Below are positions 1 through 64,000 of a DNA stretch of 64,000 nt, piece after piece. Under the pieces are notes generated by a model, which was given only the letters and a program-made list of their open reading frames with translations, was not told where the DNA came from and searched no databases. The position numbers and the translations under genes are program-made. The stretch's first letter is position 1; each line of letters begins with the position of its first letter. The DNA is from Thiohalobacter thiocyanaticus (GTDB lineage: Bacteria; Pseudomonadota; Gammaproteobacteria; Thiohalobacterales; Thiohalobacteraceae), in NCBI RefSeq assembly GCF_003932505.1, contig NZ_QZMU01000001.1, forward strand, positions 620,001-684,000, in the 5' to 3' direction.

Positions 1-68
1 TGCTGCTTGTCGTTGGCCTGGATGAATACACAATGCTCCATGCCGGGTTCCTCGCTGGGGACAGTCAT
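1..68 (-). CDS. Glycosyltransferase-like protein, N-terminal fragment (cut by window edge)
   Basis: Only the first 22 codons lie in the window. They read MTVPSEEPGMEHCVFIQAND then KQ; a second possible ATG is at 41. The stretch CVFIQANDKQ closely matches GVFIQTNHKQ at the start of the glycosyltransferase-like gene at 5972-6916, so this is probably a paralogue of it. It is transcribed divergently from the sulfotransferase at 334. The function rests on a very short similarity and cannot be tested further here. Confidence 0.5.
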   Translation of the reverse strand, partial: MTVPSEEPGMEHCVFIQANDKQ

Positions 69-156
69 AATCCGCTCATTTTATCGGTCCGCCCCCCCGA
101 AACCAAGCTGCACCTGCCCCGCGGCCGAAGGATTGCCGACAACACCGGGAAGACAC

Positions 157-227
157 CGTCATTCCCGCGCAGGCGGGAATCCATGAACCGCCGAGGCTGC
201 TGGATCCCCGCCTGCGCGGGGATAACG
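157..227. repeat. dRS3-like inverted-repeat pair
   Basis: Two short palindromes of the form ATTCCCGCGCAGGCGGGAAT and ATCCCCGCCTGCGCGGGGAT face each other, bounded by CGTCA and ATAACG. The same element recurs at 4596-4666 and 16058-16128. The core resembles the ATTCCC-N8-GGGAAT dRS3 repeat known from Neisseria and other proteobacteria. Confidence 0.8.
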
Positions 228-247
228 AGGAAGCGGGCGTGGCGCTT

Positions 248-277
248 TTGGCCGGGGGCGGCAAAAACGCGTATAAT
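248..277 (+). promoter_or_regulatory. Candidate sigma-70 promoter for the first sulfotransferase operon
   Basis: A perfect -10 hexamer TATAAT (272-277) follows a weak -35 TTGGCC (248-253) at 18 bp spacing. It lies 57 bp upstream of the ATG at 334 and is the best promoter match before the 334-4433 gene run. Confidence 0.45.
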
Positions 278-333
278 TCCCGACCACCTTCATCCCCACC
301 CGGGGCCAGCATTTTTTCATCCGGAACAACAGC

Positions 334-1335
334 ATGAGCTTCACCAACCCCCTGCGCCGCATTGGCAGCGACAATCTCCGCAAGGCCGCCATCATCACCT
401 CCACGGCCCTGCTGCCCCGGCGCCTGCGGGTGGCCCGGCGCAAGGCCCGGCTGGGGGCGCTGGAAGTGGACATCGCCCGGCGCTCCTCGCTGATCATCAT
501 CGCCCACCCCAAGAGCGGCAACACCTGGCTGAAGGTCATGCTCACCCGCCTCTACAGCCGGCGCCACGGGATCCCCGAGGAGGATTTCGCCCGCTATCCC
601 GCGCTGGCCGACGCCAACCCGGCCATCCCCCGCTTCGCCGCCACCAACGGCTGGTACAGCTACGAACGTGCGGTGGGCGACAAACTGCAGCCGGGCGCAG
701 CGGACTCCGAACTCAGGCACAAACCGGTGGTGCTGCTGGCGCGCAATCCGCTGGACATCGCCGTATCCTGGTACTTCCAGTTCACCAAGCGCCAGTCCGG
801 GCACAAGCAGGAACTGATCAACGCCGAGCTCGCACACCCGGTGGACCGTCACAACATCGGGATGTGGGAATTCGTGCGCGACAGCGACATCGGCCTGTCC
901 TCGCTGATCCGCTTCCTCAATTACTGGGACGCGGCCCTGGACAACCTGGATCACACCCTGCTCACCTCCTACGAGGCCCTGCGCAGCGAGCCCGCCGAGG
1001 TCCTGCGCCAGATCACCGGGCTGATGGGCGATAGCTTCAGCGACGCTGAGCTCAATGAGGCGGTGGAATTCGCCTCTTTCGACAACCTGCGCAAGCTGGA
1101 GAGCGAGGGCTTCTTCCGCTCCGGCGGTCTGACCCTGCGCAACGCTTCCGACCCCGAGAGCTTCAAGGTGCGCCGGGCCAAGGTCGGCGGCTACCGCGAC
1201 TACTTCACCGAGGCACAGGCCCGGGAACTGGAGCAGCTGGTGCGCAGCGAACTCTCGCCCCGGCTGCAGACGCTGTTCGGCCTGGACCGGCCGCAGGAGG
1301 ACGCCCCGGCGGCACCGGCCGCGGCCAACCCTTGA
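334..1335 (+). CDS. PAPS-dependent sulfotransferase domain protein (copy A)
   Basis: A 333-residue cytosolic protein of the PAPS-dependent sulfotransferase family, which moves a sulfuryl group from PAPS to a hydroxyl or amine acceptor. The 5'-phosphosulfate loop PKSGNTW is at residues 59-65. The 3'-phosphate binding segment RNPLDIAVSWYFQF is at about 137-150, with the conserved Arg and Ser. The C-terminal KVRRAKVGGYRDYF corresponds to the family's RKGxxGDWKxxF motif. The start follows a TATAAT promoter at 272. Its stop overlaps the TTG start of the ELM1-family gene, so the two are probably translationally coupled. A second sulfotransferase lies at 8238-9167. The acceptor is unknown; a lipid or glycolipid is inferred from the neighbours. 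Confidence 0.9.
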   Translation: MSFTNPLRRIGSDNLRKAAIITSTALLPRRLRVARRKARLGALEVDIARRSSLIIIAHPKSGNTWLKVMLTRLYSRRHGIPEEDFARYPALADANPAIPRFAATNGWYSYERAVGDKLQPGAADSELRHKPVVLLARNPLDIAVSWYFQFTKRQSGHKQELINAELAHPVDRHNIGMWEFVRDSDIGLSSLIRFLNYWDAALDNLDHTLLTSYEALRSEPAEVLRQITGLMGDSFSDAELNEAVEFASFDNLRKLESEGFFRSGGLTLRNASDPESFKVRRAKVGGYRDYFTEAQARELEQLVRSELSPRLQTLFGLDRPQEDAPAAPAAANP

Positions 1336-2474
1336 CCCGGCAGGCGCCGCGCATCTGGCGGGTCCTCGGCGACAAGCGCGGGGACAACGGCCAGGTCGAG
1401 GTCATCGCCGAGGCCCTGGCCCGGCAGCACGGCTGGGAATCCGAACTCCGCCATCTGGAGATGCGGCCCAGATACGTGTTCGGCAAGCCGCGCGTCGGCC
1501 CCACCCTGTATCACCTGGACCCCGAACGGTCCGACGCCCTGGAGCCACCCTGGCCCGATCTCATCCTGACCAGCGGCCGCCGCCCGGCGAATGCCGCCCT
1601 CTGGATCAAAAAGCAGTCCGGCGGCCGCACGCGCATCGTGCTGGTGGGCAAGCCCTCGGGCTGGATGTCGCACTTCGATCTGATCATCACCAGTGCCGAG
1701 ACCCTGCCCGCCCCCTTCCCCAATGTGCTGCACATCGGCCTGCCGCTGATGCAGCTCGACCCGGACCGGCTCGAGGCCGGCCGCGCCCAGTGGCAGGCGG
1801 CCTTCGTCGATCTGCCCCGGCCGCTGGTGGTCTTTCTGATCGGCGGGCCGACCAATCCCTTCGTCTACAACGCCGACGTGGTGCGGCGCCTGCGCGCGCG
1901 CATCGATCAGGTGCTGGCCGCCGGCGGCACCCCCTGGCTGGTCGGCTCGCGCCGCACCCCGAAGCCCTTCATGCAGCGGCTGCGGCAGGGTCTGCCCGCA
2001 ACGGTGCGGGTCTATGACTGGAACCGGCCCGAGGGCGATAACCCCTACGCCGGTCTGCTGGCCCTGGGCGATCGCTTCGTGGTGACCGGCGACAGCATCT
2101 CCATGCAGGTGGAGGTGGCCCGACTGGGCCTGCCCCTGGAGATCCTGCCCCTGCCCACCGGCTGGTTCGGCGGGATCGACAATGCCCGCCGGCGGCTCGC
2201 CGCCTGGCTGTTCCAGCCGCCGCGCGATGCCAACCCCCGGGAGCAGGCCCGGATCGCGACGGCCCGCGCCCTGTACCACCTGCGGCTGCTGCAGCAGACC
2301 CGGCACTTTCCCCGTTTTCACCAGATGCTGGTCGACCAGGGACTGGCCCGCTGGGCGGGGGAAAACCACAATGAAACCGGCGCGGCCGGCAGCCATGACC
2401 GCGCCGGTCAACAGACAGAACAGGATCTGCAGCGTATCCTCGAACGTATCGAAGGACTGCTCCCGGCTTCATAA
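1332..2474 (+). CDS. ELM1-family protein (GT-B-like), copy A
   Basis: A 380-residue member of the family named after plant mitochondrial fission protein ELM1 (DUF1022). In bacteria the family is found near envelope polysaccharide genes and has a GT-B glycosyltransferase-like layout. Visible motifs are GDKRGDNGQ near residue 15, PPWPDLILTSGRRP near 75, the FDLIITS strand, and the late nucleotide-sugar-like segment FVVTGDSISMQVE. Translation appears to start at the TTG at 1332, overlapping the sulfotransferase stop. Two paralogues occur at 7054-8145 and 14835-15998. A role in glycosylating a lipid is an inference; no ELM1 substrate can be read from sequence. Confidence 0.82.
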   Translation: MTRQAPRIWRVLGDKRGDNGQVEVIAEALARQHGWESELRHLEMRPRYVFGKPRVGPTLYHLDPERSDALEPPWPDLILTSGRRPANAALWIKKQSGGRTRIVLVGKPSGWMSHFDLIITSAETLPAPFPNVLHIGLPLMQLDPDRLEAGRAQWQAAFVDLPRPLVVFLIGGPTNPFVYNADVVRRLRARIDQVLAAGGTPWLVGSRRTPKPFMQRLRQGLPATVRVYDWNRPEGDNPYAGLLALGDRFVVTGDSISMQVEVARLGLPLEILPLPTGWFGGIDNARRRLAAWLFQPPRDANPREQARIATARALYHLRLLQQTRHFPRFHQMLVDQGLARWAGENHNETGAAGSHDRAGQQTEQDLQRILERIEGLLPAS

Positions 2475-2475
2475 C

Positions 2476-3447
2476 ATGAAATTGAACACTTCTGCGACAT
2501 ATCGAAACCCCCGTGCGTTGGGATGGCTTGCCGCACTACTCCTGGCCGCGGCAAGCCAGGCGCCGGCCATGGCCGGCGGCGAGCCCGTCGCGCACTCGCC
2601 GGCGACTGCGCTGCCGGTCGTGGGCTGGCAGGCGGTGACACTGAGCGCCTCCAATCTTCTGGGCTCGGCCGTCTCCCGCATCCGGCTGCATGAGGCGGCG
2701 GCCGGCGAACCGGCCGGCCAGGTGAACGCCGGCGGCCCATTGCTGGTGCTGCTGGCCGACAACCGGGTGGGACGGCAGAACCTGGAGCGCCTGTCCGCCT
2801 GGTACGATCCCGCCGGCACCCTGGTACAGCGCTGCCGGGTCGGCTTCGGCCGCAGTGACAGCCGGGCCAAGTGCTACCGCTACGAAGATCGCGGCATCCT
2901 GCGTGAACGCCGGGAGAGCGATCTCACTGCCGCCGACATCGCGTCGCAGCCGGACTGGACCCGCGACGGCGCCCGCAGCGCCCTGGCCCTGGCCCGCGAC
3001 TGGCCCGTATCCAGTTCGGGGCGGCTGCGGCTGCCGGACGCCATCCCGGAAAACGCCGGACTGATCTCGCCCACGCTGCTGCTGCCCCTGGCCAGTGCCG
3101 CACCCCTGCAGGCGAGCGGTGACAGCAAGGCCTTCTTCGTCCACACCGATCACGACTTCTTCCGGGTCACACTGACGGTCACCGGCCGTGAACCGGTCGC
3201 TGCCGAGTACCGACTGGACACGGACACAGGCAGTCAACAGATCCGGAACCGGATCGAGGCCCTGGTGATCCGCCTGGAGACCACGCCCATCGGCGACCCC
3301 GAAAACGGTTTCGAACTGCTGGGCCTGCGCCCGCCCCTGACCCTGCTGCTCGATCCCGCCACCCGGCTGCCGCTGGCCCTGCGCGGCGACGCCCCGCGGC
3401 TCGGTCCCGGTGAGATCCGGCTGGAAGCGGCGCGGCTGAGCGAATGA
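2476..3447 (+). CDS. Exported protein of unknown function in the lipid operon
   Basis: A 323-residue protein that I do not recognise as a characterised family. The N-terminus has a basic stretch, the hydrophobic core LGWLAALLLAAASQAP and a plausible signal-peptidase site AMA-GG near residues 33-35, so the product is probably periplasmic. Two cysteines (CRVGFG and AKCYRY, about 134-148) could form a disulfide. The remainder alternates hydrophobic strands, suggesting a beta-rich domain loosely like DUF3108 proteins. I chose ATG 2476 because it begins the signal peptide one base after the preceding stop. The stop overlaps the lipid-kinase start (ATGA), so it belongs to the same operon. Confidence 0.75.
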   Translation: MKLNTSATYRNPRALGWLAALLLAAASQAPAMAGGEPVAHSPATALPVVGWQAVTLSASNLLGSAVSRIRLHEAAAGEPAGQVNAGGPLLVLLADNRVGRQNLERLSAWYDPAGTLVQRCRVGFGRSDSRAKCYRYEDRGILRERRESDLTAADIASQPDWTRDGARSALALARDWPVSSSGRLRLPDAIPENAGLISPTLLLPLASAAPLQASGDSKAFFVHTDHDFFRVTLTVTGREPVAAEYRLDTDTGSQQIRNRIEALVIRLETTPIGDPENGFELLGLRPPLTLLLDPATRLPLALRGDAPRLGPGEIRLEAARLSE

Positions 3448-4433
3448 AGCCGGCACGGACGGTCCTGATCAGCAACCCGGCCAGCGGCCACAACCGCAAG
3501 GCCTTCGACCGACTGCAGCAGCGTCTCGCCCGCTATCCGCTGCTGGAACAGCATGTCACCGGCTCGCCCGCCGAGGCCCGGGCGCTGATCCGGCGACTGG
3601 CCGGCACCGACACGCAGGTACTGGCCATCAACGGCGGCGACGGCACCCTGGCCTGTATGCTGGGCCTGCTCGTGCAGCACTGGCCGGCCGAGCGCTGGCC
3701 CGCGCTCATCGTACTGCCCGGCGGTACCGCCAACATGAGCGCGGGCGACATCGGGGCAGCCGGCAGCCCGCGCCGGGCCTGGCGGCGCTTCTTCCGCTGG
3801 CTGGACCGCGGCTGCCCGCTGGATGCGCCGGCGGCAGAGCGCCATATCATGCAAGTGGAGGGCCTGGCCGATGGCAACATCCATTACGGCATGTTTCTCG
3901 GCACCGGCGCCATCATGCAGGCCACGCAATATGCCCACAGCAGGGTGCATGCGCGCGGCCTGGGCGGCGAGATCAGCCTGGGCCTGACGCTGGCGCGTAC
4001 CCTGTGGGGGCTGGCGCGGCGCGACCCGCGCTTCTATCAGCCGACGCGGGTGCGCCTGAGCCTGGCGGGTAGCGACACCGCCGCGCCGGCCGCGCGCGAG
4101 GAAACCCCCATGCTGATCCTGGCGGCCAGCACCCTGGAGCGACTGTTTCTCGGTATCCGGCCCTTCTGGGGCCAGGGCGACGGCGCCCTGGGGCTGACCA
4201 CCATCCGGGCCGGCGCGGCACACTTCCCGCGCACCTTCGCCTCCATCCTGCGCGGCCGACCGAACCGGCATGCAAGCCCCGGCAATGGGTATGAGAGCTT
4301 TCGCACGGCGCACTTCGAGCTCGATTTCGACGGTCAGCTCAATCTGGACGGCGAGCTGCTTGCCGCCGGCCGGTCATGCGGGCCGGTCACGGTCACTGCC
4401 CGGGGCCCGTTCCGATTTCTGCGGCTGACATGA
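3444..4433 (+). CDS. Diacylglycerol kinase-family lipid kinase (ceramide kinase candidate)
   Basis: A 329-residue soluble lipid kinase of the DAGK-catalytic (YegS/BmrU) superfamily. It opens with the phosphate-binding strand RTVLISNPASGHNRKA. The nucleotide-binding NGGDGT is at residues 63-68 and GGTANMSAGDIG at about 93-104. The C-terminal beta-sandwich ends with LDFDGQLNLDGEL, the usual acidic substrate region. Members phosphorylate diacylglycerol, sphingosine or ceramide; Caulobacter CpgB is a bacterial ceramide kinase of this superfamily. Because a serine palmitoyltransferase operon lies in the same locus, a ceramide or long-chain-base substrate is plausible but unproven. It overlaps the upstream gene by an ATGA and ends the 334-4433 run. 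Confidence 0.85.
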   Translation: MKPARTVLISNPASGHNRKAFDRLQQRLARYPLLEQHVTGSPAEARALIRRLAGTDTQVLAINGGDGTLACMLGLLVQHWPAERWPALIVLPGGTANMSAGDIGAAGSPRRAWRRFFRWLDRGCPLDAPAAERHIMQVEGLADGNIHYGMFLGTGAIMQATQYAHSRVHARGLGGEISLGLTLARTLWGLARRDPRFYQPTRVRLSLAGSDTAAPAAREETPMLILAASTLERLFLGIRPFWGQGDGALGLTTIRAGAAHFPRTFASILRGRPNRHASPGNGYESFRTAHFELDFDGQLNLDGELLAAGRSCGPVTVTARGPFRFLRLT

Positions 4434-4467
4434 CCCACCTGTTGACCGCTGCGTATTTCGTGAACCA

Positions 4468-4552
4468 CGTAGGTCGGGTTAGCCCGGCAGGGCGTAACCC
4501 GACGTGGTTTGCCGCCGCGGTGTCGGGTTACGCTGCGCTAATCCGACCTACG
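4468..4552. repeat. GTAGGTCGGGTTA palindromic intergenic repeat
   Basis: Outer arms CGTAGGTCGGGTTAG and CTAATCCGACCTACG enclose a second pair of arms (GCGTAACCCGAC and GTCGGGTTACGC). The same family recurs at 6969-7050 and, with TTGGG in place of TCGGG, at 16164-16255. It is a REP/BIME-like element common in gammaproteobacteria. Confidence 0.8.
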
Positions 4553-4595
4553 CGGCTCAACAGTCTGAAATATTGACCACGACACCGAAACACAT

Positions 4596-4666
4596 CGTCA
4601 TCCCCGCGCAGGCGGGGATCCAATAACCGCGGTGGTTTATGGATTCCCGCCTGCGCGGGAATGACG
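4596..4666. repeat. dRS3-like inverted-repeat pair
   Basis: Second copy of the 157-227 element. Arms CGTCATCCCCGCGCAGGCGG and CCGCCTGCGCGGGAATGACG are separated by a variable centre of about 20 bases. Confidence 0.8.
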
Positions 4667-4698
4667 GGAAGGGGATAATCAGAGTTTTCTGGGGCATA

Positions 4699-5700
4699 AT
4701 GAATCCCGGCATGACCGCCATAAGAACACAGCCCGCCTACCCCGAACCCGCCGGCCCCGATGCGGCCGATTCGCCGCCGCTGCATGCACTGCTGAACGCT
4801 CTGCAGACACGCTTTGGCGACGCGCTGCAGGCGGTGGTGCTGTACGGTTCCTGCCTGCGCAGCGCCGACCTGCTGGAAGGCGTGGTCGACCTGTACGCCC
4901 TGGTCGATGACTATGCTCGGGCCGAACCCCGCCTCCAGCGCCGTCTCGGCATCCGGCTGCTGCCGCCCAATGTCTATTACCTCGAAGCCCCGGTGGATGA
5001 CCGCACGGTGCGCTGCAAGTACGCCTGCTCAGTCCCTGGCCGCGCTCGAACCGCGGCACCGGCCGCGCCCGATTCGAATCCTATGTTATGTGGGGGGCGC
5101 TGTCGCCCAGCCGGTGGAAAGCTTTTCAAACAGCCGCACACCGCAGTTGTGCGCGCGCCGCCTGCACGCGATTTCCTGCAGGGCCGCCGATACCCTGCTC
5201 GCCGCTCCCGGTTCCCGCCCTGCCGCCGAGGCATCCTGACCAGCCTGTGGGGAAAGGCGCCCCGGTGGCCACTTAGCTAATGCCACGGTCGAGCTGCGCG
5301 AGGAGCGCAGGGGCCGGGCCGGAGAAACCCTGGCCCGGCATTTACCGGCTTTCTATACCGTCATAACTCTGTCCCTTCCTGTCGTCTTTCCTACTGCATT
5401 CACCCTGCTGCCGACCAAGACGACGCCGAGGCATACAATACAGCTCACACGTACGCCCCGGCCCGTCGCCTGGCCGCTGGCAATTGCTGCCTGCCCTTTG
5501 GCAGGGGCAGAGCTGCTGTCCCTGGACCCGGCTGGTCAGGGCCTGTCACGCGTTCGAGGGCGTACTGGAACTACCTGGCCTGGAAGCTCTCCCGCCATTC
5601 GGGCCAGACAGTCGAGGTTCCGGCGCGGGTCCGCCGCCGGCCGCTGATCCATGTCTGGAGCTGGGGCTGGCAGCTGTACCGGCGCGGTGTCTTTCGCTGA
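4699..5700 (+). pseudogene. Decayed nucleotidyltransferase-like gene (Tam41-like?)
   Basis: Coding similarity runs from ATG 4699 (or 4711) to TGA 5700 but jumps between all three frames. Frame one gives QAVVLYGSCLRSADLLEG and then LLPPNVYYLE up to about 5025. A second frame continues with SLAALE and QPVESFSNSRTPQLC. Further pieces lead to YWNYLAWKLSRHSGQTVE and a clean C-terminal WQLYRRGVFR before the stop. The VLYGSCLRSADL motif is typical of nucleotidyltransferase-fold proteins and recalls Tam41-type CDP-diacylglycerol synthases; that link is tentative. At least three indels are needed to join the pieces. The intact ancestor, about 330 residues, would have fitted the lipid locus. Confidence 0.7.
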
Positions 5701-5745
5701 CGGTCTTGAGCCTCGTCAAGAAAGTCCGACCTGATTCGGGTTTTC

Positions 5746-5893
5746 CGTCATTGCGAGGCGCCTGGCGCCGCGGCACAAGCGAGCTTGCGAGCGCAGAACG
5801 CCCGCAGGGCGGCCCCGAAGGGGTGAGCGTAGCGAATAATCTCTAACCGGCTGATTCTGCATTAGGAGATTGCCGCGCTGCGTTCGCAATGAC
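5746..5893. repeat. CGTCATTGCGAG-type intergenic repeat
   Basis: Left arm CCGTCATTGCGAGGCG and right arm TGCGTTCGCAATGAC flank a core with GAGCGTAGCGAATAATCTC and GGAGATTGCCGCG. A shorter member lies at 37818-37903, and parts of the core recur at 18065-18267. Confidence 0.7.
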
Positions 5894-5971
5894 AAATTTG
5901 ATCTGCGCCATGACTCGCCCCCGTGGGATGGGGTATAGTTGCGCCACGTAACACGCAGGGTATTGAGAATC

Positions 5972-6916
5972 ATGAAGAACTACGGGGTATTCATCCAGAC
6001 CAATCACAAGCAGATCGTCGGCGCCATTGTCGCCGAACACGCGCTGCGCCGTTACTCCTCCCACAATGACGAATTCGACGTGCACGTCATGGACACCCGT
6101 GACTATCCCTTCTTCCGGGCGCGCGAAGGCCAGTACTACATGCGCGACGGGGTCAAGCGGGTGTGGCTGAATGACGACCTGCAGTCCTTCACCCCCACCC
6201 GTTTCATGCCGCCGCAGCTGATGGGCTACCAGGGCCGGGCCGTGGTCATCGATCCCGACATCTTCGCCTGCACCGACATCTGGGAACTGCTCACCCGCGA
6301 CATGCAGGACAAAGCCATCATGTGCCGCATGCGCTCCGGCCCCAAGGGCTTCATCGACCGCTGCTATGCCAGCAGCGTGATGCTGCTCGAGAACAGCCGC
6401 CTCACGCACTGGAAGCCGGAGGATCAGTTCAACGCCATGTTCGACGCCGGCTATGACTACCAGCCCTGGATCTGCCTGAAGAACGAAGACCCCGAGAGCA
6501 TCGGCTTCTTCGAGAAGGAATGGAACGACTTCGACACCTTCTCGCCGGCGACCAGGATGCTGCACACCACCCGGCGCAAGACCCAGCCCTGGAAGACCGG
6601 CCTGCCGGTGGACTGGCGGCCGTCGGAGCGCTTCCGCCTGTTCCCGCCGGCCGCCTGGCTGCTGCGGGCCCGGCGTCACCTGTTCGGCGAGTACGGTCTC
6701 ATGGGCAAGTACAAGGCCCATCCCGACCAGAATCAGGAGCGTTTCTTCTTCGGCCTGCTCAAGGAATGCATCAACGAGGGCAGGATCAGCGAGGCCTTCC
6801 TGCGCGAAGAGATGGAACGCAGCCATGTGCGCCACGACGCCTTCGAGGTACTGGAGCACACCCAGGATCTGCCGCCGGCGCCGGCGCATCCGTTGAGCGC
6901 GCAGCAGGCGGCGTGA
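5972..6916 (+). CDS. Glycosyltransferase-like (nucleotide-diphospho-sugar transferase fold) protein
   Basis: A 314-residue soluble protein. It begins GVFIQTNHKQIVGAIVAEHA, followed by a DxD-like site VVIDPDIF (D94-P-D96) after an alternating beta/alpha run, as in GT-A enzymes that use nucleotide sugars and a metal. Later parts resemble GT8-like or DUF-type transferases (WICLKNEDPESIGFF). No membrane segment is visible. I started at ATG 5972; upstream codons in the same frame look non-coding, and a TATAGT sits at 5934-5939. A paralogue begins at the left window edge. It sits alone between two repeats, codirectional with the first operon. The exact donor and acceptor cannot be read. Confidence 0.7.
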   Translation: MKNYGVFIQTNHKQIVGAIVAEHALRRYSSHNDEFDVHVMDTRDYPFFRAREGQYYMRDGVKRVWLNDDLQSFTPTRFMPPQLMGYQGRAVVIDPDIFACTDIWELLTRDMQDKAIMCRMRSGPKGFIDRCYASSVMLLENSRLTHWKPEDQFNAMFDAGYDYQPWICLKNEDPESIGFFEKEWNDFDTFSPATRMLHTTRRKTQPWKTGLPVDWRPSERFRLFPPAAWLLRARRHLFGEYGLMGKYKAHPDQNQERFFFGLLKECINEGRISEAFLREEMERSHVRHDAFEVLEHTQDLPPAPAHPLSAQQAA

Positions 6917-6968
6917 CGGGCAGATACAAGAGACGAGAGACAAGGTACAAGCAAAACCCGCGCAGCCT

Positions 6969-7050
6969 CGTAGGTCGGGTTAGCGCAGCGTAACCCGACG
7001 TCCTCGCGGTCAGTGTCGGATTACGCCCTCGCGGGCTAATCCGACCTACG
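6969..7050. repeat. GTAGGTCGGGTTA palindromic intergenic repeat
   Basis: Second copy of the 4468-4552 element: CGTAGGTCGGGTTAGCGCAG on the left and GGGCTAATCCGACCTACG on the right. It lies between convergent genes and could fold after transcription from either side. Confidence 0.8.
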
Positions 7051-7053
7051 CCG

Positions 7054-8145
7054 CTAAAAACCTTCCAGCAGCGCCCGAACCCGCTGCGCCGTGCGTTCCA
7101 GCTCGGCGCCTGAATCCTCCTCCACTGTCTGATACCACTGCTCGCCCTGCTGAATCAGCGCCGGCGCTTCATCCAGCCAGTGCGCCCGGCCGGCATCGAC
7201 CAGCGCCTGTTGGATACGCCCCACGTCACGGCGCATACGCACCGGCGCCAGCCGTATGGCCAGGCGATGGCTGAGCGGTTTGTAACGGAGGTTGTGGGGA
7301 TGGCGCCACCAGGCACCCGGCGGGTCGGCCGGGTCGAACAGATACAGCGGTCGACCCATGGCCGCGGCCTCGGCCAGCATGGACATGCTCTCGCCGGTCA
7401 CCACGAAGCGTTCAGCCAGGCCCAGGTAGGCATGATAGGGATTGTCCCGACCTGTGTTGTCCTCATCCCACCACCAGGCGGCTGATGGCACTGCAAGCGC
7501 ATCACGGAAGGCCTGTGCGGCCGCCGGCGGGGTGCGCCGGCTGTCGGTGACCAGCACCGTGCCGCCGGTCTGCGCCACCAGCCGGTTCACGCCCTCGGCC
7601 AGCCGCCGGCCCTTGTCCCGGGTGAACACGAAAGGTCCGCTGTCGCCGCCGATCAGCACCGTGGTGAAGGGACGCGGCAGGTCGGCCAGTTCGGGTGCCA
7701 GCCGCTGCGCCGCGGCCGCGACCCGCTCGCGCTGCACGCGGTGCAGCGGAAGGTTGTTGTGCAGGATGTTGTCCTGCTCGGGGAGGAAGTACTGCGGGGT
7801 GGTGACGATCAGATCGTAGCAGTCCGGCGGCGCCCAGGGCCGGCCGATATGGACCAGTCGGCTGCGGTTGCCGGACCGGCGGCGGATCCAGCGCGCAACC
7901 GGCTCGTTGCGCCGACCGGCGCTGATGATCAGATCCGGCCAGGGCGGCGCCAGCGGACTGGAGCGGCGGCGATCGATCCCGGCCAGGGTCGTACCCAGGA
8001 GCAGATGCGGCAGCAACTCCCAGCCGCGTGCCTGGATGTGCTTTTCCTGATACGGCCAGCCCAGCGCCTCGGCCAGTGCCAGCACCTGATTGTTGTCGCC
8101 GGCCTTCCTGCCCAGCAGCACCCAGACACCTGTTTGCATCGTCAA
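7054..8145 (-). CDS. ELM1-family protein (GT-B-like), copy B
   Basis: A 363-residue paralogue of the proteins at 1332 and 14835. It shows the same markers in the same order: GRKAGDNNQVLALAEAL near residue 12, PPWPDLIISAGRRNEPVARW near 68-87, YDLIVTTPQYFLPEQDNILH, the loop IGGDSGPFVFTRDKG, and FVVTGESMSMLAEAAAMGRP near 260-280. It is closer to copy C (shared NEPVxRWI and TTPQY) than to copy A. It is transcribed divergently from sulfotransferase B, with about 90 bp between the starts. Glycosyl transfer in envelope-lipid assembly is inferred from family and context. Confidence 0.82.
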   Translation of the reverse strand: MTMQTGVWVLLGRKAGDNNQVLALAEALGWPYQEKHIQARGWELLPHLLLGTTLAGIDRRRSSPLAPPWPDLIISAGRRNEPVARWIRRRSGNRSRLVHIGRPWAPPDCYDLIVTTPQYFLPEQDNILHNNLPLHRVQRERVAAAAQRLAPELADLPRPFTTVLIGGDSGPFVFTRDKGRRLAEGVNRLVAQTGGTVLVTDSRRTPPAAAQAFRDALAVPSAAWWWDEDNTGRDNPYHAYLGLAERFVVTGESMSMLAEAAAMGRPLYLFDPADPPGAWWRHPHNLRYKPLSHRLAIRLAPVRMRRDVGRIQQALVDAGRAHWLDEAPALIQQGEQWYQTVEEDSGAELERTAQRVRALLEGF

Positions 8146-8237
8146 GCCGGATCGGTCCGTATGGGAAACTGTGCTATCATACGCGCCCTGTCACCAGGGT
8201 GAAACCGCCCGCCCAGCATACAAGACCGCGCCTTTTT

Positions 8238-9167
8238 ATGTTCGACATGTCCTATAAAGAAATGGGGGCCGTAGCCTCGCGTCACCTGGCCCTCGCCTCA
8301 CTCTTTTTCCTGCCGCTGGAAAAACGCATCGCGCTCGAGCGGCGCCTGCGCGGCAGGGAGGAATACCGCAAGCTGCAGGAGGCCGACTGGGTGCTGATGT
8401 CCTGGGGCAAGAGCGGGCGCACCTGGTTCCGGGTGATGCTGTCGCGTTTCTACCAGCTGCGCTTCAACCTGCCGACGGACCACATGCTGGAATTCGACAA
8501 TTTCAACCGGCTCAACCACGCCGCGCCGAAGGTGCTGTTCAGCCATAACAACTACATGCGCGATTACCTGCGCAACTGGGACAACCTGGAGCATTTCCGC
8601 GGCAAACAGGTGGTGCTGCTGGTGCGCGACCCGCGCGATGTGGCCGTCTCCCAGTTCTTCCAGTGGCGCTACCGCATGCTGCCGCGCAAGAAGCTGCTCA
8701 ACGACTACCCCCCGCACGGCGCCGAGATCGATGTATTCGACTTCGTCAGCAATGAAAAATGCGGCATCCCACGCATCGTGGATTATTTCAACGGCTGGGC
8801 CGCGGCCATGCCGATGCTGGGCGATGATCTGCTCCTGATCCGTTACGAGGACATGCGCAGCGACCCGGGCGCGGTAATGCGCAGGGTGTTCGATTTCACC
8901 GGCACGCCCGGCAGCGCCGACGAGGTCACGGCGGCGGTGGAATACGCCGCCTATGACAACATGAAAAAGCGCGAGGCGGAGAAACAGGGGATGCGCGCCA
9001 GCGGCCAGCGGGTGAAGCCGGGTGACGAGAACAATCCGGATTCCTTCAAGGTGCGGCGCGGCAAGGTGGGCGGTTATCGCGACTACTTCACGGATGAACA
9101 GCTCCTGGCGGTCGACGCGATGGTGGAGCAGCACCTGGACCCGGTGTTCGGCTATAAGCGGGCGTAG
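8238..9167 (+). CDS. PAPS-dependent sulfotransferase domain protein (copy B)
   Basis: A 309-residue sulfotransferase. The PAPS loop WGKSGRTW is at residues 56-63. The 3'-phosphate binding part is LLVRDPRDVAVSQFFQWRYR, followed by RYEDMRSDP and the C-terminal KVRRGKVGGYRDYFTDEQ. Both sulfotransferases share this C-terminal motif almost exactly. Copy B has GKSGRTW where copy A has PKSGNTW, and a hydrophobic N-terminal stretch (LALASLFFLPL, about 17-27) that copy A lacks; this may bring it to the membrane. I prefer ATG 8238 (or 8247) because upstream in-frame sequence is non-coding. Having two family members suggests two acceptor positions or two lipid classes; this is inference. Confidence 0.88.
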   Translation: MFDMSYKEMGAVASRHLALASLFFLPLEKRIALERRLRGREEYRKLQEADWVLMSWGKSGRTWFRVMLSRFYQLRFNLPTDHMLEFDNFNRLNHAAPKVLFSHNNYMRDYLRNWDNLEHFRGKQVVLLVRDPRDVAVSQFFQWRYRMLPRKKLLNDYPPHGAEIDVFDFVSNEKCGIPRIVDYFNGWAAAMPMLGDDLLLIRYEDMRSDPGAVMRRVFDFTGTPGSADEVTAAVEYAAYDNMKKREAEKQGMRASGQRVKPGDENNPDSFKVRRGKVGGYRDYFTDEQLLAVDAMVEQHLDPVFGYKRA

Positions 9168-9245
9168 GCCGGGATAAGCGCGCGCGTTCCCGGCATCCTG
9201 CCAGACCGCTGCCGGAAACGGTCCTGCCGGCCCTTATTCCGGCCT
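9166..9245. terminator. Inverted repeat between convergent genes
   Basis: Arms AGGCCGGGATAAG (9166-9178) and CTTATTCCGGCCT (9233-9245) pair with one mismatch, and a smaller inverted repeat sits inside. It lies between the convergent sulfotransferase B and oxygenase genes. There is no clear T-run, so it could equally be a variant of the palindromic intergenic repeats. Confidence 0.4.
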
Positions 9246-9256
9246 GCAGTCCTTTG

Positions 9257-9922
9257 TTATTTGGCGGCCCCGCGCAGCCCCTGGGCCAGACGCAGGATGC
9301 GCTTGCCGGTGTGCGTCCCCATGCGGGCCAGGCGCTGGGCCTGACGCGCCACCGGACCGGAACGCACCCAGTTGACCTGCACCATGCGGCGCTCGCCGTC
9401 GAAGCGCTTGTAGCCATGATAGCTGTTGCCGCTGCGCTTGAAGGCCAGCAGCGTGCCGCCGATGGGCGTGACCTCAGCGGCGTAATCCTCGATATCGCTC
9501 TTGCTGCGCAGCAGCCGCAGCTTGCCGCCCTCCTGATGCCATTCCGGGTTGAAGTACAGCAGCACCGTGATCACCTTGCTCCAGTGATCGGTGTGGATGT
9601 TGCCATCGCTCATTTCGGAATACTTGCGCACCGTGATGGTCTTGACCGTGCGGCCGAGATTCACCCCGAACTTGCGCTCGATCAGCTGTTCGAACTCGGG
9701 ACTGTCCAGCTCACGCAGCACCTGGGCAAAGGCCGGGCCGAACTCCAGGTCCTCGGGATTGAAGTTGGCCGGGATGTCGATCCGCGGATAGTCGGCATTG
9801 ACCCGTTCCAGTTCCCCCGCCGGTATCACGTCCTCGGCGACCATGAAACTGAAGGGGTCAGTCTGCAGGGGGGTGTCTTCCACCGCCTGGAAGTTGAGGA
9901 GTCGGCTGTCGGTCGCGGTCAT
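9257..9922 (-). CDS. 2-oxoglutarate/Fe(II)-dependent oxygenase
   Basis: A 221-residue double-stranded beta-helix oxygenase. The facial triad is visible: H110-T-D112 in GNIHTDHWSKVIT and H169 in SGNSYHGYKR. A basic residue about ten positions later (R178/R179) could bind 2-oxoglutarate. Between them lie LLYFNPEW and GGKLRLLRS, typical of the prolyl-4-hydroxylase-like subfamily. I set the start at ATG 9922, which precedes the first conserved residues; more upstream in-frame sequence belongs to the neighbouring gene. It lies 19 bp after the nucleotidyltransferase-like gene and is probably cotranscribed with it and the ceramide-synthase-like gene. Hydroxylation of a lipid chain or head group is plausible from context. 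Confidence 0.8.
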   Translation of the reverse strand: MTATDSRLLNFQAVEDTPLQTDPFSFMVAEDVIPAGELERVNADYPRIDIPANFNPEDLEFGPAFAQVLRELDSPEFEQLIERKFGVNLGRTVKTITVRKYSEMSDGNIHTDHWSKVITVLLYFNPEWHQEGGKLRLLRSKSDIEDYAAEVTPIGGTLLAFKRSGNSYHGYKRFDGERRMVQVNWVRSGPVARQAQRLARMGTHTGKRILRLAQGLRGAAK

Positions 9923-9941
9923 GATCGCTGTCTCGCTGCAG

Positions 9942-10832
9942 TCAGGGCTGGCTGGCCAGCCGCTGTTCCCCGTTGGGGTCCATCTCGGTTCCGGTGCCGG
10001 CATAACGCTGCACCAGGTCATAGTCGGCCACCGAGTCCACATCCACGGCGGCGTTGGCATAGGGCAGGATCACCGCGCCGAGGCGCAGGCCCAGATGCCG
10101 GGACAGGCGCGACAACGCCGCATCCAGGGTCAGCAGGCCCAGCCGGTAGCGGATCACAGCCCACCAGCCGAGCAGACCGATCACCAGCAGCGGCTTCTTG
10201 CGCTGGTTCTCGATCCGGCGCCAGAAATCGGCAGCGCGGCGGCCCTCCGGTGTCATGAAGGCGAACAGGTTGCAGCCGCAATAGTTGCCGTCGCGGAACC
10301 GCAGCACGGTCTTCTTCAGGTCCGGATAGCGTGATTTGACCAGTTCATAGGGCGCCAGTCCGACGAGCACGTCACACTGCGCAGCCACGCTGTCACGACA
10401 GAAGCGGTCGACGATCTCGCTGGTCAGCAGGGGATGATCGGCCGTGGTGATCAGTACGGGATTCGCGTCGGGCATCTCCGAGAGCATGCGGTAGGCGCTG
10501 GTGCTGGGCGAGGCCTCCGGCGGCGACCAGGCCAGCCGCTGCTGGTCGATCTCGCGGGCAAGCCCGGCGTCGCTCTGCACGCAGCCCGAATCCGGCCCGC
10601 TGAGGCGGATGCTGCCCACACTGTCCGCACCGCGCAGGGCGCTGATGACCCGGTGGATCATCGGCACGCTGCTGATACGCAGCAGGGCCCGGCAGGCCAC
10701 CCCGGAATGCTCGCGCAGGGCATCGCGCCGGCTACGCTCGCCGGCCAGGATCACACAGGTGAAACGCGGTGAGGCGGCCGGTCCGGCCGTTGGGTCCTGT
10801 GCCTTCAGGGGATCTGAGGGGTGATTGTCCAC
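9942..10832 (-). CDS. MobA/NTP-transferase-like nucleotidyltransferase
   Basis: A 296-residue protein with a GT-A/NTP-transferase layout: the N-terminal strand FTCVILAGERSRRD, VPMIHRVISAL near residue 57, and a metal-binding-type VLITTADHPLLT. Family members transfer a nucleotide to a sugar-1-phosphate or cofactor. The usual Gly-rich GGxSxRxGxxK loop is altered (GERSRRDALREHSG) and the following Lys appears replaced by Arg, so activity is uncertain. The C-terminal half (LLGWWAVIRYRLGLLTLDAA) could associate with membrane. I infer a GTG start at 10832, 7 bases after the stop of the upstream ceramide-synthase-like gene; no ATG fits. Confidence 0.68.
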   Translation of the reverse strand: MDNHPSDPLKAQDPTAGPAASPRFTCVILAGERSRRDALREHSGVACRALLRISSVPMIHRVISALRGADSVGSIRLSGPDSGCVQSDAGLAREIDQQRLAWSPPEASPSTSAYRMLSEMPDANPVLITTADHPLLTSEIVDRFCRDSVAAQCDVLVGLAPYELVKSRYPDLKKTVLRFRDGNYCGCNLFAFMTPEGRRAADFWRRIENQRKKPLLVIGLLGWWAVIRYRLGLLTLDAALSRLSRHLGLRLGAVILPYANAAVDVDSVADYDLVQRYAGTGTEMDPNGEQRLASQP

Positions 10833-10839
10833 GCCCGGC

Positions 10840-11988
10840 TCACAACGACTTCTGATAGACCCGGTAACGCTTGTAGATCCGGCTGCCGATCGCTTCGATG
10901 ATATGCCGCATACCGGCATTATCCTCCAGGATCCACCCCATCTCAACTGTCTGAACCCCCCGTTTGATCATGGCCTCGCGCACCGCGTCGATCACCAGAA
11001 AGGCCAGGGTCGGGCCCAGCCGCGAGAACTGATGCTCCCGGCGCACCCCCATCAGGGCCACCCGGGTGGTGCGGGGCCGCCGGACCTTGAGCCGCCACAG
11101 CAGCCGGGCCCAGCCCAGGGGCAGGACCCGCCCGTTCAGGTCGCGGATGGCCTCGTTGATGTTGGGCAGGGCCACGATGAAGGCCACCGGCCGCTCGTCG
11201 ATCTCGGCAATCTGGACGTAATCGTGATCCAGCAGCAGGGTGAGCATCTTCGCGACTTCGGCGAACTCGGCGCGGGTAAAGGGCACGAAGCCCCAGTTGC
11301 CGGACCAGGCGTCATTGAAGATGTCGCGCATGGCCTCGAAATCCGCCGCCTTGCGCCTGCGGTCGAGCGGCCGTATCCGCACCCGGCGCAGCGCCCGCCG
11401 GGCCAGCTTCTGCATCACCTCGGGGGCGGTGAAGTCGGGCCGCACCGTGTAGGTCAGCAGGTCCTTCACCCCGGCAAACCCCTGTTCCTCCAGGCGGGCC
11501 TGATACCAGGGCCGGGCATGCCCCATCATGATGTAGGGCGGGTCCTCGAAGTTCTCCACCAGCAGGCCGATTTCCTCGTTGATGGAGAGGTTGTAGGGGC
11601 CGCGGATCCGGGCCGCGCCCTGTGTCCGCAACCAGTCCTGCGCCGTTTCCAGCAGGGCGGCGAACACCGCCGCATCGTCCTCGGCCTCGAGCATGCCGAA
11701 GTAACCGAGCCTGTCACCCTCGACCGGTGGCTGCAGACGATCCAGCTGGGCGGTGATCCGCCCCACCGGCCGGTCGCCCCGGTAGGCGACCCAGGCCCGG
11801 ACCTCGCTGTGCTCGAACAGGGGATGGTTGTGAAACACCCGCTGGCGCTGCTCCAGGTGCAGCGGCGGCACCCAGGCCGGGTCGTCGGCATAGAGGCGCT
11901 CCGGCAGGCGCAGGAAATCCTTCACCGTCGTCCGGTCCCGGGCCTCGATGATGCGCAGCCCCCCGCTGTCCGTCCCCGCACTGGTCAT
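10840..11988 (-). CDS. GNAT-type N-acyltransferase, bacterial ceramide synthase (bCerS)-like
   Basis: A 382-residue protein. Its N-terminal half matches a family often annotated only as N-acetyltransferase: LPERLYADDPAWVPPLHLEQ, then HPLFEHSEVRAWVAYRGDRP with GRITAQ, an acetyl-CoA-type strand. The C-terminal half has IVALPNINEAIRDLNGR and a basic stretch. This architecture is that of the ceramide synthase found in Caulobacter (CCNA_01212), which N-acylates 3-ketosphinganine; I assign it by recall of family features. ATG 11988 is preferred; upstream in-frame Mets exist at about 12009 and 12036. It heads a minus-strand run with the nucleotidyltransferase-like protein and the oxygenase, and diverges from the acyltransferase at 12177. 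Confidence 0.68.
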   Translation of the reverse strand: MTSAGTDSGGLRIIEARDRTTVKDFLRLPERLYADDPAWVPPLHLEQRQRVFHNHPLFEHSEVRAWVAYRGDRPVGRITAQLDRLQPPVEGDRLGYFGMLEAEDDAAVFAALLETAQDWLRTQGAARIRGPYNLSINEEIGLLVENFEDPPYIMMGHARPWYQARLEEQGFAGVKDLLTYTVRPDFTAPEVMQKLARRALRRVRIRPLDRRRKAADFEAMRDIFNDAWSGNWGFVPFTRAEFAEVAKMLTLLLDHDYVQIAEIDERPVAFIVALPNINEAIRDLNGRVLPLGWARLLWRLKVRRPRTTRVALMGVRREHQFSRLGPTLAFLVIDAVREAMIKRGVQTVEMGWILEDNAGMRHIIEAIGSRIYKRYRVYQKSL

Positions 11989-12176
11989 GAACAATCCTGT
12001 CGCCTTGAACCGCATGAATCCGTGAAACAATCCCGCCATCATACCGTAACCGCTGCGGTGGAACCCAGTGCCGCGGCCCGGATTTGATCTTTTTGACCCC
12101 CTCCGGCACACTCCTTTTCCCGCGCATTCCCACCCCGATATCAGGCCCGCGGAACGGGCACAGGAAGCACTCAGAC

Positions 12177-13178
12177 TTGGCCAAGTTCATCCTCGGCAAC
12201 GCGCTGCGCAAGAAGGCGCTGGACAACAGCGTGCTGCGCCATACCCTGTGGCTGCTCGACCTGCTGGTGATCGGCCTGCTCTACAGCCTGTTCCGGCTGC
12301 TGCCGGTGACCTGGGCCTCGCGCACCGGCGACTGGCTGGGCCGGCGTATCGGTCCCTGGTTCAGAAGCCGCTGTGACCACATGCGGGCCAATCTCGGTCT
12401 GGCCTTTCCCGACAAGAGTCCGCAGGAAATCGAGCAGCTGCTGCCCGAGATCTGGGGCAATGCCGGTGCCGTGCTGGGCGAGTACCCGCATCTGGCAAGG
12501 ATCGTCGATCCACGCCACGATCATCTCGAACTGGTCTTCGAACACGAGATTCCCACCTACAGCGATCCCACGCAGCCAGCCGTGTTCGTCACCGCGCACA
12601 TCGCCAACTGGGAGGCGGCCGGGGCGGCCCTTTACCGTTACCGGGTACCCTTGTCTGTGCTGTATTCCCCCCTGGCCAACCCCTGGCTGGACCGGCTGTT
12701 GCGGCGCTCCCGCCTGGCGCTGGGCTGCGAGTTAATTTCCCGCGAGGCCAGCATGCGCCCCTTCGTCCAGGCCCTGAAGGAAGGCCGCTCGGTGGCAATG
12801 ATCATGGACCGTCGCATCGAAGCCGGCACGCCGATTCCCTTCTTCGGCGCGGACAAACCCTCCTCCACCCTGGCCGCGCGTCTGGCACTGAAGTTCGGCT
12901 GCCCCCTGGTGCCGGTCGAGCTGGAACGGCGCGAGGGTCCCCGCTTCACCATCACCTTCCATGAACCCCTGTTACCGGCCAACCCGGACGCCGACGCGGA
13001 GACCCAGGCCCGGGACCTGACCCGCCAGATCCACCGGCATTTTGAGCAGTGGATCACACAACGGCCAGGGGCCTGGTTTTGTTCGAAAAAAATCTGGTCC
13101 AGTGCTATACTTCGCGCACATCGGGGTGGCAATGTTACCCTGTCCACAGCTTCCGAACAGCGCACAGATCACAGGTAA
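12177..13178 (+). CDS. LpxL/HtrB-like lysophospholipid acyltransferase (copy 1)
   Basis: A 333-residue membrane-associated acyltransferase of the LpxL family. One hydrophobic helix lies near residues 25-45 (LWLLDLLVIGLLYSLFRLL). The catalytic HxxxxE is HIANWE (H141, E146). Downstream are LYSPLANPWLDRLL, the substrate-binding IMDRRIEAGTPIPFFG and the C-terminal FEQWITQRPGAWF. Family members transfer acyl chains to lipid A precursors or other lipids. I prefer the TTG at 12177, with AGGAAG about 9 bases upstream, over the ATG at 12084, whose first 30 codons look unrelated. The last ~40 codons (SAILRAHRGG onwards) do not look like the family and overlap a candidate promoter for the next gene. Confidence 0.8.
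   Translation: MAKFILGNALRKKALDNSVLRHTLWLLDLLVIGLLYSLFRLLPVTWASRTGDWLGRRIGPWFRSRCDHMRANLGLAFPDKSPQEIEQLLPEIWGNAGAVLGEYPHLARIVDPRHDHLELVFEHEIPTYSDPTQPAVFVTAHIANWEAAGAALYRYRVPLSVLYSPLANPWLDRLLRRSRLALGCELISREASMRPFVQALKEGRSVAMIMDRRIEAGTPIPFFGADKPSSTLAARLALKFGCPLVPVELERREGPRFTITFHEPLLPANPDADAETQARDLTRQIHRHFEQWITQRPGAWFCSKKIWSSAILRAHRGGNVTLSTASEQRTDHR
13082..13111 (+). promoter_or_regulatory. Candidate internal promoter for the hydroxylase gene
   Basis: A TATACT -10 (13106-13111) with a weak TTCGAA -35 at 18 bp spacing lies within the poorly conserved 3' end of the acyltransferase, about 78 bp before the hydroxylase ATG. Confidence 0.3.
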
Positions 13179-13188
13179 CCCCTTAAAG

Positions 13189-13824
13189 ATGTCGGCCAAC
13201 CGCACAGCGAGTGCCCAGTCGCGCGAGCAGTCCATCCGGCTGTTTGACAATCCGTTGCTGGAAGCCCTCAGTCATGTTCATCCCATCATGCCGTTGCTGG
13301 TATGGCTGCCGGTGGCTGTGTGGCTGCTGGTGCGTGCCGTCACCGTGCACGGGATCGGGCCCATCGGACTGGCCGGCATCGGCATCGCCGGTCTGGTCAC
13401 CTGGACCTTCGCCGAATACACCCTGCACCGCTTCGTCTTCCACTACCCGGCCAGAAGCCGCCTGGGCAAACGCTTCGTGTTCCTGTTTCACGGTGTCCAT
13501 CACGACACCCCACAGGACAAGACCCGACTGGTGATGCCGCCGGCAGGCGCGGCCCTGATCCTGGGCGTACTGTGGCTGCTGTTCAGCAGTGTGCTGCCCC
13601 ATCCCTGGGCCGAGCCCTTTACCGCCTTCTTCCTGCTCGGCTACCTGGTCTACGACTACATCCACTACGCCACGCACCACTTCCCGATGCGTCACCCGGT
13701 GCTGCGTTTTCTCAAGCAGTATCACATGCATCATCACTTCTCCGCCGACGCCGGGCGTTACGGTGTCAGCTCTCCGCTCTGGGACCGGGTGTTCGGCACC
13801 TACCTGCCGCCGCGCGGGCGCTAG
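13189..13824 (+). CDS. Fatty-acid hydroxylase / sterol desaturase family membrane enzyme
   Basis: A 211-residue integral membrane di-iron oxygenase. Hydrophobic segments lie at about 33-50, 57-75, 115-135 and 145-160. The histidine boxes are complete: HRFVFH (H80, H85), HGVHH (101-105), HYATHH, and HMHHH near the end. The order and short length match Scs7/FA2H-like fatty-acid 2-hydroxylases, which hydroxylate the N-acyl chain of ceramides in eukaryotes. In this locus 2-hydroxylation of a ceramide acyl chain is a natural inference. ATG 13189 was chosen because it precedes the first conserved segment; the upstream extension belongs to the acyltransferase overlap. Confidence 0.85.
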   Translation: MSANRTASAQSREQSIRLFDNPLLEALSHVHPIMPLLVWLPVAVWLLVRAVTVHGIGPIGLAGIGIAGLVTWTFAEYTLHRFVFHYPARSRLGKRFVFLFHGVHHDTPQDKTRLVMPPAGAALILGVLWLLFSSVLPHPWAEPFTAFFLLGYLVYDYIHYATHHFPMRHPVLRFLKQYHMHHHFSADAGRYGVSSPLWDRVFGTYLPPRGR

Positions 13825-13872
13825 GCCCCCTGCCGTGTTCCATCAGCCCCGCCCCGGTACCTGAACCGAGCG

Positions 13873-14838
13873 ATGCCGAAGTATTACCTGCTGCCCAAGC
13901 GCCTGGCCAAACGCGCTCCCTGGACGCAACAGCCGGTCTGGCTGCTGGAGGCCCTGGTATTCTACAGCCTCTACGGACTGGTCCGGCTGCTGCCCTTTGC
14001 CCTGGCCGCCGCCTTCCTCTCCCGCCTGCTCGGCAGCCTCGGCTACTGGAACGACAAGAAGCGCCGGGTGGTACGCCGCAATCTCGAGTTCGTACTGCCC
14101 CAGCTCTCCGCCGCCGACCGCGACGGGTATGTCAGACAGGTCTTTCGCTGCACCGGTCTGGCCGCGGCCGAACTGTTCCTGCTGGACCGGCTGTGGAAGC
14201 ACAGGGACCGCTTCCTGGAATTCGACGTTCATCCGGAGGCCATGCAGGCATTCGAACGGCGTGAGGCCATGGTGTTCGCCACGGCGCATGCCGGGGCCTG
14301 GCAGCTGACCAACCTGATCAGCCGCGAATACGGCCTGAGCATCTCCATCCTGTATGCCCGCGAGGCCAACCCCTGGCTGCACCGCTTCTTTCTGCAGCGG
14401 CGGCGGGCCTTCGGTTCGCGCCTGGTGCCCAGCACCGGCGGCGTGCGCGAACTGATCCGGGAGCTGGGCGCCGGCCACAGCGTGGGCGCGGCCTTCGACA
14501 CCCGCATCGATTCGGGCGAGATGATCCCCTTCTTCGGCGTACCGGCCCCGACCAACACCACCCCGGCGCGGCTGTCGCTGCGCGGCTATCCGCTCATTCC
14601 CATCCGCTGCGTGCGCCTGCCGGGCCAGCGCTACCGCATCGAGGTGCTGGCCCCGCTTGCCCCCGCCGATCCGCAGGCCGGGCGCCAGGAGCAGGTGCGG
14701 GAACTGACCCTGCGCCTGAACCGGTTGTTCGAGGACTGGATCCGGGAATCGCCGGGCGACTGGCTGTGTATGAAACGCCGCTGGCCCAAGGACGCGGAGC
14801 CGGCCGCTGGCGCCGACGCGCAGGGATCAACGTCATGA
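13873..14838 (+). CDS. LpxL/HtrB-like acyltransferase (copy 2) with Gln in the catalytic motif
   Basis: A 321-residue paralogue of the acyltransferase at 12177. It has an N-terminal hydrophobic helix (about 23-48), then the expected catalytic block TAHAGAWQLTN. Here the histidine (H139) is followed four residues later by Gln144 rather than the usual Asp or Glu. Downstream features are intact: LYAREANPWLHRFF, FDTRIDSGEMIPFFG and FEDWIRESPGDWLC. The Gln could lower activity or mark a changed chemistry. It lies 48 bp after the hydroxylase, and its stop overlaps the start of the third ELM1-family gene (ATGA), so the three are one operon. The acceptor lipid is not known. Confidence 0.8.
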   Translation: MPKYYLLPKRLAKRAPWTQQPVWLLEALVFYSLYGLVRLLPFALAAAFLSRLLGSLGYWNDKKRRVVRRNLEFVLPQLSAADRDGYVRQVFRCTGLAAAELFLLDRLWKHRDRFLEFDVHPEAMQAFERREAMVFATAHAGAWQLTNLISREYGLSISILYAREANPWLHRFFLQRRRAFGSRLVPSTGGVRELIRELGAGHSVGAAFDTRIDSGEMIPFFGVPAPTNTTPARLSLRGYPLIPIRCVRLPGQRYRIEVLAPLAPADPQAGRQEQVRELTLRLNRLFEDWIRESPGDWLCMKRRWPKDAEPAAGADAQGSTS

Positions 14839-15998
14839 GTCACCATCCAGGCCCCGCTGCCTCACAGCAGGCTGTGCCGTCGGCGCGGGTCTGGGTGGTG
14901 GACGCCTATCGCGCCGGTGAACAGACCCAGCTGCGGGCGCTGGCCGAGGCGCTGGAACTGCCCTGGGAGCGCAAGACACTGCGCTATCGCAAGCAGGAGA
15001 TCCGCACCAACCTGTTCCGTGGCCGCGACCTGCGCGGCGTGGACCTGGCCCATTCCGATCCGCTCACCCCGCCCTGGCCGGACCTGGTGCTGTCATCCGG
15101 CATGCGCAACGAACCCGTGTGCCGCTGGATCCGCGATCAGTCCGGCGACCGCACCCGCATCGTTTTCGTCGGCCGGCTGTGGGCCGATCCGGAACATTTC
15201 GACCTGGTGATCACCACCCCCCAGTACCGGGTACCGGAACGGCCCAACGTGCTGCGCAACGATCTGCCGCTGCACCGGGTGCAGCCGGATACACTGGCCC
15301 GGGCGGCCGAGCACTGGGCGCCGCGGCTGGCGCACCTGCCCCGGCCCTTCATTACCGTCAACCTGGGCGGTGACAGCGGCCCCTACGCCTTCGGCCGGCA
15401 TGCGGCCGAGCGGCTGGTACGGGATGCGGTGACGCTGGCCCGCACCCGCGGCGGTTCACTTCTGGTCAGCTCCAGCGCCCGCACCCGCCCCGTCGCCATC
15501 GATGCCTTTGCCGCCCAGGACGAGCTGCCCATGCAGCTGTATCGCTGGCAGCGCGACGATCCCGACAATCCCTATCTCGGCTTTCTGGCCCTGGCCGACG
15601 AGCTGATCGTCACCGCCGACAGCGTCTCCATGCTGTCCGAGGCCTATGCCACCGGCAGGCCGGTACACATGTTCGACCTGGGCCGGGGACGCTTCAGCAT
15701 GCGCCACGACATGCTCATCGCCGCCGGTGAGGCGGACAGGGCAAAAGAAGTGGTAAAACAGGACGCGGGGCAGAAGACCGACCTCACCGCCGGCGCCCTG
15801 GCCTACCGGGCGCTGATGCGCTGGGGCTGGAAACACCTGTCACGGGACATCAGTCGGGTACACCTGCAGCTGATCCGTTCCGGCAAGGTGGCCTGGCTGG
15901 GCGAGCCGCATCCGGGCTCGCAGGCGCACCAGTCCAGTGATATGCAACGGGCGCTGGCGCGGGTGCGGGCCCTGCTGGAAGATACCGCATCGGTTTGA
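14835..15998 (+). CDS. ELM1-family protein (GT-B-like), copy C
   Basis: A 387-residue third paralogue. It has DAYRAGEQTQLRALAEAL near residue 17, PPWPDLVLSSGMRNEPVCRW near 77-96, FDLVITTPQYRVPERPNVLR, LGGDSGPYAFGRHAAERL, and LIVTADSVSMLSEAYATGRP near 256-275. The N-terminal GDNxQ motif of the other copies is changed to GEQTQ. It starts at the ATG overlapping the acyltransferase stop, so the two are translationally coupled. Tight coupling of an LpxL-like acyltransferase with an ELM1 protein supports sequential work on one lipid; this is an inference. Confidence 0.82.
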   Translation: MSHHPGPAASQQAVPSARVWVVDAYRAGEQTQLRALAEALELPWERKTLRYRKQEIRTNLFRGRDLRGVDLAHSDPLTPPWPDLVLSSGMRNEPVCRWIRDQSGDRTRIVFVGRLWADPEHFDLVITTPQYRVPERPNVLRNDLPLHRVQPDTLARAAEHWAPRLAHLPRPFITVNLGGDSGPYAFGRHAAERLVRDAVTLARTRGGSLLVSSSARTRPVAIDAFAAQDELPMQLYRWQRDDPDNPYLGFLALADELIVTADSVSMLSEAYATGRPVHMFDLGRGRFSMRHDMLIAAGEADRAKEVVKQDAGQKTDLTAGALAYRALMRWGWKHLSRDISRVHLQLIRSGKVAWLGEPHPGSQAHQSSDMQRALARVRALLEDTASV

Positions 15999-16057
15999 AT
16001 CGCAGGGCGGGCCAACGCAGCGTAAAACCACCGGCTGTAACCGTTGACAAATTCATC

Positions 16058-16128
16058 CGTCATCCCCGCGCAGGCGGGGATCCAGAAACCGCTACGGCCA
16101 ATGGATTCCCGCCTGCGCGGGAATGACG
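16058..16128. repeat. dRS3-like inverted-repeat pair
   Basis: Third copy of the 157-227 / 4596-4666 element with nearly identical arms and the same overall length (71 bp). Confidence 0.8.
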
Positions 16129-16163
16129 GGAAGGGGAAAAGCAGGGCTACGGGTCGAACCAGC

Positions 16164-16255
16164 GCTGTAGGTTGGGTTAGGCGCGATAGCGCCGTAACCC
16201 AACGAATACGGTCCGAATGTTGGGTTACGCCCTGCGGGCTGACCCAACCTACAGC
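16164..16255. repeat. GTAGGTTGGGTTA palindromic intergenic repeat
   Basis: Outer arms GCTGTAGGTTGGGTTA and GACCCAACCTACAGC, with inner arms around GTAACCCAAC and GTTGGGTTAC. It is a variant of the elements at 4468 and 6969 in which matching changes in both arms keep the pairing. Confidence 0.78.
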
Positions 16256-16262
16256 CTGGCGC

Positions 16263-17972
16263 TCAGGCCTGCAGCTCGACCCGACCGCGCGGCTCCAGCC
16301 GGTAGACCCGGTCGGCCGCCTCGGCCAGGGCGGTGTTGTGGGAGATGGCCAGGATGGTCAGCCGCGTGCGCAGTTCACGCAGGGTGGCGACGATGGCCTG
16401 TTCACTGGCCGGATCCAGCGCGCTGGTAGCCTCGTCCAGGATCAGCAGCTGCGGCCGGTTGATCAGGGCCCGGGCGATGGCGATGCGCTGACGCTGCCCC
16501 CCCGAGAGGCGTCCCCCGCGTTCCCCGACCTGGGTATGAATCCCCTCCGGCAGCCCCTCGACGAATTCCCAGGCACCGGCGTCCTGGAGGGCCTGGATCA
16601 CCCGCGCCTCGTCGATGTCGGGATCACCCAGGGTGACGTTGTGCAGGATGCTGTCGTGCAGCAGCACTGTCTCCTGCGGCACATAACCGATCTTGCGCCG
16701 CCAGGCCTTGAGATCGAGCTGATCCAGCGCCATCCCGTCAATGCGCACCTCGCCGACCCCGGGCCGCAGCAGGCCGATGAGCAGATCGATGATGGTGGTC
16801 TTGCCCGAGCCCGAGGGCCCGATGAGGGTGGTGATGCTGTTTACCGGAATGTCCAGATCGAGGCCGGAAAAGACCGGATGCCCGTCATAGGCGAAATCGA
16901 CCTGCTCGAACCGGATCCCCTGGCGCAGCACCGGCTCCGCCCCGCCGCCCAGCGGCTCCTCGGCCCGGCGGGCCTGGTCGATGGTATCCAGCAGCGACCA
17001 GTAGGCGCTCTCGCCCTGCATCAGCTTCTGGTACTGCTTCTGCACCTTGCCCAGGAAGCTGAAGGCACGCCCCAGCGCCACCACCAGCACCATCACCGTG
17101 GCCAGGTCCATGGAGAACTGCTCCAGGGCCAGGTACACACCCAGGGCGATGAAGGCGGTGAACATCAGGTCCTGGGCGGAATTGAGCGCGGCGGCGCTGA
17201 ACACCTGCCGGCGCAGGGCCTTGTTGAGCTTGTTGGTCTCCAGGTTGAGCACCCGGTCGGCCAGTTCCTCGCGGGCCATGGCCTTGAGCGGCTTGACCGA
17301 CTGCAGGGTATCGGTCAGACGCGACATCAGCGAGATCATCAGCTGGGTCTGTTTGCGCCCGGCGCGGCGGGTGATGCGCACCAGGAAATGCGAACCGCCG
17401 ATGATGAGCACGCCGGCGATCAGACTGACCAGGGCCGCCCGCCAGGACACGGCCACGGCCACGCCGGCGTAGACCAGCGACTGGATCAGGAAGGTGATGG
17501 CGGTCGCGCCGTTGACGTAGGCATCGGAGGCGCGCTGGGCCTCGGAGGCCATGGTGTTGGTCAGCTTGCCCACCGGCTGGTGCAGGAAGAAGGCCCAGCG
17601 GCTGCGCATCATGTGACGCAGCACGGCCAGACGCAGGTCGGTGGCCAGCTGCGCGGCGGTATAGCCCACCTGGCGCTGGGCCAGTAGCAGCAGCAGCGCC
17701 TTGAAGGTCGAGGCCACCACGATCAGCAGCAGCAGCGGCCCCAGGGTCGGCGGGATGCCGAGCCAGGCAAGCAGATCCAGAACCATCAGCTCCAGCTCGC
17801 CGGGCGGTTCCTGCGGGCCGCTTCCGGGTTCATTGTGATACAGCGCGACCTTGAGCACCGGCAGCAGCGCCGACAGCCCCAGTCCCTCGGCCAGCCCCGA
17901 CAGCAGCAGCGCGACCAGCATCAGGAAACTGGCCAGCGGGTAGGCACGGAACAGATTGAGCATCAGGCGCAT
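16263..17972 (-). CDS. MsbA-like ABC exporter half-transporter
   Basis: A 569-residue fused membrane/ATPase half-transporter of the ABCB type. The first ~310 residues hold about six membrane segments. The nucleotide-binding domain shows Walker A GPSGSGKTT, the Q-loop YVPQETVLLH, the signature LSGGQRQRIAIARAL, Walker B LLILDEATSALD and the switch histidine in AISHN. Dimers of such proteins flip lipids such as lipid A-core across the inner membrane. It is separated from lptG by a 350-bp repeat region but points the same way as the sphingolipid operon, so it may flip the lipid made here. Whether it is the housekeeping MsbA cannot be told from this window. Confidence 0.87.
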   Translation of the reverse strand: MRLMLNLFRAYPLASFLMLVALLLSGLAEGLGLSALLPVLKVALYHNEPGSGPQEPPGELELMVLDLLAWLGIPPTLGPLLLLIVVASTFKALLLLLAQRQVGYTAAQLATDLRLAVLRHMMRSRWAFFLHQPVGKLTNTMASEAQRASDAYVNGATAITFLIQSLVYAGVAVAVSWRAALVSLIAGVLIIGGSHFLVRITRRAGRKQTQLMISLMSRLTDTLQSVKPLKAMAREELADRVLNLETNKLNKALRRQVFSAAALNSAQDLMFTAFIALGVYLALEQFSMDLATVMVLVVALGRAFSFLGKVQKQYQKLMQGESAYWSLLDTIDQARRAEEPLGGGAEPVLRQGIRFEQVDFAYDGHPVFSGLDLDIPVNSITTLIGPSGSGKTTIIDLLIGLLRPGVGEVRIDGMALDQLDLKAWRRKIGYVPQETVLLHDSILHNVTLGDPDIDEARVIQALQDAGAWEFVEGLPEGIHTQVGERGGRLSGGQRQRIAIARALINRPQLLILDEATSALDPASEQAIVATLRELRTRLTILAISHNTALAEAADRVYRLEPRGRVELQA

Positions 17973-18323
17973 GGATGGATTCCGAGGGCGACACGAAAGG
18001 CGGCATTATCCCCGTTCCCTCTCTGGCACTCAAATGCCCGAGGCCGAATGGCACTTACTTTAGCCTCGTCATTCCGGCGCAGGCCGGACAAAAGCGCGCA
18101 GCGCGTTGAACGCCCGAAGGGCGGCCCGAAGGGCGAGCGCAGCGAGTAATCCATGGCACTCTTCCAATCCATGCCTGGACGCACCCAAATGCAGAAACAT
18201 GAGACTGGCGCCAGGGTTGGACATTGACGATCGCGGGATCTGGATCCCGGCCTGCGCCGGGATGACGAAAAGGAATTAATCAGAATTTCCCTAAATTAAG
18301 GGCCATTCGACTCGGGATCCACA
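17973..18323. other. Repeat-bearing gap between lptG and the ABC exporter gene
   Basis: No gene is visible. At 18065-18267 are imperfect arms CGTCATTCCGGCGCAGGCCG and CGGCCTGCGCCGGGATGACG around a core with CGAAGGGCGAGCGCAGCGAG, sharing parts with the repeat at 5746. The rest shows nothing I recognise. Confidence 0.6.
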
Positions 18324-19391
18324 TCACCAACGCAGTCTCATAAGCAGCACCGAGGCGGCAAGAAAAATGCAGACCACGGGAAACACCGCCGTGGCCAGCG
18401 GCGGCAGATGATAGATCTGGCCCAGCGCGACCAGGATCTGTGAGCCCAGATAGAAGAGCACGCCGACCAGCACGCCGGCGGCCAGCTGCCGGCCCATGCC
18501 GCCGCGCTGGCTGCCGGGTTTCACGCTCAGGCCCAGGGCCAGCAGCGCCATGCCGACGGCCGCGAGCGGCAGCATCAGACGGTTCCACAGCGCCAGGGCA
18601 TGGGCGTGCGCACTCTGGCCGCTGCGCTGCAGGTAGTCCTGGTAGGCGTAGAGCACGCTGGGCGGCATGCTGTCCATGCCGAGCAGCAGGCGCTGCAGCT
18701 CGTCGCGTGACCACAGCCGGTCCACGATCAGCCCCGGCTGGCGCTGCAGGCTCAGCTCGCCCGCCTCCCAGCGTCGCACCTGCGCGTCCTCGAGTTGCCA
18801 GCGCCGCCCCTCGATCACCCGGGCCTGCTCGGCGTGGATGGCACGCAGCAGCCGATGGTCCGGGCCGAACTCGAAGATATCGATATCACCCGGGGATTGA
18901 TTGATGCCCAGACGGCCGAGCCGGTAGAAGGTCCGGCCGCTGCGCGACCACAGGCTCTGCCCCGGTTCCAGGGTGTTGTTGCCGCGGGCCTCGCTGCGGA
19001 TCTCCTCGCCCCACTGGTGCAGAGGTGCCGTGACCCATTCCATCGCCCCCCACAGCAGCAGACACAGTACCAGCAGCGGCAGCATCAGCGAGCGCAGCAG
19101 CCGGGCCTTGTTCACGCCGGCGGCGCGGATGATGGTCATCTCATTGAGCTGCTCCAGCCGGGCGAAGGCGGTCAGGGTGCCCACCAGCACGATCACCGGC
19201 GTGAGCGTGAGCAGTTGCTGCGGCAGGGTCAGCAGCACATGCAGGACCACCTGGCCGGTGGTGTAGCTGTCGGTGACCCGTTCCAGCTCCTCGATCAGGC
19301 GCACCAGCAACAGCAGCACACCCATCACGGTGGCGAACAGCAACCACCCTGCAACCATATGTCCGGTCAGATAGCGTCTCAGCGTGCGCAT
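18324..19391 (-). CDS. lptG: LptG-like permease (LptF/LptG family)
   Basis: A 355-residue inner-membrane permease. It starts with a membrane segment (GWLLFATVMGVLLLLVRLIEE), followed by two more (LTPVIVLVGTLTAF, MLPLLVLCLLLWG), a periplasmic beta-jellyroll (about 130-260) and three C-terminal segments. This is the LptF/LptG architecture. With LptB2 and LptC these proteins extract lipopolysaccharide and push it across the periplasm. It begins 3 bp after the lptF stop. LptF/LptG normally sit by pepA; here they end an operon with serine palmitoyltransferase, so they may be relocated housekeeping genes or paralogues for sphingolipid export. LptG rather than LptF is assigned from gene order and motif impression. 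Confidence 0.8.
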   Translation of the reverse strand: MRTLRRYLTGHMVAGWLLFATVMGVLLLLVRLIEELERVTDSYTTGQVVLHVLLTLPQQLLTLTPVIVLVGTLTAFARLEQLNEMTIIRAAGVNKARLLRSLMLPLLVLCLLLWGAMEWVTAPLHQWGEEIRSEARGNNTLEPGQSLWSRSGRTFYRLGRLGINQSPGDIDIFEFGPDHRLLRAIHAEQARVIEGRRWQLEDAQVRRWEAGELSLQRQPGLIVDRLWSRDELQRLLLGMDSMPPSVLYAYQDYLQRSGQSAHAHALALWNRLMLPLAAVGMALLALGLSVKPGSQRGGMGRQLAAGVLVGVLFYLGSQILVALGQIYHLPPLATAVFPVVCIFLAASVLLMRLRW

Positions 19392-19394
19392 GGA

Positions 19395-20516
19395 TCAATG
19401 CGCCCTCTGGCCGGGAGACAGCGCAGGCGGGCGTCGCCGCAGCTGTCGCAGCCGCTCCGGCGCCATCAGCGCCAGCAACAACAGCAGCGGCGGGACATAG
19501 GCGATCCACAGCCCCGGCACCGGTGGCAGTGTCGCCTGTTCCACCAGGGTACGCACCATACTAACTTCGGCGAACAGCAGCAGGTAGATGAACAGCGCCA
19601 CCACATTCGGGCGCAGGCGCGACTCCCGCGGTTTCGAACGCGCCAGCGGGAAGGCCAGCAGGGTCAGCAGAAAGGTTGCCAGCGGCGTGGACAGGCGCCA
19701 CTGGTATTCGGCGATGTCCTTGGGTTGATCGGAGCTTCGCAGCTCCGCCGTCGGCCGCGCCTTGCTCTTGTATTTCTCCCGGGCCTGTTCGGCCGCGCCC
19801 CAGACAATGCTCATTTCGCCGAAGCGCATGGACAGGTCGGACCGGCCCTCCGGGCCCAGCAGATAGCTGTAACCGTCATGGAATACCAGTACCGCCTCGC
19901 GCCCCGGATCGAAGCGCGGCAGGCGCGCGCTGTCGGCCCGGATCAGTTCCTTGTGCACCACGCCCTCGGCATTCTCGTGGGTGCGGAACAGGAACACGCC
20001 ACGGTGCAGCTTCTCCTGTTCGGCGCGGTCATCGGCGATGAACATGTAACCGTCGACATCCAGCGAAACGAACTGGCCCGCGGCCAGTTCGCCGGCATCG
20101 AGCCGGCTGATGGCCTGAGCCTCCAGACGGTAGATGCTGTCGTAGGCCCAGGGCCGGCCGAAGATCGACAGCAGCCCCGCCAGCAGGGCGGCCAGCAGCA
20201 CCGCCGTACCCACGCTGCGCATCAGGCGCAGAGGCGAGACCCCGGCCGAGACGAGTGCGGCGATCTCGCCGTTCTGGTACAGCCGGCCCATCACCAGCAG
20301 CACCGAGAAGAACAGCGCAGTGGGGAGAATGACTTCCAGGGTGGTGAGGCTGGACAGGCCCACCAGCTGCAGGGCCGTGGCCGTGTCGATCAGGCCGTCG
20401 GCGGCCATGGACAGGTTCTTCGACAGGCTGAAGCCGACATAGATCAGCAGGAACAGCCCCACGCCCAGCGCCAGGGGGCGCAGGATCTCACTTGCCAGAT
20501 AGCGGTCAATCAGCAC
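19395..20516 (-). CDS. lptF: LptF-like permease (LptF/LptG family)
   Basis: A 373-residue inner-membrane permease. It opens with MLIDRYLASEILRPLALGVG and LFLLIYVGF, typical of LptF, then two further membrane segments. A conserved coupling-region stretch GEIAALVSAGVSPLRLMRSV is followed by a periplasmic beta-jellyroll (about 130-270) and C-terminal membrane segments (VVALFIYLLLFAEVS, LLLLLALMAPERL). It lies 67 bp after the metallophosphoesterase gene and 3 bp before lptG, all on the minus strand. LptB, LptC, LptA and LptD are not in this window. A dedicated role in sphingolipid transport is an inference from operon membership. Confidence 0.82.
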   Translation of the reverse strand: MLIDRYLASEILRPLALGVGLFLLIYVGFSLSKNLSMAADGLIDTATALQLVGLSSLTTLEVILPTALFFSVLLVMGRLYQNGEIAALVSAGVSPLRLMRSVGTAVLLAALLAGLLSIFGRPWAYDSIYRLEAQAISRLDAGELAAGQFVSLDVDGYMFIADDRAEQEKLHRGVFLFRTHENAEGVVHKELIRADSARLPRFDPGREAVLVFHDGYSYLLGPEGRSDLSMRFGEMSIVWGAAEQAREKYKSKARPTAELRSSDQPKDIAEYQWRLSTPLATFLLTLLAFPLARSKPRESRLRPNVVALFIYLLLFAEVSMVRTLVEQATLPPVPGLWIAYVPPLLLLLALMAPERLRQLRRRPPALSPGQRAH

Positions 20517-20583
20517 GGCAGCGGTTCGGGGACAGTATCAGCCACAAAGGGCCTACTTTAACATGCCGGCGCGGCGGGAGGTT

Positions 20584-21546
20584 TCAGACAGATTGCTCAG
20601 GCGCGGCCGCCGCGGCATGCGCGCGCGGCAGGGCCGTACTCATGCGCTCGGCGCTCTCGACCCGGCCGTCCCGCGGCCGCCAGCGCCGTACCTCCAGTTC
20701 CAGTGTCCAGCCATCCGCGGCGGGCTGAATCCGGTACAGGTGGTAGGCGGCGTATTCGTCCCGGGCCGAGGAGGCCGAGGGCACACCGATCACGGGCGCG
20801 CTGCCGTCGCGGGTATCCAGTTGCAGATGATGACTCCTGTGCCCGTGGCCGTGGATCACCAGTTCCACGCCCTCGGCGGCGAGCAGTTCGCACAGCGCCT
20901 CGCCGTCGAGCAGACGCTTGCGCGCCCTGACCGTGCCCTCGATCAGGGGGTGATGCAGAATCAGCACCCGGCACAAACGCTCGGACCGGGTTTGCCGTAA
21001 CAGCTCCGCCAGGCGCCGGCGCTGCGGCTCGCCGACCTCGCCCACGGCCCGGCCGGCCGGTGAGGCGATGGCGGTGGACAGCCCGATCAGGGCCAGCGGG
21101 CCGCGCCGGCGCAGCACGGGAAAGGCCGCCCCGGCCTCGCCGTAAGGCGCATCACCATGCCAGTAGGGCGCCCAGTGCGGCGCGCCCCGCTCCCAGGCCC
21201 CGGGGACGGTCGCGTCGTGATTGCCCGGCACCACCAGCAACCTCTCGGGTGCGGCCAGCCGGTCCAGCCACAGGCGGGCACGGCGGAATTCGCTCTCCAG
21301 CCCCAGGTTGGTGAGATCGCCGCTGACCGTGATCCAGTCCGGCGCCTGCGCCCTGAGATCCTCCACCAGGGCGGCCAGGGTCTCGGGCCGGTAACGATAG
21401 CGACGGCGGGTATACCAGGACAGCAGTCCCAGCAGGCGCTTGTTGAACAGTTCGGTCGGGGGAACCCAGGCGGGCAACGGCAGGTGCGGGTCCGACAGCT
21501 GGGCCAGCACCGTGGAAGTCGGGTGGGTGGAATCCGGCATTTTCAT
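20584..21546 (-). CDS. Calcineurin-like metallophosphoesterase
   Basis: A 320-residue soluble metallophosphoesterase. The two-metal site motifs are complete and in order: LSDPHL (D19, H21), SGDLTN (D77), VPGNHD (110-111), ILHHPL, and HGHGHRSHH near 230. This matches class III phosphodiesterases, and more distantly LpxH/LpxG UDP-diacylglucosamine hydrolases. In this operon, between serine palmitoyltransferase and lptF, it could remove a phosphate or nucleotide from a lipid intermediate; the sequence does not tell the substrate. I set the start at ATG 21546 (21540 is also possible). It ends with a low-complexity Ala-rich tail of about 10 residues. Confidence 0.8.
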   Translation of the reverse strand: MKMPDSTHPTSTVLAQLSDPHLPLPAWVPPTELFNKRLLGLLSWYTRRRYRYRPETLAALVEDLRAQAPDWITVSGDLTNLGLESEFRRARLWLDRLAAPERLLVVPGNHDATVPGAWERGAPHWAPYWHGDAPYGEAGAAFPVLRRRGPLALIGLSTAIASPAGRAVGEVGEPQRRRLAELLRQTRSERLCRVLILHHPLIEGTVRARKRLLDGEALCELLAAEGVELVIHGHGHRSHHLQLDTRDGSAPVIGVPSASSARDEYAAYHLYRIQPAADGWTLELEVRRWRPRDGRVESAERMSTALPRAHAAAAAPEQSV

Positions 21547-21604
21547 ACGGCCGTGCGCGGACGCCGCAGGGGCGCGGCATCGCGCAGTCGGCGTGGCTTC
21601 AGTC

Positions 21605-22813
21605 CTAGCCGCTGCAGCAGGCCCCGGCAAAGGCCGTGCGGGAAATGGCTTCGCCGAAGGCGGCCACGATGGTCTCGATCTGTTCCGGGCTGTGGCCGGC
21701 GCTGACGCTGCAGCGCAGCAGCGAGGCACCATCGGGGGATGCGGGCGGCACCACCAGATTGACGTACACGCCGCTGGCCAGCAGTTCGTTCCAGATACGC
21801 GCGGCCTCGTCGTGGGAATCGACCCGCACCGCCACCACCGGGCTGGGTGCCGATCCCAGCCGGAAGCCCAGATCCTTGAGCCCACTGTAGAGCTGGGCGA
21901 CATTGGACCAGAGCTTTTCCCGCAGCTCGGGATGGCTGCGGACATGATCCAGCGCCCAGTGGGCCGCTGCAATGTTGGCCGGGCTGGACGAGGCGGTGAA
22001 GATGTAGGGACGACTGCCGTAGCGCAGCAGGTTGAGCTGTTCGTGCCGGCTCACGCAGAAACCACCCATCGAGCCCAGGCTCTTGCTGAAGGTGCCGGTA
22101 ATGAAATCCACCCGGTCCAGGATGCCGGCGGCCTCGGCCACGCCACGCCCCTGTTCGCCGTACACGCCCAGCGAGTGGGCCTCGTCGACCATCAGGTAGG
22201 CACCGAATTCCTCGGTGACCTCGAGCAGTTCGGCCAGCGGGGCGATGTCGCCCAGCATGCTGTACAGGCCCTCGGTGACCACGAGCGCACCGCGGGCGTC
22301 GTCGCCGAGGCGGCGCAGCCGCTTGCGCAGGTCTTCCGGGTCATTGTGACGGAAGGGGAAGAAATCGGCCCCGCTCAGGCGGCAGCCGTCATAGATGCTG
22401 GCGTGACTGTGGGCGTCGATCACCACCTTGTCGCCGGCGCGCAGCAGGCCGGTGAGGATCCCCAGATTGGCCTGGTAGCCGGTGGAGAAGATCATCGCGG
22501 CCGGCACCTCGTAGAACTCGGCAAAGCTGCGCTCCAGTGCCACGTGGCTGGCGAAGCTGCCGTTGGCCATACGCGAGCCGGTGGTGCCACTGCCCTGCTC
22601 GCGCAGGGCCTGGTGAGAGGCCTCCAGAATGCCCGGCTCGAAGGTCAGGCCGAGGTAGTTGTTGGTGCCCGCCAGGATCGTGCGCCGCCCCGCGATTTCG
22701 GCCTCGGTCGCCGACAGCATGCGCTCCATGACGATCCGGCCGGGATCGGCATCGGCCTCGTTCAGGGCGCTGCGGATGTGTTCGAGTTCGGCGAAGCGTT
22801 TTGAGATACTCAT
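21605..22813 (-). CDS. spt: Serine palmitoyltransferase-like PLP enzyme (alpha-oxoamine synthase)
   Basis: A 402-residue PLP enzyme of the alpha-oxoamine synthase family, which condenses an amino acid with an acyl thioester. The PLP lysine is K244 in TGTFSKSLGSMGGF. The aspartate and histidine of VDEAHSLG are D210 and H213, and DAHSHAS (134-140) holds the stacking histidine. GSGTTGSRM at 74-82 has Thr-Thr as in bacterial serine palmitoyltransferases rather than GGSGSR of glycine-using relatives. Its start overlaps the acyl carrier protein stop (ATGA). With the adjacent carrier protein and acyl ligase it likely makes 3-ketosphinganine from serine and an acyl-ACP. Cysteate use, as in sulfonolipid synthesis, is the main alternative. 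Confidence 0.87.
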   Translation of the reverse strand: MSISKRFAELEHIRSALNEADADPGRIVMERMLSATEAEIAGRRTILAGTNNYLGLTFEPGILEASHQALREQGSGTTGSRMANGSFASHVALERSFAEFYEVPAAMIFSTGYQANLGILTGLLRAGDKVVIDAHSHASIYDGCRLSGADFFPFRHNDPEDLRKRLRRLGDDARGALVVTEGLYSMLGDIAPLAELLEVTEEFGAYLMVDEAHSLGVYGEQGRGVAEAAGILDRVDFITGTFSKSLGSMGGFCVSRHEQLNLLRYGSRPYIFTASSSPANIAAAHWALDHVRSHPELREKLWSNVAQLYSGLKDLGFRLGSAPSPVVAVRVDSHDEAARIWNELLASGVYVNLVVPPASPDGASLLRCSVSAGHSPEQIETIVAAFGEAISRTAFAGACCSG

Positions 22814-23076
22814 GAGTTCTCCCCGAGCAGACGCTGGACCTGGATGGCAAGATCCTGCACCGTGCGGATATCCGACATAACATTCAGGGGGACGATTATA
22901 TCGAATCGGTCCTCGATTTCCTGTAGCAACTCCATCACATTAATGGAATCCAGCCCCATATCCGCCACCAGGTCGGTCTGCTCCTTCAATTCGACATTCC
23001 CGGTCGGAAACCGGGCCAACAGGGTGTACAGACCCTGCAGGATTTCCTGGTACTGGTCCCTGGCTTCAGTGGACAT
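22810..23076 (-). CDS. Dedicated acyl carrier protein
   Basis: An 88-residue acidic carrier protein. The phosphopantetheine serine is S44 in GLDSINVMELLQEIEDRFD, a clean carrier signature. It resembles AcpR, the special carrier used in Caulobacter ceramide synthesis, in size and position next to serine palmitoyltransferase. I chose ATG 23076; codons further upstream in this frame belong to the overlapping epimerase gene, whose TGA (23066-23068) lies inside this start region. Its own stop overlaps the serine palmitoyltransferase start. The probable job is to hold the long acyl chain loaded by the ligase encoded at the head of the operon. Confidence 0.9.
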   Translation of the reverse strand: MSTEARDQYQEILQGLYTLLARFPTGNVELKEQTDLVADMGLDSINVMELLQEIEDRFDIIVPLNVMSDIRTVQDLAIQVQRLLGENS

Positions 23077-24031
23077 TGGAGATGCCCTCGTTCGTGTGCG
23101 GTCGCGCCGGTACCAGCAGCGGCTGCAGGCCGTCACGCAGCACAATGGCCGGACGCCAGCCGGTGGCGCGGGTAAGGGCACTGTTGTCGCACACCCAGTC
23201 GGGATGACGCAACTCGTTGACCTTGCCCGGCGTGAGCATGGGCTGATAGCGCAGCAGCGTGGCCGCCGCCAGATTCAGCCCGGCCAGGCCGCGCAACAGC
23301 CCGCCCGGCACCGGCAGGCGCCGGCCCGGCCGGCGCCCTGTCACGGCCGCGACCGTGGCGGCGATATCGTCCCAGCTGTAGCCGCCGGGGGTACCGTCAT
23401 GCAGTTCATAGGTTCCTTCGGCCGCGCTGTCGAGCAGCTGGCCGACGGCAACCGCCAGATCATTGACGTGAAGCAGGGAGGCACGTGCCCCGGCCGGTCC
23501 CAGTACCGGGGCGATCCCCCGGGCCATGATCCGGAACAGCGGCAGCAGCTCGCGGTCGCCGGGGCCGTAGACGGCGGGCGGACGCAGCACGGCACAACGC
23601 ATGGATGAGCCCGCGGCCAGGTCGGCCAGGCGGGTCTCGCCTTCGCGCTTGCTGGCCGCATAATGCGACAGACCGGGCTCGCGCGCGGCCAGGGAGGAGA
23701 TCAGAACGAAACGCGGTGGCCGCGGCCGGTCCAGGGCCAACCGTGCCAGGCGCGCCACCCCGTCGGCATTGACCGGGCGGAAATCCCGCGCGCTGCGGCC
23801 GCGCACGCGGCCGGCCACATGCACCAGGGCATCGGCACCGGCCAGCAGGCGTTCCAGTGCAACGGTATCCTCGAGCCCGCCGCTGACGGTCTCCAGCAGT
23901 TCCGTCCCGGACGCAGTCAGACCGCGCCGGTGGACCAGGGCCCGCACCCGCCAGCCGGAGCGCAGCAGGTGATCGACCAGGGCCTGTCCCACGAAGCCTG
24001 TTGCACCGGTGACGGCAACCGTTCCCGTCAT
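23066..24031 (-). CDS. NAD-dependent epimerase/reductase, ceramide reductase (CerR)-like
   Basis: A 321-residue extended short-chain dehydrogenase. The dinucleotide loop TGATGFVG is at residues 8-14, and the catalytic pair Y124 and K128 is in HYAASKREGE, with S112/S113 just before. The substrate domain follows (VYGPGDRELLPLF). In Caulobacter the gene at this position, between the carrier protein and the acyl ligase, is CerR, which reduces the 3-keto group of the long-chain base or ceramide. The same role is likely here. The start at 24031 overlaps the ligase stop (ATGA), and the end overlaps the carrier protein start. Confidence 0.8.
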   Translation of the reverse strand: MTGTVAVTGATGFVGQALVDHLLRSGWRVRALVHRRGLTASGTELLETVSGGLEDTVALERLLAGADALVHVAGRVRGRSARDFRPVNADGVARLARLALDRPRPPRFVLISSLAAREPGLSHYAASKREGETRLADLAAGSSMRCAVLRPPAVYGPGDRELLPLFRIMARGIAPVLGPAGARASLLHVNDLAVAVGQLLDSAAEGTYELHDGTPGGYSWDDIAATVAAVTGRRPGRRLPVPGGLLRGLAGLNLAAATLLRYQPMLTPGKVNELRHPDWVCDNSALTRATGWRPAIVLRDGLQPLLVPARPHTNEGISNVH

Positions 24032-25842
24032 GCCAGACGCCGGGCCTGATCCCTGGCCGGCGCCGCCGGCCGCGCCGGCCGCGGTCCATTGACCACGGCG
24101 GCCGGCGGTGCGGCCGCCTCGGCCGCACGCCGGGCCAGGAATTCCTGGCGGGCACGCGAACGTGCGAGCTTGCCGGAAGAGGTACGCGGCAGGGTCCGGG
24201 GCGGCACCAGCTCGACGATGCAGTCGATGCCGAACTCGGCCCGCACCTGCCCCTTGATGTTCTTGACCAGCGTCTCACGCTTGAGCGGATCGCGCTCCCG
24301 GCACTGCACGACCACGGCAGCCGTCTCGTGCTGATGGTCGTCGGTCACGGCGAAGGCCGCGGCGTCGGTGAAGCGCACGCCCGGCTGCTGCTTGGCCAGG
24401 TATTCCAGATCCTGCGGCCAGATGTTGCGGCCGTGGACGATGATCATGTCCTTCTTGCGGCCGGTGACCACCAGGTTGCCGTCGATCAGGTAGCCGACAT
24501 CACCGGTATTGAGCCAGCCGTCGGGACTCATCACCTCGCGGGTGGAGGCCTCGTCCTCGAAATAGCCGCTCATCACACTCGGGCCGCGCAGATGGATACT
24601 GCCGACATGACGTTCCGGCAGCGGGTTGCCGTCATCATCGCGGATCGAGACCTCGAAGGTCGGGAGCAGCGGACCGCAGTCGACATATTTCGCCACGCGC
24701 ACGCCTTCGCGCTCGGCCGTCTCCGGATCCAGCGGCCGGGCCTCGTGCGCCTGCTGCAGGTACTCGGCATCAACGCAGTCGACCACCATCTCCTCACCCA
24801 GGGGCGCGAAGCTGATGGCGAGCGAGCACTCGGCCATGCCGTAACAGGCCACATAGGCGCGCGGGTCGAAACCGGCCGGCGCGACGGCCTCGGCAAAGCG
24901 CTGCAGCGGCTCCGGGCTGATCAGCTCGGCGCCGACACAGGCCACGCGCCAGTTACTGAGATCCCACTGTTCGGCATCCCGCGGGCGCACGCGCATGGCG
25001 GCCAGGTCGTAGCCGAAGGGCGGCGCGGAGGCGATGGTGGCGCGGTTGCGCGACATCAATTCCAGCCACTGGCGTGGCCGCATGGCGAAATCGCGGGTGC
25101 CCAGGAAGTCGACCGAACGCTGGGTGGCCATGGGCATGATGATGAAGGCCACCAGTCCCATGTCGTGATAGAAGGGCAGCCAGGAGCCGAAACGGTCCTG
25201 ATCGTTGAGCTTCAGCCCGTTCAGTGCCATGTCGTTGATGTTGGCCAGCACGGTGGCGTGGTCGATCACCACGCCGCGCGGGAAACGCGTGCTGCCGGAG
25301 GTGTACTGGATGTAAGCCGTATCTTCCGGCGCGGCCCCGGGCAGCTCGCCCGTGAAGGGTTCGAGTGCATCGAAAACGTCCGGCGTGCCCACGCAGCGCA
25401 GCTCCAGTCCGTCGGTGGCCTCTTCGAGAAAGCTCAGCCATTCCTCGGGCGCCATGGCCGCCTCGGCCCGGCAGTTCTCGAGCAGCTTGCGCAGCTGGTT
25501 GACGAAGGCCTGATGCCCGCCGATGTGTACGGTGGCCGGCAACGGCACCGGTACCAGGCCGGCATACTGGCAGGCCCAGAAGAAGCGCACGAAGTCGGGC
25601 GTCGTCTCCGCCACCAGCGCGACCCGGCCGCCCTTTTCGATCCCCAGGCCGAGCAGCCGACGGGCAAGCGCCAGGGACTGTTCGCGCAGTTCCCCGTAGC
25701 GCAGGGCGCAATAGAGCTGGCCCCGGCCGTTGTAGAAGTTCACGCCGGTCTCACCGCCAGCGGCATAATCCAGGGCTTCGCACAGGGTCGAGAAGGTGGA
25801 GGGTCGCAAAGCTAGATCATGCGAACTGCCTGTCGGCTGCAT
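24028..25842 (-). CDS. Fatty acyl-AMP ligase / acyl-ACP synthetase (AasR-like)
   Basis: A 604-residue ANL-superfamily adenylating enzyme of the fatty acyl-AMP ligase type. The phosphate loop is YIQYTSGSTRFPRGV, followed by LPFYHDMGLV, YGMAECSLAI, GWLNTGDVGYL and GRKKDMIIVHGRNIWPQDLE. The C-terminal domain ends with LPRTSSGKLARSRAR. I prefer ATG 25842, preceded by AAGGAT, over the ATG at 25896. The last ~35 residues are a Pro/Ala-rich tail. It activates a long-chain fatty acid and probably loads it on the carrier protein two genes downstream. It heads the seven-gene operon that runs to lptG. Confidence 0.88.
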   Translation of the reverse strand: MQPTGSSHDLALRPSTFSTLCEALDYAAGGETGVNFYNGRGQLYCALRYGELREQSLALARRLLGLGIEKGGRVALVAETTPDFVRFFWACQYAGLVPVPLPATVHIGGHQAFVNQLRKLLENCRAEAAMAPEEWLSFLEEATDGLELRCVGTPDVFDALEPFTGELPGAAPEDTAYIQYTSGSTRFPRGVVIDHATVLANINDMALNGLKLNDQDRFGSWLPFYHDMGLVAFIIMPMATQRSVDFLGTRDFAMRPRQWLELMSRNRATIASAPPFGYDLAAMRVRPRDAEQWDLSNWRVACVGAELISPEPLQRFAEAVAPAGFDPRAYVACYGMAECSLAISFAPLGEEMVVDCVDAEYLQQAHEARPLDPETAEREGVRVAKYVDCGPLLPTFEVSIRDDDGNPLPERHVGSIHLRGPSVMSGYFEDEASTREVMSPDGWLNTGDVGYLIDGNLVVTGRKKDMIIVHGRNIWPQDLEYLAKQQPGVRFTDAAAFAVTDDHQHETAAVVVQCRERDPLKRETLVKNIKGQVRAEFGIDCIVELVPPRTLPRTSSGKLARSRARQEFLARRAAEAAAPPAAVVNGPRPARPAAPARDQARRLA

Positions 25843-26208
25843 TACATTATCCTTTTCCGGTTTCGGAAGCGTCTTGGTTTCAGGTCCAATTGGCAAATAC
25901 TAATATAAGACTGCCAGTTACCCCAAAGGTTTCAACAAATTTGTGAAACAGTTTGCCCATCATTGGGACATATAAGCGCCAATGATACGACGCCGGGCGG
26001 GGTAATTTCAATCTTCCCTGTCCAGAGGAGCTCCGGGACCCGCTCGCCACCGCCCGTTTCTGTCGGCTCAAGGTAACACCTTCCGGGCCCCGTATTCCCG
26101 TGCCGGGGATGAAATTCCCGCCTCTGTGACCGACTTCACACGCCTGTCCGGCACAAATCCGACCGGGTTCACACAGGCATCCCGCCCCGCGACCGATACG
26201 CCTGCCAG
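25843..26208. other. Divergent intergenic region between the sphingolipid operon and the subtilase gene
   Basis: This 366-bp gap separates two divergent starts. An AT-rich patch (about 25895-25960) contains TATATT-like hexamers on the minus strand that could form the operon promoter, but no -35/-10 pair is convincing. No gene, repeat or binding dyad is clear in the rest. Confidence 0.4.
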
Positions 26209-29200
26209 TTGCCAAACAACCCGCAGGTATTTCCCGTGCCCCTGATCCCTGGTTCTGCCCCGCGACCACGCCTTCCGGCCCTGTTTCTGCTCCTGCTGGC
26301 ATTTGCCTGCCTGTCCCGCACACCGCTCACGGCCGCCGAACTCGGGGCCTCGACGCCGCCGCAGACGGTCGAGGGTCAGATCATCGTGCGCGCGGCCGAT
26401 GGCGTCAGCGCCCTGGAGTTTGCCGATATCGTCGGCTTCTACGATGCCCGGCTCCGGGAGCACATCGACCCCATCAATACCCGGGTGCTGCATGTACCCG
26501 CAGGTATTGAGCAGGCTATCGTGCAGGAATTGGGCCAGGATCCCGGGATCGTGTTCGCCGAACGCGACATGAAGCTCGGCATCGAGTCCCTGACGCCGAA
26601 CGATCCGAAATACGCCGACCAGTGGCACCTGCACAGCTTCGAATCCGAGCGTGCCTGGCGGTATTCACAGGGCAGCGGCATCACCGTGGCCGTGCTCGAT
26701 ACCGGTGTGCACGGCGCGCACCCCGATTTCGGCAACCGGGTGCTGGCAGGCTGGAACGCCGTGGACCAGGGCACGGACAGCAGCGACATCAATGGTCACG
26801 GGACCAAGGTCGCCGGGGTGATCGCGGCCGTGACCGACAATGGCATCGGCGTGGCCTCGATCGCTCCGCAGACCCGTATCCTGCCGATCCGGGTCAGCAA
26901 TGACAGCGACGGCGGCGCCTACCTCAGCGACATCGCCCGCGGCCTGACCTATGCCGCCGATGCCGGCGCCGACGTCGCCAACATCAGTTACAACGTCAGT
27001 TCCAGCAGCAGCGTGGCCAGCGCCGCTGAATACATGCGCGACCGCGGCGGCGTGGTCGTGGTCGCCGCCGGCAACGACGGCATCGATCCCGGCTACAGCG
27101 ACAGCCCGGCGATGATCACGGTCTCGGCCACCACCAGCAGCGACAGCCTGGCCAGCTGGTCCAATTTCGGTGCATACGTCGATGTCTCCGCACCCGGACA
27201 GGGCATCTGGACACTGAACCGCAACGACGGCTATTCCACCGCCAGCGGCACCTCCTTCGCCTCGCCGGCCACCGCTGGCGTGGTGGCGCTGATCATGGCT
27301 GCCGACCCCGATCTCAGCCCCGCCGAGGTCGAAACCCTGCTGGAGACCCACGCCGATGACCTGGGCAGCACGGGCTGGGATCCGCAGTACGGCCATGGAC
27401 GGGTCAATGCCGGCCGGGTGACCGAACAGGCCGCCGGCGGTGATACCCCGGACACCCAGCCGCCGGTCGTCACCGCGCCGGCCGCCGTCACGGTCGAGGC
27501 CACCGGCGCGCTGACCGGTGTCACACTGGGCAGTGCCAGCGCCCACGACGATATCGACGGCAACCTCAATGCCGTACCGGACACCACCGGGCCCTTCCCC
27601 GTAGGCAGCCACAGCGTCACCTGGACCGCCACCGACAGCGCCGGCAACACCGGCAGCGCCATCCAGAGCGTGACCGTGCAGGACACCACGGCGCCCGAGG
27701 TGCAGGCACCCGCGGATCTAACTGTGCAGTCCACGGGCGACGCGGTGGCGGTCGATCTGGGCAGCGCGTCGGCCAGTGACCGGGTCGACGGCAGTCTCAG
27801 CGCGAGCGCCGACAATATCGGTCCCTTTGCCCTCGGCACCCACACCGTAACCTGGACCGCCACCGATGCCGCCGGTAATAGCGGCAGCGACACTCAGACC
27901 GTGGTCGTGACCCTGAGCGATGTGACTGCCCCCGTGGTCAGCGCCCCGCCCGACATCCTGATCGAGGCCAGCGGCAGCCTGACCGCCGTAGCCCTGGGCA
28001 GCGCCAGTGCCGTGGACAATATCGACGGCAGCCTGAGCGCCAGTCCCAACCGCAGCGGGCCCTTCCCAGTGGGCAGCCACACCGTCACCTGGACGGCGAC
28101 CGACAGCGCCGGCAACACCGGCAGTGCGACCCAGACCGTCAGCGTGCAGGACACCACGCCGCCGTCCCTGAACCCGCCCGCCACCCGTACGCTGGACGCC
28201 ACCGGCTATCTCACCAATGTGAATCTGAAAGCGCCCACTGCAACCGACCTGGTCGATGGCGACATCACCGCCGTGGCCGACCGCATCGGGCCCTTCACCA
28301 GCGGCCGGCATAACATTACCTGGACGGCCACGGACGCCGCCGGCAACAGCCGCCAGGTGGTGCAGACGCTCAAGGTGCGGCCGCTGGCCGAGTTCGAACT
28401 GGACCAGGAAGCCGGCGAAGGCGACACGGTCGAGGTCCGGGTCCAACTCAGCGGCGACGCGGCGGACTACCCGGTGCGCCTGCCCTATCGGGTCGGCGGC
28501 AGCGCCACGCCCGGCCAGGACCATGACGCCAGCGACGGTGAACTGGTGATCAGAACCGGACGCAGCGCCACGCTGAGCTTCAACGTGGTCGATGAACAGG
28601 CCGTGGGCGAAGGCGACGAGACCGTCACCTTCACCCTGGACACACCGGACAATGCCGCACTCGGCGGCCGCGCCAGCCACACCGTCACCCTCCGCGAGCA
28701 GAACCTGCCGCCGCGGGCCGAACTCGAGGTCCGTCAGGACGGACAGCCGACGAGCACCGTCTATGCCTCCGCGGGACAGGTGCGGGTCACCGCGCGGGTC
28801 GAGGACGCCAATCCCGATGACAGCCACACCTATGACTGGAGCCTGACCGACGCCTCGCTGGTGTCGACCAGTGGCGTGGCCGGTGAGGAGTACAGCTTCG
28901 ATCCACAACAGCTGGCACCGGGTATCTACATCCTGCGCCTGACCGTGACCGATGACGGCAGCCCGGCCGAGGCGGTCACCGTCCAGACCAGCGTGCAGGT
29001 CGCATCCCGACCGCCTGCGCTGAACGCCAACGAGGACAGCGACAACGACGGCATCGACGATGCCAGCGAAGGCACCGGCGACAGCAAGGGCAACGGCATC
29101 CCCGATTACCTCGACGCCCTGCCCGACCGGCATGTGCTGCAGTCCCGGGCCCGTGTCGCCGACCGCGATCTGCTGGTCACCGAGGCGGGCCTGCGGCTGC

Positions 29201-29832
29201 GCCTGGGCACCACGGCACTGGCCGCGGGCCGGCACGCCGCCGGCGTCTCAGCCACGGACATCGTCAATCATGGCAGCGCGAGCGGCACGGCGGCCGTGGC
29301 CGCGGACGATGCACGCCGCTATCCCGGGGGGCTGTTCGACTTCGAGCTGACCGGTCTGAGCCAGGCGGGCCAGTCGGTGCAGGTGGTCGTCCCGCAGCTG
29401 GCGCCGATTCCGGCCGGCGGTGTCTATCGCAAATACTTAAGCGACCAGGGCTGGCAGGAGTTCGTCATCGATGCCCGCAACCGCCTGGCCTCCGCGCCCG
29501 GCGGCAAGGGCAGCTGCCCGTCACCGTCCAGCCCGGCCTGGCGGGAGGGCCTGAATGCGGGCGATCTGTGCGTGCGGCTGACCCTTGAGGACGGCGGTCC
29601 CAATGACGCCGACGGCCGCGCCAACGGCCAGATCCTGGATCCCGGCGGCGTGGCTGCCCCCGCCAGCAGCGGCGGGAGCAGCAGCAGTAGTAACAACCTC
29701 AGCAGCAGCGAGGGCGGCGGTGGCGGCGGCTGCAGTCTGGGCGGCAGGAGTTCACAGGATCCGCTGTTCCCGTTACTGGCGCTGTTCGCCGCAGCCGGGC
29801 TGTTGCGCAGAGGGTGCCGGGCACAGGGATGA
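26209..29832 (+). CDS. Secreted subtilisin-like (S8) protease with HYR repeats and C-terminal sorting tail
   Basis: A ~1,207-residue extracellular protease. A signal peptide (PALFLLLLAFACLSRTP, about 23-39) is followed by an inhibitor-like propeptide. The S8 domain has Asp164 (AVLDTGVHGAHPDF), His197 (NGHGTKVAG), oxyanion Asn289 and Ser349 (SGTSFASP). Four HYR-type immunoglobulin-like repeats follow (about 419-735, each with TWTATDxAGN), then a Calx-beta-like domain, a PKD-like domain and a Ca-binding thrombospondin-3-like stretch near 940. The tail has a Gly run, Cys, DPLFPLLALFAAAG and RRG, resembling JDVT-CTERM signals removed by a dedicated peptidase. The start is uncertain: TTG 26209 or GTG 26236. 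Confidence 0.85.
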   Translation: MPNNPQVFPVPLIPGSAPRPRLPALFLLLLAFACLSRTPLTAAELGASTPPQTVEGQIIVRAADGVSALEFADIVGFYDARLREHIDPINTRVLHVPAGIEQAIVQELGQDPGIVFAERDMKLGIESLTPNDPKYADQWHLHSFESERAWRYSQGSGITVAVLDTGVHGAHPDFGNRVLAGWNAVDQGTDSSDINGHGTKVAGVIAAVTDNGIGVASIAPQTRILPIRVSNDSDGGAYLSDIARGLTYAADAGADVANISYNVSSSSSVASAAEYMRDRGGVVVVAAGNDGIDPGYSDSPAMITVSATTSSDSLASWSNFGAYVDVSAPGQGIWTLNRNDGYSTASGTSFASPATAGVVALIMAADPDLSPAEVETLLETHADDLGSTGWDPQYGHGRVNAGRVTEQAAGGDTPDTQPPVVTAPAAVTVEATGALTGVTLGSASAHDDIDGNLNAVPDTTGPFPVGSHSVTWTATDSAGNTGSAIQSVTVQDTTAPEVQAPADLTVQSTGDAVAVDLGSASASDRVDGSLSASADNIGPFALGTHTVTWTATDAAGNSGSDTQTVVVTLSDVTAPVVSAPPDILIEASGSLTAVALGSASAVDNIDGSLSASPNRSGPFPVGSHTVTWTATDSAGNTGSATQTVSVQDTTPPSLNPPATRTLDATGYLTNVNLKAPTATDLVDGDITAVADRIGPFTSGRHNITWTATDAAGNSRQVVQTLKVRPLAEFELDQEAGEGDTVEVRVQLSGDAADYPVRLPYRVGGSATPGQDHDASDGELVIRTGRSATLSFNVVDEQAVGEGDETVTFTLDTPDNAALGGRASHTVTLREQNLPPRAELEVRQDGQPTSTVYASAGQVRVTARVEDANPDDSHTYDWSLTDASLVSTSGVAGEEYSFDPQQLAPGIYILRLTVTDDGSPAEAVTVQTSVQVASRPPALNANEDSDNDGIDDASEGTGDSKGNGIPDYLDALPDRHVLQSRARVADRDLLVTEAGLRLRLGTTALAAGRHAAGVSATDIVNHGSASGTAAVAADDARRYPGGLFDFELTGLSQAGQSVQVVVPQLAPIPAGGVYRKYLSDQGWQEFVIDARNRLASAPGGKGSCPSPSSPAWREGLNAGDLCVRLTLEDGGPNDADGRANGQILDPGGVAAPASSGGSSSSSNNLSSSEGGGGGGCSLGGRSSQDPLFPLLALFAAAGLLRRGCRAQG

Positions 29833-29847
29833 TCGTCGCAACGCCCG

Positions 29848-29878
29848 GCCGCGGCGGCGCCGGTGACGCCGCCGCGGC
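29848..29878. terminator. GC-rich hairpin between convergent subtilase and dsrB genes
   Basis: A perfect 12-bp stem (GCCGCGGCGGCG / CGCCGCCGCGGC) with a 7-base loop lies between the two stops. The T-run is weak (TTCCCTC), so it may end transcription from either side but is not a textbook intrinsic terminator. Confidence 0.5.
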
Positions 29879-29883
29879 TTCCC

Positions 29884-30957
29884 TCAAAAGCGGATATGCG
29901 TGGAATGGTTGAGGGTGTATTTCGCCCCCTTCCAGTTGTCGACGTGGAAGCGGGTGAAGGGTAGTCCGGTCTTTTCGAAGAACCGCGGCCAGCCGATCCG
30001 CTCGACCCATTCGCCGACGCGTTCCCAGTCGCGGGCATCCTCCTGGTAGCACTTCAGGATCTTCTTGACCAGGGCCGAAACCTCGGGCCAGCGTGGCGGC
30101 TTATTCGGCAGGCCGGCGGCGACCAGCTTCATGAAGCTCGGCTTGGAGCGGGCATTGGAGTTCTTGCCGCCGATCCAGATCGCCAGTTTGGAATTGACCG
30201 GGTCGTTGATCTGCATCGGCGGGCAGGGCGGATAGCAGGCCCCGCAGCAGATGCACTTGCGCTCATCGACTTCCAGCGAGGGTTTGCCGTTGACGATGGC
30301 CGGACGGATCGCGGCCACCGGGCAGCGGGCGACCACCGAGGGACGTTCACAGATATTGGCCACCAGATCGTGATTGATCATGGGCGGCTTGGTGTGCTGG
30401 ATGTTGATGGCGATATCGGCCTGCCCGCCGCAGTTGATCTGGCAGCAGGAGGTCGAGATGTGCACCCGGTTGGGCATGCGTTCGTTGACGAACTCCTCGT
30501 ACAGTTCGTCCATCAGCGCCTTGACCACGCCGGAGGCATCGGTAGCCGGGATGTCGCAATGCAGAAAACCCTGGGTGTGGGAAATCATCGACACCGAGTT
30601 GCCGGTACCGCCGACCGGGAAACCCTCATCGTTCAACTTATCGATCAGGGGGACGACCCTGGCCTCGTCACTCACCATGAACTCGATGTTGCTGCGGATG
30701 GTGAAGCGGACATGGCTTTCGCCATACTCATCGGCAATGGCGCACAGCTTGCGGATGGTGCCGGTGTCCATCTGGCGCTGGGTGCCGGCACGCACGGTCC
30801 AGATGCTGTCCCCGTTCACGGATCTGTGGTGCAGCACACCGGGGCGGCAGCGTTCATGCCAGTCCCACTGGCCATAGTTGCGGCGCATCACGGGATGCAT
30901 GTACTGGAATGGGTCTGGCACGCCGCTCTCGACGGCTTCACGATACTGATCGCTCAT
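29884..30957 (-). CDS. dsrB: Dissimilatory sulfite reductase beta subunit
   Basis: A 357-residue subunit of siroheme dissimilatory sulfite reductase. It has the DsrB start DPFQYMHPVMRRNYGQWDWH, the siroheme/cluster region TSCCQINCGGQADIAINIQH (C171, C172, C176) and a ferredoxin domain with C212 and CICCGACYPPC (about 237-245). It begins 45 bp after dsrA with GGAGAG before the ATG. Length and motifs fit the oxidative (reverse) type of purple sulfur bacteria, in which sulfane sulfur on DsrC is oxidised to sulfite in the cytoplasm. The usual downstream dsrEFHCMKLJOPN genes are missing; the next gene is the convergent protease. Confidence 0.92.
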   Translation of the reverse strand: MSDQYREAVESGVPDPFQYMHPVMRRNYGQWDWHERCRPGVLHHRSVNGDSIWTVRAGTQRQMDTGTIRKLCAIADEYGESHVRFTIRSNIEFMVSDEARVVPLIDKLNDEGFPVGGTGNSVSMISHTQGFLHCDIPATDASGVVKALMDELYEEFVNERMPNRVHISTSCCQINCGGQADIAINIQHTKPPMINHDLVANICERPSVVARCPVAAIRPAIVNGKPSLEVDERKCICCGACYPPCPPMQINDPVNSKLAIWIGGKNSNARSKPSFMKLVAAGLPNKPPRWPEVSALVKKILKCYQEDARDWERVGEWVERIGWPRFFEKTGLPFTRFHVDNWKGAKYTLNHSTHIRF

Positions 30958-31002
30958 TTCACTCTCCTCGCAATCTCTGGACTATCGGACACAGGCGTAC
31001 GG

Positions 31003-32241
31003 CTACGCGCCCTGCTTACCGGCCTGGCGCTTACGCCACTTCTCCGCTTCCTCCTCCCAGGCGTCCATGCGGGCGTAGGAGTTGCTGCGCGGCTGGGCGA
31101 CCATGGCCGGCTCGACCTCTACACCGATTCCCTCCAGAAAATTGGTAAGGCCGATGCGCTCGATGGTTTCGCCCAGGCGCTCGTGCTCCAGCCCGTTCTC
31201 GGCCCAGAAATCGATGATGGTCTCGGCCAGCTCAACCAGTTCCTCGTAATCCTGCTGGGTCTCCAGTTTGCGGAAAGGGACCAGCACCGTGCCGAACAGA
31301 TCACCGATCTTGAGGGTGCGCTTGCCGCCGACCAGGATTGTCACCCCGCGGTCCAGTCCCGGTGAGAGCGCCTTCGTCATGACATTGATGCAATGCATGC
31401 AGCGCACGCAGTTGCTGTTATCGATCTCCAGCGTATCGTCCTTGGTGAGTTTCATGCACTGCGTGGGACAGCGCGAGATGACATTCTCCTGCACATAGTC
31501 GCGGCCCTTGTCCATGACGAACTTTCTGACCTCATCCTGTTTGATGCGGATATCGTCGCGCCAGGTTCCGATCACGGCCATATCCGAACGCTGGATCGAG
31601 TTCATGCAGTCGTTGGGACAGCCCGAGAACTTGAACTTGAACTTGTAGGGCAGGGCCGGACGATGCAGGTCGTCGGTAAATGAATTCATCACCTGGCGGT
31701 GGGCGACGGCTTCATTGAAGCAGGAGTGCTCGCAGCGCGCCGCTCCCACGCAGGACATCGATGTCCGCACCGAGGGACCGGCGCCGCCCAGGTCAAAGCC
31801 GAGTTCATTGATGGCATCGAACGCGGCCTGAATATTCTCGGACTTGCAGCCCTGGAACATCATGTCGCCGCTCTGACCATGCAGCGCCAGCAGCCCGGAC
31901 CCATGCTCGTCCCAGACATCGCACAGCGCGCGCAGGAGCTCCGTATCGTAGTGCATGCCCGGCGCGGGCATCACGCGCAGGGTATGGAATTCCGAGGACT
32001 CGGGGAACTTGTCGGCCACCTCCGAAAACCGCGGGATAATGCCGCCGCCGTAGCCGCGTACGGTAACGGTGCCGCCCTTCCAGTAGCCCTTGATGTTCTG
32101 GTAGGAATGCTCCAGCTGCCCCAGCAGGTCGGCCATCATCGGCTTGTCCTGCGCCAGGCGCTTGAAACCGGTCACGAAACTGGGCCATGGACCGCTCTCG
32201 AGTTGATCCAGATTCGGCGTGTCGTGCTGCTTCTTCGTCAT
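31003..32241 (-). CDS. dsrA: Dissimilatory sulfite reductase alpha subunit
   Basis: A 412-residue alpha subunit. It begins with the DsrA signature LESGPWPSFVTGFKRLA and contains GYGGGIIPRFSEV and HGQSGDMMFQGC. The siroheme-bound cluster ligands are C164 and C170 (SCVGAARC) and C208 and C212 (SGCPNDC). The ferredoxin insert has C258, C262 and NCVRCMHC (278-284). ATG 32241 follows GGAGG at about 10-base spacing; the in-frame extension upstream is leader sequence. It forms a two-gene operon with dsrB. A conserved ~51-bp element lies 127-177 bp upstream and a leader hairpin between. The very close match to Allochromatium-type DsrA suggests sulfur oxidation, but direction cannot be proved from sequence alone. 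Confidence 0.93.
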   Translation of the reverse strand: MTKKQHDTPNLDQLESGPWPSFVTGFKRLAQDKPMMADLLGQLEHSYQNIKGYWKGGTVTVRGYGGGIIPRFSEVADKFPESSEFHTLRVMPAPGMHYDTELLRALCDVWDEHGSGLLALHGQSGDMMFQGCKSENIQAAFDAINELGFDLGGAGPSVRTSMSCVGAARCEHSCFNEAVAHRQVMNSFTDDLHRPALPYKFKFKFSGCPNDCMNSIQRSDMAVIGTWRDDIRIKQDEVRKFVMDKGRDYVQENVISRCPTQCMKLTKDDTLEIDNSNCVRCMHCINVMTKALSPGLDRGVTILVGGKRTLKIGDLFGTVLVPFRKLETQQDYEELVELAETIIDFWAENGLEHERLGETIERIGLTNFLEGIGVEVEPAMVAQPRSNSYARMDAWEEEAEKWRKRQAGKQGA

Positions 32242-32291
32242 AACCTGTGACCTCCATTGCCGGCTGAATTGAACTGCCGTTACTCGGGGGA

Positions 32292-32328
32292 TGCATGTCG
32301 CAATCCACACCGCATCGGATTGCATGCA
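32292..32328 (-). other. Leader hairpin upstream of dsrA
   Basis: In the mRNA sense, TGCATGCAATCC pairs with GGATTG-CGA-CATGCA around a 10-base loop, leaving a 3-base bulge. It lies between the conserved upstream element and the dsrA start, so it would be in the transcript leader if the element is the promoter region. Confidence 0.45.
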
Positions 32329-32367
32329 CTCTACGCATACATTCTTGGCCGCCCTGACAGATAAAGG

Positions 32368-32418
32368 CAAACGATATTATTCGGCTATTTAAATCGGTAA
32401 TTCCGATATAAAAGCTGG
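32368..32418 (-). promoter_or_regulatory. Conserved upstream element of dsrAB (copy 1)
   Basis: Read towards dsrA it shares TTTATATCG, TTAAATAG and GAATAATATCGTTTG, in the same order and spacing, with the element upstream of the dsrC-like gene. It contains the dyad ATCGGAATTACCGAT, a T-N11-A motif typical of LysR-type binding sites. The LysR gene at 33540 is the obvious candidate regulator. Confidence 0.65.
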
Positions 32419-32487
32419 TTTGACGAACATCAAGGAAGGATTTTCTGACGCCGTGTCAACACAGCCGAGGGAACTCGACCGCATCAC

Positions 32488-33231
32488 TCAAGGCAAATCC
32501 GGATCGGATACGCTCACGCTGCCCCGCTCCAGCTCCACCAGGTGCGGCAACAGTTCGGAATTGCGCTGGACATGAAAGATGAAGCGCGGCACGTCACGTT
32601 CCGTGCTCTGGGCCATGAACGGTTCACCCCAGAAGCTGAGCAGCGCCTCCGGCCCGCCGCTCTCGTGCGAGTCCGCCAGGATGAAGGAGACATTCCTCTC
32701 CAGTCGGCACCAACGCGGTTCCCGCACCTTTTCGTGGCCCTGACAGGCAGCGACCCTTGCCTTCAGACTGTTTTCCCAGATCCGCTTCTGGCTCTCATCG
32801 AGCACAAACTGGATGGAACGCACATGTGGGTTTTCGATTGCCGGTCGTAACAGCTTGTCGAACAATTCATCGGGAACATACATCGACAGACAGACATTGA
32901 ACCAGACACTGTCCCCGCTCATTTCGCGCGCAAACTGCTCACTGACGCTGCGCAGTTGGCGCGGACCGACCAGGACGATCTCCGGGTGCCGCAGCCCGGC
33001 CTGGATGCGTCGCACGCTACGGGCGGTACTCGCAACCTCCTCCGCCGTGATCTCGTTGTTGCGGGCATGGCGCATGAAGTTGACAAACAACAGCCCGAGC
33101 AGTGCCAGCACAATGGGCAGAATGATCTGCTCGTCGACCACATGCAGCAGATGCAGGATAATTGCCGCCACCGCCGCCAGAATGCCAGCGATGGCGTCCC
33201 ATTCAAAGCTGAGGAATTTCTTCAGTTTCAT
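32488..33231 (-). CDS. Membrane-anchored protein of unknown function in the dsr region
   Basis: A 247-residue protein I do not recognise. Two membrane segments (AIAGILAAVAAIILHLLHV, about 13-31; ILPIVLALLGLLFVNFM, about 36-52) are followed by a coiled, charged stretch and a cytosolic domain of about 170 residues. That domain has ordered beta/alpha pieces (RSIQFVLDESQKRIW, NVSFILADSHESGG, DVPRFIFHV) recalling a phospholipase-D-like fold but with no HKD motif. It lies directly upstream of dsrA on the same strand, separated by the conserved dsr element, so it is probably a separate transcription unit. Whether it belongs to sulfur metabolism is unknown. Confidence 0.65.
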   Translation of the reverse strand: MKLKKFLSFEWDAIAGILAAVAAIILHLLHVVDEQIILPIVLALLGLLFVNFMRHARNNEITAEEVASTARSVRRIQAGLRHPEIVLVGPRQLRSVSEQFAREMSGDSVWFNVCLSMYVPDELFDKLLRPAIENPHVRSIQFVLDESQKRIWENSLKARVAACQGHEKVREPRWCRLERNVSFILADSHESGGPEALLSFWGEPFMAQSTERDVPRFIFHVQRNSELLPHLVELERGSVSVSDPDLP

Positions 33232-33539
33232 TCGCAGTACCGCATTGCCTGCACGCCTGGCTATGATTTTCGTTCCCGCCGATGGAAACCGCTGTTACCG
33301 TTTCCTGAACCCGATGTATAACCGGGACTGCAGGCTGTCCCCGCTGGCCCGGCCCAAGACGCTGCATCCGTCTGGCATGCACGGCCTTGCAGGCACGGAT
33401 ACATCTTGCCTCCCGAACCCTGCGGGACTCTGAATGAGACTTCGTCAGGCCAGGAGACTGTAAATGGATATTAAATACATCTTACTTGCAATATACTATT
33501 CCCCATTCCTGATCAGCAACAGACCCTACAAGAAACAGC
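33232..33539. other. Divergent gap between the membrane protein and lysR
   Basis: This 308-bp gap lies between divergent genes. An AT-rich stretch near 33463-33510 (GGATATTAAATACATC and GCAATATACTATTCC) is a likely promoter area for the LysR gene, but I cannot pick out a reliable hexamer pair or a copy of the dsr element. Nothing else is visible. Confidence 0.35.
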
Positions 33540-34406
33540 ATGGATTTCGAACAAGTACGCACCTTCCTTTCCGTGGCTGCCAACGGCAGCTTCCTGGAGG
33601 CGGCCAAACGGCTGCATGTCACCCAGTCCACGGTCAGCGCCCGCATCCAGAACCTTGAGGATTACCTGGGTACCCGGCTGTTCGTGCGCAACCGCGCCGG
33701 CGCCAGCCTGACCCCGACCGGAAAGCGTTTCCTGCGCCACGCCAAGTCGCTGGTCCTGACCCTCGAGCAGGCACGCCATGACGTCGGCCTGCCGGGCCGC
33801 TTCAGCGCCAGCATCACGGTCGGCGCACGCATCGCGCTGTGGGAAGGCTTTCTGCCCCGCTGGGTCGGCCACATGCGCGACACGGCCCCGGACATCTCCA
33901 TCCGCAGCGAGATCAGTTTCGAGGAGGATCTGATGCGCCGCCTGATCGAGGGCACGCTGGACATCGGCATGATGTACACCCCGCAGCACAGCCCGGGGCT
34001 TGAGGTCGAGCACCTGTTCGATGAGCGCCTGGTCCTGCTGACCACCGATCCGGATCAGCCCTGGCCGGGACATGACTATATCTTCGTCAACTGGGGGCCG
34101 GCCTTCTATGCCCAGCACCGGGACAACTTCCCCGATCTGGAACAGCCGGCACAGACGGTCAACATCGGCTGGCTGGGGATCCAGCTGATTCTGTGCAATG
34201 GTGGCTCCTGCTTTGTGCCCATCCGCATGGCGGAATCGTTCATCGATTCGGAACGACTGTTCGTGGTGCCGGACAGCCCGGAATTCCGGCTGCCCGCCTA
34301 CATGGTCTATCCGCGGGAAAGCGAGTCGGATGTGATCGGACAGGCACTGGCCGGACTGCGGCTGTTCGCCGAAACCGAGCGCCACAAGTACAGCCCCGAG
34401 GGCTGA
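33540..34406 (+). CDS. LysR-family transcriptional regulator, candidate dsr regulator
   Basis: A 288-residue LysR-type regulator. The winged helix-turn-helix spans about 1-60 (FEQVRTFLSVAANGSFLEAA and HVTQSTVSARIQNLEDYLG), followed by a linker helix and a periplasmic-binding-fold effector domain (about 90-288, with GTLDIGMMYTP and ERLFVVPDSPEF). Such proteins bind T-N11-A sites as tetramers and respond to a small effector. It sits between dsrAB and the dsrC-like gene, both of which carry the same T-N11-A-containing element, so it is a good candidate for controlling both. The effector, possibly a sulfur compound, is unknown. Confidence 0.88.
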   Translation: MDFEQVRTFLSVAANGSFLEAAKRLHVTQSTVSARIQNLEDYLGTRLFVRNRAGASLTPTGKRFLRHAKSLVLTLEQARHDVGLPGRFSASITVGARIALWEGFLPRWVGHMRDTAPDISIRSEISFEEDLMRRLIEGTLDIGMMYTPQHSPGLEVEHLFDERLVLLTTDPDQPWPGHDYIFVNWGPAFYAQHRDNFPDLEQPAQTVNIGWLGIQLILCNGGSCFVPIRMAESFIDSERLFVVPDSPEFRLPAYMVYPRESESDVIGQALAGLRLFAETERHKYSPEG

Positions 34407-34561
34407 GGCAACAAGCCGTCATTCAGAGACTGCAGGAGACTATGAGGATAAAAGGGGGCCGCCGCGCCCTGGCTGAGTCGGCTAGAACTAGAGGAAGACG
34501 GCGAAGCGACCCAAGGGGATGAAACACCAGGACCTGTTGACAGGCCCTGACACCGGCCGCT

Positions 34562-34906
34562 TCAGCCGGTGCTCCAGGCCCGGGGCCGCTTCATGCCGGC
34601 CAGGCGGCATGCCTGCTTGACATAGCCGTAGGGGAACAGCTCGAACAGCCGCGCCTTGGCCGCTTTCCCGTAGCCGAGTTCGTTGGCCAGGTACTTGATG
34701 ACGAAGCGGGCATCGGCGGCGATGCCGTGATCGGCATAGTACTGGCGCATGAATCCGAACACCTTCCAGTGATCCGGCTCGAGCTCGATACCCTCGTCCT
34801 CGGCCATGGCCCGTGCGATGTCCTCGTTCCAGTCGGCCGGCTCGATCAGATAGCCTTCCTTGTCCACTTCGGCTTCGATCGGGATTTCCAGTGCGGTGGC
34901 TGTCAT
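34562..34906 (-). CDS. DsrC/TusE-family protein lacking the penultimate cysteine
   Basis: A 114-residue protein of the DsrC family: IPIEAEVDKEGYLIEPADWN at the start, DHWKVFGFMRQYYADHGIA and FPYGYVKQACRLAGMKRP. DsrC carries two cysteines on its C-terminal arm, CysB and the penultimate CysA 11 residues later; sulfur is held between them. Here CysB is present (C100, the only cysteine), but the CysA position is Trp111 and the chain ends STG. It therefore cannot form the usual intramolecular disulfide or trisulfide. ATG 34906 follows AGGAGG. It has its own copy of the conserved upstream element. It may be regulatory, a one-cysteine carrier or a degenerate copy. Confidence 0.87.
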   Translation of the reverse strand: MTATALEIPIEAEVDKEGYLIEPADWNEDIARAMAEDEGIELEPDHWKVFGFMRQYYADHGIAADARFVIKYLANELGYGKAAKARLFELFPYGYVKQACRLAGMKRPRAWSTG

Positions 34907-34974
34907 GTCTGTGCCTCCTGTTGGTTACAGCAATTCATCGTTGTTTATGTAATACCAAGCCGTTAACTGGAACA

Positions 34975-35026
34975 CAAACGATATTATTCACTATTTAATA
35001 TGCAAATGTTCGATATAAAGCATGGT
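34975..35026 (-). promoter_or_regulatory. Conserved upstream element of the dsrC-like gene (copy 2)
   Basis: Second copy of the element at 32368-32418, lying 69-120 bp before the ATG. It keeps CGATATAAAG, CTATTTAA and CAAACGATATTATTC (plus-strand reading), and its ATCGAACATTTGCAT retains the T-N11-A spacing even though the flanking dyad is weaker. Confidence 0.65.
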
Positions 35027-35039
35027 GGCGTTCCCTGGG

Positions 35040-35107
35040 AAGTCCGTGGGTAGCCGGTGTCGGGACGAACCTGAACTATCGTCCCGACACCGGCTACTCA
35101 CGGACTT
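35040..35107. repeat. Long hairpin 1 (29-bp stem, 10-base loop)
   Basis: Arms 35040-35068 and 35079-35107 pair over 29 bp with a single mismatch. The loop is ACCTGAACTA. The arms begin AAGTCCGTG and carry GCCGGTGTCGGGACGA next to the loop. It lies 14 bp beyond the dsrC-side element and has no T-run. Confidence 0.85.
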
Positions 35108-35174
35108 TATTGACTCCCATCCCTGTATACGACTGTCCGGGCTGTACGCAGTGGGTCTGCGCAACCTGACCAAT

Positions 35175-35240
35175 GTCCATGCCGGGGCTGTTTCCGGGGC
35201 GATTGTTCAGGTTCGCCCCGGAAACAGCCCCGGCATGGAC
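35175..35240. repeat. Long hairpin 2 (perfect 28-bp stem, 10-base loop)
   Basis: Arms 35175-35202 and 35213-35240 pair perfectly over 28 bp. The loop TTGTTCAGGT is the reverse complement of the loop of hairpin 1 at nine of ten positions. The element aligns with hairpin 1 read in the opposite direction, with paired changes in the stem. Confidence 0.87.
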
Positions 35241-35371
35241 TTACCCACCACGCTTCCCTGACAGCGCCAGTTTCAATATCAGCGATACCTGAATCCGATT
35301 TATTTCACTTGCCTTACCGCCCACGGCGGCGGCAACATGAAGTCAGTCACCCGACATGGCAGGAGTCAAGC

Positions 35372-35977
35372 ATGTCCAGAACCCCACCCTCACGCCCCAC
35401 GCGTGAGGATTTCAAGCAGGCCCTGAGCGACATGGGCACTTATATCGATGTCACCGTGGACGACCTGATGGAGATCACGACCATGGCGGAACGACATGCA
35501 CGCCAGCGCGAGGCCGAGGCCTATCGCGTGGATACCCTGATGAGCCAGCCGCTGGTCACGGTGCGCACGGACACCTCCCTGGCCGAGGCCGCCCATGAAA
35601 TGGTCACTCGCCGCATCAGCGGCCTGCCGGTGGTGGACGCCGACAACCGCCTGGTCGGCATCCTGACCGAGGCCGACATGCTGCGCGCCCTGGGCGTACC
35701 CTCGCATCACCCCACCCACAACCTGTGGCAGACGCTCGAGGCCATGTTCACGCACGCCGTCCGGCCGCAGTCCCCCGAGGGCAGCGTTGCCGCGCTGATG
35801 GTCACCGACCTGGTCACCATCCGACCCGACCAGACCCTGCACGACGTACTGGAATTGATGAAACGTCACCGCATCAAGCGGCTGGTGGTAACCAACGACA
35901 AGGGAGAGCCGATCGGCATGATTACCCGTTCGGACATCGTACGGGTGTTCTTCGACCGGATACGGGGGCAGGAATAA
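35372..35977 (+). CDS. CBS-domain pair protein
   Basis: A 201-residue soluble protein with a ~50-residue helical N-terminus and two CBS motifs. The first is VDTLMSQPLVTVRTDTSLAE through ISGLPVVDADNRLVGILTE (about 55-110), the second VAALMVTDLVTIRPDQ through RLVVTNDKGEPIGMITR (about 145-195). CBS pairs bind adenine nucleotides and act as energy sensors or partners. ATG 35372 has AGGAG at 6-base spacing; earlier in-frame codons are leader. Its 5' leader on this strand could include the twin hairpins. The partner protein is unknown; nearby sulfur genes are convergent or divergent rather than cotranscribed. Confidence 0.85.
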   Translation: MSRTPPSRPTREDFKQALSDMGTYIDVTVDDLMEITTMAERHARQREAEAYRVDTLMSQPLVTVRTDTSLAEAAHEMVTRRISGLPVVDADNRLVGILTEADMLRALGVPSHHPTHNLWQTLEAMFTHAVRPQSPEGSVAALMVTDLVTIRPDQTLHDVLELMKRHRIKRLVVTNDKGEPIGMITRSDIVRVFFDRIRGQE

Positions 35978-36021
35978 GTCGGAGCGCGCTGTGATGCTGT
36001 TGGGGTCGAATCCCGCCTTCA

Positions 36022-36064
36022 ATTCAAAGAAAAAGGGGCCATGATGGCCCCTTTTTCTTTGAAT
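36022..36064. terminator. Bidirectional intrinsic terminator (CBS gene / tRNA-Ser)
   Basis: A perfect 43-base palindrome centred on 36043: ATTCAAAGAAAAAGGGGCC and its complement. The GC stem GGGGCCAT/ATGGCCCC is flanked by an A-run and a T-run, so it can end transcription of the CBS gene (plus) and of tRNA-Ser (minus). Confidence 0.88.
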
Positions 36065-36154
36065 GGCGGAGAGAGAGGGATTCGAACCCTCGGATGGACA
36101 GAATCCATCAACGGATTTCGAGTCCGCCCCGTTCAACCGCTCCGGCATCTCTCC
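36064..36154 (-). tRNA. tRNA-Ser (anticodon CGA)
   Basis: The minus strand reads GGAGAGATGCCGGAGCGG at the 5' end, CTCGAAA in the anticodon loop, a long variable arm, the T-loop GGTTCGAATCC, and an acceptor ending TCTCTCC-G-CCA. The acceptor arms pair perfectly, and the CCA is encoded (36064-36066). It decodes UCG serine codons. Confidence 0.95.
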
Positions 36155-36406
36155 GAAAGAACTTCACTGCTTCAATCCCGTTATTGCTGATCCATGACCC
36201 TTGTTTCGGGGCGTCCTTCCAGCCCGGATTCCATCCGGGCGTTCACCCCGCTGTGAAGCGCCACCGGCGCTTCGTCGAGCATTTGATGGTCCGCTGTTCG
36301 CAAACGGGATGGTATTCTATCGCAAAAGCGCCAGGAGCTCTAAACGTTGGCAGCCGACTACCGCTATAGCTGTTGAGCCGGTTGCCGGTGCACGCTGTGA
36401 CCCCCT

Positions 36407-37800
36407 ATGTCCCGACGCATTTATATCATACTGTTTTTGATCGCGATTACCGGCTGCTCTGGTGAGCGCACCCTGCTCGAGGAAATCCGCGAGTCGGGAG
36501 AGCTGGTGGTGGTCACGCGCAACAGCCCCACCACCTACTACCTCGGACCCGACGGTCCGACCGGCTTCGAATACGATCTGGCCCGGGAATTCGCCGATCA
36601 CCTGGGCGTCAAGCTCAGGGTGGTGGTACCGGACAGCTTCAACGGGATCCTCCCAATGGTCGCCAGCGGCGAGGCCCATTTCGCGGCAGCGGGACTCACC
36701 ATCACCGATGTGCGCAAGATGATCGTACGCTTCGCACCGAGCTACCAGTCCATCATCCCGCAGCTGGTCTATCGAACCACCACGACGGAACCGGCCGGGC
36801 TGGACGATCTGGACGGCATCCTGGAAGTGGTCGCCGGCAGCAGCCATAGGAACAACTCAAGCAGCTCAAGGCCACTGAGTATCCCGACCTGAGCTGGCGC
36901 GCCAACAGGGAGCTGGACAGCGAGGCGCTGCTGCACCTGGTGTGGGAGCAGGTCATCGACTACACCATCGCCGATTCGAACGAAATCGCCATCAACCAGC
37001 GTTTCTACCCGGAACTGCGCACCGCCTTCGCCATCAGTGAGCCGCAGCCGCTGGCCTGGGCCTTCGCCCGCGGCCCGGATACCAGCCTGTACGAAGCGGC
37101 CAAGCAGTTTTTCTTCGAACTGCGCAACAGCGGCCGTCTGGCACAGATCATCGAACGCTATTACGGCCATGTGCAGGACTTCGACTATGTCGGCACCCGG
37201 CGCTATCTACGCCACATCCAGCTGCGGTTGCCAGAATACACCGGGATCTTCAAACGGGCAGCGAAGAAGAACGGCCTGGACTGGCGCCTGCTGGCGGCGG
37301 TCGGCTATCAGGAATCACACTGGCGGCCGGACGCCCGCTCGCCGACCGGGGTGCGCGGCATCATGATGCTCACCCTCAACACGGTGAAATACCTGGGCCT
37401 GGACGACCGGCTGGACCCGGTGCAGAGCATCCAGGGGGGTGCGGAGTATCTGCGGATGATGATAGAGAAGATCCCCGAACGCATCCCCGAGCCCGACCGC
37501 ACCTGGCTGGCGCTGGCAGCCTACAATATCGGCTTCGGCCATCTGGAGGACGCCCGCCGCCTGACCGAGGCCAACGGCGCAGAGCCCGACCGCTGGGTGG
37601 ACGTGAAGGAGCACCTGCCACTGCTGACCCAGAAGAAATGGTACCAGCGCACGCGCTTCGGCTATGCCCGCGGCCACGAGCCGGTGCAGTATGTGGAGAA
37701 TATCCGCAGCTACTACGACATCCTGGTCTGGTACACGGAACGCGACCAGGAGCCGGTGCCTTCACCGCCGCAGTGGGTGAGTGATTTCCCTGCGCTCTAG
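36407..37800 (+). pseudogene. mltF: Membrane-bound lytic transglycosylase F, frameshifted
   Basis: MltF is a lipoprotein that cleaves peptidoglycan. The first frame (36407 to about 36848) has the lipoprotein signal ITGCSG and the solute-binding-like domain (FEYDLAREFADHLGVKL). The second frame, from about 36850 to TAG 37800, carries the rest of that domain and the transglycosylase domain with the catalytic Glu in AAVGYQESHW, then GVRGIMMLT and WLALAAYNIGFGH. The join is just after AGSSH near 36848, where one base seems to be missing before GAACAACTCAAG. Everything else is well conserved. A single indel in an otherwise intact gene beside tadA, its usual neighbourhood, may be recent loss or a sequencing error. 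Confidence 0.85.
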
Positions 37801-37817
37801 GGAACCTCTGATTGATT

Positions 37818-37903
37818 CGTCATTGCGAGCGTAGCGAAGCAATCTCCTACAGTAGAATCAATCGGATGGAGATTGCCGCGTCGCTCCGCTCCTCGCAATG
37901 ACG
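37818..37903. repeat. CGTCATTGCGAG-type intergenic repeat
   Basis: Outer arms CGTCATTGCGAG and CTCGCAATGACG; inner arms GCAATCTCC and GGAGATTGC. It lies between convergent mltF and tadA and is the most compact member of the family seen at 5746-5893. Confidence 0.8.
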
Positions 37904-37939
37904 GGAATAATCAAATTGATCAGAGTCTCCCTGGATCAC

Positions 37940-38416
37940 CTACTCTCGCCGATCTCTGAAAAAATCTTTCAACAGCTCCGCGCACTCACTTTCAAGTACC
38001 CCGCCGGTCACCTCCACGCGGTGGTTGAGCCAGGGCGCGTCGAACACCTCCCAGCGGCTGTCCACCACGCCGCGCTTGCTGTCGTGCGCCCCGAACACCA
38101 GTCTGGAAATGCGGGCATGGATCATGGCCCCGGTGCACATCAGACAGGGTTCGAGGGTAACGTACAGGGTGGTATCGGGCAGGCGGTAGTTCTGCAGGGC
38201 CGCGCCGGCGGCGCGCAGGGTCTGAATCTCGGCGTGCGCGCTGGGATCATAGCTGGCGATGGGCTGATTCCAGCCGGATGCGATCAGTTCACCCTCCTTC
38301 ACCAGCACCGCGCCGATGGGCACCTCGCCGGCGGCCGCGGCCAGTTCGGCCTGCGCCAGGGCCTGTCGCATCCAGTATTCGTCGCGGTCTTCCGGTGAAT
38401 CCAGCGCAGTATCCAT
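37940..38416 (-). CDS. tadA: tRNA-specific adenosine deaminase TadA
   Basis: A 158-residue zinc deaminase that converts A34 of tRNA-Arg(ACG) to inosine. The zinc site is complete: HAEIQ (H61, catalytic E63) and TLEPCLMCTGA (C91, C94). VPIGAVLV near residue 33 and SRLVFGAHDSKRGV after the Cys pair are typical of TadA rather than other cytidine-deaminase-fold proteins. The length is usual for gammaproteobacteria. It is convergent with mltF, a common neighbour. Confidence 0.93.
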   Translation of the reverse strand: MDTALDSPEDRDEYWMRQALAQAELAAAAGEVPIGAVLVKEGELIASGWNQPIASYDPSAHAEIQTLRAAGAALQNYRLPDTTLYVTLEPCLMCTGAMIHARISRLVFGAHDSKRGVVDSRWEVFDAPWLNHRVEVTGGVLESECAELLKDFFRDRRE

Positions 38417-38527
38417 ATCCGTGATTTCACTATTCCGCAGGTTGGGAACGCCCGAAAGGCATAAACGAAACAGAGCAAATTTTCCGGCAATGGTAGTTCA
38501 TACATCCGGAATGCGGGTGCCGGGCAA

Positions 38528-39490
38528 TCACGCGGATATCCCCGACCAGAAGGCAGGCCCCTTGCTGAGAAACTCGTCGTAACGCATGTAGTGCGATCCG
38601 TCACAGGAAAAGGTGAGGCTTACCATCCCGTTGAAGATATTAATGGACGCCGTACGCAGGTAGATGGTCGTGTCGACCAGGCGCAGATCCCGCATACCGT
38701 CCAGGATCCGGACAATATCGCTCGGCGGTATCGCGGCGTCCGTGGGATAAGGTCGCGACGGGTATAGCAGGCAGATATCCGGATCCTTGAGTACTTCCTG
38801 GTCGAGGATGCGATACCGAAGCGGATCATCGATCATCCAGATGATAGCCTGGCTGCTCGAAAAGTGGATCTGGCACTGGAAGACGCCACGCTCCGTGAGC
38901 AGTTCCTCCAGGATGGACAGGGCCTGCTGCATATTGCGGTCCATCGGGCTCTCGGTCCGGGTCTGCAGGAACAGGGTGCCGCGGATGGCCGGGTCGCCTT
39001 TCACTTGCCGCCAGTCAGCGGGCTCCTGGTAAAGCGCCGAAGTGACCGGAAGGCTGCGCAGGTCGAAATCCGCACCGACATACCCCAGAATGCCGGTGTC
39101 GGCGGCGACGATCTGCAGAGCGGTCAACGAGGGGCGCTGGCCGGACTGGCTGATATAGGCATCCGATAACAGGAATCCCCACGCCGGCATTGCCTCCTGC
39201 ATATAGGGGCGTTCTGCGCGGTTGCGATGGAAATGCCCGGCCATGACGCCGTCCTTGCTGATGTTATCGCTGAGTTGCAGACCGTCGGGGTCGAGTGCGT
39301 ATAGGTAGGTGCAATAGGGTATGCTGGAGAATCCGTCCAGCAGCAACGCATTCAGGCGCTCTCTATCGCCCCACACCGGGGTACATTTATTGGCCAGCTG
39401 CGCAAGCGGCTCCCGGAGCATCCGGGCCAGTTCTTCACGTTGCCGATAGATGCTGTCTTGCCAGGAAGGCCCCATTGTCTTGTCAATCAT
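38528..39490 (-). CDS. PDC (Cache-like) sensor-domain protein
   Basis: A 320-residue protein with an N-terminal PDC/Cache-like ligand-sensor segment. It has LYALDPDGLQLSDNI, then RNRAERPYMQEAMPAWGFLL with SDAYISQSGQRPSLTALQIV and GILGYVGADFDLRSLP, which is the membrane-distal/proximal sensor pattern. No membrane segment, kinase, cyclase or methyl-acceptor domain is visible, so it appears to be a stand-alone cytoplasmic sensor. The C-terminal ~130 residues have no family I recognise. It is monocistronic, about 110 bp after the tadA start region on the same strand. Confidence 0.7.
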   Translation of the reverse strand: MIDKTMGPSWQDSIYRQREELARMLREPLAQLANKCTPVWGDRERLNALLLDGFSSIPYCTYLYALDPDGLQLSDNISKDGVMAGHFHRNRAERPYMQEAMPAWGFLLSDAYISQSGQRPSLTALQIVAADTGILGYVGADFDLRSLPVTSALYQEPADWRQVKGDPAIRGTLFLQTRTESPMDRNMQQALSILEELLTERGVFQCQIHFSSSQAIIWMIDDPLRYRILDQEVLKDPDICLLYPSRPYPTDAAIPPSDIVRILDGMRDLRLVDTTIYLRTASINIFNGMVSLTFSCDGSHYMRYDEFLSKGPAFWSGISA

Positions 39491-40095
39491 CAGAAAGCCC
39501 GCATCCTGAAACGATAATATTCACCGTAGCCCGTGTCATACCAATGACAGTCCTTATGTTAAGGGATTGCACGCCCTGGAGATACATGCAATTGATTTAC
39601 TGATTGGGCGCAATAAGCGAAAGCTCACCAGTACGCCTCCCGTACTCCTGCGTCTTCAGCACATTCCTTCCCGCTCCTGTGAAACATTGAACCTGAGCGT
39701 CTCCTTAAGAGGTTAGCACCCCACTTCGATACGTGCGACAAGGAAATGACGTGAAACACTATGCTGTCGATCCACAGGATATCGTAACTGCGAGCCACAC
39801 GATATCCGCAGTTTTTCACCGGCGCTGGTGACAGGACAGCCACGCAGTTGAAGGTGATGAGAAATCGCCGGACGCAGCCCAGCGTGAAATCGATATTGCC
39901 AGGTGGATGGCGCACAACAGTATGATATAAACAAGGGAGTCATTCACGACGGTGGGCCGAAACCACAGCTTATCGAGGCAGGGGGGGCGTACTCGGCATG
40001 CCAGCCCGAGGTGGATGGACCCTGCAATTTTATTGAAACTGCCTGGGTGGCAAACGATCTCCCGCCGCTGAACACTGTCTCGTCAGGACAACGTA
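39491..40095. other. 605-bp gap with no recognisable gene
   Basis: Short open frames on both strands look random. A plus-strand stretch near 39836-39930 has coding-like composition but is broken by stops and matches nothing I know, so it may be a gene remnant. An imperfect inverted repeat around GGATATCGTAACTGCGAG and CACACGATATCC (about 39778-39808) is visible. The gap also contains the trkH upstream region. Confidence 0.4.
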
Positions 40096-41568
40096 ATGAC
40101 AGAAGAAAGAACCCATGTATTGGCGTATGCAGTACGGGGGCAGGTCGTCGCAAAATACGGCGGCCAGGTTGCCCTGGTGCTCGCCCTGCTGACGCTGCCG
40201 CCGCTGGGTTGCGCACTGCTTGAGCACAACTGGGCAATGGCCTGGCGATTTGGCTTATTGTGCAGTGGCCTGTCGCTGGCAGGCGGCATGCTGGCAGGCC
40301 TGCCTGCACCGGATCGCATCCAGGTGAACGAGGCGCTGACTGTCACGGCCCTGGCATTCGTGGGCGCGGCACTGTTGATGTCCTGGCCCATGAGCGAAGC
40401 CGGGGTTGTATTTATCGATGCATTGTTCGAGGCCGTCTCGGGTGTCACCACCACGGGGTTGTCGACCCTGGGCAACATTGAAGCACGCTCCACTACATTT
40501 TTGTTCACCCGCGCCTGGATGCAGTGGTATGGCGGCCTGGGCTTCATTGTGCTTTCGGTCGCGTTATTGATGGGGCATCAAGCCGCCTCACGGCGCCTGG
40601 TGGGAAGCGTGGAAAGCAGTGCAGCCATAATGGTCACGGCACGCACCCACGCCATGCGCACACTGATCGTTTATACTTGTCTGACCGCCGCAGGGTTGGC
40701 TCTGATCTGGCCATTGGCACAGGATGGATTCACGGCATTGCTGCATGTCTTATCGGCAGTCTCGACCGGCGGCTTTTCCAATCACACGGCGAGCCTGGCA
40801 GGGATGTCGTCGCAGAGTACCGCCGTTGCGGTCATGGCGTTGTCATTTCTCGGCGCCGTCTCCCTGCATCTGTACTGGAGAGTCGGACACGCCGGCTGGC
40901 GCCACGGAGCTGGCACACTCTTTACTGATATCGAGCTGCGCAGCCTGTTGTTGCTTTGTCTCATTTCGGGCAGCGTACTTGGCCTGCTGGCCTGGCAGAA
41001 TGATGTTTCCGCACCCTGGTACCAGGGTTTCATAATCGGGATCTCTGCACAGACGACAACGGGTTTTACGACCATGCCGGTGTCAGATCTGGATCCTGTA
41101 TCAAAGCTTGTCATGATTCTTTCCATGCTCGTGGGCGGAAGCGTGGGCTCATCCGCTGGTGGATTCAAGATCCTGCGCCTGTTGATCCTGGTGCGTTTGT
41201 TACAATTGATGTTGCGCCGCACCGCGATGCCGGTTCACGCCGTGGCCGAACCCTATCTGGGCGATCAGAAACTGGAGACAGATGATGCCATCCGCGCACT
41301 GCAGCTTATTTTGCTGTTTATTATCATTATTATTGTGTCATGGATTCCGTTCTTGATGCTGGGTTACGATCCTCTCGACGCGCTGTTCGAGGTCGTGTCA
41401 GCAAGTGGCACTGTAGGCCTCAGCAGCGGCATCGCACGACCGGAACTGGAACCCGTACTCAAGGGTATTTTGTGCTTTGATATGCTGGCTGGTCGTGTGG
41501 AAATCGTGGCGTTGCTGGTAGTTTTGTATTCGCGCACGTGGTTTGGCCGCAGAGAGAAGGTCGCATGA
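40096..41568 (+). CDS. trkH: TrkH-type potassium uptake channel subunit
   Basis: A 490-residue inner-membrane protein with about ten hydrophobic segments and the four selectivity-filter repeats of the Trk/Ktr family: SGVTTTGLSTL, SAVSTGGFSNH, SAQTTTGFTTM and SASGTVGLSSG. Each has the conserved filter glycine. It imports K+ (with Na+ or H+ coupling) under control of the TrkA protein encoded next, whose ATG overlaps this stop. AT content rises compared with the lipid locus. It lies upstream of a cation:proton antiporter gene and the cyclic glucan synthase, an osmoadaptation setting. Confidence 0.92.
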   Translation: MTEERTHVLAYAVRGQVVAKYGGQVALVLALLTLPPLGCALLEHNWAMAWRFGLLCSGLSLAGGMLAGLPAPDRIQVNEALTVTALAFVGAALLMSWPMSEAGVVFIDALFEAVSGVTTTGLSTLGNIEARSTTFLFTRAWMQWYGGLGFIVLSVALLMGHQAASRRLVGSVESSAAIMVTARTHAMRTLIVYTCLTAAGLALIWPLAQDGFTALLHVLSAVSTGGFSNHTASLAGMSSQSTAVAVMALSFLGAVSLHLYWRVGHAGWRHGAGTLFTDIELRSLLLLCLISGSVLGLLAWQNDVSAPWYQGFIIGISAQTTTGFTTMPVSDLDPVSKLVMILSMLVGGSVGSSAGGFKILRLLILVRLLQLMLRRTAMPVHAVAEPYLGDQKLETDDAIRALQLILLFIIIIIVSWIPFLMLGYDPLDALFEVVSASGTVGLSSGIARPELEPVLKGILCFDMLAGRVEIVALLVVLYSRTWFGRREKVA

Positions 41569-42227
41569 GAACCGTTGTTATCGGCGCTGGTAAGATTTCC
41601 ACGTTGACTGCACAGCAACTGCTCAAGCAGGGTCACGAAGTAGTGATCATCGAAAAAGACAAGGCTCGTATCGATGAGCTGAGTAACGAGCTGGCCGCCG
41701 GGTTCATTCACGGTGATGGCAGCAAGCCGGCGATTCTGCGTGAAGCGGATCCAGCCGCCACTGATTTTTTGTTTACCCTGACGGGCAACGACCAGAGCAA
41801 TATCATCGCGAGCCTGGTCGGTCGTTCGCTGGGCTTCAGTCGCGTTGTTACACGTATTGATGATCCCGCCTACGAGCATATATGCATCGAGCTGGGCCTC
41901 AGTGAACTCGTTGTACCGGATTACACGATCGCCCGGTATCTGACCGATATCGTCGCCGGCAAAAACCCGCTGGAACTGTCAGCCATGGTGAAGGGTAATG
42001 CACGAATCTTCTCCTTTGTGGCACGTGAGGACGACGAAGTCGCTGTCGCCGATCTGAAACTGCCCACCGAGAGCCGGGTGATGTTTCTGTATCGCAATGA
42101 AAAATTCATTATTCCCGATATGGATACCACCCTGAAGAAAGGCGACGAGGTTGTGGTGATTGCGCATAGCAAGGTGTTGCCGGATCTCGAATCGCGCTGG
42201 AACCCGCAAGCCGAGAACGGGCCCTGA
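41565..42227 (+). CDS. trkA: TrkA-type RCK regulatory subunit
   Basis: A 220-residue cytosolic regulator. The N-terminal Rossmann domain has MRTVVIGAGKISTLTAQQL with the acidic end VIIEKDKARIDELS, followed by a C-terminal RCK/TrkA-C domain (VAVADLKLPTESRVMFLYRN, DEVVVIAHSKVLPDLE). It is one Rossmann/TrkA-C unit, so it is KtrA-like in size; E. coli TrkA has two. The dinucleotide loop is GAGKIS, where the third glycine is replaced. ATG 41565 overlaps the trkH stop, so both subunits come from one message. Confidence 0.9.
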   Translation: MRTVVIGAGKISTLTAQQLLKQGHEVVIIEKDKARIDELSNELAAGFIHGDGSKPAILREADPAATDFLFTLTGNDQSNIIASLVGRSLGFSRVVTRIDDPAYEHICIELGLSELVVPDYTIARYLTDIVAGKNPLELSAMVKGNARIFSFVAREDDEVAVADLKLPTESRVMFLYRNEKFIIPDMDTTLKKGDEVVVIAHSKVLPDLESRWNPQAENGP

Positions 42228-42312
42228 CAGAAACAGAATGCATGCTTCCTGCTTCCATTCGATCTCCTGAGCAAGTCATGCCAAACGGGAAACCCAATGA
42301 AGCGAACGCGCC

Positions 42313-43671
42313 ATGACTAACGCGCAATGGTTTTTACTCGTGGGCGCGTTGCTGCTTGCCAGGGGCTTGACTGCGCCGATGCTACAGCGCCTGCCGGTCA
42401 CCCCGGCGATTGTCTATCTGGCCGTGGGGTTGCTGGTCGGGCCGACGGTGCTCAATCTGTTTCACTTCAACCCACTCAAGGAATCGGCGCTACTGGAAGT
42501 ACTGACCGAAATGGTGGTACTGATTTCGCTGTTTTCCGCTGGCGTCAAAATGCCTGTGCCGTTCAGCTTCGCGCGCTGGCGCACACCGATTCTCCTGGCA
42601 TCGGTGTCGATGGCGGTCAGCGTCGGGCTGGTCGCCGCCTTTGCCTACTACCTGCTCGGTCTGCCACTGGGTGCCGGCGTCCTGCTGGGCGCCATCCTGG
42701 CGCCCACCGACCCGGTACTGGCGACCGATGTGCAGACCCGCCATCCCGGCGATCGCGACCGGCTTCGCTTCACCCTGACCTGCGAGGCGGGCATGAACGA
42801 TGGCAGCGCATTTCCGTTTGTAATGCTGGGGATGGGATTGCTGGGGCTGCACGAACTCGGCGAGTTCGGCCTGCGCTGGGCGCTGGTCGATGTGCTGTGG
42901 GCCACGATAGCGGGGGGTGTCATCGGAGTCATCTCCGGCGCCACCCTCGCCCACCTGGGACGGAAGCTGCGCGGCACTCCGCCCAGGCACAAGCTGATGG
43001 ACGACTTTCTCGGACTCGGTCTGATCGGTGTGGTGTATGGCCTGAGTGAACTGGTCAACGCATGGGGGTTTCTGGCGGTGTTTTTCGCTGCCGTCGCCCT
43101 GCGCCAGACTGAACTCAAACTCGCCGGCGACGATATGAACAGCGTCGCTCTGAACGAACCGGGAGAGGAAAACCCAGGCCCGGAAAACGAGCCCACACCG
43201 ACCGTCAGCGAAGGGGCGCTGGTATTCAAGGAACACCTGGAGCGACTCTCGGAATTGGTGCTCATCCTGCTGATCGGTGGCACGCTGTTTATCGATTCCT
43301 GGAGCTTGCGTGCAGTGGGGCTTGCGCTGTTCCTGTTCATGGTAGCACGCACGCCGATCAGTGTCCTCGTTGGCCTGTTGGGCTCGCGCACCTCGTGGCC
43401 GACACGCAGCATGGTCGGTTGGTTCGGGGTGCGCGGCATCGGTTCGCTGTATTACCTGATGTTCGCCATCCAGCATGGTCTTCCTGAAGAACTGGCCCTG
43501 GATCTGGTTCAATTGACACTGATTGTGGTCACACTCTCGATTCTCGTACACGGTACCAGCGTCAAGCCGCTGATGAGCCGGTTTTTGCGTCACCGCAGCC
43601 ATCAGTCAGGAGTCAACGGGGTCGGACCAGGTCAACCAATTGAACGCAAAACAGAACAAGCCGACAAATGA
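42313..43671 (+). CDS. NhaP-type cation:proton antiporter (CPA1 family)
   Basis: A 452-residue integral membrane antiporter with about 12 segments. The core has LGAILAPTDPVLATDVQ (the TDP motif of the CPA1 transport site) and a later VRGIGSLYYLMFAI with the conserved Arg-Gly. An acidic loop of about 25 residues (EPGEENPGPENEPTP) lies near 275-300. It probably exchanges Na+ or K+ for H+. It follows trkA by 85 bp on the same strand, possibly in one operon. Cation selectivity cannot be read from sequence. Confidence 0.88.
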   Translation: MTNAQWFLLVGALLLARGLTAPMLQRLPVTPAIVYLAVGLLVGPTVLNLFHFNPLKESALLEVLTEMVVLISLFSAGVKMPVPFSFARWRTPILLASVSMAVSVGLVAAFAYYLLGLPLGAGVLLGAILAPTDPVLATDVQTRHPGDRDRLRFTLTCEAGMNDGSAFPFVMLGMGLLGLHELGEFGLRWALVDVLWATIAGGVIGVISGATLAHLGRKLRGTPPRHKLMDDFLGLGLIGVVYGLSELVNAWGFLAVFFAAVALRQTELKLAGDDMNSVALNEPGEENPGPENEPTPTVSEGALVFKEHLERLSELVLILLIGGTLFIDSWSLRAVGLALFLFMVARTPISVLVGLLGSRTSWPTRSMVGWFGVRGIGSLYYLMFAIQHGLPEELALDLVQLTLIVVTLSILVHGTSVKPLMSRFLRHRSHQSGVNGVGPGQPIERKTEQADK

Positions 43672-43750
43672 GGTATCCCAGAGCTTATATGCGCGCTTCT
43701 AGCCAAGGACAGTCAGCCGGGCAATGAAATCAAAAAGCTCGAAGCAGCAT

Positions 43751-44725
43751 CTACTTACCGTTGGAGCGCCATGCGCCGGGCGACAAGCCCGTACAGCGTT
43801 TGAAGCTCCGACTGAAGGCAGCTTCCGATTCGTAGCCCACTTCTGCGGCGATCTTTGCGATTGTCATGCCGCCCCCGGCCAGCATTCCAGCTGCGAGCTG
43901 CATGCGCCAGCTGGATAGATACGTAATCGGTGCCACGCCGAGGTGCTCGGTAAACCGGCTGACCAATACGGTACGTGAGACGCCCACCTCCCTGGACAGC
44001 ATCGCCAGCGTCCAGGGTCGTTTGGGATCGGCGTGCAGTAGTGAAATGGCCCGGCCCACATGGCGATCGGAAAGCGCAGCCAGCCAACCTGTCGCGTCAC
44101 TGGACAGCGACTCCATGTAGCTGCGCAATACCTCAATAAAAATCAGCTCGCTCAGCCGTGCCAGGACACAATCACTACCTACCCGTTTATTACGGCTTTC
44201 CTTCATGATGCTTCTGATCAGATTACTCAACCAACCATCTCCAGCGGAATAGCCATTGGGGACATGGATCATGCGCGGCAACGCCTGAATGATGGGATTG
44301 AAGGGAAATCGATCACAACCCAGGAAGCCACAGGCCATGCTCGCCTTTTCGGGACCGCCACCGAAATTCTGGATGTAATACGGCGGCGACAGCTCCTCGG
44401 GTTGATCGAAGGCGGCATAATTGGGTTCCGCGCGCATGTGAGGCTGGCTGGACAAAACGTGCCTGTCGCCCTGCGGAAACATGATGATGCTGCCGGGAGC
44501 AAGACGCACAGGCTCCTCCTCCGCATCGATCAGGGTTGCCCATCCGAAACCGCTGGTAATTACATGATACTCGATAACATGCTGGGCGCTCGGCATCACC
44601 AACGGCGCAATCGAGGCGGCAGCGGGTGCCTCGGCCACCCACGGTGACGAGGCCTCGACGTCGAAGAATATCGCACCCGAGAGTCTTACCGTCCTAAGCA
44701 CATCCGACAAGATGTCCCCTTTCAT
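43751..44725 (-). CDS. AraC-family regulator with cupin sensor domain
   Basis: A 324-residue regulator. The N-terminal cupin part (about 15-200) has EYHVITSGFGWATLID, LAPGSIIMFPQGDRHVLSS and a PRMIHVPNG segment. The C-terminal AraC DNA-binding domain has two helix-turn-helix units (TLAMLSREVGVSRTVLVSRF and MTIAKIAAEVGYESEAAFSR) and ends FKRCTGLSPGAWR. Cupin_6-type AraC proteins often respond to aromatic or aldehyde compounds. It is divergent from the methyltransferase gene at 45004, with 278 bp between, so that gene is a candidate target. Confidence 0.9.
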   Translation of the reverse strand: MKGDILSDVLRTVRLSGAIFFDVEASSPWVAEAPAAASIAPLVMPSAQHVIEYHVITSGFGWATLIDAEEEPVRLAPGSIIMFPQGDRHVLSSQPHMRAEPNYAAFDQPEELSPPYYIQNFGGGPEKASMACGFLGCDRFPFNPIIQALPRMIHVPNGYSAGDGWLSNLIRSIMKESRNKRVGSDCVLARLSELIFIEVLRSYMESLSSDATGWLAALSDRHVGRAISLLHADPKRPWTLAMLSREVGVSRTVLVSRFTEHLGVAPITYLSSWRMQLAAGMLAGGGMTIAKIAAEVGYESEAAFSRSFKRCTGLSPGAWRSNGK

Positions 44726-45003
44726 GGTTCTGTTTCACTCCTCGGTTCCGTATTCGGAGCCCGAACCGTGCCGTTCAAGTCGGTACGATCGATCAACAAT
44801 CCCGGCCGCACAATCATATTCCGAGCATACCCCATTGTCTAAGATTTGTCCTGCAAAGAGCGGGCAACGTCCGGTTACTGTGGCACAGACTTACAAGCTC
44901 TTTGCACGAACAGCGCCAGCGGGACAATACGCGCGAGGCGTTAATCAACAGGACGACTGACCCGGGCCACCGCGGCCTGCGTCAAATCACTGAGGTCGAT
45001 ACT

Positions 45004-46530
45004 ATGGATGCTTTAACAAAACAGACGCAAATCGACGAAAAACAGCTCAATACCTTCGTGGACAAGGTCATGGAGGACATCGGAGGCTCATTTGCAGTGC
45101 TGCTGTCCTTTATGGGCGATCAAACCGAGGTCTACCGGACACTACGCGACATCGGCCCATGCACCACCACCGAGCTGGCGATTCTGAGCAAGGTCGACGA
45201 ACGCTACCTGCGCGAATGGCTCAGCGCCCAGGCGGCCGCCGGTTACGTTGTCTACCACGATCAAGATGACACCTTCTCGCTCACGCCGGAACAGGCCATT
45301 GTACTGGCGCAGGAAGGCCACCCCGCCTGCATGCAGGGCCTGTTCCAGCAACTGGTCTCTCAATTCACAACCCACGATCAGGCTATCAATACGTTCAAAT
45401 CAGGCGCCGGCCGCGACTGGGGTGAACATCATGCTTGCTGCTTTTGCGGTACCGATCGATTCTTCCGTCCCGGCTATGAGGCCAATCTGGTTAACGCCTG
45501 GTTGCCGGCGCTTGATGGCATCACCGACAAGCTCAGCAAAGGTGCGAAAGTGGCCGATGTCGGTTGCGGTCACGGCTCTTCCACCGTGTTGATGGCTCAT
45601 TCCTTTCCCCGGTCGATCTTTTATGGATACGACTTCCATGAGCCGTCCATCAAGGCTGCAACCAGCAAAGCGGCCGACAACGGCGTGAGTTCGAACACCC
45701 ACTTCGTGACATCCAGTGCAAAAACCATCAAGGAGCGGGACTTTGACCTGATCTGTATGTTCGACGCCCTGCACGACATGGGCGACCCGGTGGGAGCGGC
45801 CCAACACCTGAGAGAATGTCTCAGCCCGGAAGGGACCTTGATGCTCGTCGAACCGCTGGCCGGTGATACGCTCACCGACAACCTGCACCTGCTGGGCCAG
45901 ATCTTTTACTCGGCCTCTACGGTCATCTGCACACCCGCCTCCCGGGCGCAGGAAGTCGGACTGGCACTGGGCGCCCAGGCGGGCGAGCGGCGGCTCACCG
46001 AGGTACTCAAACAAGCCGGTTTCACCCATGTGCGCCGCGCGGCCGAGACCGATACCAACATGCTTCTCGAGGCGCGCCCCCTGAAAACGCCGCCGGGAGA
46101 CAAATCAAACCTGAAATCGTCCACAAGCCGCTACGATAACCACCTGGGGCCAATCTACGCCTGGATAAATGGCGGCGCGGAAGCCGCCACGGCCTCCGGT
46201 GCTGTCGAAGTTGCAAAAATTGTCGAGTCATTCTCGCCGCAGGGGCCTGGCCGCGACCTCGGCGCGGGATTCGGATGCCACGCCATACCCTATTGGTGCG
46301 TAGGCTTCGCGTCGTGGCGCTTAGAACCTGTGCCGCCTACTTCGACGAATTCCGGTCTCTCAGGACGAGTTCTCCTTTTTTTTTTTTTTCTTTTTTTCTC
46401 GCCTCCCGATCGGACCGTGCTCGGTGAGCTTCAATCCTTTCAGCAATACTTGCCGCAGTCACCGCTACTGGTAATTTGCTGGGGGACACCATCACCCACT
46501 TACCGGATTACGAATCAGCAACACGCCTGA
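45004..46530 (+). CDS. Class I SAM-dependent methyltransferase with abnormal C-terminal extension
   Basis: The open frame spans 508 codons, but only the first ~360 form a normal protein. A winged-helix N-terminus (TTTELAILSKVDERYLREWL) is followed by the SAM-binding domain with ADVGCGHGSSTVLMAHSFP and the acidic GYDFHEPS, and it ends NMLLEARP. At the CCCCC run near 46077-46081 one fewer C would give a TGA right after EARP, a natural stop. The frame then runs into remains of a second methyltransferase. ATG 45004 is the first Met of the conserved part. It is divergent from an AraC regulator. The substrate is unknown. The fusion looks accidental. Confidence 0.78.
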   Translation: MDALTKQTQIDEKQLNTFVDKVMEDIGGSFAVLLSFMGDQTEVYRTLRDIGPCTTTELAILSKVDERYLREWLSAQAAAGYVVYHDQDDTFSLTPEQAIVLAQEGHPACMQGLFQQLVSQFTTHDQAINTFKSGAGRDWGEHHACCFCGTDRFFRPGYEANLVNAWLPALDGITDKLSKGAKVADVGCGHGSSTVLMAHSFPRSIFYGYDFHEPSIKAATSKAADNGVSSNTHFVTSSAKTIKERDFDLICMFDALHDMGDPVGAAQHLRECLSPEGTLMLVEPLAGDTLTDNLHLLGQIFYSASTVICTPASRAQEVGLALGAQAGERRLTEVLKQAGFTHVRRAAETDTNMLLEARPLKTPPGDKSNLKSSTSRYDNHLGPIYAWINGGAEAATASGAVEVAKIVESFSPQGPGRDLGAGFGCHAIPYWCVGFASWRLEPVPPTSTNSGLSGRVLLFFFFLFFSPPDRTVLGELQSFQQYLPQSPLLVICWGTPSPTYRITNQQHA

Positions 46531-46867
46531 TTGGGACAGTAGCATCGGAAATTGATAGAGACGGGCATTTTGTGATAACCCTGCGGGATTACTTCACTGC
46601 CCTGACCGGCGAACAACGATTTATCCCGGTTCGCAGTACCGAGCGCCGCATACTCACCTGTTTTCTCGAGTACACCGACTCGCATGTCAAGGTCCACGAT
46701 ATTGTACACGAATGGAACGGTACCAGCTGGACGACGGCCGTCAGCGCTTACGCAAGCTAAGCCTGTCGCCGGAGTGGCTTGAGAACTCTCTTAAAGCAAA
46801 CCACTTTTCTGTGGATCGGCACACCGGCTTGTCGGGGATGGTGCATCTTATGGCACACCGCGCTTAA
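46111..46867 (+). pseudogene. Second SAM-dependent methyltransferase, broken by several frameshifts
   Basis: Pieces of one small methyltransferase (about 245 residues) are spread over the frames. First is SRYDNHLGPIYAWINGGAEA and DLGAGFGCHAIP, in frame with the upstream gene. A polypyrimidine insertion follows, then VLGELQSFQQYLPQ. After a shift in a GGGGG run near 46480 comes LGDTITHLPDYESATRLIG through FIPVRSTERRILTCFLEYTD. After another shift near 46752 come LRKLSLSPEWLENSLKANHF and a stop at 46867. Residue conservation between breaks is high, so the breaks are recent or artefactual. It follows another methyltransferase directly. Confidence 0.8.
46376..46398 (+). repeat. Polypyrimidine tract T14-C-T7-C
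   Basis: Fourteen T, one C, seven T and C lie inside the broken methyltransferase, with TCTCC before and TCGCCTCCCGAT after. The tract and flanks (about 40 bases) have no counterpart in the protein pattern. Such a run is prone to slippage in cells and in sequencing. Confidence 0.9.
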
Positions 46868-46901
46868 TCGGCAGTCTCGTAACATCCGACCTTCCCGATA
46901 A

Positions 46902-49900
46902 TTAACCAAGGTCCACTTCGACGAAGTGCTCCTGGCGGTCGTCCACGAGCGGAATGCGTGTATCGGGACGTTCGGCACCGTCCACGGTCACGCGACTGAC
47001 CTGCCCCGATGGTCCGCCGACGCGCCTGACGGTGATATGGTAGACAGTATCACGATAGCGGTAGTGGATTTTGTAGGATTCCCAGTCGGCGGGGACACAC
47101 GGCACGATGCGTAGATGGTCCACTTCCAGTTGCAGCCCCAGCAGGGTTTCCACGGTCAGCCGGTACATCCAGCCTGCCGCGCCGGTGTACCAGGTCCAAC
47201 CGCCGCGTCCGATGTGCGGCGACACACCATAGATATCCGCACACATGACGTAAGGCTCGACCTTGTAGCGCTCGATGGCATCCGCAGTGCTGCCGTGATG
47301 GACGGGATTGAGCATGGCGAAAAATTCCCACGCGCGATCCGTGTCGCCCAGCATGGCAAACGCCATTGTGGACCAGATCGCGGCATGGGTATATTGGCCG
47401 CCGTTCTCGCGCACGCCGGGGATGTAGCCCTTGATGTAGCCGGGCTCCAGATCAGATTTATCGAAGGGCGGGTCGAGCAGCTGAATGATCTGCTTGTCGC
47501 GTCGTACCAGACGTTTATCCACTGCCATCATCGCCTGGCGGGCGCGCACAGGATCGCCGCCCTGCGAGATAACCGCCCAGCTCTGGCTGATCGAATCGAT
47601 CTGGCATTCGTCGTTGCTGGACGAGCCCAGGGGCGTGCCATCGTCGAACCAGGCGCGCCGGTACCAGCCGCCGTCCCAGGCCTGGGACTCGATGCTGCTG
47701 CGCAATTGCTCCGCCTGCTCGGTGCACACGTCAGCAAAGGCGGTATCACCGTGGTCGCGCGCCAGGCCGGCGAACAGCTCGAGATTCTCGAACAGGAACC
47801 ACGCCAGCCACACGCTTTCGCCCTTACCCTCCTTACCGATCAGATTCATGCCGTCGTTCCAGTCGCCGCAGCCAATCAGCGGCAAGCGATGAGCACCAAA
47901 ACGCAGGCCGTGCTTGATGGCACGCACACAGTGCTCGTACAGGCTGGCTGCTTCGGACGAGCGTTGCGGCTGGTCGTAGTAAGCCTCTTCTTCCGCATAC
48001 AGCTCGCGGCCCTCCAGAAAATGGATGGACTCGTCGAGCACGCCCATGTCGCCGGTCGCGAGCACATAACGACAGGCGGCATACGGCAGCCACAAATAGT
48101 CGTCGGAGAAATGAGTGCGCACGCCCTGCCCGTTGGGCGGGTGCCACCAGTGCTGCACGTCACCCTTGATGAACTGGCGCCCGGCGCAGCGGATCAGCTG
48201 CTCGCGGGCGAGCCACGGTGTCGCGTGGATCAGTGCCATGGTGTCCTGTAGTTGATCGCGGAAGCCGTAGGCACCGCCAGACTGGTAATAGCCGCTGCGA
48301 CCCCACAGCCTGCACGATATGGTTTGATAAACCAGCCAGCCGTTGGCCAGCACGTTGAGCGCAGTGTCGGGCGTGTCCACGTTCACCGCGCCCAGGGTGT
48401 GGTTCCAGTGTCCCCATACTGCTTCCAGCGCCTGCCGCGCGCCTGCAGGCCCGCCGAATTGTTGGATAAAGTGACGTGCTTCATCGGTGTTTCCGGCTGC
48501 GCCGAATACGAACACGATCTCGCGTTCCTGCCCTGCGGACAGCTCGATCCGGGCCTGGATCGCGGCGCACGGGTCGAGGCCGGCACCGATTCGACCAGAC
48601 AGGTGCTTGCGTCGCATCGCCGCCGGGCTGGCCAGCGAGCCATTGCGGCCGATGAACTCGGCGCGGTTTCCGCTCACCGACCGCTCACGCTCGCTGACAT
48701 GGGTAAACACCACCCGGTTGGCGCATTCGCGACCGTAGGCATTACGGGCGAACAACGCGCCAGTATGCGGATCGATTTCGGTGACGATGTGCATCAGGTT
48801 GGCGTGCCGCCACTCACCGAGTACCAGCTCCCAGTAACCGGTGAGTGACAGGCTGCGCGCACGCTTTGACGCGTTGCGCAGCTTGACCACCACGAACTTG
48901 ACCGGCGCATCCATGGCGACGTAGGTGAACAATTCCGAAACGATGTCTGCCTCAAAGTGCTCAAACACGCTGTAGCCGAAACCGTGCCGGCACACGTAGC
49001 CGGAGCGGCCATGCGCGGGCAGCGGCATCGGCGACCAGAACGCACCGGTTTCCTCGTCGCGGATGTAGAGCGCTTCGCCGCTGCTGTCGGAAAGAGGGTC
49101 GTTGTGCCAGGTGGTGAGGCGGAATTCGTGCGCATTTTCCACCCAGGTATAGGCGCTACCGCTCTCGCTGACGACGGTGCCGATGTGCGGGCTGGCGATC
49201 ACGTTGGCCCACGGCACCGGCGTGGTCTGTCCGGGTTCGAGAGTTACGACGTATTCGTGGCCGTCGGGCGTGAAGCCGCCCAGGCCATTGCAGAAAATGC
49301 GCTCGCGCGGGGCCAGTGGATAAACCGGTTTGGCGCCCGCCTGCTGCGAAGGCTCGAGCAGGTCCGACACGCGTTCTGACGACACACGGCGATCCACCTG
49401 CTCGATCAGGGTCGCTGCGGTATCCCTGAAGACGATGCGGGCGACCGTCTGCAGCAGCACGCGTTCGTTTTCGGTCAGTTCCTCGGCGCGACGCACGAAG
49501 ACCCCGCCCGGTTTGTCGATCATCTGCGCTTCGGGACCCGAGTTGATCAGGCCCATGATCCGATCCTGCAGCTCCGCCCGGTAGCCCGAGAAATCCTCGT
49601 TCACGATCACCATGTCGGCAGCCAGGCCCTTCATACGCCAATAGGCATGCGCCTGCAGCACCTGCTTGACCAGAACGATGCGGTTGAGGTCGCCGATGTG
49701 CAGCAGGACGATGGGCAGATCACCAGAGATGCCAAAGCGCCACAGCCCGGACTGTCCCAACTGGTTACGCGCAATAACGTCGGGTGTGGCGCGTCGCAGT
49801 GCCGTGCCGAAGATCACGGAATTGGCCAGGCGGCCGTAGATCTGGGCATCCTCTTCGGTGACATTGAGGTGACGCAGTACCTCCTGGCTCTGAAACCAGG

Positions 49901-52900
49901 CCATCTCGAACGCGCGCTTGACGAAGTGACGGTCGCAGTATTTCTCCAGCAGGGCCAGTGCGGCCTCGCGTGTGTCCGCGACACCGGAGATGATCTGTAC
50001 ACTCGCCGATTCATCGGGTGCCAGGGTAAGGGTGCGGCGGATCGCCACGATGGGATCGAGCACCGGCCCCTGCGTGTTCGACAAAGTCGATGGGCTGTCG
50101 CCGTCTTCCAGCACCAGTGGGTTGACCGCCGTGCGACCCCGTCCGATGAAGCGGGCGCGGTCGGTCTCGTAGGACGGTGCATCGGCTACCGCTCCGGGTG
50201 CAGCCAGCAGGTGAAACATCCAGGGCACCTGCTCGCCGGGTGTGCGGGGACGCCGGGTGCAGAGGATCGCCTGCTGCTCGGGCAGGATTTCGGTCTGCAC
50301 GAACAGATTACTGAAGACGCGATGCGCCAGATCGGCATTCAACGGCGCCAGCACCACTTCCGCGTAGCTCGTCACCTCGATGTGACGGGTGCGCGCCGAC
50401 TGGTTGGTGAGCGTGACGCGACGGATCTCGACGTCGTCCTCGGGCGACACGCTGATCTCGGTGTGTGCTTCGATCAAATGATCGCGTCGCCGGTATTCAG
50501 CACGCGCCTGCACGAAGATCGCCTCGTAGTGGTCGGCGCGGCGCAGGGTCGGCTGGTGAGCGGTCGACCAGTACTTACCGCTGTCGCGGTCGCGCAGGTA
50601 GATGAAAGTGCCCCAGTCATCGGAAGTGGCGTCCTCGCGCCAGCGGGTGACGGCGAGGTCGCGCCAGCGGCTGGTGCTACCGCCGGCATGGGTCGCCATG
50701 ACGTGGTAGCGGCCGTTCGACAACAGATGGACTTCAGGGATCGGCGTGTTCGGATTGGTAAACACGCGCATGATCGCGCCGGTGTCCGCACTGGGGGGAC
50801 GGGCGGCAGCGCTCACTTCGGCGGCGTGCGGATGCAGGGTAGCGCCCTTCTTCGGCACCCGTTCCTGCAGCAGCAGTTCGGTCGCCTGTGTCAGCGGATC
50901 TGACATGAAGCGGCGCTGCATCGGCTGGTCGAGCAGGACATGCGCATACGCCAGCAGGCTCATACCCTGGTGATGCGCCATGAATGCCTGCACGATGGCA
51001 TGCGGCTTGCCCCGCGGCACCCGCGAGGGCGTGTAGTCGATTGCCTCGTAGAAGCCGTATGCGCCGATAAATCCCTGCTCGGCCAGCGTCAGCAGGTTAC
51101 GGCAGGCTTCCCTCGGCATCACCGTCAGCGCCAGTGCACTGGCATAGGGCGCGATCACCAGATCGTCGCCCAATCCGCGCTTGAAGCCGAGGCCGGGCAC
51201 GCCGAATGCCCGGTACTGGTAGACCTTGTGTATGTCGGTGGCGTTATAGCAGGACTCGGAAATGCCCCACGGCACTTCGCGTTGTCGGCCGTATTCGATC
51301 TGGCGCGACACCGCGGCCTTGCAGGTTTGTTCCAGCAGGGTATTGGGGTAACTCGGCATGACCAGCTGCGGCATCAGGTACTCGAACATCGAGCCGCTCC
51401 ACGAAATCAGACTGACGTCGCCGCCATGACTGGTCAGCAGGCGGCCGAGCGAGAACCAGTGCTTCTGCGGCAGCTGTCCCTGCGCAATCAAAAGAAAGCT
51501 GGCCAGGCGTGCTTCCGATGCCAGCAGGTCGTAACAGGACGGATCGCGGCGCCGTTCACCCACATCATAGCCAATGGCCAGCAGACCGCACGTCGTATCG
51601 TAGAGAAATTCAAAATCCATTACCGCCAGAGCGCGGCAACGCTGCACCAGATCGTCGATCACGCCAAGCCGTTCGGCCGCGACGGACGAACGCGCCTCAG
51701 TAACCTTTCCGTGCACGCCAGCCAGTTCCACCAGTGTCGGGATCGTGCTGAAGTGTCGCGGGTCAGGCACCAGCAACCGAAGCTCATCCCGAAGCGCCTG
51801 GGATTGCCGGTCGAATGCCCGCGCCCAGTAAACCAGTTCACCATCGATATCGACATCAGCCGGAAGCCAGTCAACCAACTCCCCGCTGGCACGGTGAATC
51901 TCCTCCAGCGCCTGCTCGGCGGCTGCCAATGTCTGGGGCGAGCCGCTCAGTGTGAAAGAGTACAGCTTGTCCTGCAGCAACCTGATCTTGTTTGCAATAT
52001 CCGGATCGAACGACAGAGGCAGCTGTTCAGCGAACACCTGCAAACTATCCTGAAGCCCCTGCAATGCGTTTGACGACAGCACCGGCTGATCTTTCAGCTC
52101 GGCCAGCCCAGCCTGCAGGGTGAGCAGACAGCCGGCCAGGTTACCGCTGTCGACCGACGAGACGTACTGCGGGTGCAGCGGCTCCAGGGTGTGCGTGTCG
52201 TACCAGTTGTACAGATGGCCGCGGTAGCGTTCCAGCTTCTCCACCGAGTCGAGTGTATTGCCGATGCGCTGCAGGCATTCCCCGGCCGTGATGTAGCCGA
52301 AATCGACCGCCGCCAGGTCGGCCAGCAGCGACATGCCGATGTTGGTGGGCGAGGTGCGCGAGGCGATGGCCGCTGCCGGGTATTCCTGAACGTTGTCGGG
52401 CGGCAGCCAGTTGTCCTGCGGACCGACGAAGTCCGCGAAGTAGCGCCAGGTGCGCCGCGCCGACTTCCGCAGGAAGGCTTCCTGGTCGACGCTCAGGCCC
52501 GGGACGGGGGCGGCCAGCGGCCGGCTGATCCACCAGCCGGCGACAGGCGATAACAGCCACAGCAGCAGGATAGGCGCAGCGGCGAGCCACGCCGCCGGCT
52601 GACCAGCCATGGCCAATGCCGCGCCCAGTGCCAGCGCGAGCACCGGCGCGACCCACATCTCCCGGAAAAATTCGGCGAGCGTGCGGCGAGCGTTGCGGCG
52701 CGCGTAGGACGGCAGTTTCCACAGCAGCAGGCCGCGTCGCGTGAACAGCATGCGAAGCCCCGAACGCAGGATTGCCCCCAGGCAGATCAGGGTGTCGTAA
52801 GGCAAAAAAGCCAGGGTCAGTACGGCGAGCACAAGCGGGCGCCCCGCGGATCTGCCGGCCAGGTTCAGGTGCACTCGCCATTCCCATTCTTCGGGCTTGC

Positions 52901-55586
52901 GAACAAGCTCGATGGCAGCGGCCAGCAGGGTGGGCAGAAATATCACCGCCATGACCAGCAAGGCCCAGTGCCACTCGGGCCCCGGCCCCAACAGCCAGCC
53001 GCCGGCCAACAGGGCGAGCAGCGCAGGCGCGACCAGGCTGCGCCTCAGATTGTCGAAAAGCTTCCACCGTGACAGGGCCGAAAGCGGGTTCGCCTGCCGC
53101 CTCACCCGCTCGCCATTCGGGCCGGGAGGGGCCGGCACGCGTGGTAGCAACCAACCGGCCAGCTGCCAGTCGCCGCGTATCCAGCGGTGGCGCCTGCTGG
53201 CCTCGGTGGCGATACTGGCCGGATGTTCCTCGATGAGTTCGACATCGGTCACCAGCGCCGAACGCGCATAGCCACTTTCCAGCAGGTCGTGGCTGAGGAT
53301 GAGATTTTCAGGAAAACGGCCGTCGACGGCCTGACGAAACGCATCGACGTCGTAGATACCCTTGCCGATGAACGAGCCTTCCCCGAACACATCCTGGTAG
53401 ACATCCGATACTTCGCGAGTGTAGGGATCGATGCCCGAGTCACCCGCAAACAGTTTGGAAAAGCGTGACCGGCCGGCACTGGTCAGGCTGATCGAGGTGC
53501 GCGGCTGCAGGATCGCATAGCCTTCGACAATGCGTCCTTTTCCGGCATCATACACAGGCCGGTTAAGCGGGTGCGCGAGGTTGCCGATCAGCGTACGTGC
53601 CGCGTCGCGCGGCAGTTGGGTGTCGGTATCCAGGGTGATGACGTACTGGACCGAAGCCAGGAGGGACAGATCACCGACGATATCCGAGAAGGCCGTATGT
53701 GCTTCACCCCTCAACCGAGCGTTGAACTGCTCCAGCTTGCCGCGCTTGCGCTCGTAGCCCATCCACACCCGTTCGAACGGGTTCCACACCCGTGGCCGGT
53801 GAAACAGATAGAAGATGCATGCGCGATCCTCGCGATAAGTCACGTTGAGCGACTCGAGTGCTGTACGGGCATATTCAAGCAGGGCTTCATCGTCCGGCTG
53901 CGTCTGCTCGGGCGCGTCGGAAAAATCCGTCAGCAGGGCAAAGAACAGATTGGGATCGCGATTGCCGAGGTAGCGGATTTCCATCGCTTCGATCAGATCG
54001 TCGACGTCCTGGGGCTTCGTCAACAGGGTGGGGACGATCACCATGGTGCGGTGGCTGTCCGGAATTCCGGTGGAAAAATCCAGTCGCGGCAGCACCTGCG
54101 GCTGCAGGACGAGCGTGACCAGCAGGTTCACCAGCGGTACGGCCAGCGCCGAGGCGCCGATGACGAGGGGAAGTGCCAACAGCCCGATCCGCCAGCCATC
54201 TGCATCGACCCTGCCCGTATCAAGGCCGAGCAGGGCCAGCCCGGCCGCTGTCGCGAGCAGCGTGAGCAGCAGGATCGGGCCGAGATAAAGCGGGAAGCGG
54301 AGATGCCGGCCCATCCGGCTGAGCCTGGATTTCCACGACAGCCGGCAGTCGACCGCAGACTCCAGCTGTGGTCGTCCCAGATCGATCAGGTAATAGCCCA
54401 CATGCGCCGTGCGATCATACGTGCCCTGTTGCACCGCGGCTGCCTGCGCCAGCGCGACGGCTTCGCGTGCCACCGCCATTTCGCTCCAGGTGGTGTGTCG
54501 CGCCACATCCTCGATGACGTGCCGATAGCGGTCGCGGGTGGCAAAATCCTGGCAGGCGTACACTGCCATTGGGTCTTCGTGCAGGGTCTGTTCGACGACG
54601 CTGAGCGACTCGACGTATTGCTTCCAGTCCATGGCACCGATGAAGCGCAGGCTGCCGATACTGTTGGCGATGGAAATCTGGTTGGCCGCGGCGGTGCGAC
54701 CGGCCGCCTCCGACAAGCCGGCTGCGGTCACCCCCTGGTCGAGCAATTTGTGCTCGACCCAGGTTTGTACGAAGGCCATGGCCGGCCCTTGCGCCTGTAG
54801 CCGGTCGTAAAACTCCTCCACAAACGGCGCGGTAAGCGGAACATCGGCATGGGCAAACTCGGCCAGCAACTGGATCAGCTGTTTTGGCTCGGTTTCGGCC
54901 GCCTCGAGCATGCGGTCCGCCCAGGTGATGGCCGCATCGCGCTCCTCGCGCCGCTGGGCGATACGCACACCGACACGGCGAAGATTTTCCAGCAGCGCCA
55001 GCTGCAGCATGATCGGGAAAGCCCACAATTCGCCCAGTTTCAGAGGCTCGACGGTCTGATAGGCGGAAATGAACTGGGTGGCGTTGTCGCTGTCGACGCG
55101 GCCGTCCATGTGTGAGATCAGTTCCAGCGCCAGATCGTAGATGCGTGGAAATCCGGCCGACGAGCCAGCGGCCAGCCGCGGCAACTGCTGGCTGTAGCCG
55201 CGGGGCAGGTGTCGACGCGCCAGGGTGATCTGCTGCTCGATCAGGTAGAAATTGTCGAGCAACCAGGCCTCTGCCGGCACGATCCGTTGTCCCTGGGTGG
55301 CGACGGTGGTGACGACTTCATACGCCGCCAGCAGAACCCTTGCATTGTCCGCCAGCCGTGGCAGCAACCGGTCTTCTGGCCCCGGATGCGGATCAATCCT
55401 GTGCTGACCTGCGAGCGTGACTGCGTGACGCTTCAGTTGCTCGATACTGAACAGCTCCGCACGCAGCAAGCCGGTATCACGCTCATGGCGCAGCGCATTC
55501 CGTATGTGTGGCGAAAACCTGAACGCTTCGATGCTTATGACATACTCCTTGTCCGAACCTTGGATGCTCAAAGCAGCCCTGGCCAT
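46902..55586 (-). CDS. ndvB: Cyclic beta-1,2-glucan synthase (NdvB/ChvB type)
   Basis: A 2,894-residue inner-membrane enzyme, close to the family's usual ~2,800-2,900. The N-terminal ~420 residues are helical and cytosolic. Membrane segments at about 430-500 are followed by the GT84 glucosyltransferase domain with LDTDTQLPRD near residue 653 and RWIRGDW near 785. More membrane segments lie at about 850-1030. The C-terminal half holds two glycoside phosphorylase-like (GH94) blocks that set ring length, ending with GCGDWNDGMNLIG, GGQYTHAAIWSTMAFAM and GGWTWYTGAAGWMYR. The product is periplasmic cyclic glucan, made in low-osmolarity adaptation and host contact. It is monocistronic, and the gene appears intact over 8.7 kb. 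Confidence 0.94.
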   Translation of the reverse strand: MARAALSIQGSDKEYVISIEAFRFSPHIRNALRHERDTGLLRAELFSIEQLKRHAVTLAGQHRIDPHPGPEDRLLPRLADNARVLLAAYEVVTTVATQGQRIVPAEAWLLDNFYLIEQQITLARRHLPRGYSQQLPRLAAGSSAGFPRIYDLALELISHMDGRVDSDNATQFISAYQTVEPLKLGELWAFPIMLQLALLENLRRVGVRIAQRREERDAAITWADRMLEAAETEPKQLIQLLAEFAHADVPLTAPFVEEFYDRLQAQGPAMAFVQTWVEHKLLDQGVTAAGLSEAAGRTAAANQISIANSIGSLRFIGAMDWKQYVESLSVVEQTLHEDPMAVYACQDFATRDRYRHVIEDVARHTTWSEMAVAREAVALAQAAAVQQGTYDRTAHVGYYLIDLGRPQLESAVDCRLSWKSRLSRMGRHLRFPLYLGPILLLTLLATAAGLALLGLDTGRVDADGWRIGLLALPLVIGASALAVPLVNLLVTLVLQPQVLPRLDFSTGIPDSHRTMVIVPTLLTKPQDVDDLIEAMEIRYLGNRDPNLFFALLTDFSDAPEQTQPDDEALLEYARTALESLNVTYREDRACIFYLFHRPRVWNPFERVWMGYERKRGKLEQFNARLRGEAHTAFSDIVGDLSLLASVQYVITLDTDTQLPRDAARTLIGNLAHPLNRPVYDAGKGRIVEGYAILQPRTSISLTSAGRSRFSKLFAGDSGIDPYTREVSDVYQDVFGEGSFIGKGIYDVDAFRQAVDGRFPENLILSHDLLESGYARSALVTDVELIEEHPASIATEASRRHRWIRGDWQLAGWLLPRVPAPPGPNGERVRRQANPLSALSRWKLFDNLRRSLVAPALLALLAGGWLLGPGPEWHWALLVMAVIFLPTLLAAAIELVRKPEEWEWRVHLNLAGRSAGRPLVLAVLTLAFLPYDTLICLGAILRSGLRMLFTRRGLLLWKLPSYARRNARRTLAEFFREMWVAPVLALALGAALAMAGQPAAWLAAAPILLLWLLSPVAGWWISRPLAAPVPGLSVDQEAFLRKSARRTWRYFADFVGPQDNWLPPDNVQEYPAAAIASRTSPTNIGMSLLADLAAVDFGYITAGECLQRIGNTLDSVEKLERYRGHLYNWYDTHTLEPLHPQYVSSVDSGNLAGCLLTLQAGLAELKDQPVLSSNALQGLQDSLQVFAEQLPLSFDPDIANKIRLLQDKLYSFTLSGSPQTLAAAEQALEEIHRASGELVDWLPADVDIDGELVYWARAFDRQSQALRDELRLLVPDPRHFSTIPTLVELAGVHGKVTEARSSVAAERLGVIDDLVQRCRALAVMDFEFLYDTTCGLLAIGYDVGERRRDPSCYDLLASEARLASFLLIAQGQLPQKHWFSLGRLLTSHGGDVSLISWSGSMFEYLMPQLVMPSYPNTLLEQTCKAAVSRQIEYGRQREVPWGISESCYNATDIHKVYQYRAFGVPGLGFKRGLGDDLVIAPYASALALTVMPREACRNLLTLAEQGFIGAYGFYEAIDYTPSRVPRGKPHAIVQAFMAHHQGMSLLAYAHVLLDQPMQRRFMSDPLTQATELLLQERVPKKGATLHPHAAEVSAAARPPSADTGAIMRVFTNPNTPIPEVHLLSNGRYHVMATHAGGSTSRWRDLAVTRWREDATSDDWGTFIYLRDRDSGKYWSTAHQPTLRRADHYEAIFVQARAEYRRRDHLIEAHTEISVSPEDDVEIRRVTLTNQSARTRHIEVTSYAEVVLAPLNADLAHRVFSNLFVQTEILPEQQAILCTRRPRTPGEQVPWMFHLLAAPGAVADAPSYETDRARFIGRGRTAVNPLVLEDGDSPSTLSNTQGPVLDPIVAIRRTLTLAPDESASVQIISGVADTREAALALLEKYCDRHFVKRAFEMAWFQSQEVLRHLNVTEEDAQIYGRLANSVIFGTALRRATPDVIARNQLGQSGLWRFGISGDLPIVLLHIGDLNRIVLVKQVLQAHAYWRMKGLAADMVIVNEDFSGYRAELQDRIMGLINSGPEAQMIDKPGGVFVRRAEELTENERVLLQTVARIVFRDTAATLIEQVDRRVSSERVSDLLEPSQQAGAKPVYPLAPRERIFCNGLGGFTPDGHEYVVTLEPGQTTPVPWANVIASPHIGTVVSESGSAYTWVENAHEFRLTTWHNDPLSDSSGEALYIRDEETGAFWSPMPLPAHGRSGYVCRHGFGYSVFEHFEADIVSELFTYVAMDAPVKFVVVKLRNASKRARSLSLTGYWELVLGEWRHANLMHIVTEIDPHTGALFARNAYGRECANRVVFTHVSERERSVSGNRAEFIGRNGSLASPAAMRRKHLSGRIGAGLDPCAAIQARIELSAGQEREIVFVFGAAGNTDEARHFIQQFGGPAGARQALEAVWGHWNHTLGAVNVDTPDTALNVLANGWLVYQTISCRLWGRSGYYQSGGAYGFRDQLQDTMALIHATPWLAREQLIRCAGRQFIKGDVQHWWHPPNGQGVRTHFSDDYLWLPYAACRYVLATGDMGVLDESIHFLEGRELYAEEEAYYDQPQRSSEAASLYEHCVRAIKHGLRFGAHRLPLIGCGDWNDGMNLIGKEGKGESVWLAWFLFENLELFAGLARDHGDTAFADVCTEQAEQLRSSIESQAWDGGWYRRAWFDDGTPLGSSSNDECQIDSISQSWAVISQGGDPVRARQAMMAVDKRLVRRDKQIIQLLDPPFDKSDLEPGYIKGYIPGVRENGGQYTHAAIWSTMAFAMLGDTDRAWEFFAMLNPVHHGSTADAIERYKVEPYVMCADIYGVSPHIGRGGWTWYTGAAGWMYRLTVETLLGLQLEVDHLRIVPCVPADWESYKIHYRYRDTVYHITVRRVGGPSGQVSRVTVDGAERPDTRIPLVDDRQEHFVEVDLG

Positions 55587-55966
55587 GTGGCCGGTATTAA
55601 CCGAAAACGAATCCCACGTTCCTGCTGACCCTAAGCCCTTATCCTTTTATCAGTTGATTCGGTCAATTAATTGTACGCTGTTTTGGCGGGAATTGAGGTC
55701 ATCAAGATGAAAAGAGAGGACATATCGTCTTCGGTGACAGACCAGTGCATTATACCTTGGTGAAGAACTGCTTTATGCTGCCTGTCATTGCCAGATATTG
55801 CCACACCACTACACAAAGACCGTTTGAGGAGGGCTCTGTGGGACAGCGCACATACAGGAAGTGTATCATCTGGTAAATTTCCCGAGTGCAATAAGGTATG
55901 GTCCGATGCTGACCAACCGGATCAGGATGCGGATGCTTTTTCCTTATTGCGCACAAGGAGCACGAA
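55587..55966. other. Divergent gap between ndvB and the PRC-barrel gene, with inverted repeat
   Basis: No convincing gene in 380 bp; an 18-codon frame at 55707-55763 is not supported. A 9-bp inverted repeat GCAATAAGG (55888-55896) / CCTTATTGC (55942-55950) ends just before the PRC gene's ribosome site (AAGGAG at about 55955) and could be an operator or leader hairpin. A palindrome CAATTAATTG lies near 55663. Confidence 0.45.
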
Positions 55967-56563
55967 ATGAACACAAGTTATCGCAAGACATTCCTGGCCA
56001 GCGCAATTGCTGTGCTGATATCCGCCCCTGCGTTCGCTGCCGAAGGCATCCAGTCTGAAGGTGAATCTACGCCAGGAAAGGCTGGGACGGAAAAGCCTGT
56101 AACCGAAAAGCCAATGGATATGGAACCGAAAATGGGTGGCAAATCCATGGGTATGACCACCAAAACCCAGGCAAGGGGTGATAATCCGATTTACTCCCGA
56201 TCCGCGGATGAGCTTGAAGGCACGGAGGTAGTGGATAGCGCTGGAGAGAATGTCGGAACAATCAAGCATGTAGTATTCATGCGTGACCGTCACAGCGCTC
56301 ATGCGGTTATTTCTACCGGCGGGTTGCTGGGCCTTGGGGAACGTGACATCGTCGTGTCACTCGATGAGCTCGATACCGTGGGTGAGGAGTTGCAGTTGAA
56401 AAACACGAAGGAGCAAATTCAGGCCCGCAAGGAGTATCAACCCGAGCAATACGTCGAACTGAAAGGTGACAAACCGATCGGAGTGGAGTTCTCTGCATTC
56501 GAGCCAGCAGATAGCGACTCTGATCCGGAGCTGGTTCCGGAACCCTCAGAATCGACTCAGTAA
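55967..56563 (+). CDS. Exported PRC-barrel domain protein
   Basis: A 198-residue exported protein. A signal peptide (FLASAIAVLISAPAFAAEG, cleavage near residue 25) is followed by a Lys/Met/Glu-rich linker (about 30-65). A PRC-barrel then begins YSRSADELEGTEVVDSAGEN and continues with IKHVVFMRDRHSAHAVIST and LGERDIVVSLDEL. The tail is acidic (SDPELVPEPSEST). PRC-barrels occur in envelope-stress and RNA-binding proteins; exported versions are common in stress islands. ATG 55967 has AAGGAG upstream. It is the first of several small stress-type genes reading rightward. Confidence 0.82.
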   Translation: MNTSYRKTFLASAIAVLISAPAFAAEGIQSEGESTPGKAGTEKPVTEKPMDMEPKMGGKSMGMTTKTQARGDNPIYSRSADELEGTEVVDSAGENVGTIKHVVFMRDRHSAHAVISTGGLLGLGERDIVVSLDELDTVGEELQLKNTKEQIQARKEYQPEQYVELKGDKPIGVEFSAFEPADSDSDPELVPEPSESTQ

Positions 56564-57253
56564 TAAAATCTATGCAGTGAATGTGTGAATGAACACAATC
56601 AGGGAGCATTGCTTGTATCTGCATCTAACCCGATCCAGGGTCAGTGTATTCGCAGGCTATGCTCCTTTATTTTTATGATGGTACAGCCGATCACAATCGA
56701 AAGCATGCACCACGCAACATCTACGCCTGAAACCATATCGGTTCCGCACGATTTCGCACACAGGATCATTAATCTTGTGGTTTGAACCACAACGCAGAGC
56801 GACTTGGTTCTTGCGGAAAATAATAGTAATGGAAGTATAATTCTCCCTTTTCGCTGAAAAACCATCCTGACTACCCCGCATCAACCCGGCCGACCAGGCC
56901 TTACAAATCTCACCCGATACGGTTATCTGACCGGCAGCATGGTCCGAATTCCGATCCTGTGCTCCGGCCAGACCAAACCGGCATCAGTATGAGAAAGTTC
57001 CGTTGTTTCGACTGCTTACTGAAATAGCGCCATCCGAGAACATAGCCGGAACCGATAACCTACTGACTTTGTTGCGGAAACATGTCGGACACTGGTGGCT
57101 GGAGACATATCTGAAGAAAATGACACCGCATAAGTTGGACAACGCACAGAGCAGTCCTCGATCTTCAGCTATCTTGAAAACATAACCCTGCATCTACATG
57201 AGTTCATGGATAAGAGGCAGAACCCAAACGGAATGATCATCTGGAGATCAATC
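56564..57253. other. 690-bp gap with no recognisable gene
   Basis: Short frames occur (for example 57003-57185 on plus, 60 codons) but lack ribosome sites and family features. The stretch is visibly less GC-rich than the lipid locus. A short inverted repeat near 57024-57050 is not striking. It may hold the promoter of the CsbD gene; I could not identify one. Confidence 0.4.
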
Positions 57254-57433
57254 ATGAACAAGAATCAGGTCAAAGGTCGTGCGAACGAGGCGAAGGGGAA
57301 GGTCAAGGAGGTTGCCGGAAAGGTGACCGGCGATAAAAGCACGGAGTACGAGGGTAAAGCCGAGAAGCATGGCGGCAAGGCTGAAGCCAGGTACGGAGAT
57401 CTCAAGAGCGACGTCAAGAAGGAAACGAAGTGA
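57254..57433 (+). CDS. CsbD-family small stress protein
   Basis: A 59-residue highly charged protein beginning MNKNQVKGRANEAKGKVKEV and containing KVTGDKSTEYEGKAEKHGG, the CsbD signature (QVKGxxxxxKGKxKExxGxxTxD). CsbD proteins are small, abundant, general-stress induced and of unknown mechanism. ATG 57254 begins the family; the GGAGA at about 57243 can serve as ribosome site. The bases before it share GGAATGAT-ATC with the DUF3185 gene upstream. Confidence 0.88.
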   Translation: MNKNQVKGRANEAKGKVKEVAGKVTGDKSTEYEGKAEKHGGKAEARYGDLKSDVKKETK

Positions 57434-57615
57434 ACTATTCAACGACACAATCGAAAAGCAGATACCAGCCGCCGATGACATGCAGACAGGAGTCACATTG
57501 CTGAGTGTCGTCACCAGGCCGGGAAGCGCAGCGGATTAAAATTCCAGCTGTAGCACCAGACAACCATCCCTGAATAGCGGAATGATGATCCCTCCTCGAG
57601 CTGAAAGAGGTTGAA

Positions 57616-57831
57616 ATGATGAATAATAGAATTTTGGCAATTGTGTTGCTTGTTATCGGCTTGATCCTGCTTTTCTTTGCGTATCAGTCATCCCAAAGCC
57701 TGGGCGATCAGGTGACGGAGGCCGTTACCGGACGCTTCACTGACTCCACCACCTGGTTCCTGATCCTTGGCGCGGCTTCTGCGGTGGCCGGTATTGGGCT
57801 GCTGCTGTTCGGTAAATCCGCAAGCAAGTAG
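57616..57831 (+). CDS. DUF3185-family small membrane protein
   Basis: A 71-residue protein with two membrane helices (ILAIVLLVIGLILLFFAY and TWFLILGAASAVAGIGLLLFG) separated by a soluble loop with SQSLGDQVTEAVTGRFTD, the typical DUF3185 pattern. The function is not known. AGAGG precedes the ATGATG start. It lies 14 bp before the transporter gene and may be cotranscribed with it. Confidence 0.82.
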   Translation: MMNNRILAIVLLVIGLILLFFAYQSSQSLGDQVTEAVTGRFTDSTTWFLILGAASAVAGIGLLLFGKSASK

Positions 57832-57845
57832 CGCAGGAATTCGCG

Positions 57846-59032
57846 ATGCCCAACCACAGGCAGGAATCCCTGGTTGGCAGGGCGAAGGTTGTCGATCAAA
57901 ACCTGGCGGCGTCACCTCCGGATAAACGACTGTTCAACGCCGTTGAGCTTCGCTTGTTTCGCTACACGGCGGTCCTGTTGTCCCTGGTTTCACTGACCGC
58001 GCTAATCGGAATCATCGTGTGGTCATTAGGCTGGATACTGAATGCCTTCTACAACCTGCTTCTGTCGCTCTCCCTGGCCGGCATTCTGGCGCTGGTGCTT
58101 TATCCGGTAGTGGACTTTCTCGAGAGTTGGCTTCGCTTACCCCGCTTGCTGGCCATCATTCTTCTGCTGGCAGTCTTCTTCGTGGGTATCAGCGGCCTGA
58201 TTTTCCTGCTCGTCCCCATTCTGGTCAGCCAGACCGTCCAGCTGATGACTGTTTTGCCCGATATACTCGCAAGCTGGCAGGCACATTTCTCCTATCAGTT
58301 CCCGGAACTCACCGCCATGATTTCCACCCGGATGGAGAGCAGCGGCGGGGAGGAGTCCCAGCCAGTCCTGCCAGGCCTGGAGGAACCGGGCAGGACCATC
58401 ATGTCCTATCTGGGGCTGTTGGCGGGTATCAGCTTCGTGCCCCTGTTCCTGTTCTTCACCCTGCTCTCCGGGGACTTACTCCGGGGAAAGGCATCCGAAC
58501 TGTTATCCCTTTCCACAAGACCACCCAGCAGAAGGTGCTGTATTTCATGGATGTTTTCGTGGGATACGTCACCGCCTTCTTTCAGGGCCAGCTGATCATC
58601 GCCGTGTCCATGGGTACCTTGTATGCCATAAGCTTTACTCTGATCGGCCTGGAGTTCGGCGTACTTATCGGTCTGGTGCTTGGGCTGCTGAATATCGTCC
58701 CCTTCCTGGGCACCCTGATCGGCCTGCTGGTGGTCCTGCCCATGGCCTATCTGCAGCCTGATGGCGGCATTGAGTTACTGCTCCTGACCGGTCTGGTATT
58801 CGCGGCGGTTCAAGTAATCGAAAGCTGGCTGTTGACGCCGAAAATCATGGCCAACCGCTCGGGCCTGCACCCCGAACTCGTGGTTATTTCACTGTTCTTC
58901 TGGGGCACAGCCCTGGGCGGCATTATCGGCATGGTACTTGCGGTTCCCCTGACAGCGTTCTTCGTCGCTATCTGGAGCGAGATCAAAGCCAGTCTGAAAC
59001 GCTCGCTGAGCAACCGGGAAGTCAGACCATGA
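57846..59032 (+). pseudogene. AI-2E/PerM-family transporter, frameshifted
   Basis: This gene codes for a permease of the AI-2E transporter (PerM) family, about 390 residues with eight membrane segments. The first frame (57846 to about 58510) covers segments one to five up to LLSGDLLRGKASELLSL. The second frame continues without loss: FHKTTQQKVLYFMDVFVGYV, LNIVPFLGTLIGLLVVLP, QVIESWLLTPKIMANRSGLH to a stop at 59032. One T missing from the CCCTTTCC run near 58510 explains the shift. All other features are intact, so this is a single-base break or a sequencing error. It follows a DUF3185 gene by 14 bp. Confidence 0.85.
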
Positions 59033-59040
59033 ACGAGGCA

Positions 59041-59331
59041 CTATGTGCGACGCCCTAAGATGGCAGACAGCAAGGTTCCCGCGGCAAAGGCGATACCCAG
59101 GGAGATCAAAGGCTTGTTCCGCACGAAGGCGCTAATGGACTGCCGGGCTTCGCGGGAGCGCTGCTTGACCTTCTGCCCGGCATCCCTGACACGGGCCTCC
59201 GTATCCGCGGCCTTATGGCGAATCTGTTCCTCGCCCTTGCCCGCAGTCCTGGCGAACTTGTCCACCGACTCGTGGGCACGCTCAGAAAGACGGTCTGTGG
59301 TGGTGTGGTCGCCACTCGATGGTTTTCTCAT
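59041..59331 (-). CDS. DUF883 (ElaB/YqjD)-family membrane-anchored protein
   Basis: A 96-residue protein. The charged helical part (about 10-70) holds SERAHESVDKFARTAGKGEE and VRDAGQKVKQRSREARQS, and the single C-terminal membrane helix is PLISLGIAFAAGTLLSAILG, ending RRT. This is the DUF883 layout; E. coli YqjD and ElaB of this family bind ribosomes in stationary phase. ATG 59331 is preceded by AGGGGGA; the longer in-frame extension upstream is non-coding. It is convergent with the transporter gene, 8 bp away. Confidence 0.82.
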   Translation of the reverse strand: MRKPSSGDHTTTDRLSERAHESVDKFARTAGKGEEQIRHKAADTEARVRDAGQKVKQRSREARQSISAFVRNKPLISLGIAFAAGTLLSAILGRRT

Positions 59332-59785
59332 GGTATTTATTCCCCCTGCTTTGATGGGACATAGGTGGACGCCGTTCGGCATCCACTGGAAAGTACGGGG
59401 AAGACTATCGCGAATGCCCCCACCTGTCTGCGCGGCAACGAACATATGGACTAATCCACCACTATAATTGATCTGAGTACACGCGTTCGCTCCGGATCTG
59501 ACATTGACAATGCAGTCGGCGTTTAAGAATTCGGAAACCCTGGGGGGTCGACGCAACGGATTCCGCTGACGGTAAGGTCCGCGCACTCGTGGCCGAGGAA
59601 AGGTCGCCCCCGTGCCATTGTGTACGCTACCGCACAGATCATTCCGCGGTAGGGCTTCATGATTAATTCCTACCTTACTGGTAACTGGGTAAGGATCAGC
59701 ATGAACCCTGTCAATGCACTATTCACCTTTACAGGCGCCGGTGCGGATCGTGTGTATTTCAGCAATCAACTCGGAGGATGGAACC
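59332..59785. other. 454-bp gap upstream of two divergent small genes
   Basis: No gene is supported here. The region should hold the promoters of the DUF883 gene (minus) and the small lipoprotein gene (plus), but no clear hexamer pair, dyad or repeat stands out. Confidence 0.35.
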
Positions 59786-59950
59786 ATGAAAATCAGCGAA
59801 ACCATAGCAGCCTCTCTGCTTGCAAGTGCTCTCATGTTCACGCTGGCTGGCTGCGAGCAGCAAGGTCCTCTGGAAGAGGCTGGTGAGGCAGTTGACGACA
59901 AAGTCGAGGACGCGGGCGATGCCATCGAAGATACCACCGACGGCAACTGA
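59786..59950 (+). CDS. Small acidic lipoprotein
   Basis: A 54-residue protein with a lipoprotein signal: ETIAASLLASALMFTLAGC, the lipobox LAGC placing the lipidated Cys at residue 23. The mature ~32 residues are acidic and repetitive (EEAGEAVDDKVEDAGDAIED), likely one amphipathic helix. It resembles entericidin-like or YgdI-like small lipoproteins in size, without a specific match. GGAGG lies about 9 bases before ATG 59786. Confidence 0.78.
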   Translation: MKISETIAASLLASALMFTLAGCEQQGPLEEAGEAVDDKVEDAGDAIEDTTDGN

Positions 59951-60201
59951 TCCTCTCTCTTCCCAATTGACGCGCCCCACAGCCGCTGAAATGCTCCGCA
60001 CAGCGGTTCAGGTGCTTCAGTCAGGGTAGTATGCGTGCTCCGGGGCATCACGAACGAGGTTTGCCTGGAAACCGAGAAGAGGCGGCGCGTAGTTGCCTGC
60101 AGTGACTGTATGGACCCGCGAGGATCGTTCACGCCACGCTCACAAGACGCTCCGAGCTACGCGTTCGAAACGACGACTGCCCGACGCGTGTGTGTGGGTA
60201 T

Positions 60202-61266
60202 ATGAAAATTGTTCTGGTCATACTGGCCCTGCTACTGGTGATCGCTACGGCTCTTCCGCTACTGCGTTTCGACCAATGGTGGATTCGCGTTTTAGATTTT
60301 CCAAGAGGTCAGATTACCATCGCAGGGATTGTACTTCTTGCCCTCTATCTCTATTTCTGGAACACGCAACGCGTCTACGAATCCGTCGTTCTCGGGCTAT
60401 TGGTTATGGCCGTGGGATATCAGGTAGTGAAGATGTTCCCATACACGGCGCTGATGCCCAAGCAGGTACTGGCGACGGAGTCGCGCTCGGACGGCGGAAA
60501 CCTCAAGCTTCTCGTTGCAAACGTGATGATGGAAAACCGGGAGTCGGGGGCCTTTCTGGATGTCGTGCACGAGTACGATCCGGACATGATCCTGACCGTG
60601 GAGACAGACGAGTGGTGGGAGGAAGCACTCAGGCCACTGGAAGAGCAATATCCGAACTCGCTCAAGATCCCGCTCGACAACACCTATGGCATGCTCGTGC
60701 ATAGTCGACTGGAGATAATCGATCCCGAGATCCGGTTTATCCTCAAGGACAGCATCCCGTCGATGCACATGCAGGTGGTATTGCCGTCAGAAGACCGTGT
60801 CTTCATGCATTTCGTTCACCCCGACCCACCCAACCCGAAGTACACGACCGAGACCACAGAACGGGATGCAGAACTGCTTATCGTGGGACGAGAAGTGGCA
60901 AAACGCGATGAACCAACAATTATTGCCGGGGATTTCAACGATGTAGCATGGTCCTATACCACGAGCCTGTTTCAGAAAGCCAGTGGCCTGCTCGATCCCC
61001 GCATCGGGCGGGGGACGTACAACACCTTCAACGCGAGGAACCCGCTCCTGCGCTGGCCGCTTGATCACGTCTTCCACTCCGATCATTTCAAGCTCGTCCG
61101 GATGGAGACGGGTTCAGCTTGGGGATCAGACCATTTTCCCATCTTCATCGAACTGAGCCTGGTGCGCGGAGCAGAAGCCGAGCAGGAAGGAGCTGATACG
61201 AACCGGGCGGAAAAAAAGGAGGTAGATGAGAAGATCGAAGATGGGAAGCAGCAAAAGGACGAATGA
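60202..61266 (+). CDS. Endonuclease/exonuclease/phosphatase-family membrane protein
   Basis: A 354-residue protein. Three membrane helices (IVLVILALLLVIATALPLL; ITIAGIVLLALYLYFW; ESVVLGLLVMAVGYQVVKMF) precede an EEP-superfamily domain: LLVANVMMENRE, DMILTVETDEWW, TIIAGDFNDVAWS and the final GSDHFPIFIEL. The catalytic residues D and N in GDFND and D-H in SDHFP are present. Such exported EEP proteins act on phosphodiesters of nucleic acids or lipids; the substrate here is unknown. The Lys/Glu-rich tail is about 30 residues. ATG 60202 begins the first helix. Confidence 0.85.
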   Translation: MKIVLVILALLLVIATALPLLRFDQWWIRVLDFPRGQITIAGIVLLALYLYFWNTQRVYESVVLGLLVMAVGYQVVKMFPYTALMPKQVLATESRSDGGNLKLLVANVMMENRESGAFLDVVHEYDPDMILTVETDEWWEEALRPLEEQYPNSLKIPLDNTYGMLVHSRLEIIDPEIRFILKDSIPSMHMQVVLPSEDRVFMHFVHPDPPNPKYTTETTERDAELLIVGREVAKRDEPTIIAGDFNDVAWSYTTSLFQKASGLLDPRIGRGTYNTFNARNPLLRWPLDHVFHSDHFKLVRMETGSAWGSDHFPIFIELSLVRGAEAEQEGADTNRAEKKEVDEKIEDGKQQKDE

Positions 61267-61457
61267 GCTCGTCAGGAGCGGGGGCCGGTACAAGCCCTTT
61301 ACCAGATGCCGCTGCCCGACATCAGTCAGTGCTTCGATTTCAGCATGGCGTGTTGGGGTTCTCCATCCGATCGGCGCTGATCGTGCATTCTACCTTCTTC
61401 ATTTGCTCAAGGCTGACCTCCGCACCTCCGTCCGTTAACCGTCTATTCCTCCTGAAT

Positions 61458-62732
61458 TTACGTGGCCGAAAACGCAGCAGCGTTACGCACAGCATCGATA
61501 TCGTCCTGAAGTGACATGGCCCGCTCCGAACGGACCAGCGCCATCCGTGAATGTTTTTTGGCTGCGGCGACCATCGCATGGTCATCTGTTTCGGCCAATG
61601 CGCAAAAAGCTTTCTGCAGTCGAATGGAAACCTCAACGATACCCGCGCCGTCACGGGTAATTGCAGTAAAGGCATCATCGAACATGTCGTCGATCACCAG
61701 CTCCGGGATCGATACACGGTCATAGGTTATCGCCGGCAATCTGTCCTTTTCAATCGGGGATTGCCAAAGCGTAAACAGTCGTACCATTGCGCCAATGACA
61801 TTGATCGCGGTTCCCGGGTCATTGATGCCAGGCGACAGCGCCTTGTCGGCGATTTCGGACAGCGCAAGCAGCCCGAAGCGGGGGTCATCTTCAAAAGCAC
61901 GATTCGGACTGATCGTGAAGGCGCTGGAAAAGGCATCAGGTGTGAACGCCTCGCAGCCTTCAATACGAAGCAGTGGACGGCGTGTGCTCACGAACGTACC
62001 CGGCAACGCCGTCACTATCACGCGGCAATTGAGCGACTCAGCACGGGATTGCAGCGTCTCCACATCAATATGCTAGACATAACCAACCGTAGAAGAACAC
62101 ACGGAGAGACCCTTGCCCCCCGCCTGATCCAGTGAGACTGACGAAGCACCCAGCGTTGGCGCATGTCGGCGACGATCAAGAGCGTCGCCGGCTGCCTTTT
62201 CCACTTGCTCAATGGTGTTCACCACCCGGCCCAGTCGGGCAATTCTGTCCACCCAGCGAACGAAAGTGATGATGACAATGGCAAACACCAGAAGGGTAAG
62301 CACGAATATCGCAAACAGGCCCGCAGAGTCAAAAATGTCATTTTTGACTGCTATCAGAGAAACAAGACTGAAGATGAAGGCGCCTATAAACGCAGACAAT
62401 GCGTTCTGGGTAACATCATCAGCAATAACAAGCGGTATGGAACGAGGTGTCGCACCGGCACTGGCGGATGCGTATGCCGCAACCATGGAACCTACCGCAA
62501 AAGTCGCAATAACCAGCATGCTGGAAGCCATGATAGACAGCAGGGACTCAACTGATTCCAGGTTGACCTCGGGCAACACACTGGAAAGACCCGTATCGTC
62601 AGCCAGCTTGGCGATGAATGTACCACCAATGGAAAGCACGCAAAGCACCAGCGGCTTGATCCACAAACGCTCTCTAATCCGACTGAAGAAAAAGCGAAGA
62701 CCGTCCGATGTCAACAGTGATGATTGACCCAT
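61458..62732 (-). pseudogene. DUF2254 membrane protein gene interrupted by an in-frame amber codon
   Basis: One continuous frame is split by TAG at 62073-62075. The upstream part (start ATG 62732, with GGAGG) has four membrane segments and FVRWVDRIARLGRVVNTIEQ. The downstream part continues HIDVETLQSRAESLN, then LSEIADKALSPGINDPGTAI and the C-terminal RMALVRSERAMS. The two parts together make a normal DUF2254 protein of about 424 residues. The TAG replaces one codon, possibly CAG for Gln, in VGYV-*-HIDVE. It is either a nonsense mutation, an error or, less likely, a read-through site. Confidence 0.82.
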
Positions 62733-63176
62733 AATCGCTTCCTCCACCGTAATGCACAGGGTCACATAGGTTGCCAGGAACGCCTATGCAGTGGGAAAGG
62801 CGCATACGACAGGGTGGCAACACATATTCTTCCCTAATTGTAGCCATACTACTATTAACACACCCTTTCAGAATGTGTTCGCCATGCGCATAAGCATAAC
62901 CCAAAATCCCGTAGCGTCCTGTCCGACGGCACACATGGGGCCAGCGCATGATGCATCGAAGCGGTTTTCAGGGCTTCTGTGCGCTGCCGTACAGAAGTCG
63001 GCCTGGGTTTAGAAGAAACTGAAACAGCTGGAATCGCCGAGAGCCGTATTCGGACAGTCATTACGGCAAGTGCGCTTACAGTGGGACTGGATCGCAAAAG
63101 ATACAGTTAGAACGCGTGGACTGGAAATCATACGCCACCCTCGGGCCGTTCTTAATCTCACGTAAAGGAATATTTC
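62733..63176. other. 444-bp gap with no recognisable gene
   Basis: Frames here are short and have no family features. The stretch must hold the promoters of the DUF2254 gene (minus) and the 24-residue peptide gene (plus); I see no convincing hexamers, repeats or dyads. Confidence 0.35.
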
Positions 63177-63251
63177 ATGAACAATATCGTCTACATCGTC
63201 GGCGCAGTCGTCATCATAATCGCAGTCCTGTCGTTCGTTGGACTGGGCTAA
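63177..63251 (+). CDS. 24-residue single-helix membrane peptide
   Basis: The reading frame encodes a 24-residue peptide beginning MNNIVYIVGAVVIIIAVLSF and ending VGLG before TAA. It is one continuous hydrophobic helix. AAAGGA lies 7 bases before the ATG. Very similar tiny proteins (MNTIIYIVG-type starts) are widespread in proteobacteria with no known role. Its position among CsbD, DUF883 and lipoprotein genes suggests stress expression. Confidence 0.72.
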   Translation: MNNIVYIVGAVVIIIAVLSFVGLG

Positions 63252-63368
63252 AGTCCTTGCGGATTCGGTAAAGGCGGGTCGTCAGCAATCTGGACATAAA
63301 CCGCCCGGTTGTTTTCAACCATTTCTGGTGCATATCCCCCGACGTCTCGAATCCCCCGCACCAACGCA

Positions 63369-63983
63369 TCAGCCTTGAGTCGGAGATTGCGTCAACCCGG
63401 AGGTGTCCACCGCAGACGGGACGATTACCGACAGAGCTCTCGGCACGACCTCAAAGGTTGCGGGCGTATGGGTGAGGATCTCACCATCGGCGGAGACCGG
63501 TAGCCGCCGCGAGGTCCACACCTGAATCTTCCGCCCGTGCAGGCTGCGGACTTCCTCCAGCTCACGGTGCTGTCCGTCCTTGACCCAGGGGCCAATCTGG
63601 ATCAGCCGCCACAGCGGCATCGGCAACAACGTATACAGATCCAATCGGTTGTCGTCGACGGCAGCGCCTTCGAATACCACCGCCCCGCCGCCATAGAAGC
63701 GCCCGTTGCCGACCGCCACATGAATCACCCGCAAATGGTACTCGGCATCGTCATCAAGGATGATATGACACCGAAACGGCCGGGTATCACGATAGGCACT
63801 GAGCAAGGCGCGGGGATAGCCGAGCACTCCCAATCGGCGTTTGATTTCGCCCGACAGGCGTTCGGCCACCTTCGGGCCGAGACCGATGCTCGCAACATTG
63901 GCGAACAGACAATCATTCACCCGTCCCAGACCGATCCTGACCGGGGTTCCCGAAAGCGCAATTTCGAGCGCCTGCAGACACAC
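63369..63983 (-). CDS. Diacylglycerol kinase-family lipid kinase, C-terminal part
   Basis: Two hundred and four codons of a YegS/BmrU-type lipid kinase, without the ATP-binding half. Present are DLGRVND-like IGLGRVNDCLFANVASIGLG, LDDDAEYHLRVIHVAVGNGR and FYGGGAVVFEGAAVDDNRLD, then a SADGEIL acidic motif near the end. An in-frame TGA lies immediately before the first recognisable codon (GTG 63983), so the N-terminal half either sits in another frame beyond the window or is lost. The family matches the kinase at 3444 only distantly. This gene belongs to the stress-type region rather than the lipid locus. Confidence 0.75.
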   Translation of the reverse strand: MCLQALEIALSGTPVRIGLGRVNDCLFANVASIGLGPKVAERLSGEIKRRLGVLGYPRALLSAYRDTRPFRCHIILDDDAEYHLRVIHVAVGNGRFYGGGAVVFEGAAVDDNRLDLYTLLPMPLWRLIQIGPWVKDGQHRELEEVRSLHGRKIQVWTSRRLPVSADGEILTHTPATFEVVPRALSVIVPSAVDTSGLTQSPTQG

Positions 63984-64000
63984 TCACCCTGTTCCACTCC

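Follow-up and report, generated by a model that had tools for sequence, protein, structure and literature searches.

Why should an operon for ceramide-type lipid synthesis end in two permeases of the LptF/LptG family, and what would these permeases carry? The question arose from a first-pass annotation of the window (the whole 64,000-nucleotide stretch of Thiohalobacter thiocyanaticus DNA analysed here), which described seven genes on one strand, the first four overlapping and the remaining gaps at most about 70 bp. We found all seven ORFs on the minus strand in the order described: fatty acyl-ACP/AMP ligase, cerR, acyl carrier protein, spt, metallophosphoesterase, lptF and lptG. The first four genes overlap by 4, 11 and 4 bp, and the gaps are 58 bp (spt to metallophosphoesterase), 67 bp (metallophosphoesterase to lptF) and 3 bp (lptF to lptG). 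The operon genes and the relevant cluster genes are the following:

24028..25842, minus strand: fatty acyl-AMP/ACP ligase of the FAAL family (aasR), first operon gene (NF006624, 763 bits, cutoff 600)
23066..24031, minus strand: NAD-dependent epimerase/reductase, candidate ceramide reductase (cerR; PF01370), overlapping the ligase gene by 4 bp
22810..23076, minus strand: specialised acyl carrier protein (acpR; PF00550), overlapping cerR by 11 bp
21605..22813, minus strand: serine palmitoyltransferase (spt; NF047599, 586 bits, cutoff 500)
20584..21546, minus strand: calcineurin-like metallophosphoesterase with no evident signal peptide (PF00149)
19395..20516, minus strand: LptF of the ceramide-linked clade (LptF2), GTG start (TIGR04407, 255.5 bits, cutoff 230; tree)
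18324..19391, minus strand: LptG of the ceramide-linked clade (LptG2; TIGR04408, 260.4 bits, cutoff 240; tree)
16263..17972, minus strand: MsbA-like ABC exporter lying 351 bp downstream of lptG, candidate ceramide flippase (PF00664 and PF00005)
13192..13824, plus strand: fatty acid hydroxylase of the cluster (PF04116)
10840..12045, minus strand: GNAT-type ceramide synthase (cerS/bCerS), fifth ceramide gene, outside the operon (47.7% identity to YghO)
9942..10796, minus strand: MobA-like nucleotidyltransferase adjoining cerS, in the position of Caulobacter CC_1153 (PF12804)

The seven-gene order was conserved in two further genomes of the same genus and in two genomes from another family, and comparison with these genomes indicated purifying selection on every operon gene (dN/dS 0.07-0.38; 0.12-0.17 for lptF/lptG against genus mates). 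In a weak scan of the minus strand between 15900 and 26300 (two sites found, 1.1 expected), promoter-like sites were located only upstream of the ligase gene and upstream of the ABC exporter gene, with none between ligase and lptG. The predicted seven-gene operon was confirmed, and we infer that its genes would be co-transcribed.

The sphingolipid role proposed in the first-pass annotation holds, as all five ceramide genes of Caulobacter and E. coli BL21 (gene set in PMC9386255) have homologues at the locus. The Spt protein exceeded the NF047599 cutoff, had bacterial SPTs as its best PDB matches (E 6e-120) and is 52.9% identical to the BL21 SPT, placing it in the specialised acyl-ACP-using SPT group; the dedicated ACP and acyl-ACP synthetase adjoin it in the overlapping genes at 25842-22810. 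The ligase is 46.8% identical to its counterpart in the E. coli BL21(DE3) ceramide locus and CerR 45% identical to the BL21 homologue. The four overlapping genes had been taken as the known bacterial ceramide set; all of them belong to it, but the set is incomplete without cerS, encoded at 12045-10840 downstream of the operon in the same cluster. The CerS protein matches E. coli YghO, an N-acyltransferase and orthologue of CC_1154 (PMC9386255), with 47.7% identity over 373 aa, and cerS is linked to spt in 39 of the 56 spt loci with full flanks.

Both permeases are full-length PF03739 proteins above the cutoffs of their equivalog models and belong to the LptF/LptG permease family. The coupling-helix glutamates, which are required for LptB binding (PMC5082905), are retained: the Glu is present in the operon LptF (Glu84) and in the operon LptG, and each of the 27 clade members examined has Glu at the positions of E. 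coli E84 and E88. The operon LptF carries E61, R121 and Y125, and the invariant Arg121 and the acidic residue at 61 were specific to the ceramide-linked clade. In LptG of this clade, the sites equivalent to the LPS-phosphate contacts K34 and K40 (PMC6744409) are often acidic; the E. coli LPS-contact lysines were rejected as the sole separator of the two LptG types, since they vary in ordinary LptG too.

Four LptF/LptG matches, forming two pairs, were found in the genome, so the operon pair is not its only lptFG. The second pair (C1:2555921-2558040, at 2.556 Mb) groups with pairs from relatives in the same family that lack spt and is an ordinary LPS-type pair under purifying selection. The operon pair fell in a separate clade in the comparison with housekeeping copies that had been suggested earlier, and is not orthologous to the LPS pair of its relatives; judged by sequence, it is distinct from the cell's LPS pair. 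The first-pass annotation had set its reading against the case of a separately transcribed lptFG with no other copy in the genome; because a second pair exists, that case does not apply. The ceramide-linked clade (support 100/99 in a careful tree of 29 rows; SH-aLRT 99 in a quick tree of 46 rows) contained 42 of 44 spt-linked pairs, from Gammaproteobacteria, Nitrospirota, Calditrichota and Thermodesulfobacteriota. Among the sampled gammaproteobacterial genomes, a clade pair was present in 21/22 spt-positive and 0/14 spt-negative ones (by genus 15/16 versus 0/14; Fisher p about 2e-7). The spt-linked pairs of Alphaproteobacteria (Phenylobacterium, Rhodospirillales) branched elsewhere in the tree with 100/100 support, which suggests that LptFG were probably recruited beside spt twice; here Phenylobacterium served as a proxy for Caulobacter, which itself is outside the tree.

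The best explanation, which we regard as fairly likely, is that the operon would make a ceramide-type lipid and bring its own inner-membrane extractor, sharing LptB/C/A/D with the LPS pathway. In the proposed scheme, the ligase would load a fatty acid onto the dedicated acyl carrier protein in the cytoplasm, where Spt would join the ACP-bound acyl chain with serine and CerS would add a second acyl chain. The lipid would then probably be flipped by the downstream MsbA-like ABC exporter and reduced by CerR. By binding the LptB ATPase of the cell, the operon LptF and LptG would most likely assemble a second extractor of the LptB2FG type. This complex would pass the completed sphingolipid to the LptC-LptA-LptD bridge, shared with LPS, for delivery to the outer leaflet; LPS itself would be left to the other LptFG pair. 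The genome has one LptC copy and no second LptC; in nine spt loci an extra LptA-like gene follows lptF. We infer the substrate, the sharing of LptB/C/A/D and the flippase role. Transport of ceramide lipids to the cell surface by the operon-type pump is probable, because a separate lineage travels with ceramide genes across phyla and is the sole pair in some bacteria lacking LPS genes.

The latter genomes bear directly on the main alternative, in which the operon pair acts as an LPS permease, either bifunctional or alternative, that exports LPS, perhaps modified, besides or instead of sphingolipid and is partly redundant in the window genome. The complete genome G331 lacks LpxC, LpxB and KdtA, has LptA, LptB, LptC and LptD, and carries a clade pair as its sole LptFG; likewise, Nitrosovibrio G385 lacks LpxC and LpxB and has only the clade pair, in agreement with the report that N. 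europaea has only lpxK (PMC3087551). In such lineages without lipid A the bridge must carry something other than LPS. The absence of the clade from all spt-negative genomes of the tree and the normal LPS pair retained by the window genome also argue against this alternative. On the other hand, G270, G159, G143 and the Calditrichota genome G380 have LpxC and LpxB and only the clade pair, which therefore can apparently serve LPS too, so that dual use may be possible. Both operon proteins exceed the NCBIfam LptF/LptG cutoffs, and two LpxL-like acyltransferases lie within the cluster. Altogether, we consider an LPS permease unlikely. The closest relatives of the operon outside the genus, G136 and G344, have only the operon-type pair and lack both LpxB and a full KdtA; because G136 keeps LpxC despite these losses, LpxC alone was rejected as a lipid A marker. 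As G136 also retains kdsC/kdsD, it may still make LPS. The NCBIfam equivalog scores, the four sole-pair genomes, the Roseovarius loci, G136 and G287, which has only an ordinary LptFG pair, were counted against the best explanation.

Alternatively, lptFG might simply hitch-hike in a mobile envelope-lipid cluster with no functional tie to ceramide. LptF and LptG were absent nearby in 23 of the 56 full-flank spt loci, and Roseovarius has nearly the same cluster without lptFG, its genome containing only the usual pair. However, a clade spanning phyla, its near-complete co-occurrence with spt, the apparently two origins beside spt and the retention in lipid-A-less genomes make hitch-hiking very improbable. 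We give equally little credence to a synthase making another serine-derived long-chain lipid for the pump to carry: sulfotransferases, the fatty acid hydroxylase and ELM1-like proteins nearby suggest an unusual head group, but the SPT passes a curated SPT model, the five dihydroceramide genes, CerS included, have homologues here, and the BL21 and Caulobacter SPTs of the same group form 3-oxo-sphinganine (PMC9386255). The earlier proposal that synthesis is coupled to outward transport is thus well supported as a prediction by phylogeny, co-occurrence and the lipid-A-less genomes, with Roseovarius standing against it.

The first-pass annotation was borne out in its family assignments and the ceramide role, but not in calling the LptF/LptG ending unexpected: 33 of the 56 spt loci with full flanks have LptF or LptG within those flanks, and second copies beside ceramide genes were already described in 2024 for Caulobacter and its relatives, where LptC2/F2/G2 were proposed for sphingolipid transport (PMC11324152). 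Mutants of Caulobacter LptF2 (CC_1156) show a cofitness of 0.60 with a phosphosphingolipid gene (PMC11324152); our literature search on LptFG and sphingolipid export found nothing beyond this work. The Caulobacter crescentus region CC_1168-CC_1152 (PMC11324152) shares with the window the five ceramide genes, a second set of LptF/LptG, a nucleotidyltransferase gene after cerS and a proposed role in sphingolipid export. Unlike there, the operon permeases come from another lineage than the alphaproteobacterial spt-linked pairs, and lptFG form the tail of the spt operon, separated from spt by a metallophosphoesterase gene and followed by an MsbA-like exporter, with no second LptC. Clusters of Azotobacter vinelandii, Pseudomonas luteola and Nitrosomonas eutropha likewise combine ceramide genes with LptF2/G2 relatives, and transfer from Alphaproteobacteria was suggested for the gammaproteobacterial clusters (PMC11324152); our LptFG tree, including Pseudomonas asuensis, did not support such a transfer of lptF/lptG. 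Compared with the canonical LptB2FGC extractor (5X5Y, 6MHU, 9DOH), the operon pair belongs to the same fold family over its full length and keeps the LptB-coupling glutamates, but differs in its clade, in LptF Arg121 with acidic 61, and in the LPS-phosphate positions of LptG.

E. coli BL21(DE3) has the same five ceramide enzymes (ECD_02850-02854: yghO, ligase, reductase, acp, spt), adjoined by an lptG-lptF pair (ECD_RS14850/14855) of the same clade with E61, R121 and Y125, and, like the window genome, a second, ordinary pair. In contrast to the operon, its lptGF converge on spt rather than follow it, and neither a metallophosphoesterase nor an ABC exporter is present in the annotated block; the flippase slot may be filled by a gene whose annotation reads lipopolysaccharide biosynthesis protein. 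The homologous locus was found in 4030 of 5426 complete E. coli genomes, BL21(DE3) among them. Somewhat less firmly than for the window operon, and only slightly on the favourable side, we propose that the spt-linked clade is a dedicated sphingolipid extractor found in four or more phyla and, under the name 'LPS export permease', in roughly three quarters of the complete E. coli genomes, which would share LptB/C/A/D, have replaced the LPS pair in lipid-A-less lineages and have an origin independent of Caulobacter LptF2/G2. While the arrangement of ceramide genes with a second LptF/LptG was known, the clade, the apparently independent alphaproteobacterial origin, the lipid-A-less cases and the homologous E. 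coli locus are new.

Bacterial sphingolipid flippases and transporters were described as 'not yet identified' (PMC11087976) and the transport as 'not known' (PMC11324152). Our analysis names one extractor clade and two mutually exclusive flippase candidates for envelope crossing, and because the laboratory strain BL21(DE3) has such a pair next to an SPT that has been characterised, the question is directly testable there. The ABC exporter (17972-16263) is part of the module. Of 94 spt loci, 32 had such an exporter and 19 a Wzx-like flippase in the flanks that were retrieved, and no locus had both. The Pfam search gave no match for C1, the Wzx-like protein or window ORF 5978-6913.

The metallophosphoesterase has complete metal-site motifs in an alignment of 27 spt-linked homologues (D19, H21, GD76-77, GNH108-110, H198-H199, GH234xH236) and an AlphaFold pLDDT of 92.6. 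Its nearest folds were GpdQ, Rv0805, SMPDL3 and acid sphingomyelinase, with LpxH less near, and its identification as LpxH was rejected. In most loci the nucleotidyltransferase adjoins cerS, and the fatty acid hydroxylase is kept in the clusters of G010, G136, G344 and Roseovarius.

All seven genes of the operon described in the first-pass annotation were found on the minus strand of the window in the order proposed there: ligase, cerR, acp, the serine palmitoyltransferase gene spt, a metallophosphoesterase (MPE) gene, lptF and lptG, running from 25842 to 18324. The genes overlap by 4, 11 and 4 bp and are then separated by gaps of 58, 67 and 3 bp; the ligase, SPT, LptF and LptG each score above cutoff with curated models. 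Gene order is the same in G010, a congener with a closed genome, and in G136 and G344, which both belong to another family, and dN/dS in this comparison was 0.07-0.38 for every gene. The fifth ceramide gene, cerS, lies downstream; its product shares 47.7% identity with YghO of E. coli, which is the N-acyltransferase in the ceramide set of BL21 (PMC9386255). An MsbA-like ABC exporter is encoded 351 bp past lptG. The cluster includes:

12045-10840, cerS
334-1335, sulfotransferase
8088-9167, sulfotransferase
13192-13824, fatty acid hydroxylase
12084-13178, LpxL-like acyltransferase
13873-14838, LpxL-like acyltransferase

The sulfotransferases, hydroxylase and LpxL-like genes suggest that the sphingolipid may be hydroxylated and perhaps also sulfated. 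We also noticed, at 4627-5697 (+), a remnant of C1, a gene family common in spt clusters; it matches the N- and C-terminal parts of the family but lacks roughly 165 codons in between, which gives it the appearance of a pseudogene.

The window genome has two LptFG pairs. In the phylogeny against housekeeping copies suggested by the first-pass annotation, the other pair (C1:2555921-2558040, a contig coordinate) joined pairs from genomes of its own family that have no spt, and the operon pair stood apart, which argues that the operon pair is not the LPS pair. LptD, LpxC, LpxB and KdtA were all found, and the single LptC is encoded beside kdsD, kdsC, lptA and lptB; the genome thus encodes a complete LPS pathway and, on top of it, one additional extractor pair.

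We then read gene order in spt loci fetched from Gammaproteobacteria and a GTDB species set. In 56 of these loci, 8 kb or more of sequence was available to either side of spt; LptF or LptG occurred in 33 of the 56 and CerS in 39. A tree was built from 87 LptF+LptG pairs and, like the other LptFG trees, has some long branches; in it, one clade took 42 of the 44 spt-linked pairs (SH-aLRT 99; 100/99 in a careful tree of 52 pairs). Its spt-linked members span Gammaproteobacteria, Nitrospirota, Calditrichota and Thermodesulfobacteriota, and four further members do not adjoin spt. The housekeeping pairs of Nitrospirota and Thermodesulfobacteriota were far from the clade, indicating that the LptFG pair moved together with the ceramide genes. 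A clade pair was present in 21/22 spt-positive gammaproteobacterial genomes, whereas it was found in 0/14 spt-negative ones; many sampled genomes are MAGs, and gene absences rest on profile searches. One MAG locus titled Klebsiella pneumoniae (L063) grouped, by its spt locus and LptFG, with an uncultured gammaproteobacterium, so the record name is probably wrong.

The two alphaproteobacterial spt-linked pairs branched outside the clade with 100/100 support. This suggests that LptFG was recruited a second time; the alphaproteobacterial type is represented here by one Caulobacterales pair (Phenylobacterium, close to Caulobacter) and one Rhodospirillales pair only. In Caulobacter and relatives, LptC2/F2/G2 were already known to adjoin ceramide genes, and a transporter role was proposed with cofitness support (PMC11324152). 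As far as the literature searched shows, the separate cross-phylum clade and its co-occurrence with spt, the apparent alphaproteobacterial recruitment, and the lipid-A-less genomes, LptA-like genes in nine loci and mutually exclusive flippase candidates described below are new.

In the complete single-contig, spt-positive genome G331, the sole LptFG is of the clade; profile searches did not find LpxC, LpxB or KdtA, and LptD, LptC, LptA and LptB are retained. Likewise, LpxC and LpxB were not found by profile searches in Nitrosovibrio sp. Nv6 (G385), where the clade pair is the only LptFG; previous work found lpxK alone in N. europaea (PMC3087551). Being sisters in the tree, these two genomes count as one lineage. 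The operon-type pair is again the only LptFG in the two genomes closest to the operon of the window, G136 and G344, where the searches found no LpxB and no full KdtA. LpxC, which lies in the division cluster, is still present in both, as are kdsC/kdsD (L190, L195, L197), leaving an odd partial lipid A pathway. However, four genomes (G270, G159, G143 and G380) have LpxC and LpxB with the clade pair as their only LptFG, and there the pair may carry LPS.

A further counter-case is Roseovarius, which has almost the same set of genes from spt-MPE-ABC onward. No lptFG is present in its cluster, although the fatty acid hydroxylase, ELM1, CerS and two LpxL-like genes are. These MAGs (L052-L056) share nearly the whole cluster at 9-26 kb of the window, with SPT 69-74% identical, which we read as horizontal transfer accompanied by gain or loss of lptFG.

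In the alignment, the LptB-coupling glutamates (PMC5082905) were invariant in the clade. Clade LptF has Arg121 (46/46), an acid at 61 (46/46) and an aromatic residue at 125, features that ordinary LptF as a rule lacks. In clade LptG, an acidic residue occupies the site equivalent to E. coli K34 in 14/27 members and the site equivalent to K40 in 26/27; in E. coli, both lysines contact the phosphates of lipid A (PMC6744409). These residues are leads to a different cargo rather than proof of it.

As CerR is periplasmic in Caulobacter (PMC11087976), the lipid must be flipped. Among 94 spt loci, an ABC exporter like that of the window was found in 32 and a Wzx-like protein near spt in 19, never together (0/94, p 2e-4; loci L029-L128); judged from this gene content, they look like two alternative candidate flippases. 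An LptA-like protein adjoins lptF in nine spt clusters (L059, L062, L065, L072, L073, L076, L079, L099 and L113); all three tested exceeded the PF03968 cutoff (for example L079:12428-12928), which suggests an even fuller parallel bridge.

The metal-site motifs of MPE were complete and conserved in 27 aligned spt-linked homologues. Its predicted model (pLDDT 92.6) was nearest to GpdQ, Rv0805, SMPDL3 and acid sphingomyelinase, with modest TM-scores of 0.5-0.66; our guess is that MPE might cleave a phosphodiester or phosphate on a lipid or a head-group donor.

The clade also reaches E. coli. In BL21(DE3), NC_012971.2 2990834-2997066 contains the genes yghO, ligase, reductase, acp and spt, then a converging lptG-lptF of the same clade as the window pair; the strain has an ordinary lptFG as well. 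Spt, AcpR and AasR of BL21 have been characterised (PMC9386255), and the spt-linked lptFG is annotated "LPS export permease". When 5426 complete E. coli genomes were compared with this ceramide and lptFG block, 4030 contained at least 80% of it.

Elsewhere in the window, two adjacent genes at 29884-32370 (-) resemble, by eye in translation, dsrB and dsrA, the dissimilatory sulfite reductase subunits, making a sulfur-metabolising host likely, and a 2894-residue ORF at 46902-55586 (-) looks by eye like a cyclic beta-glucan synthase.
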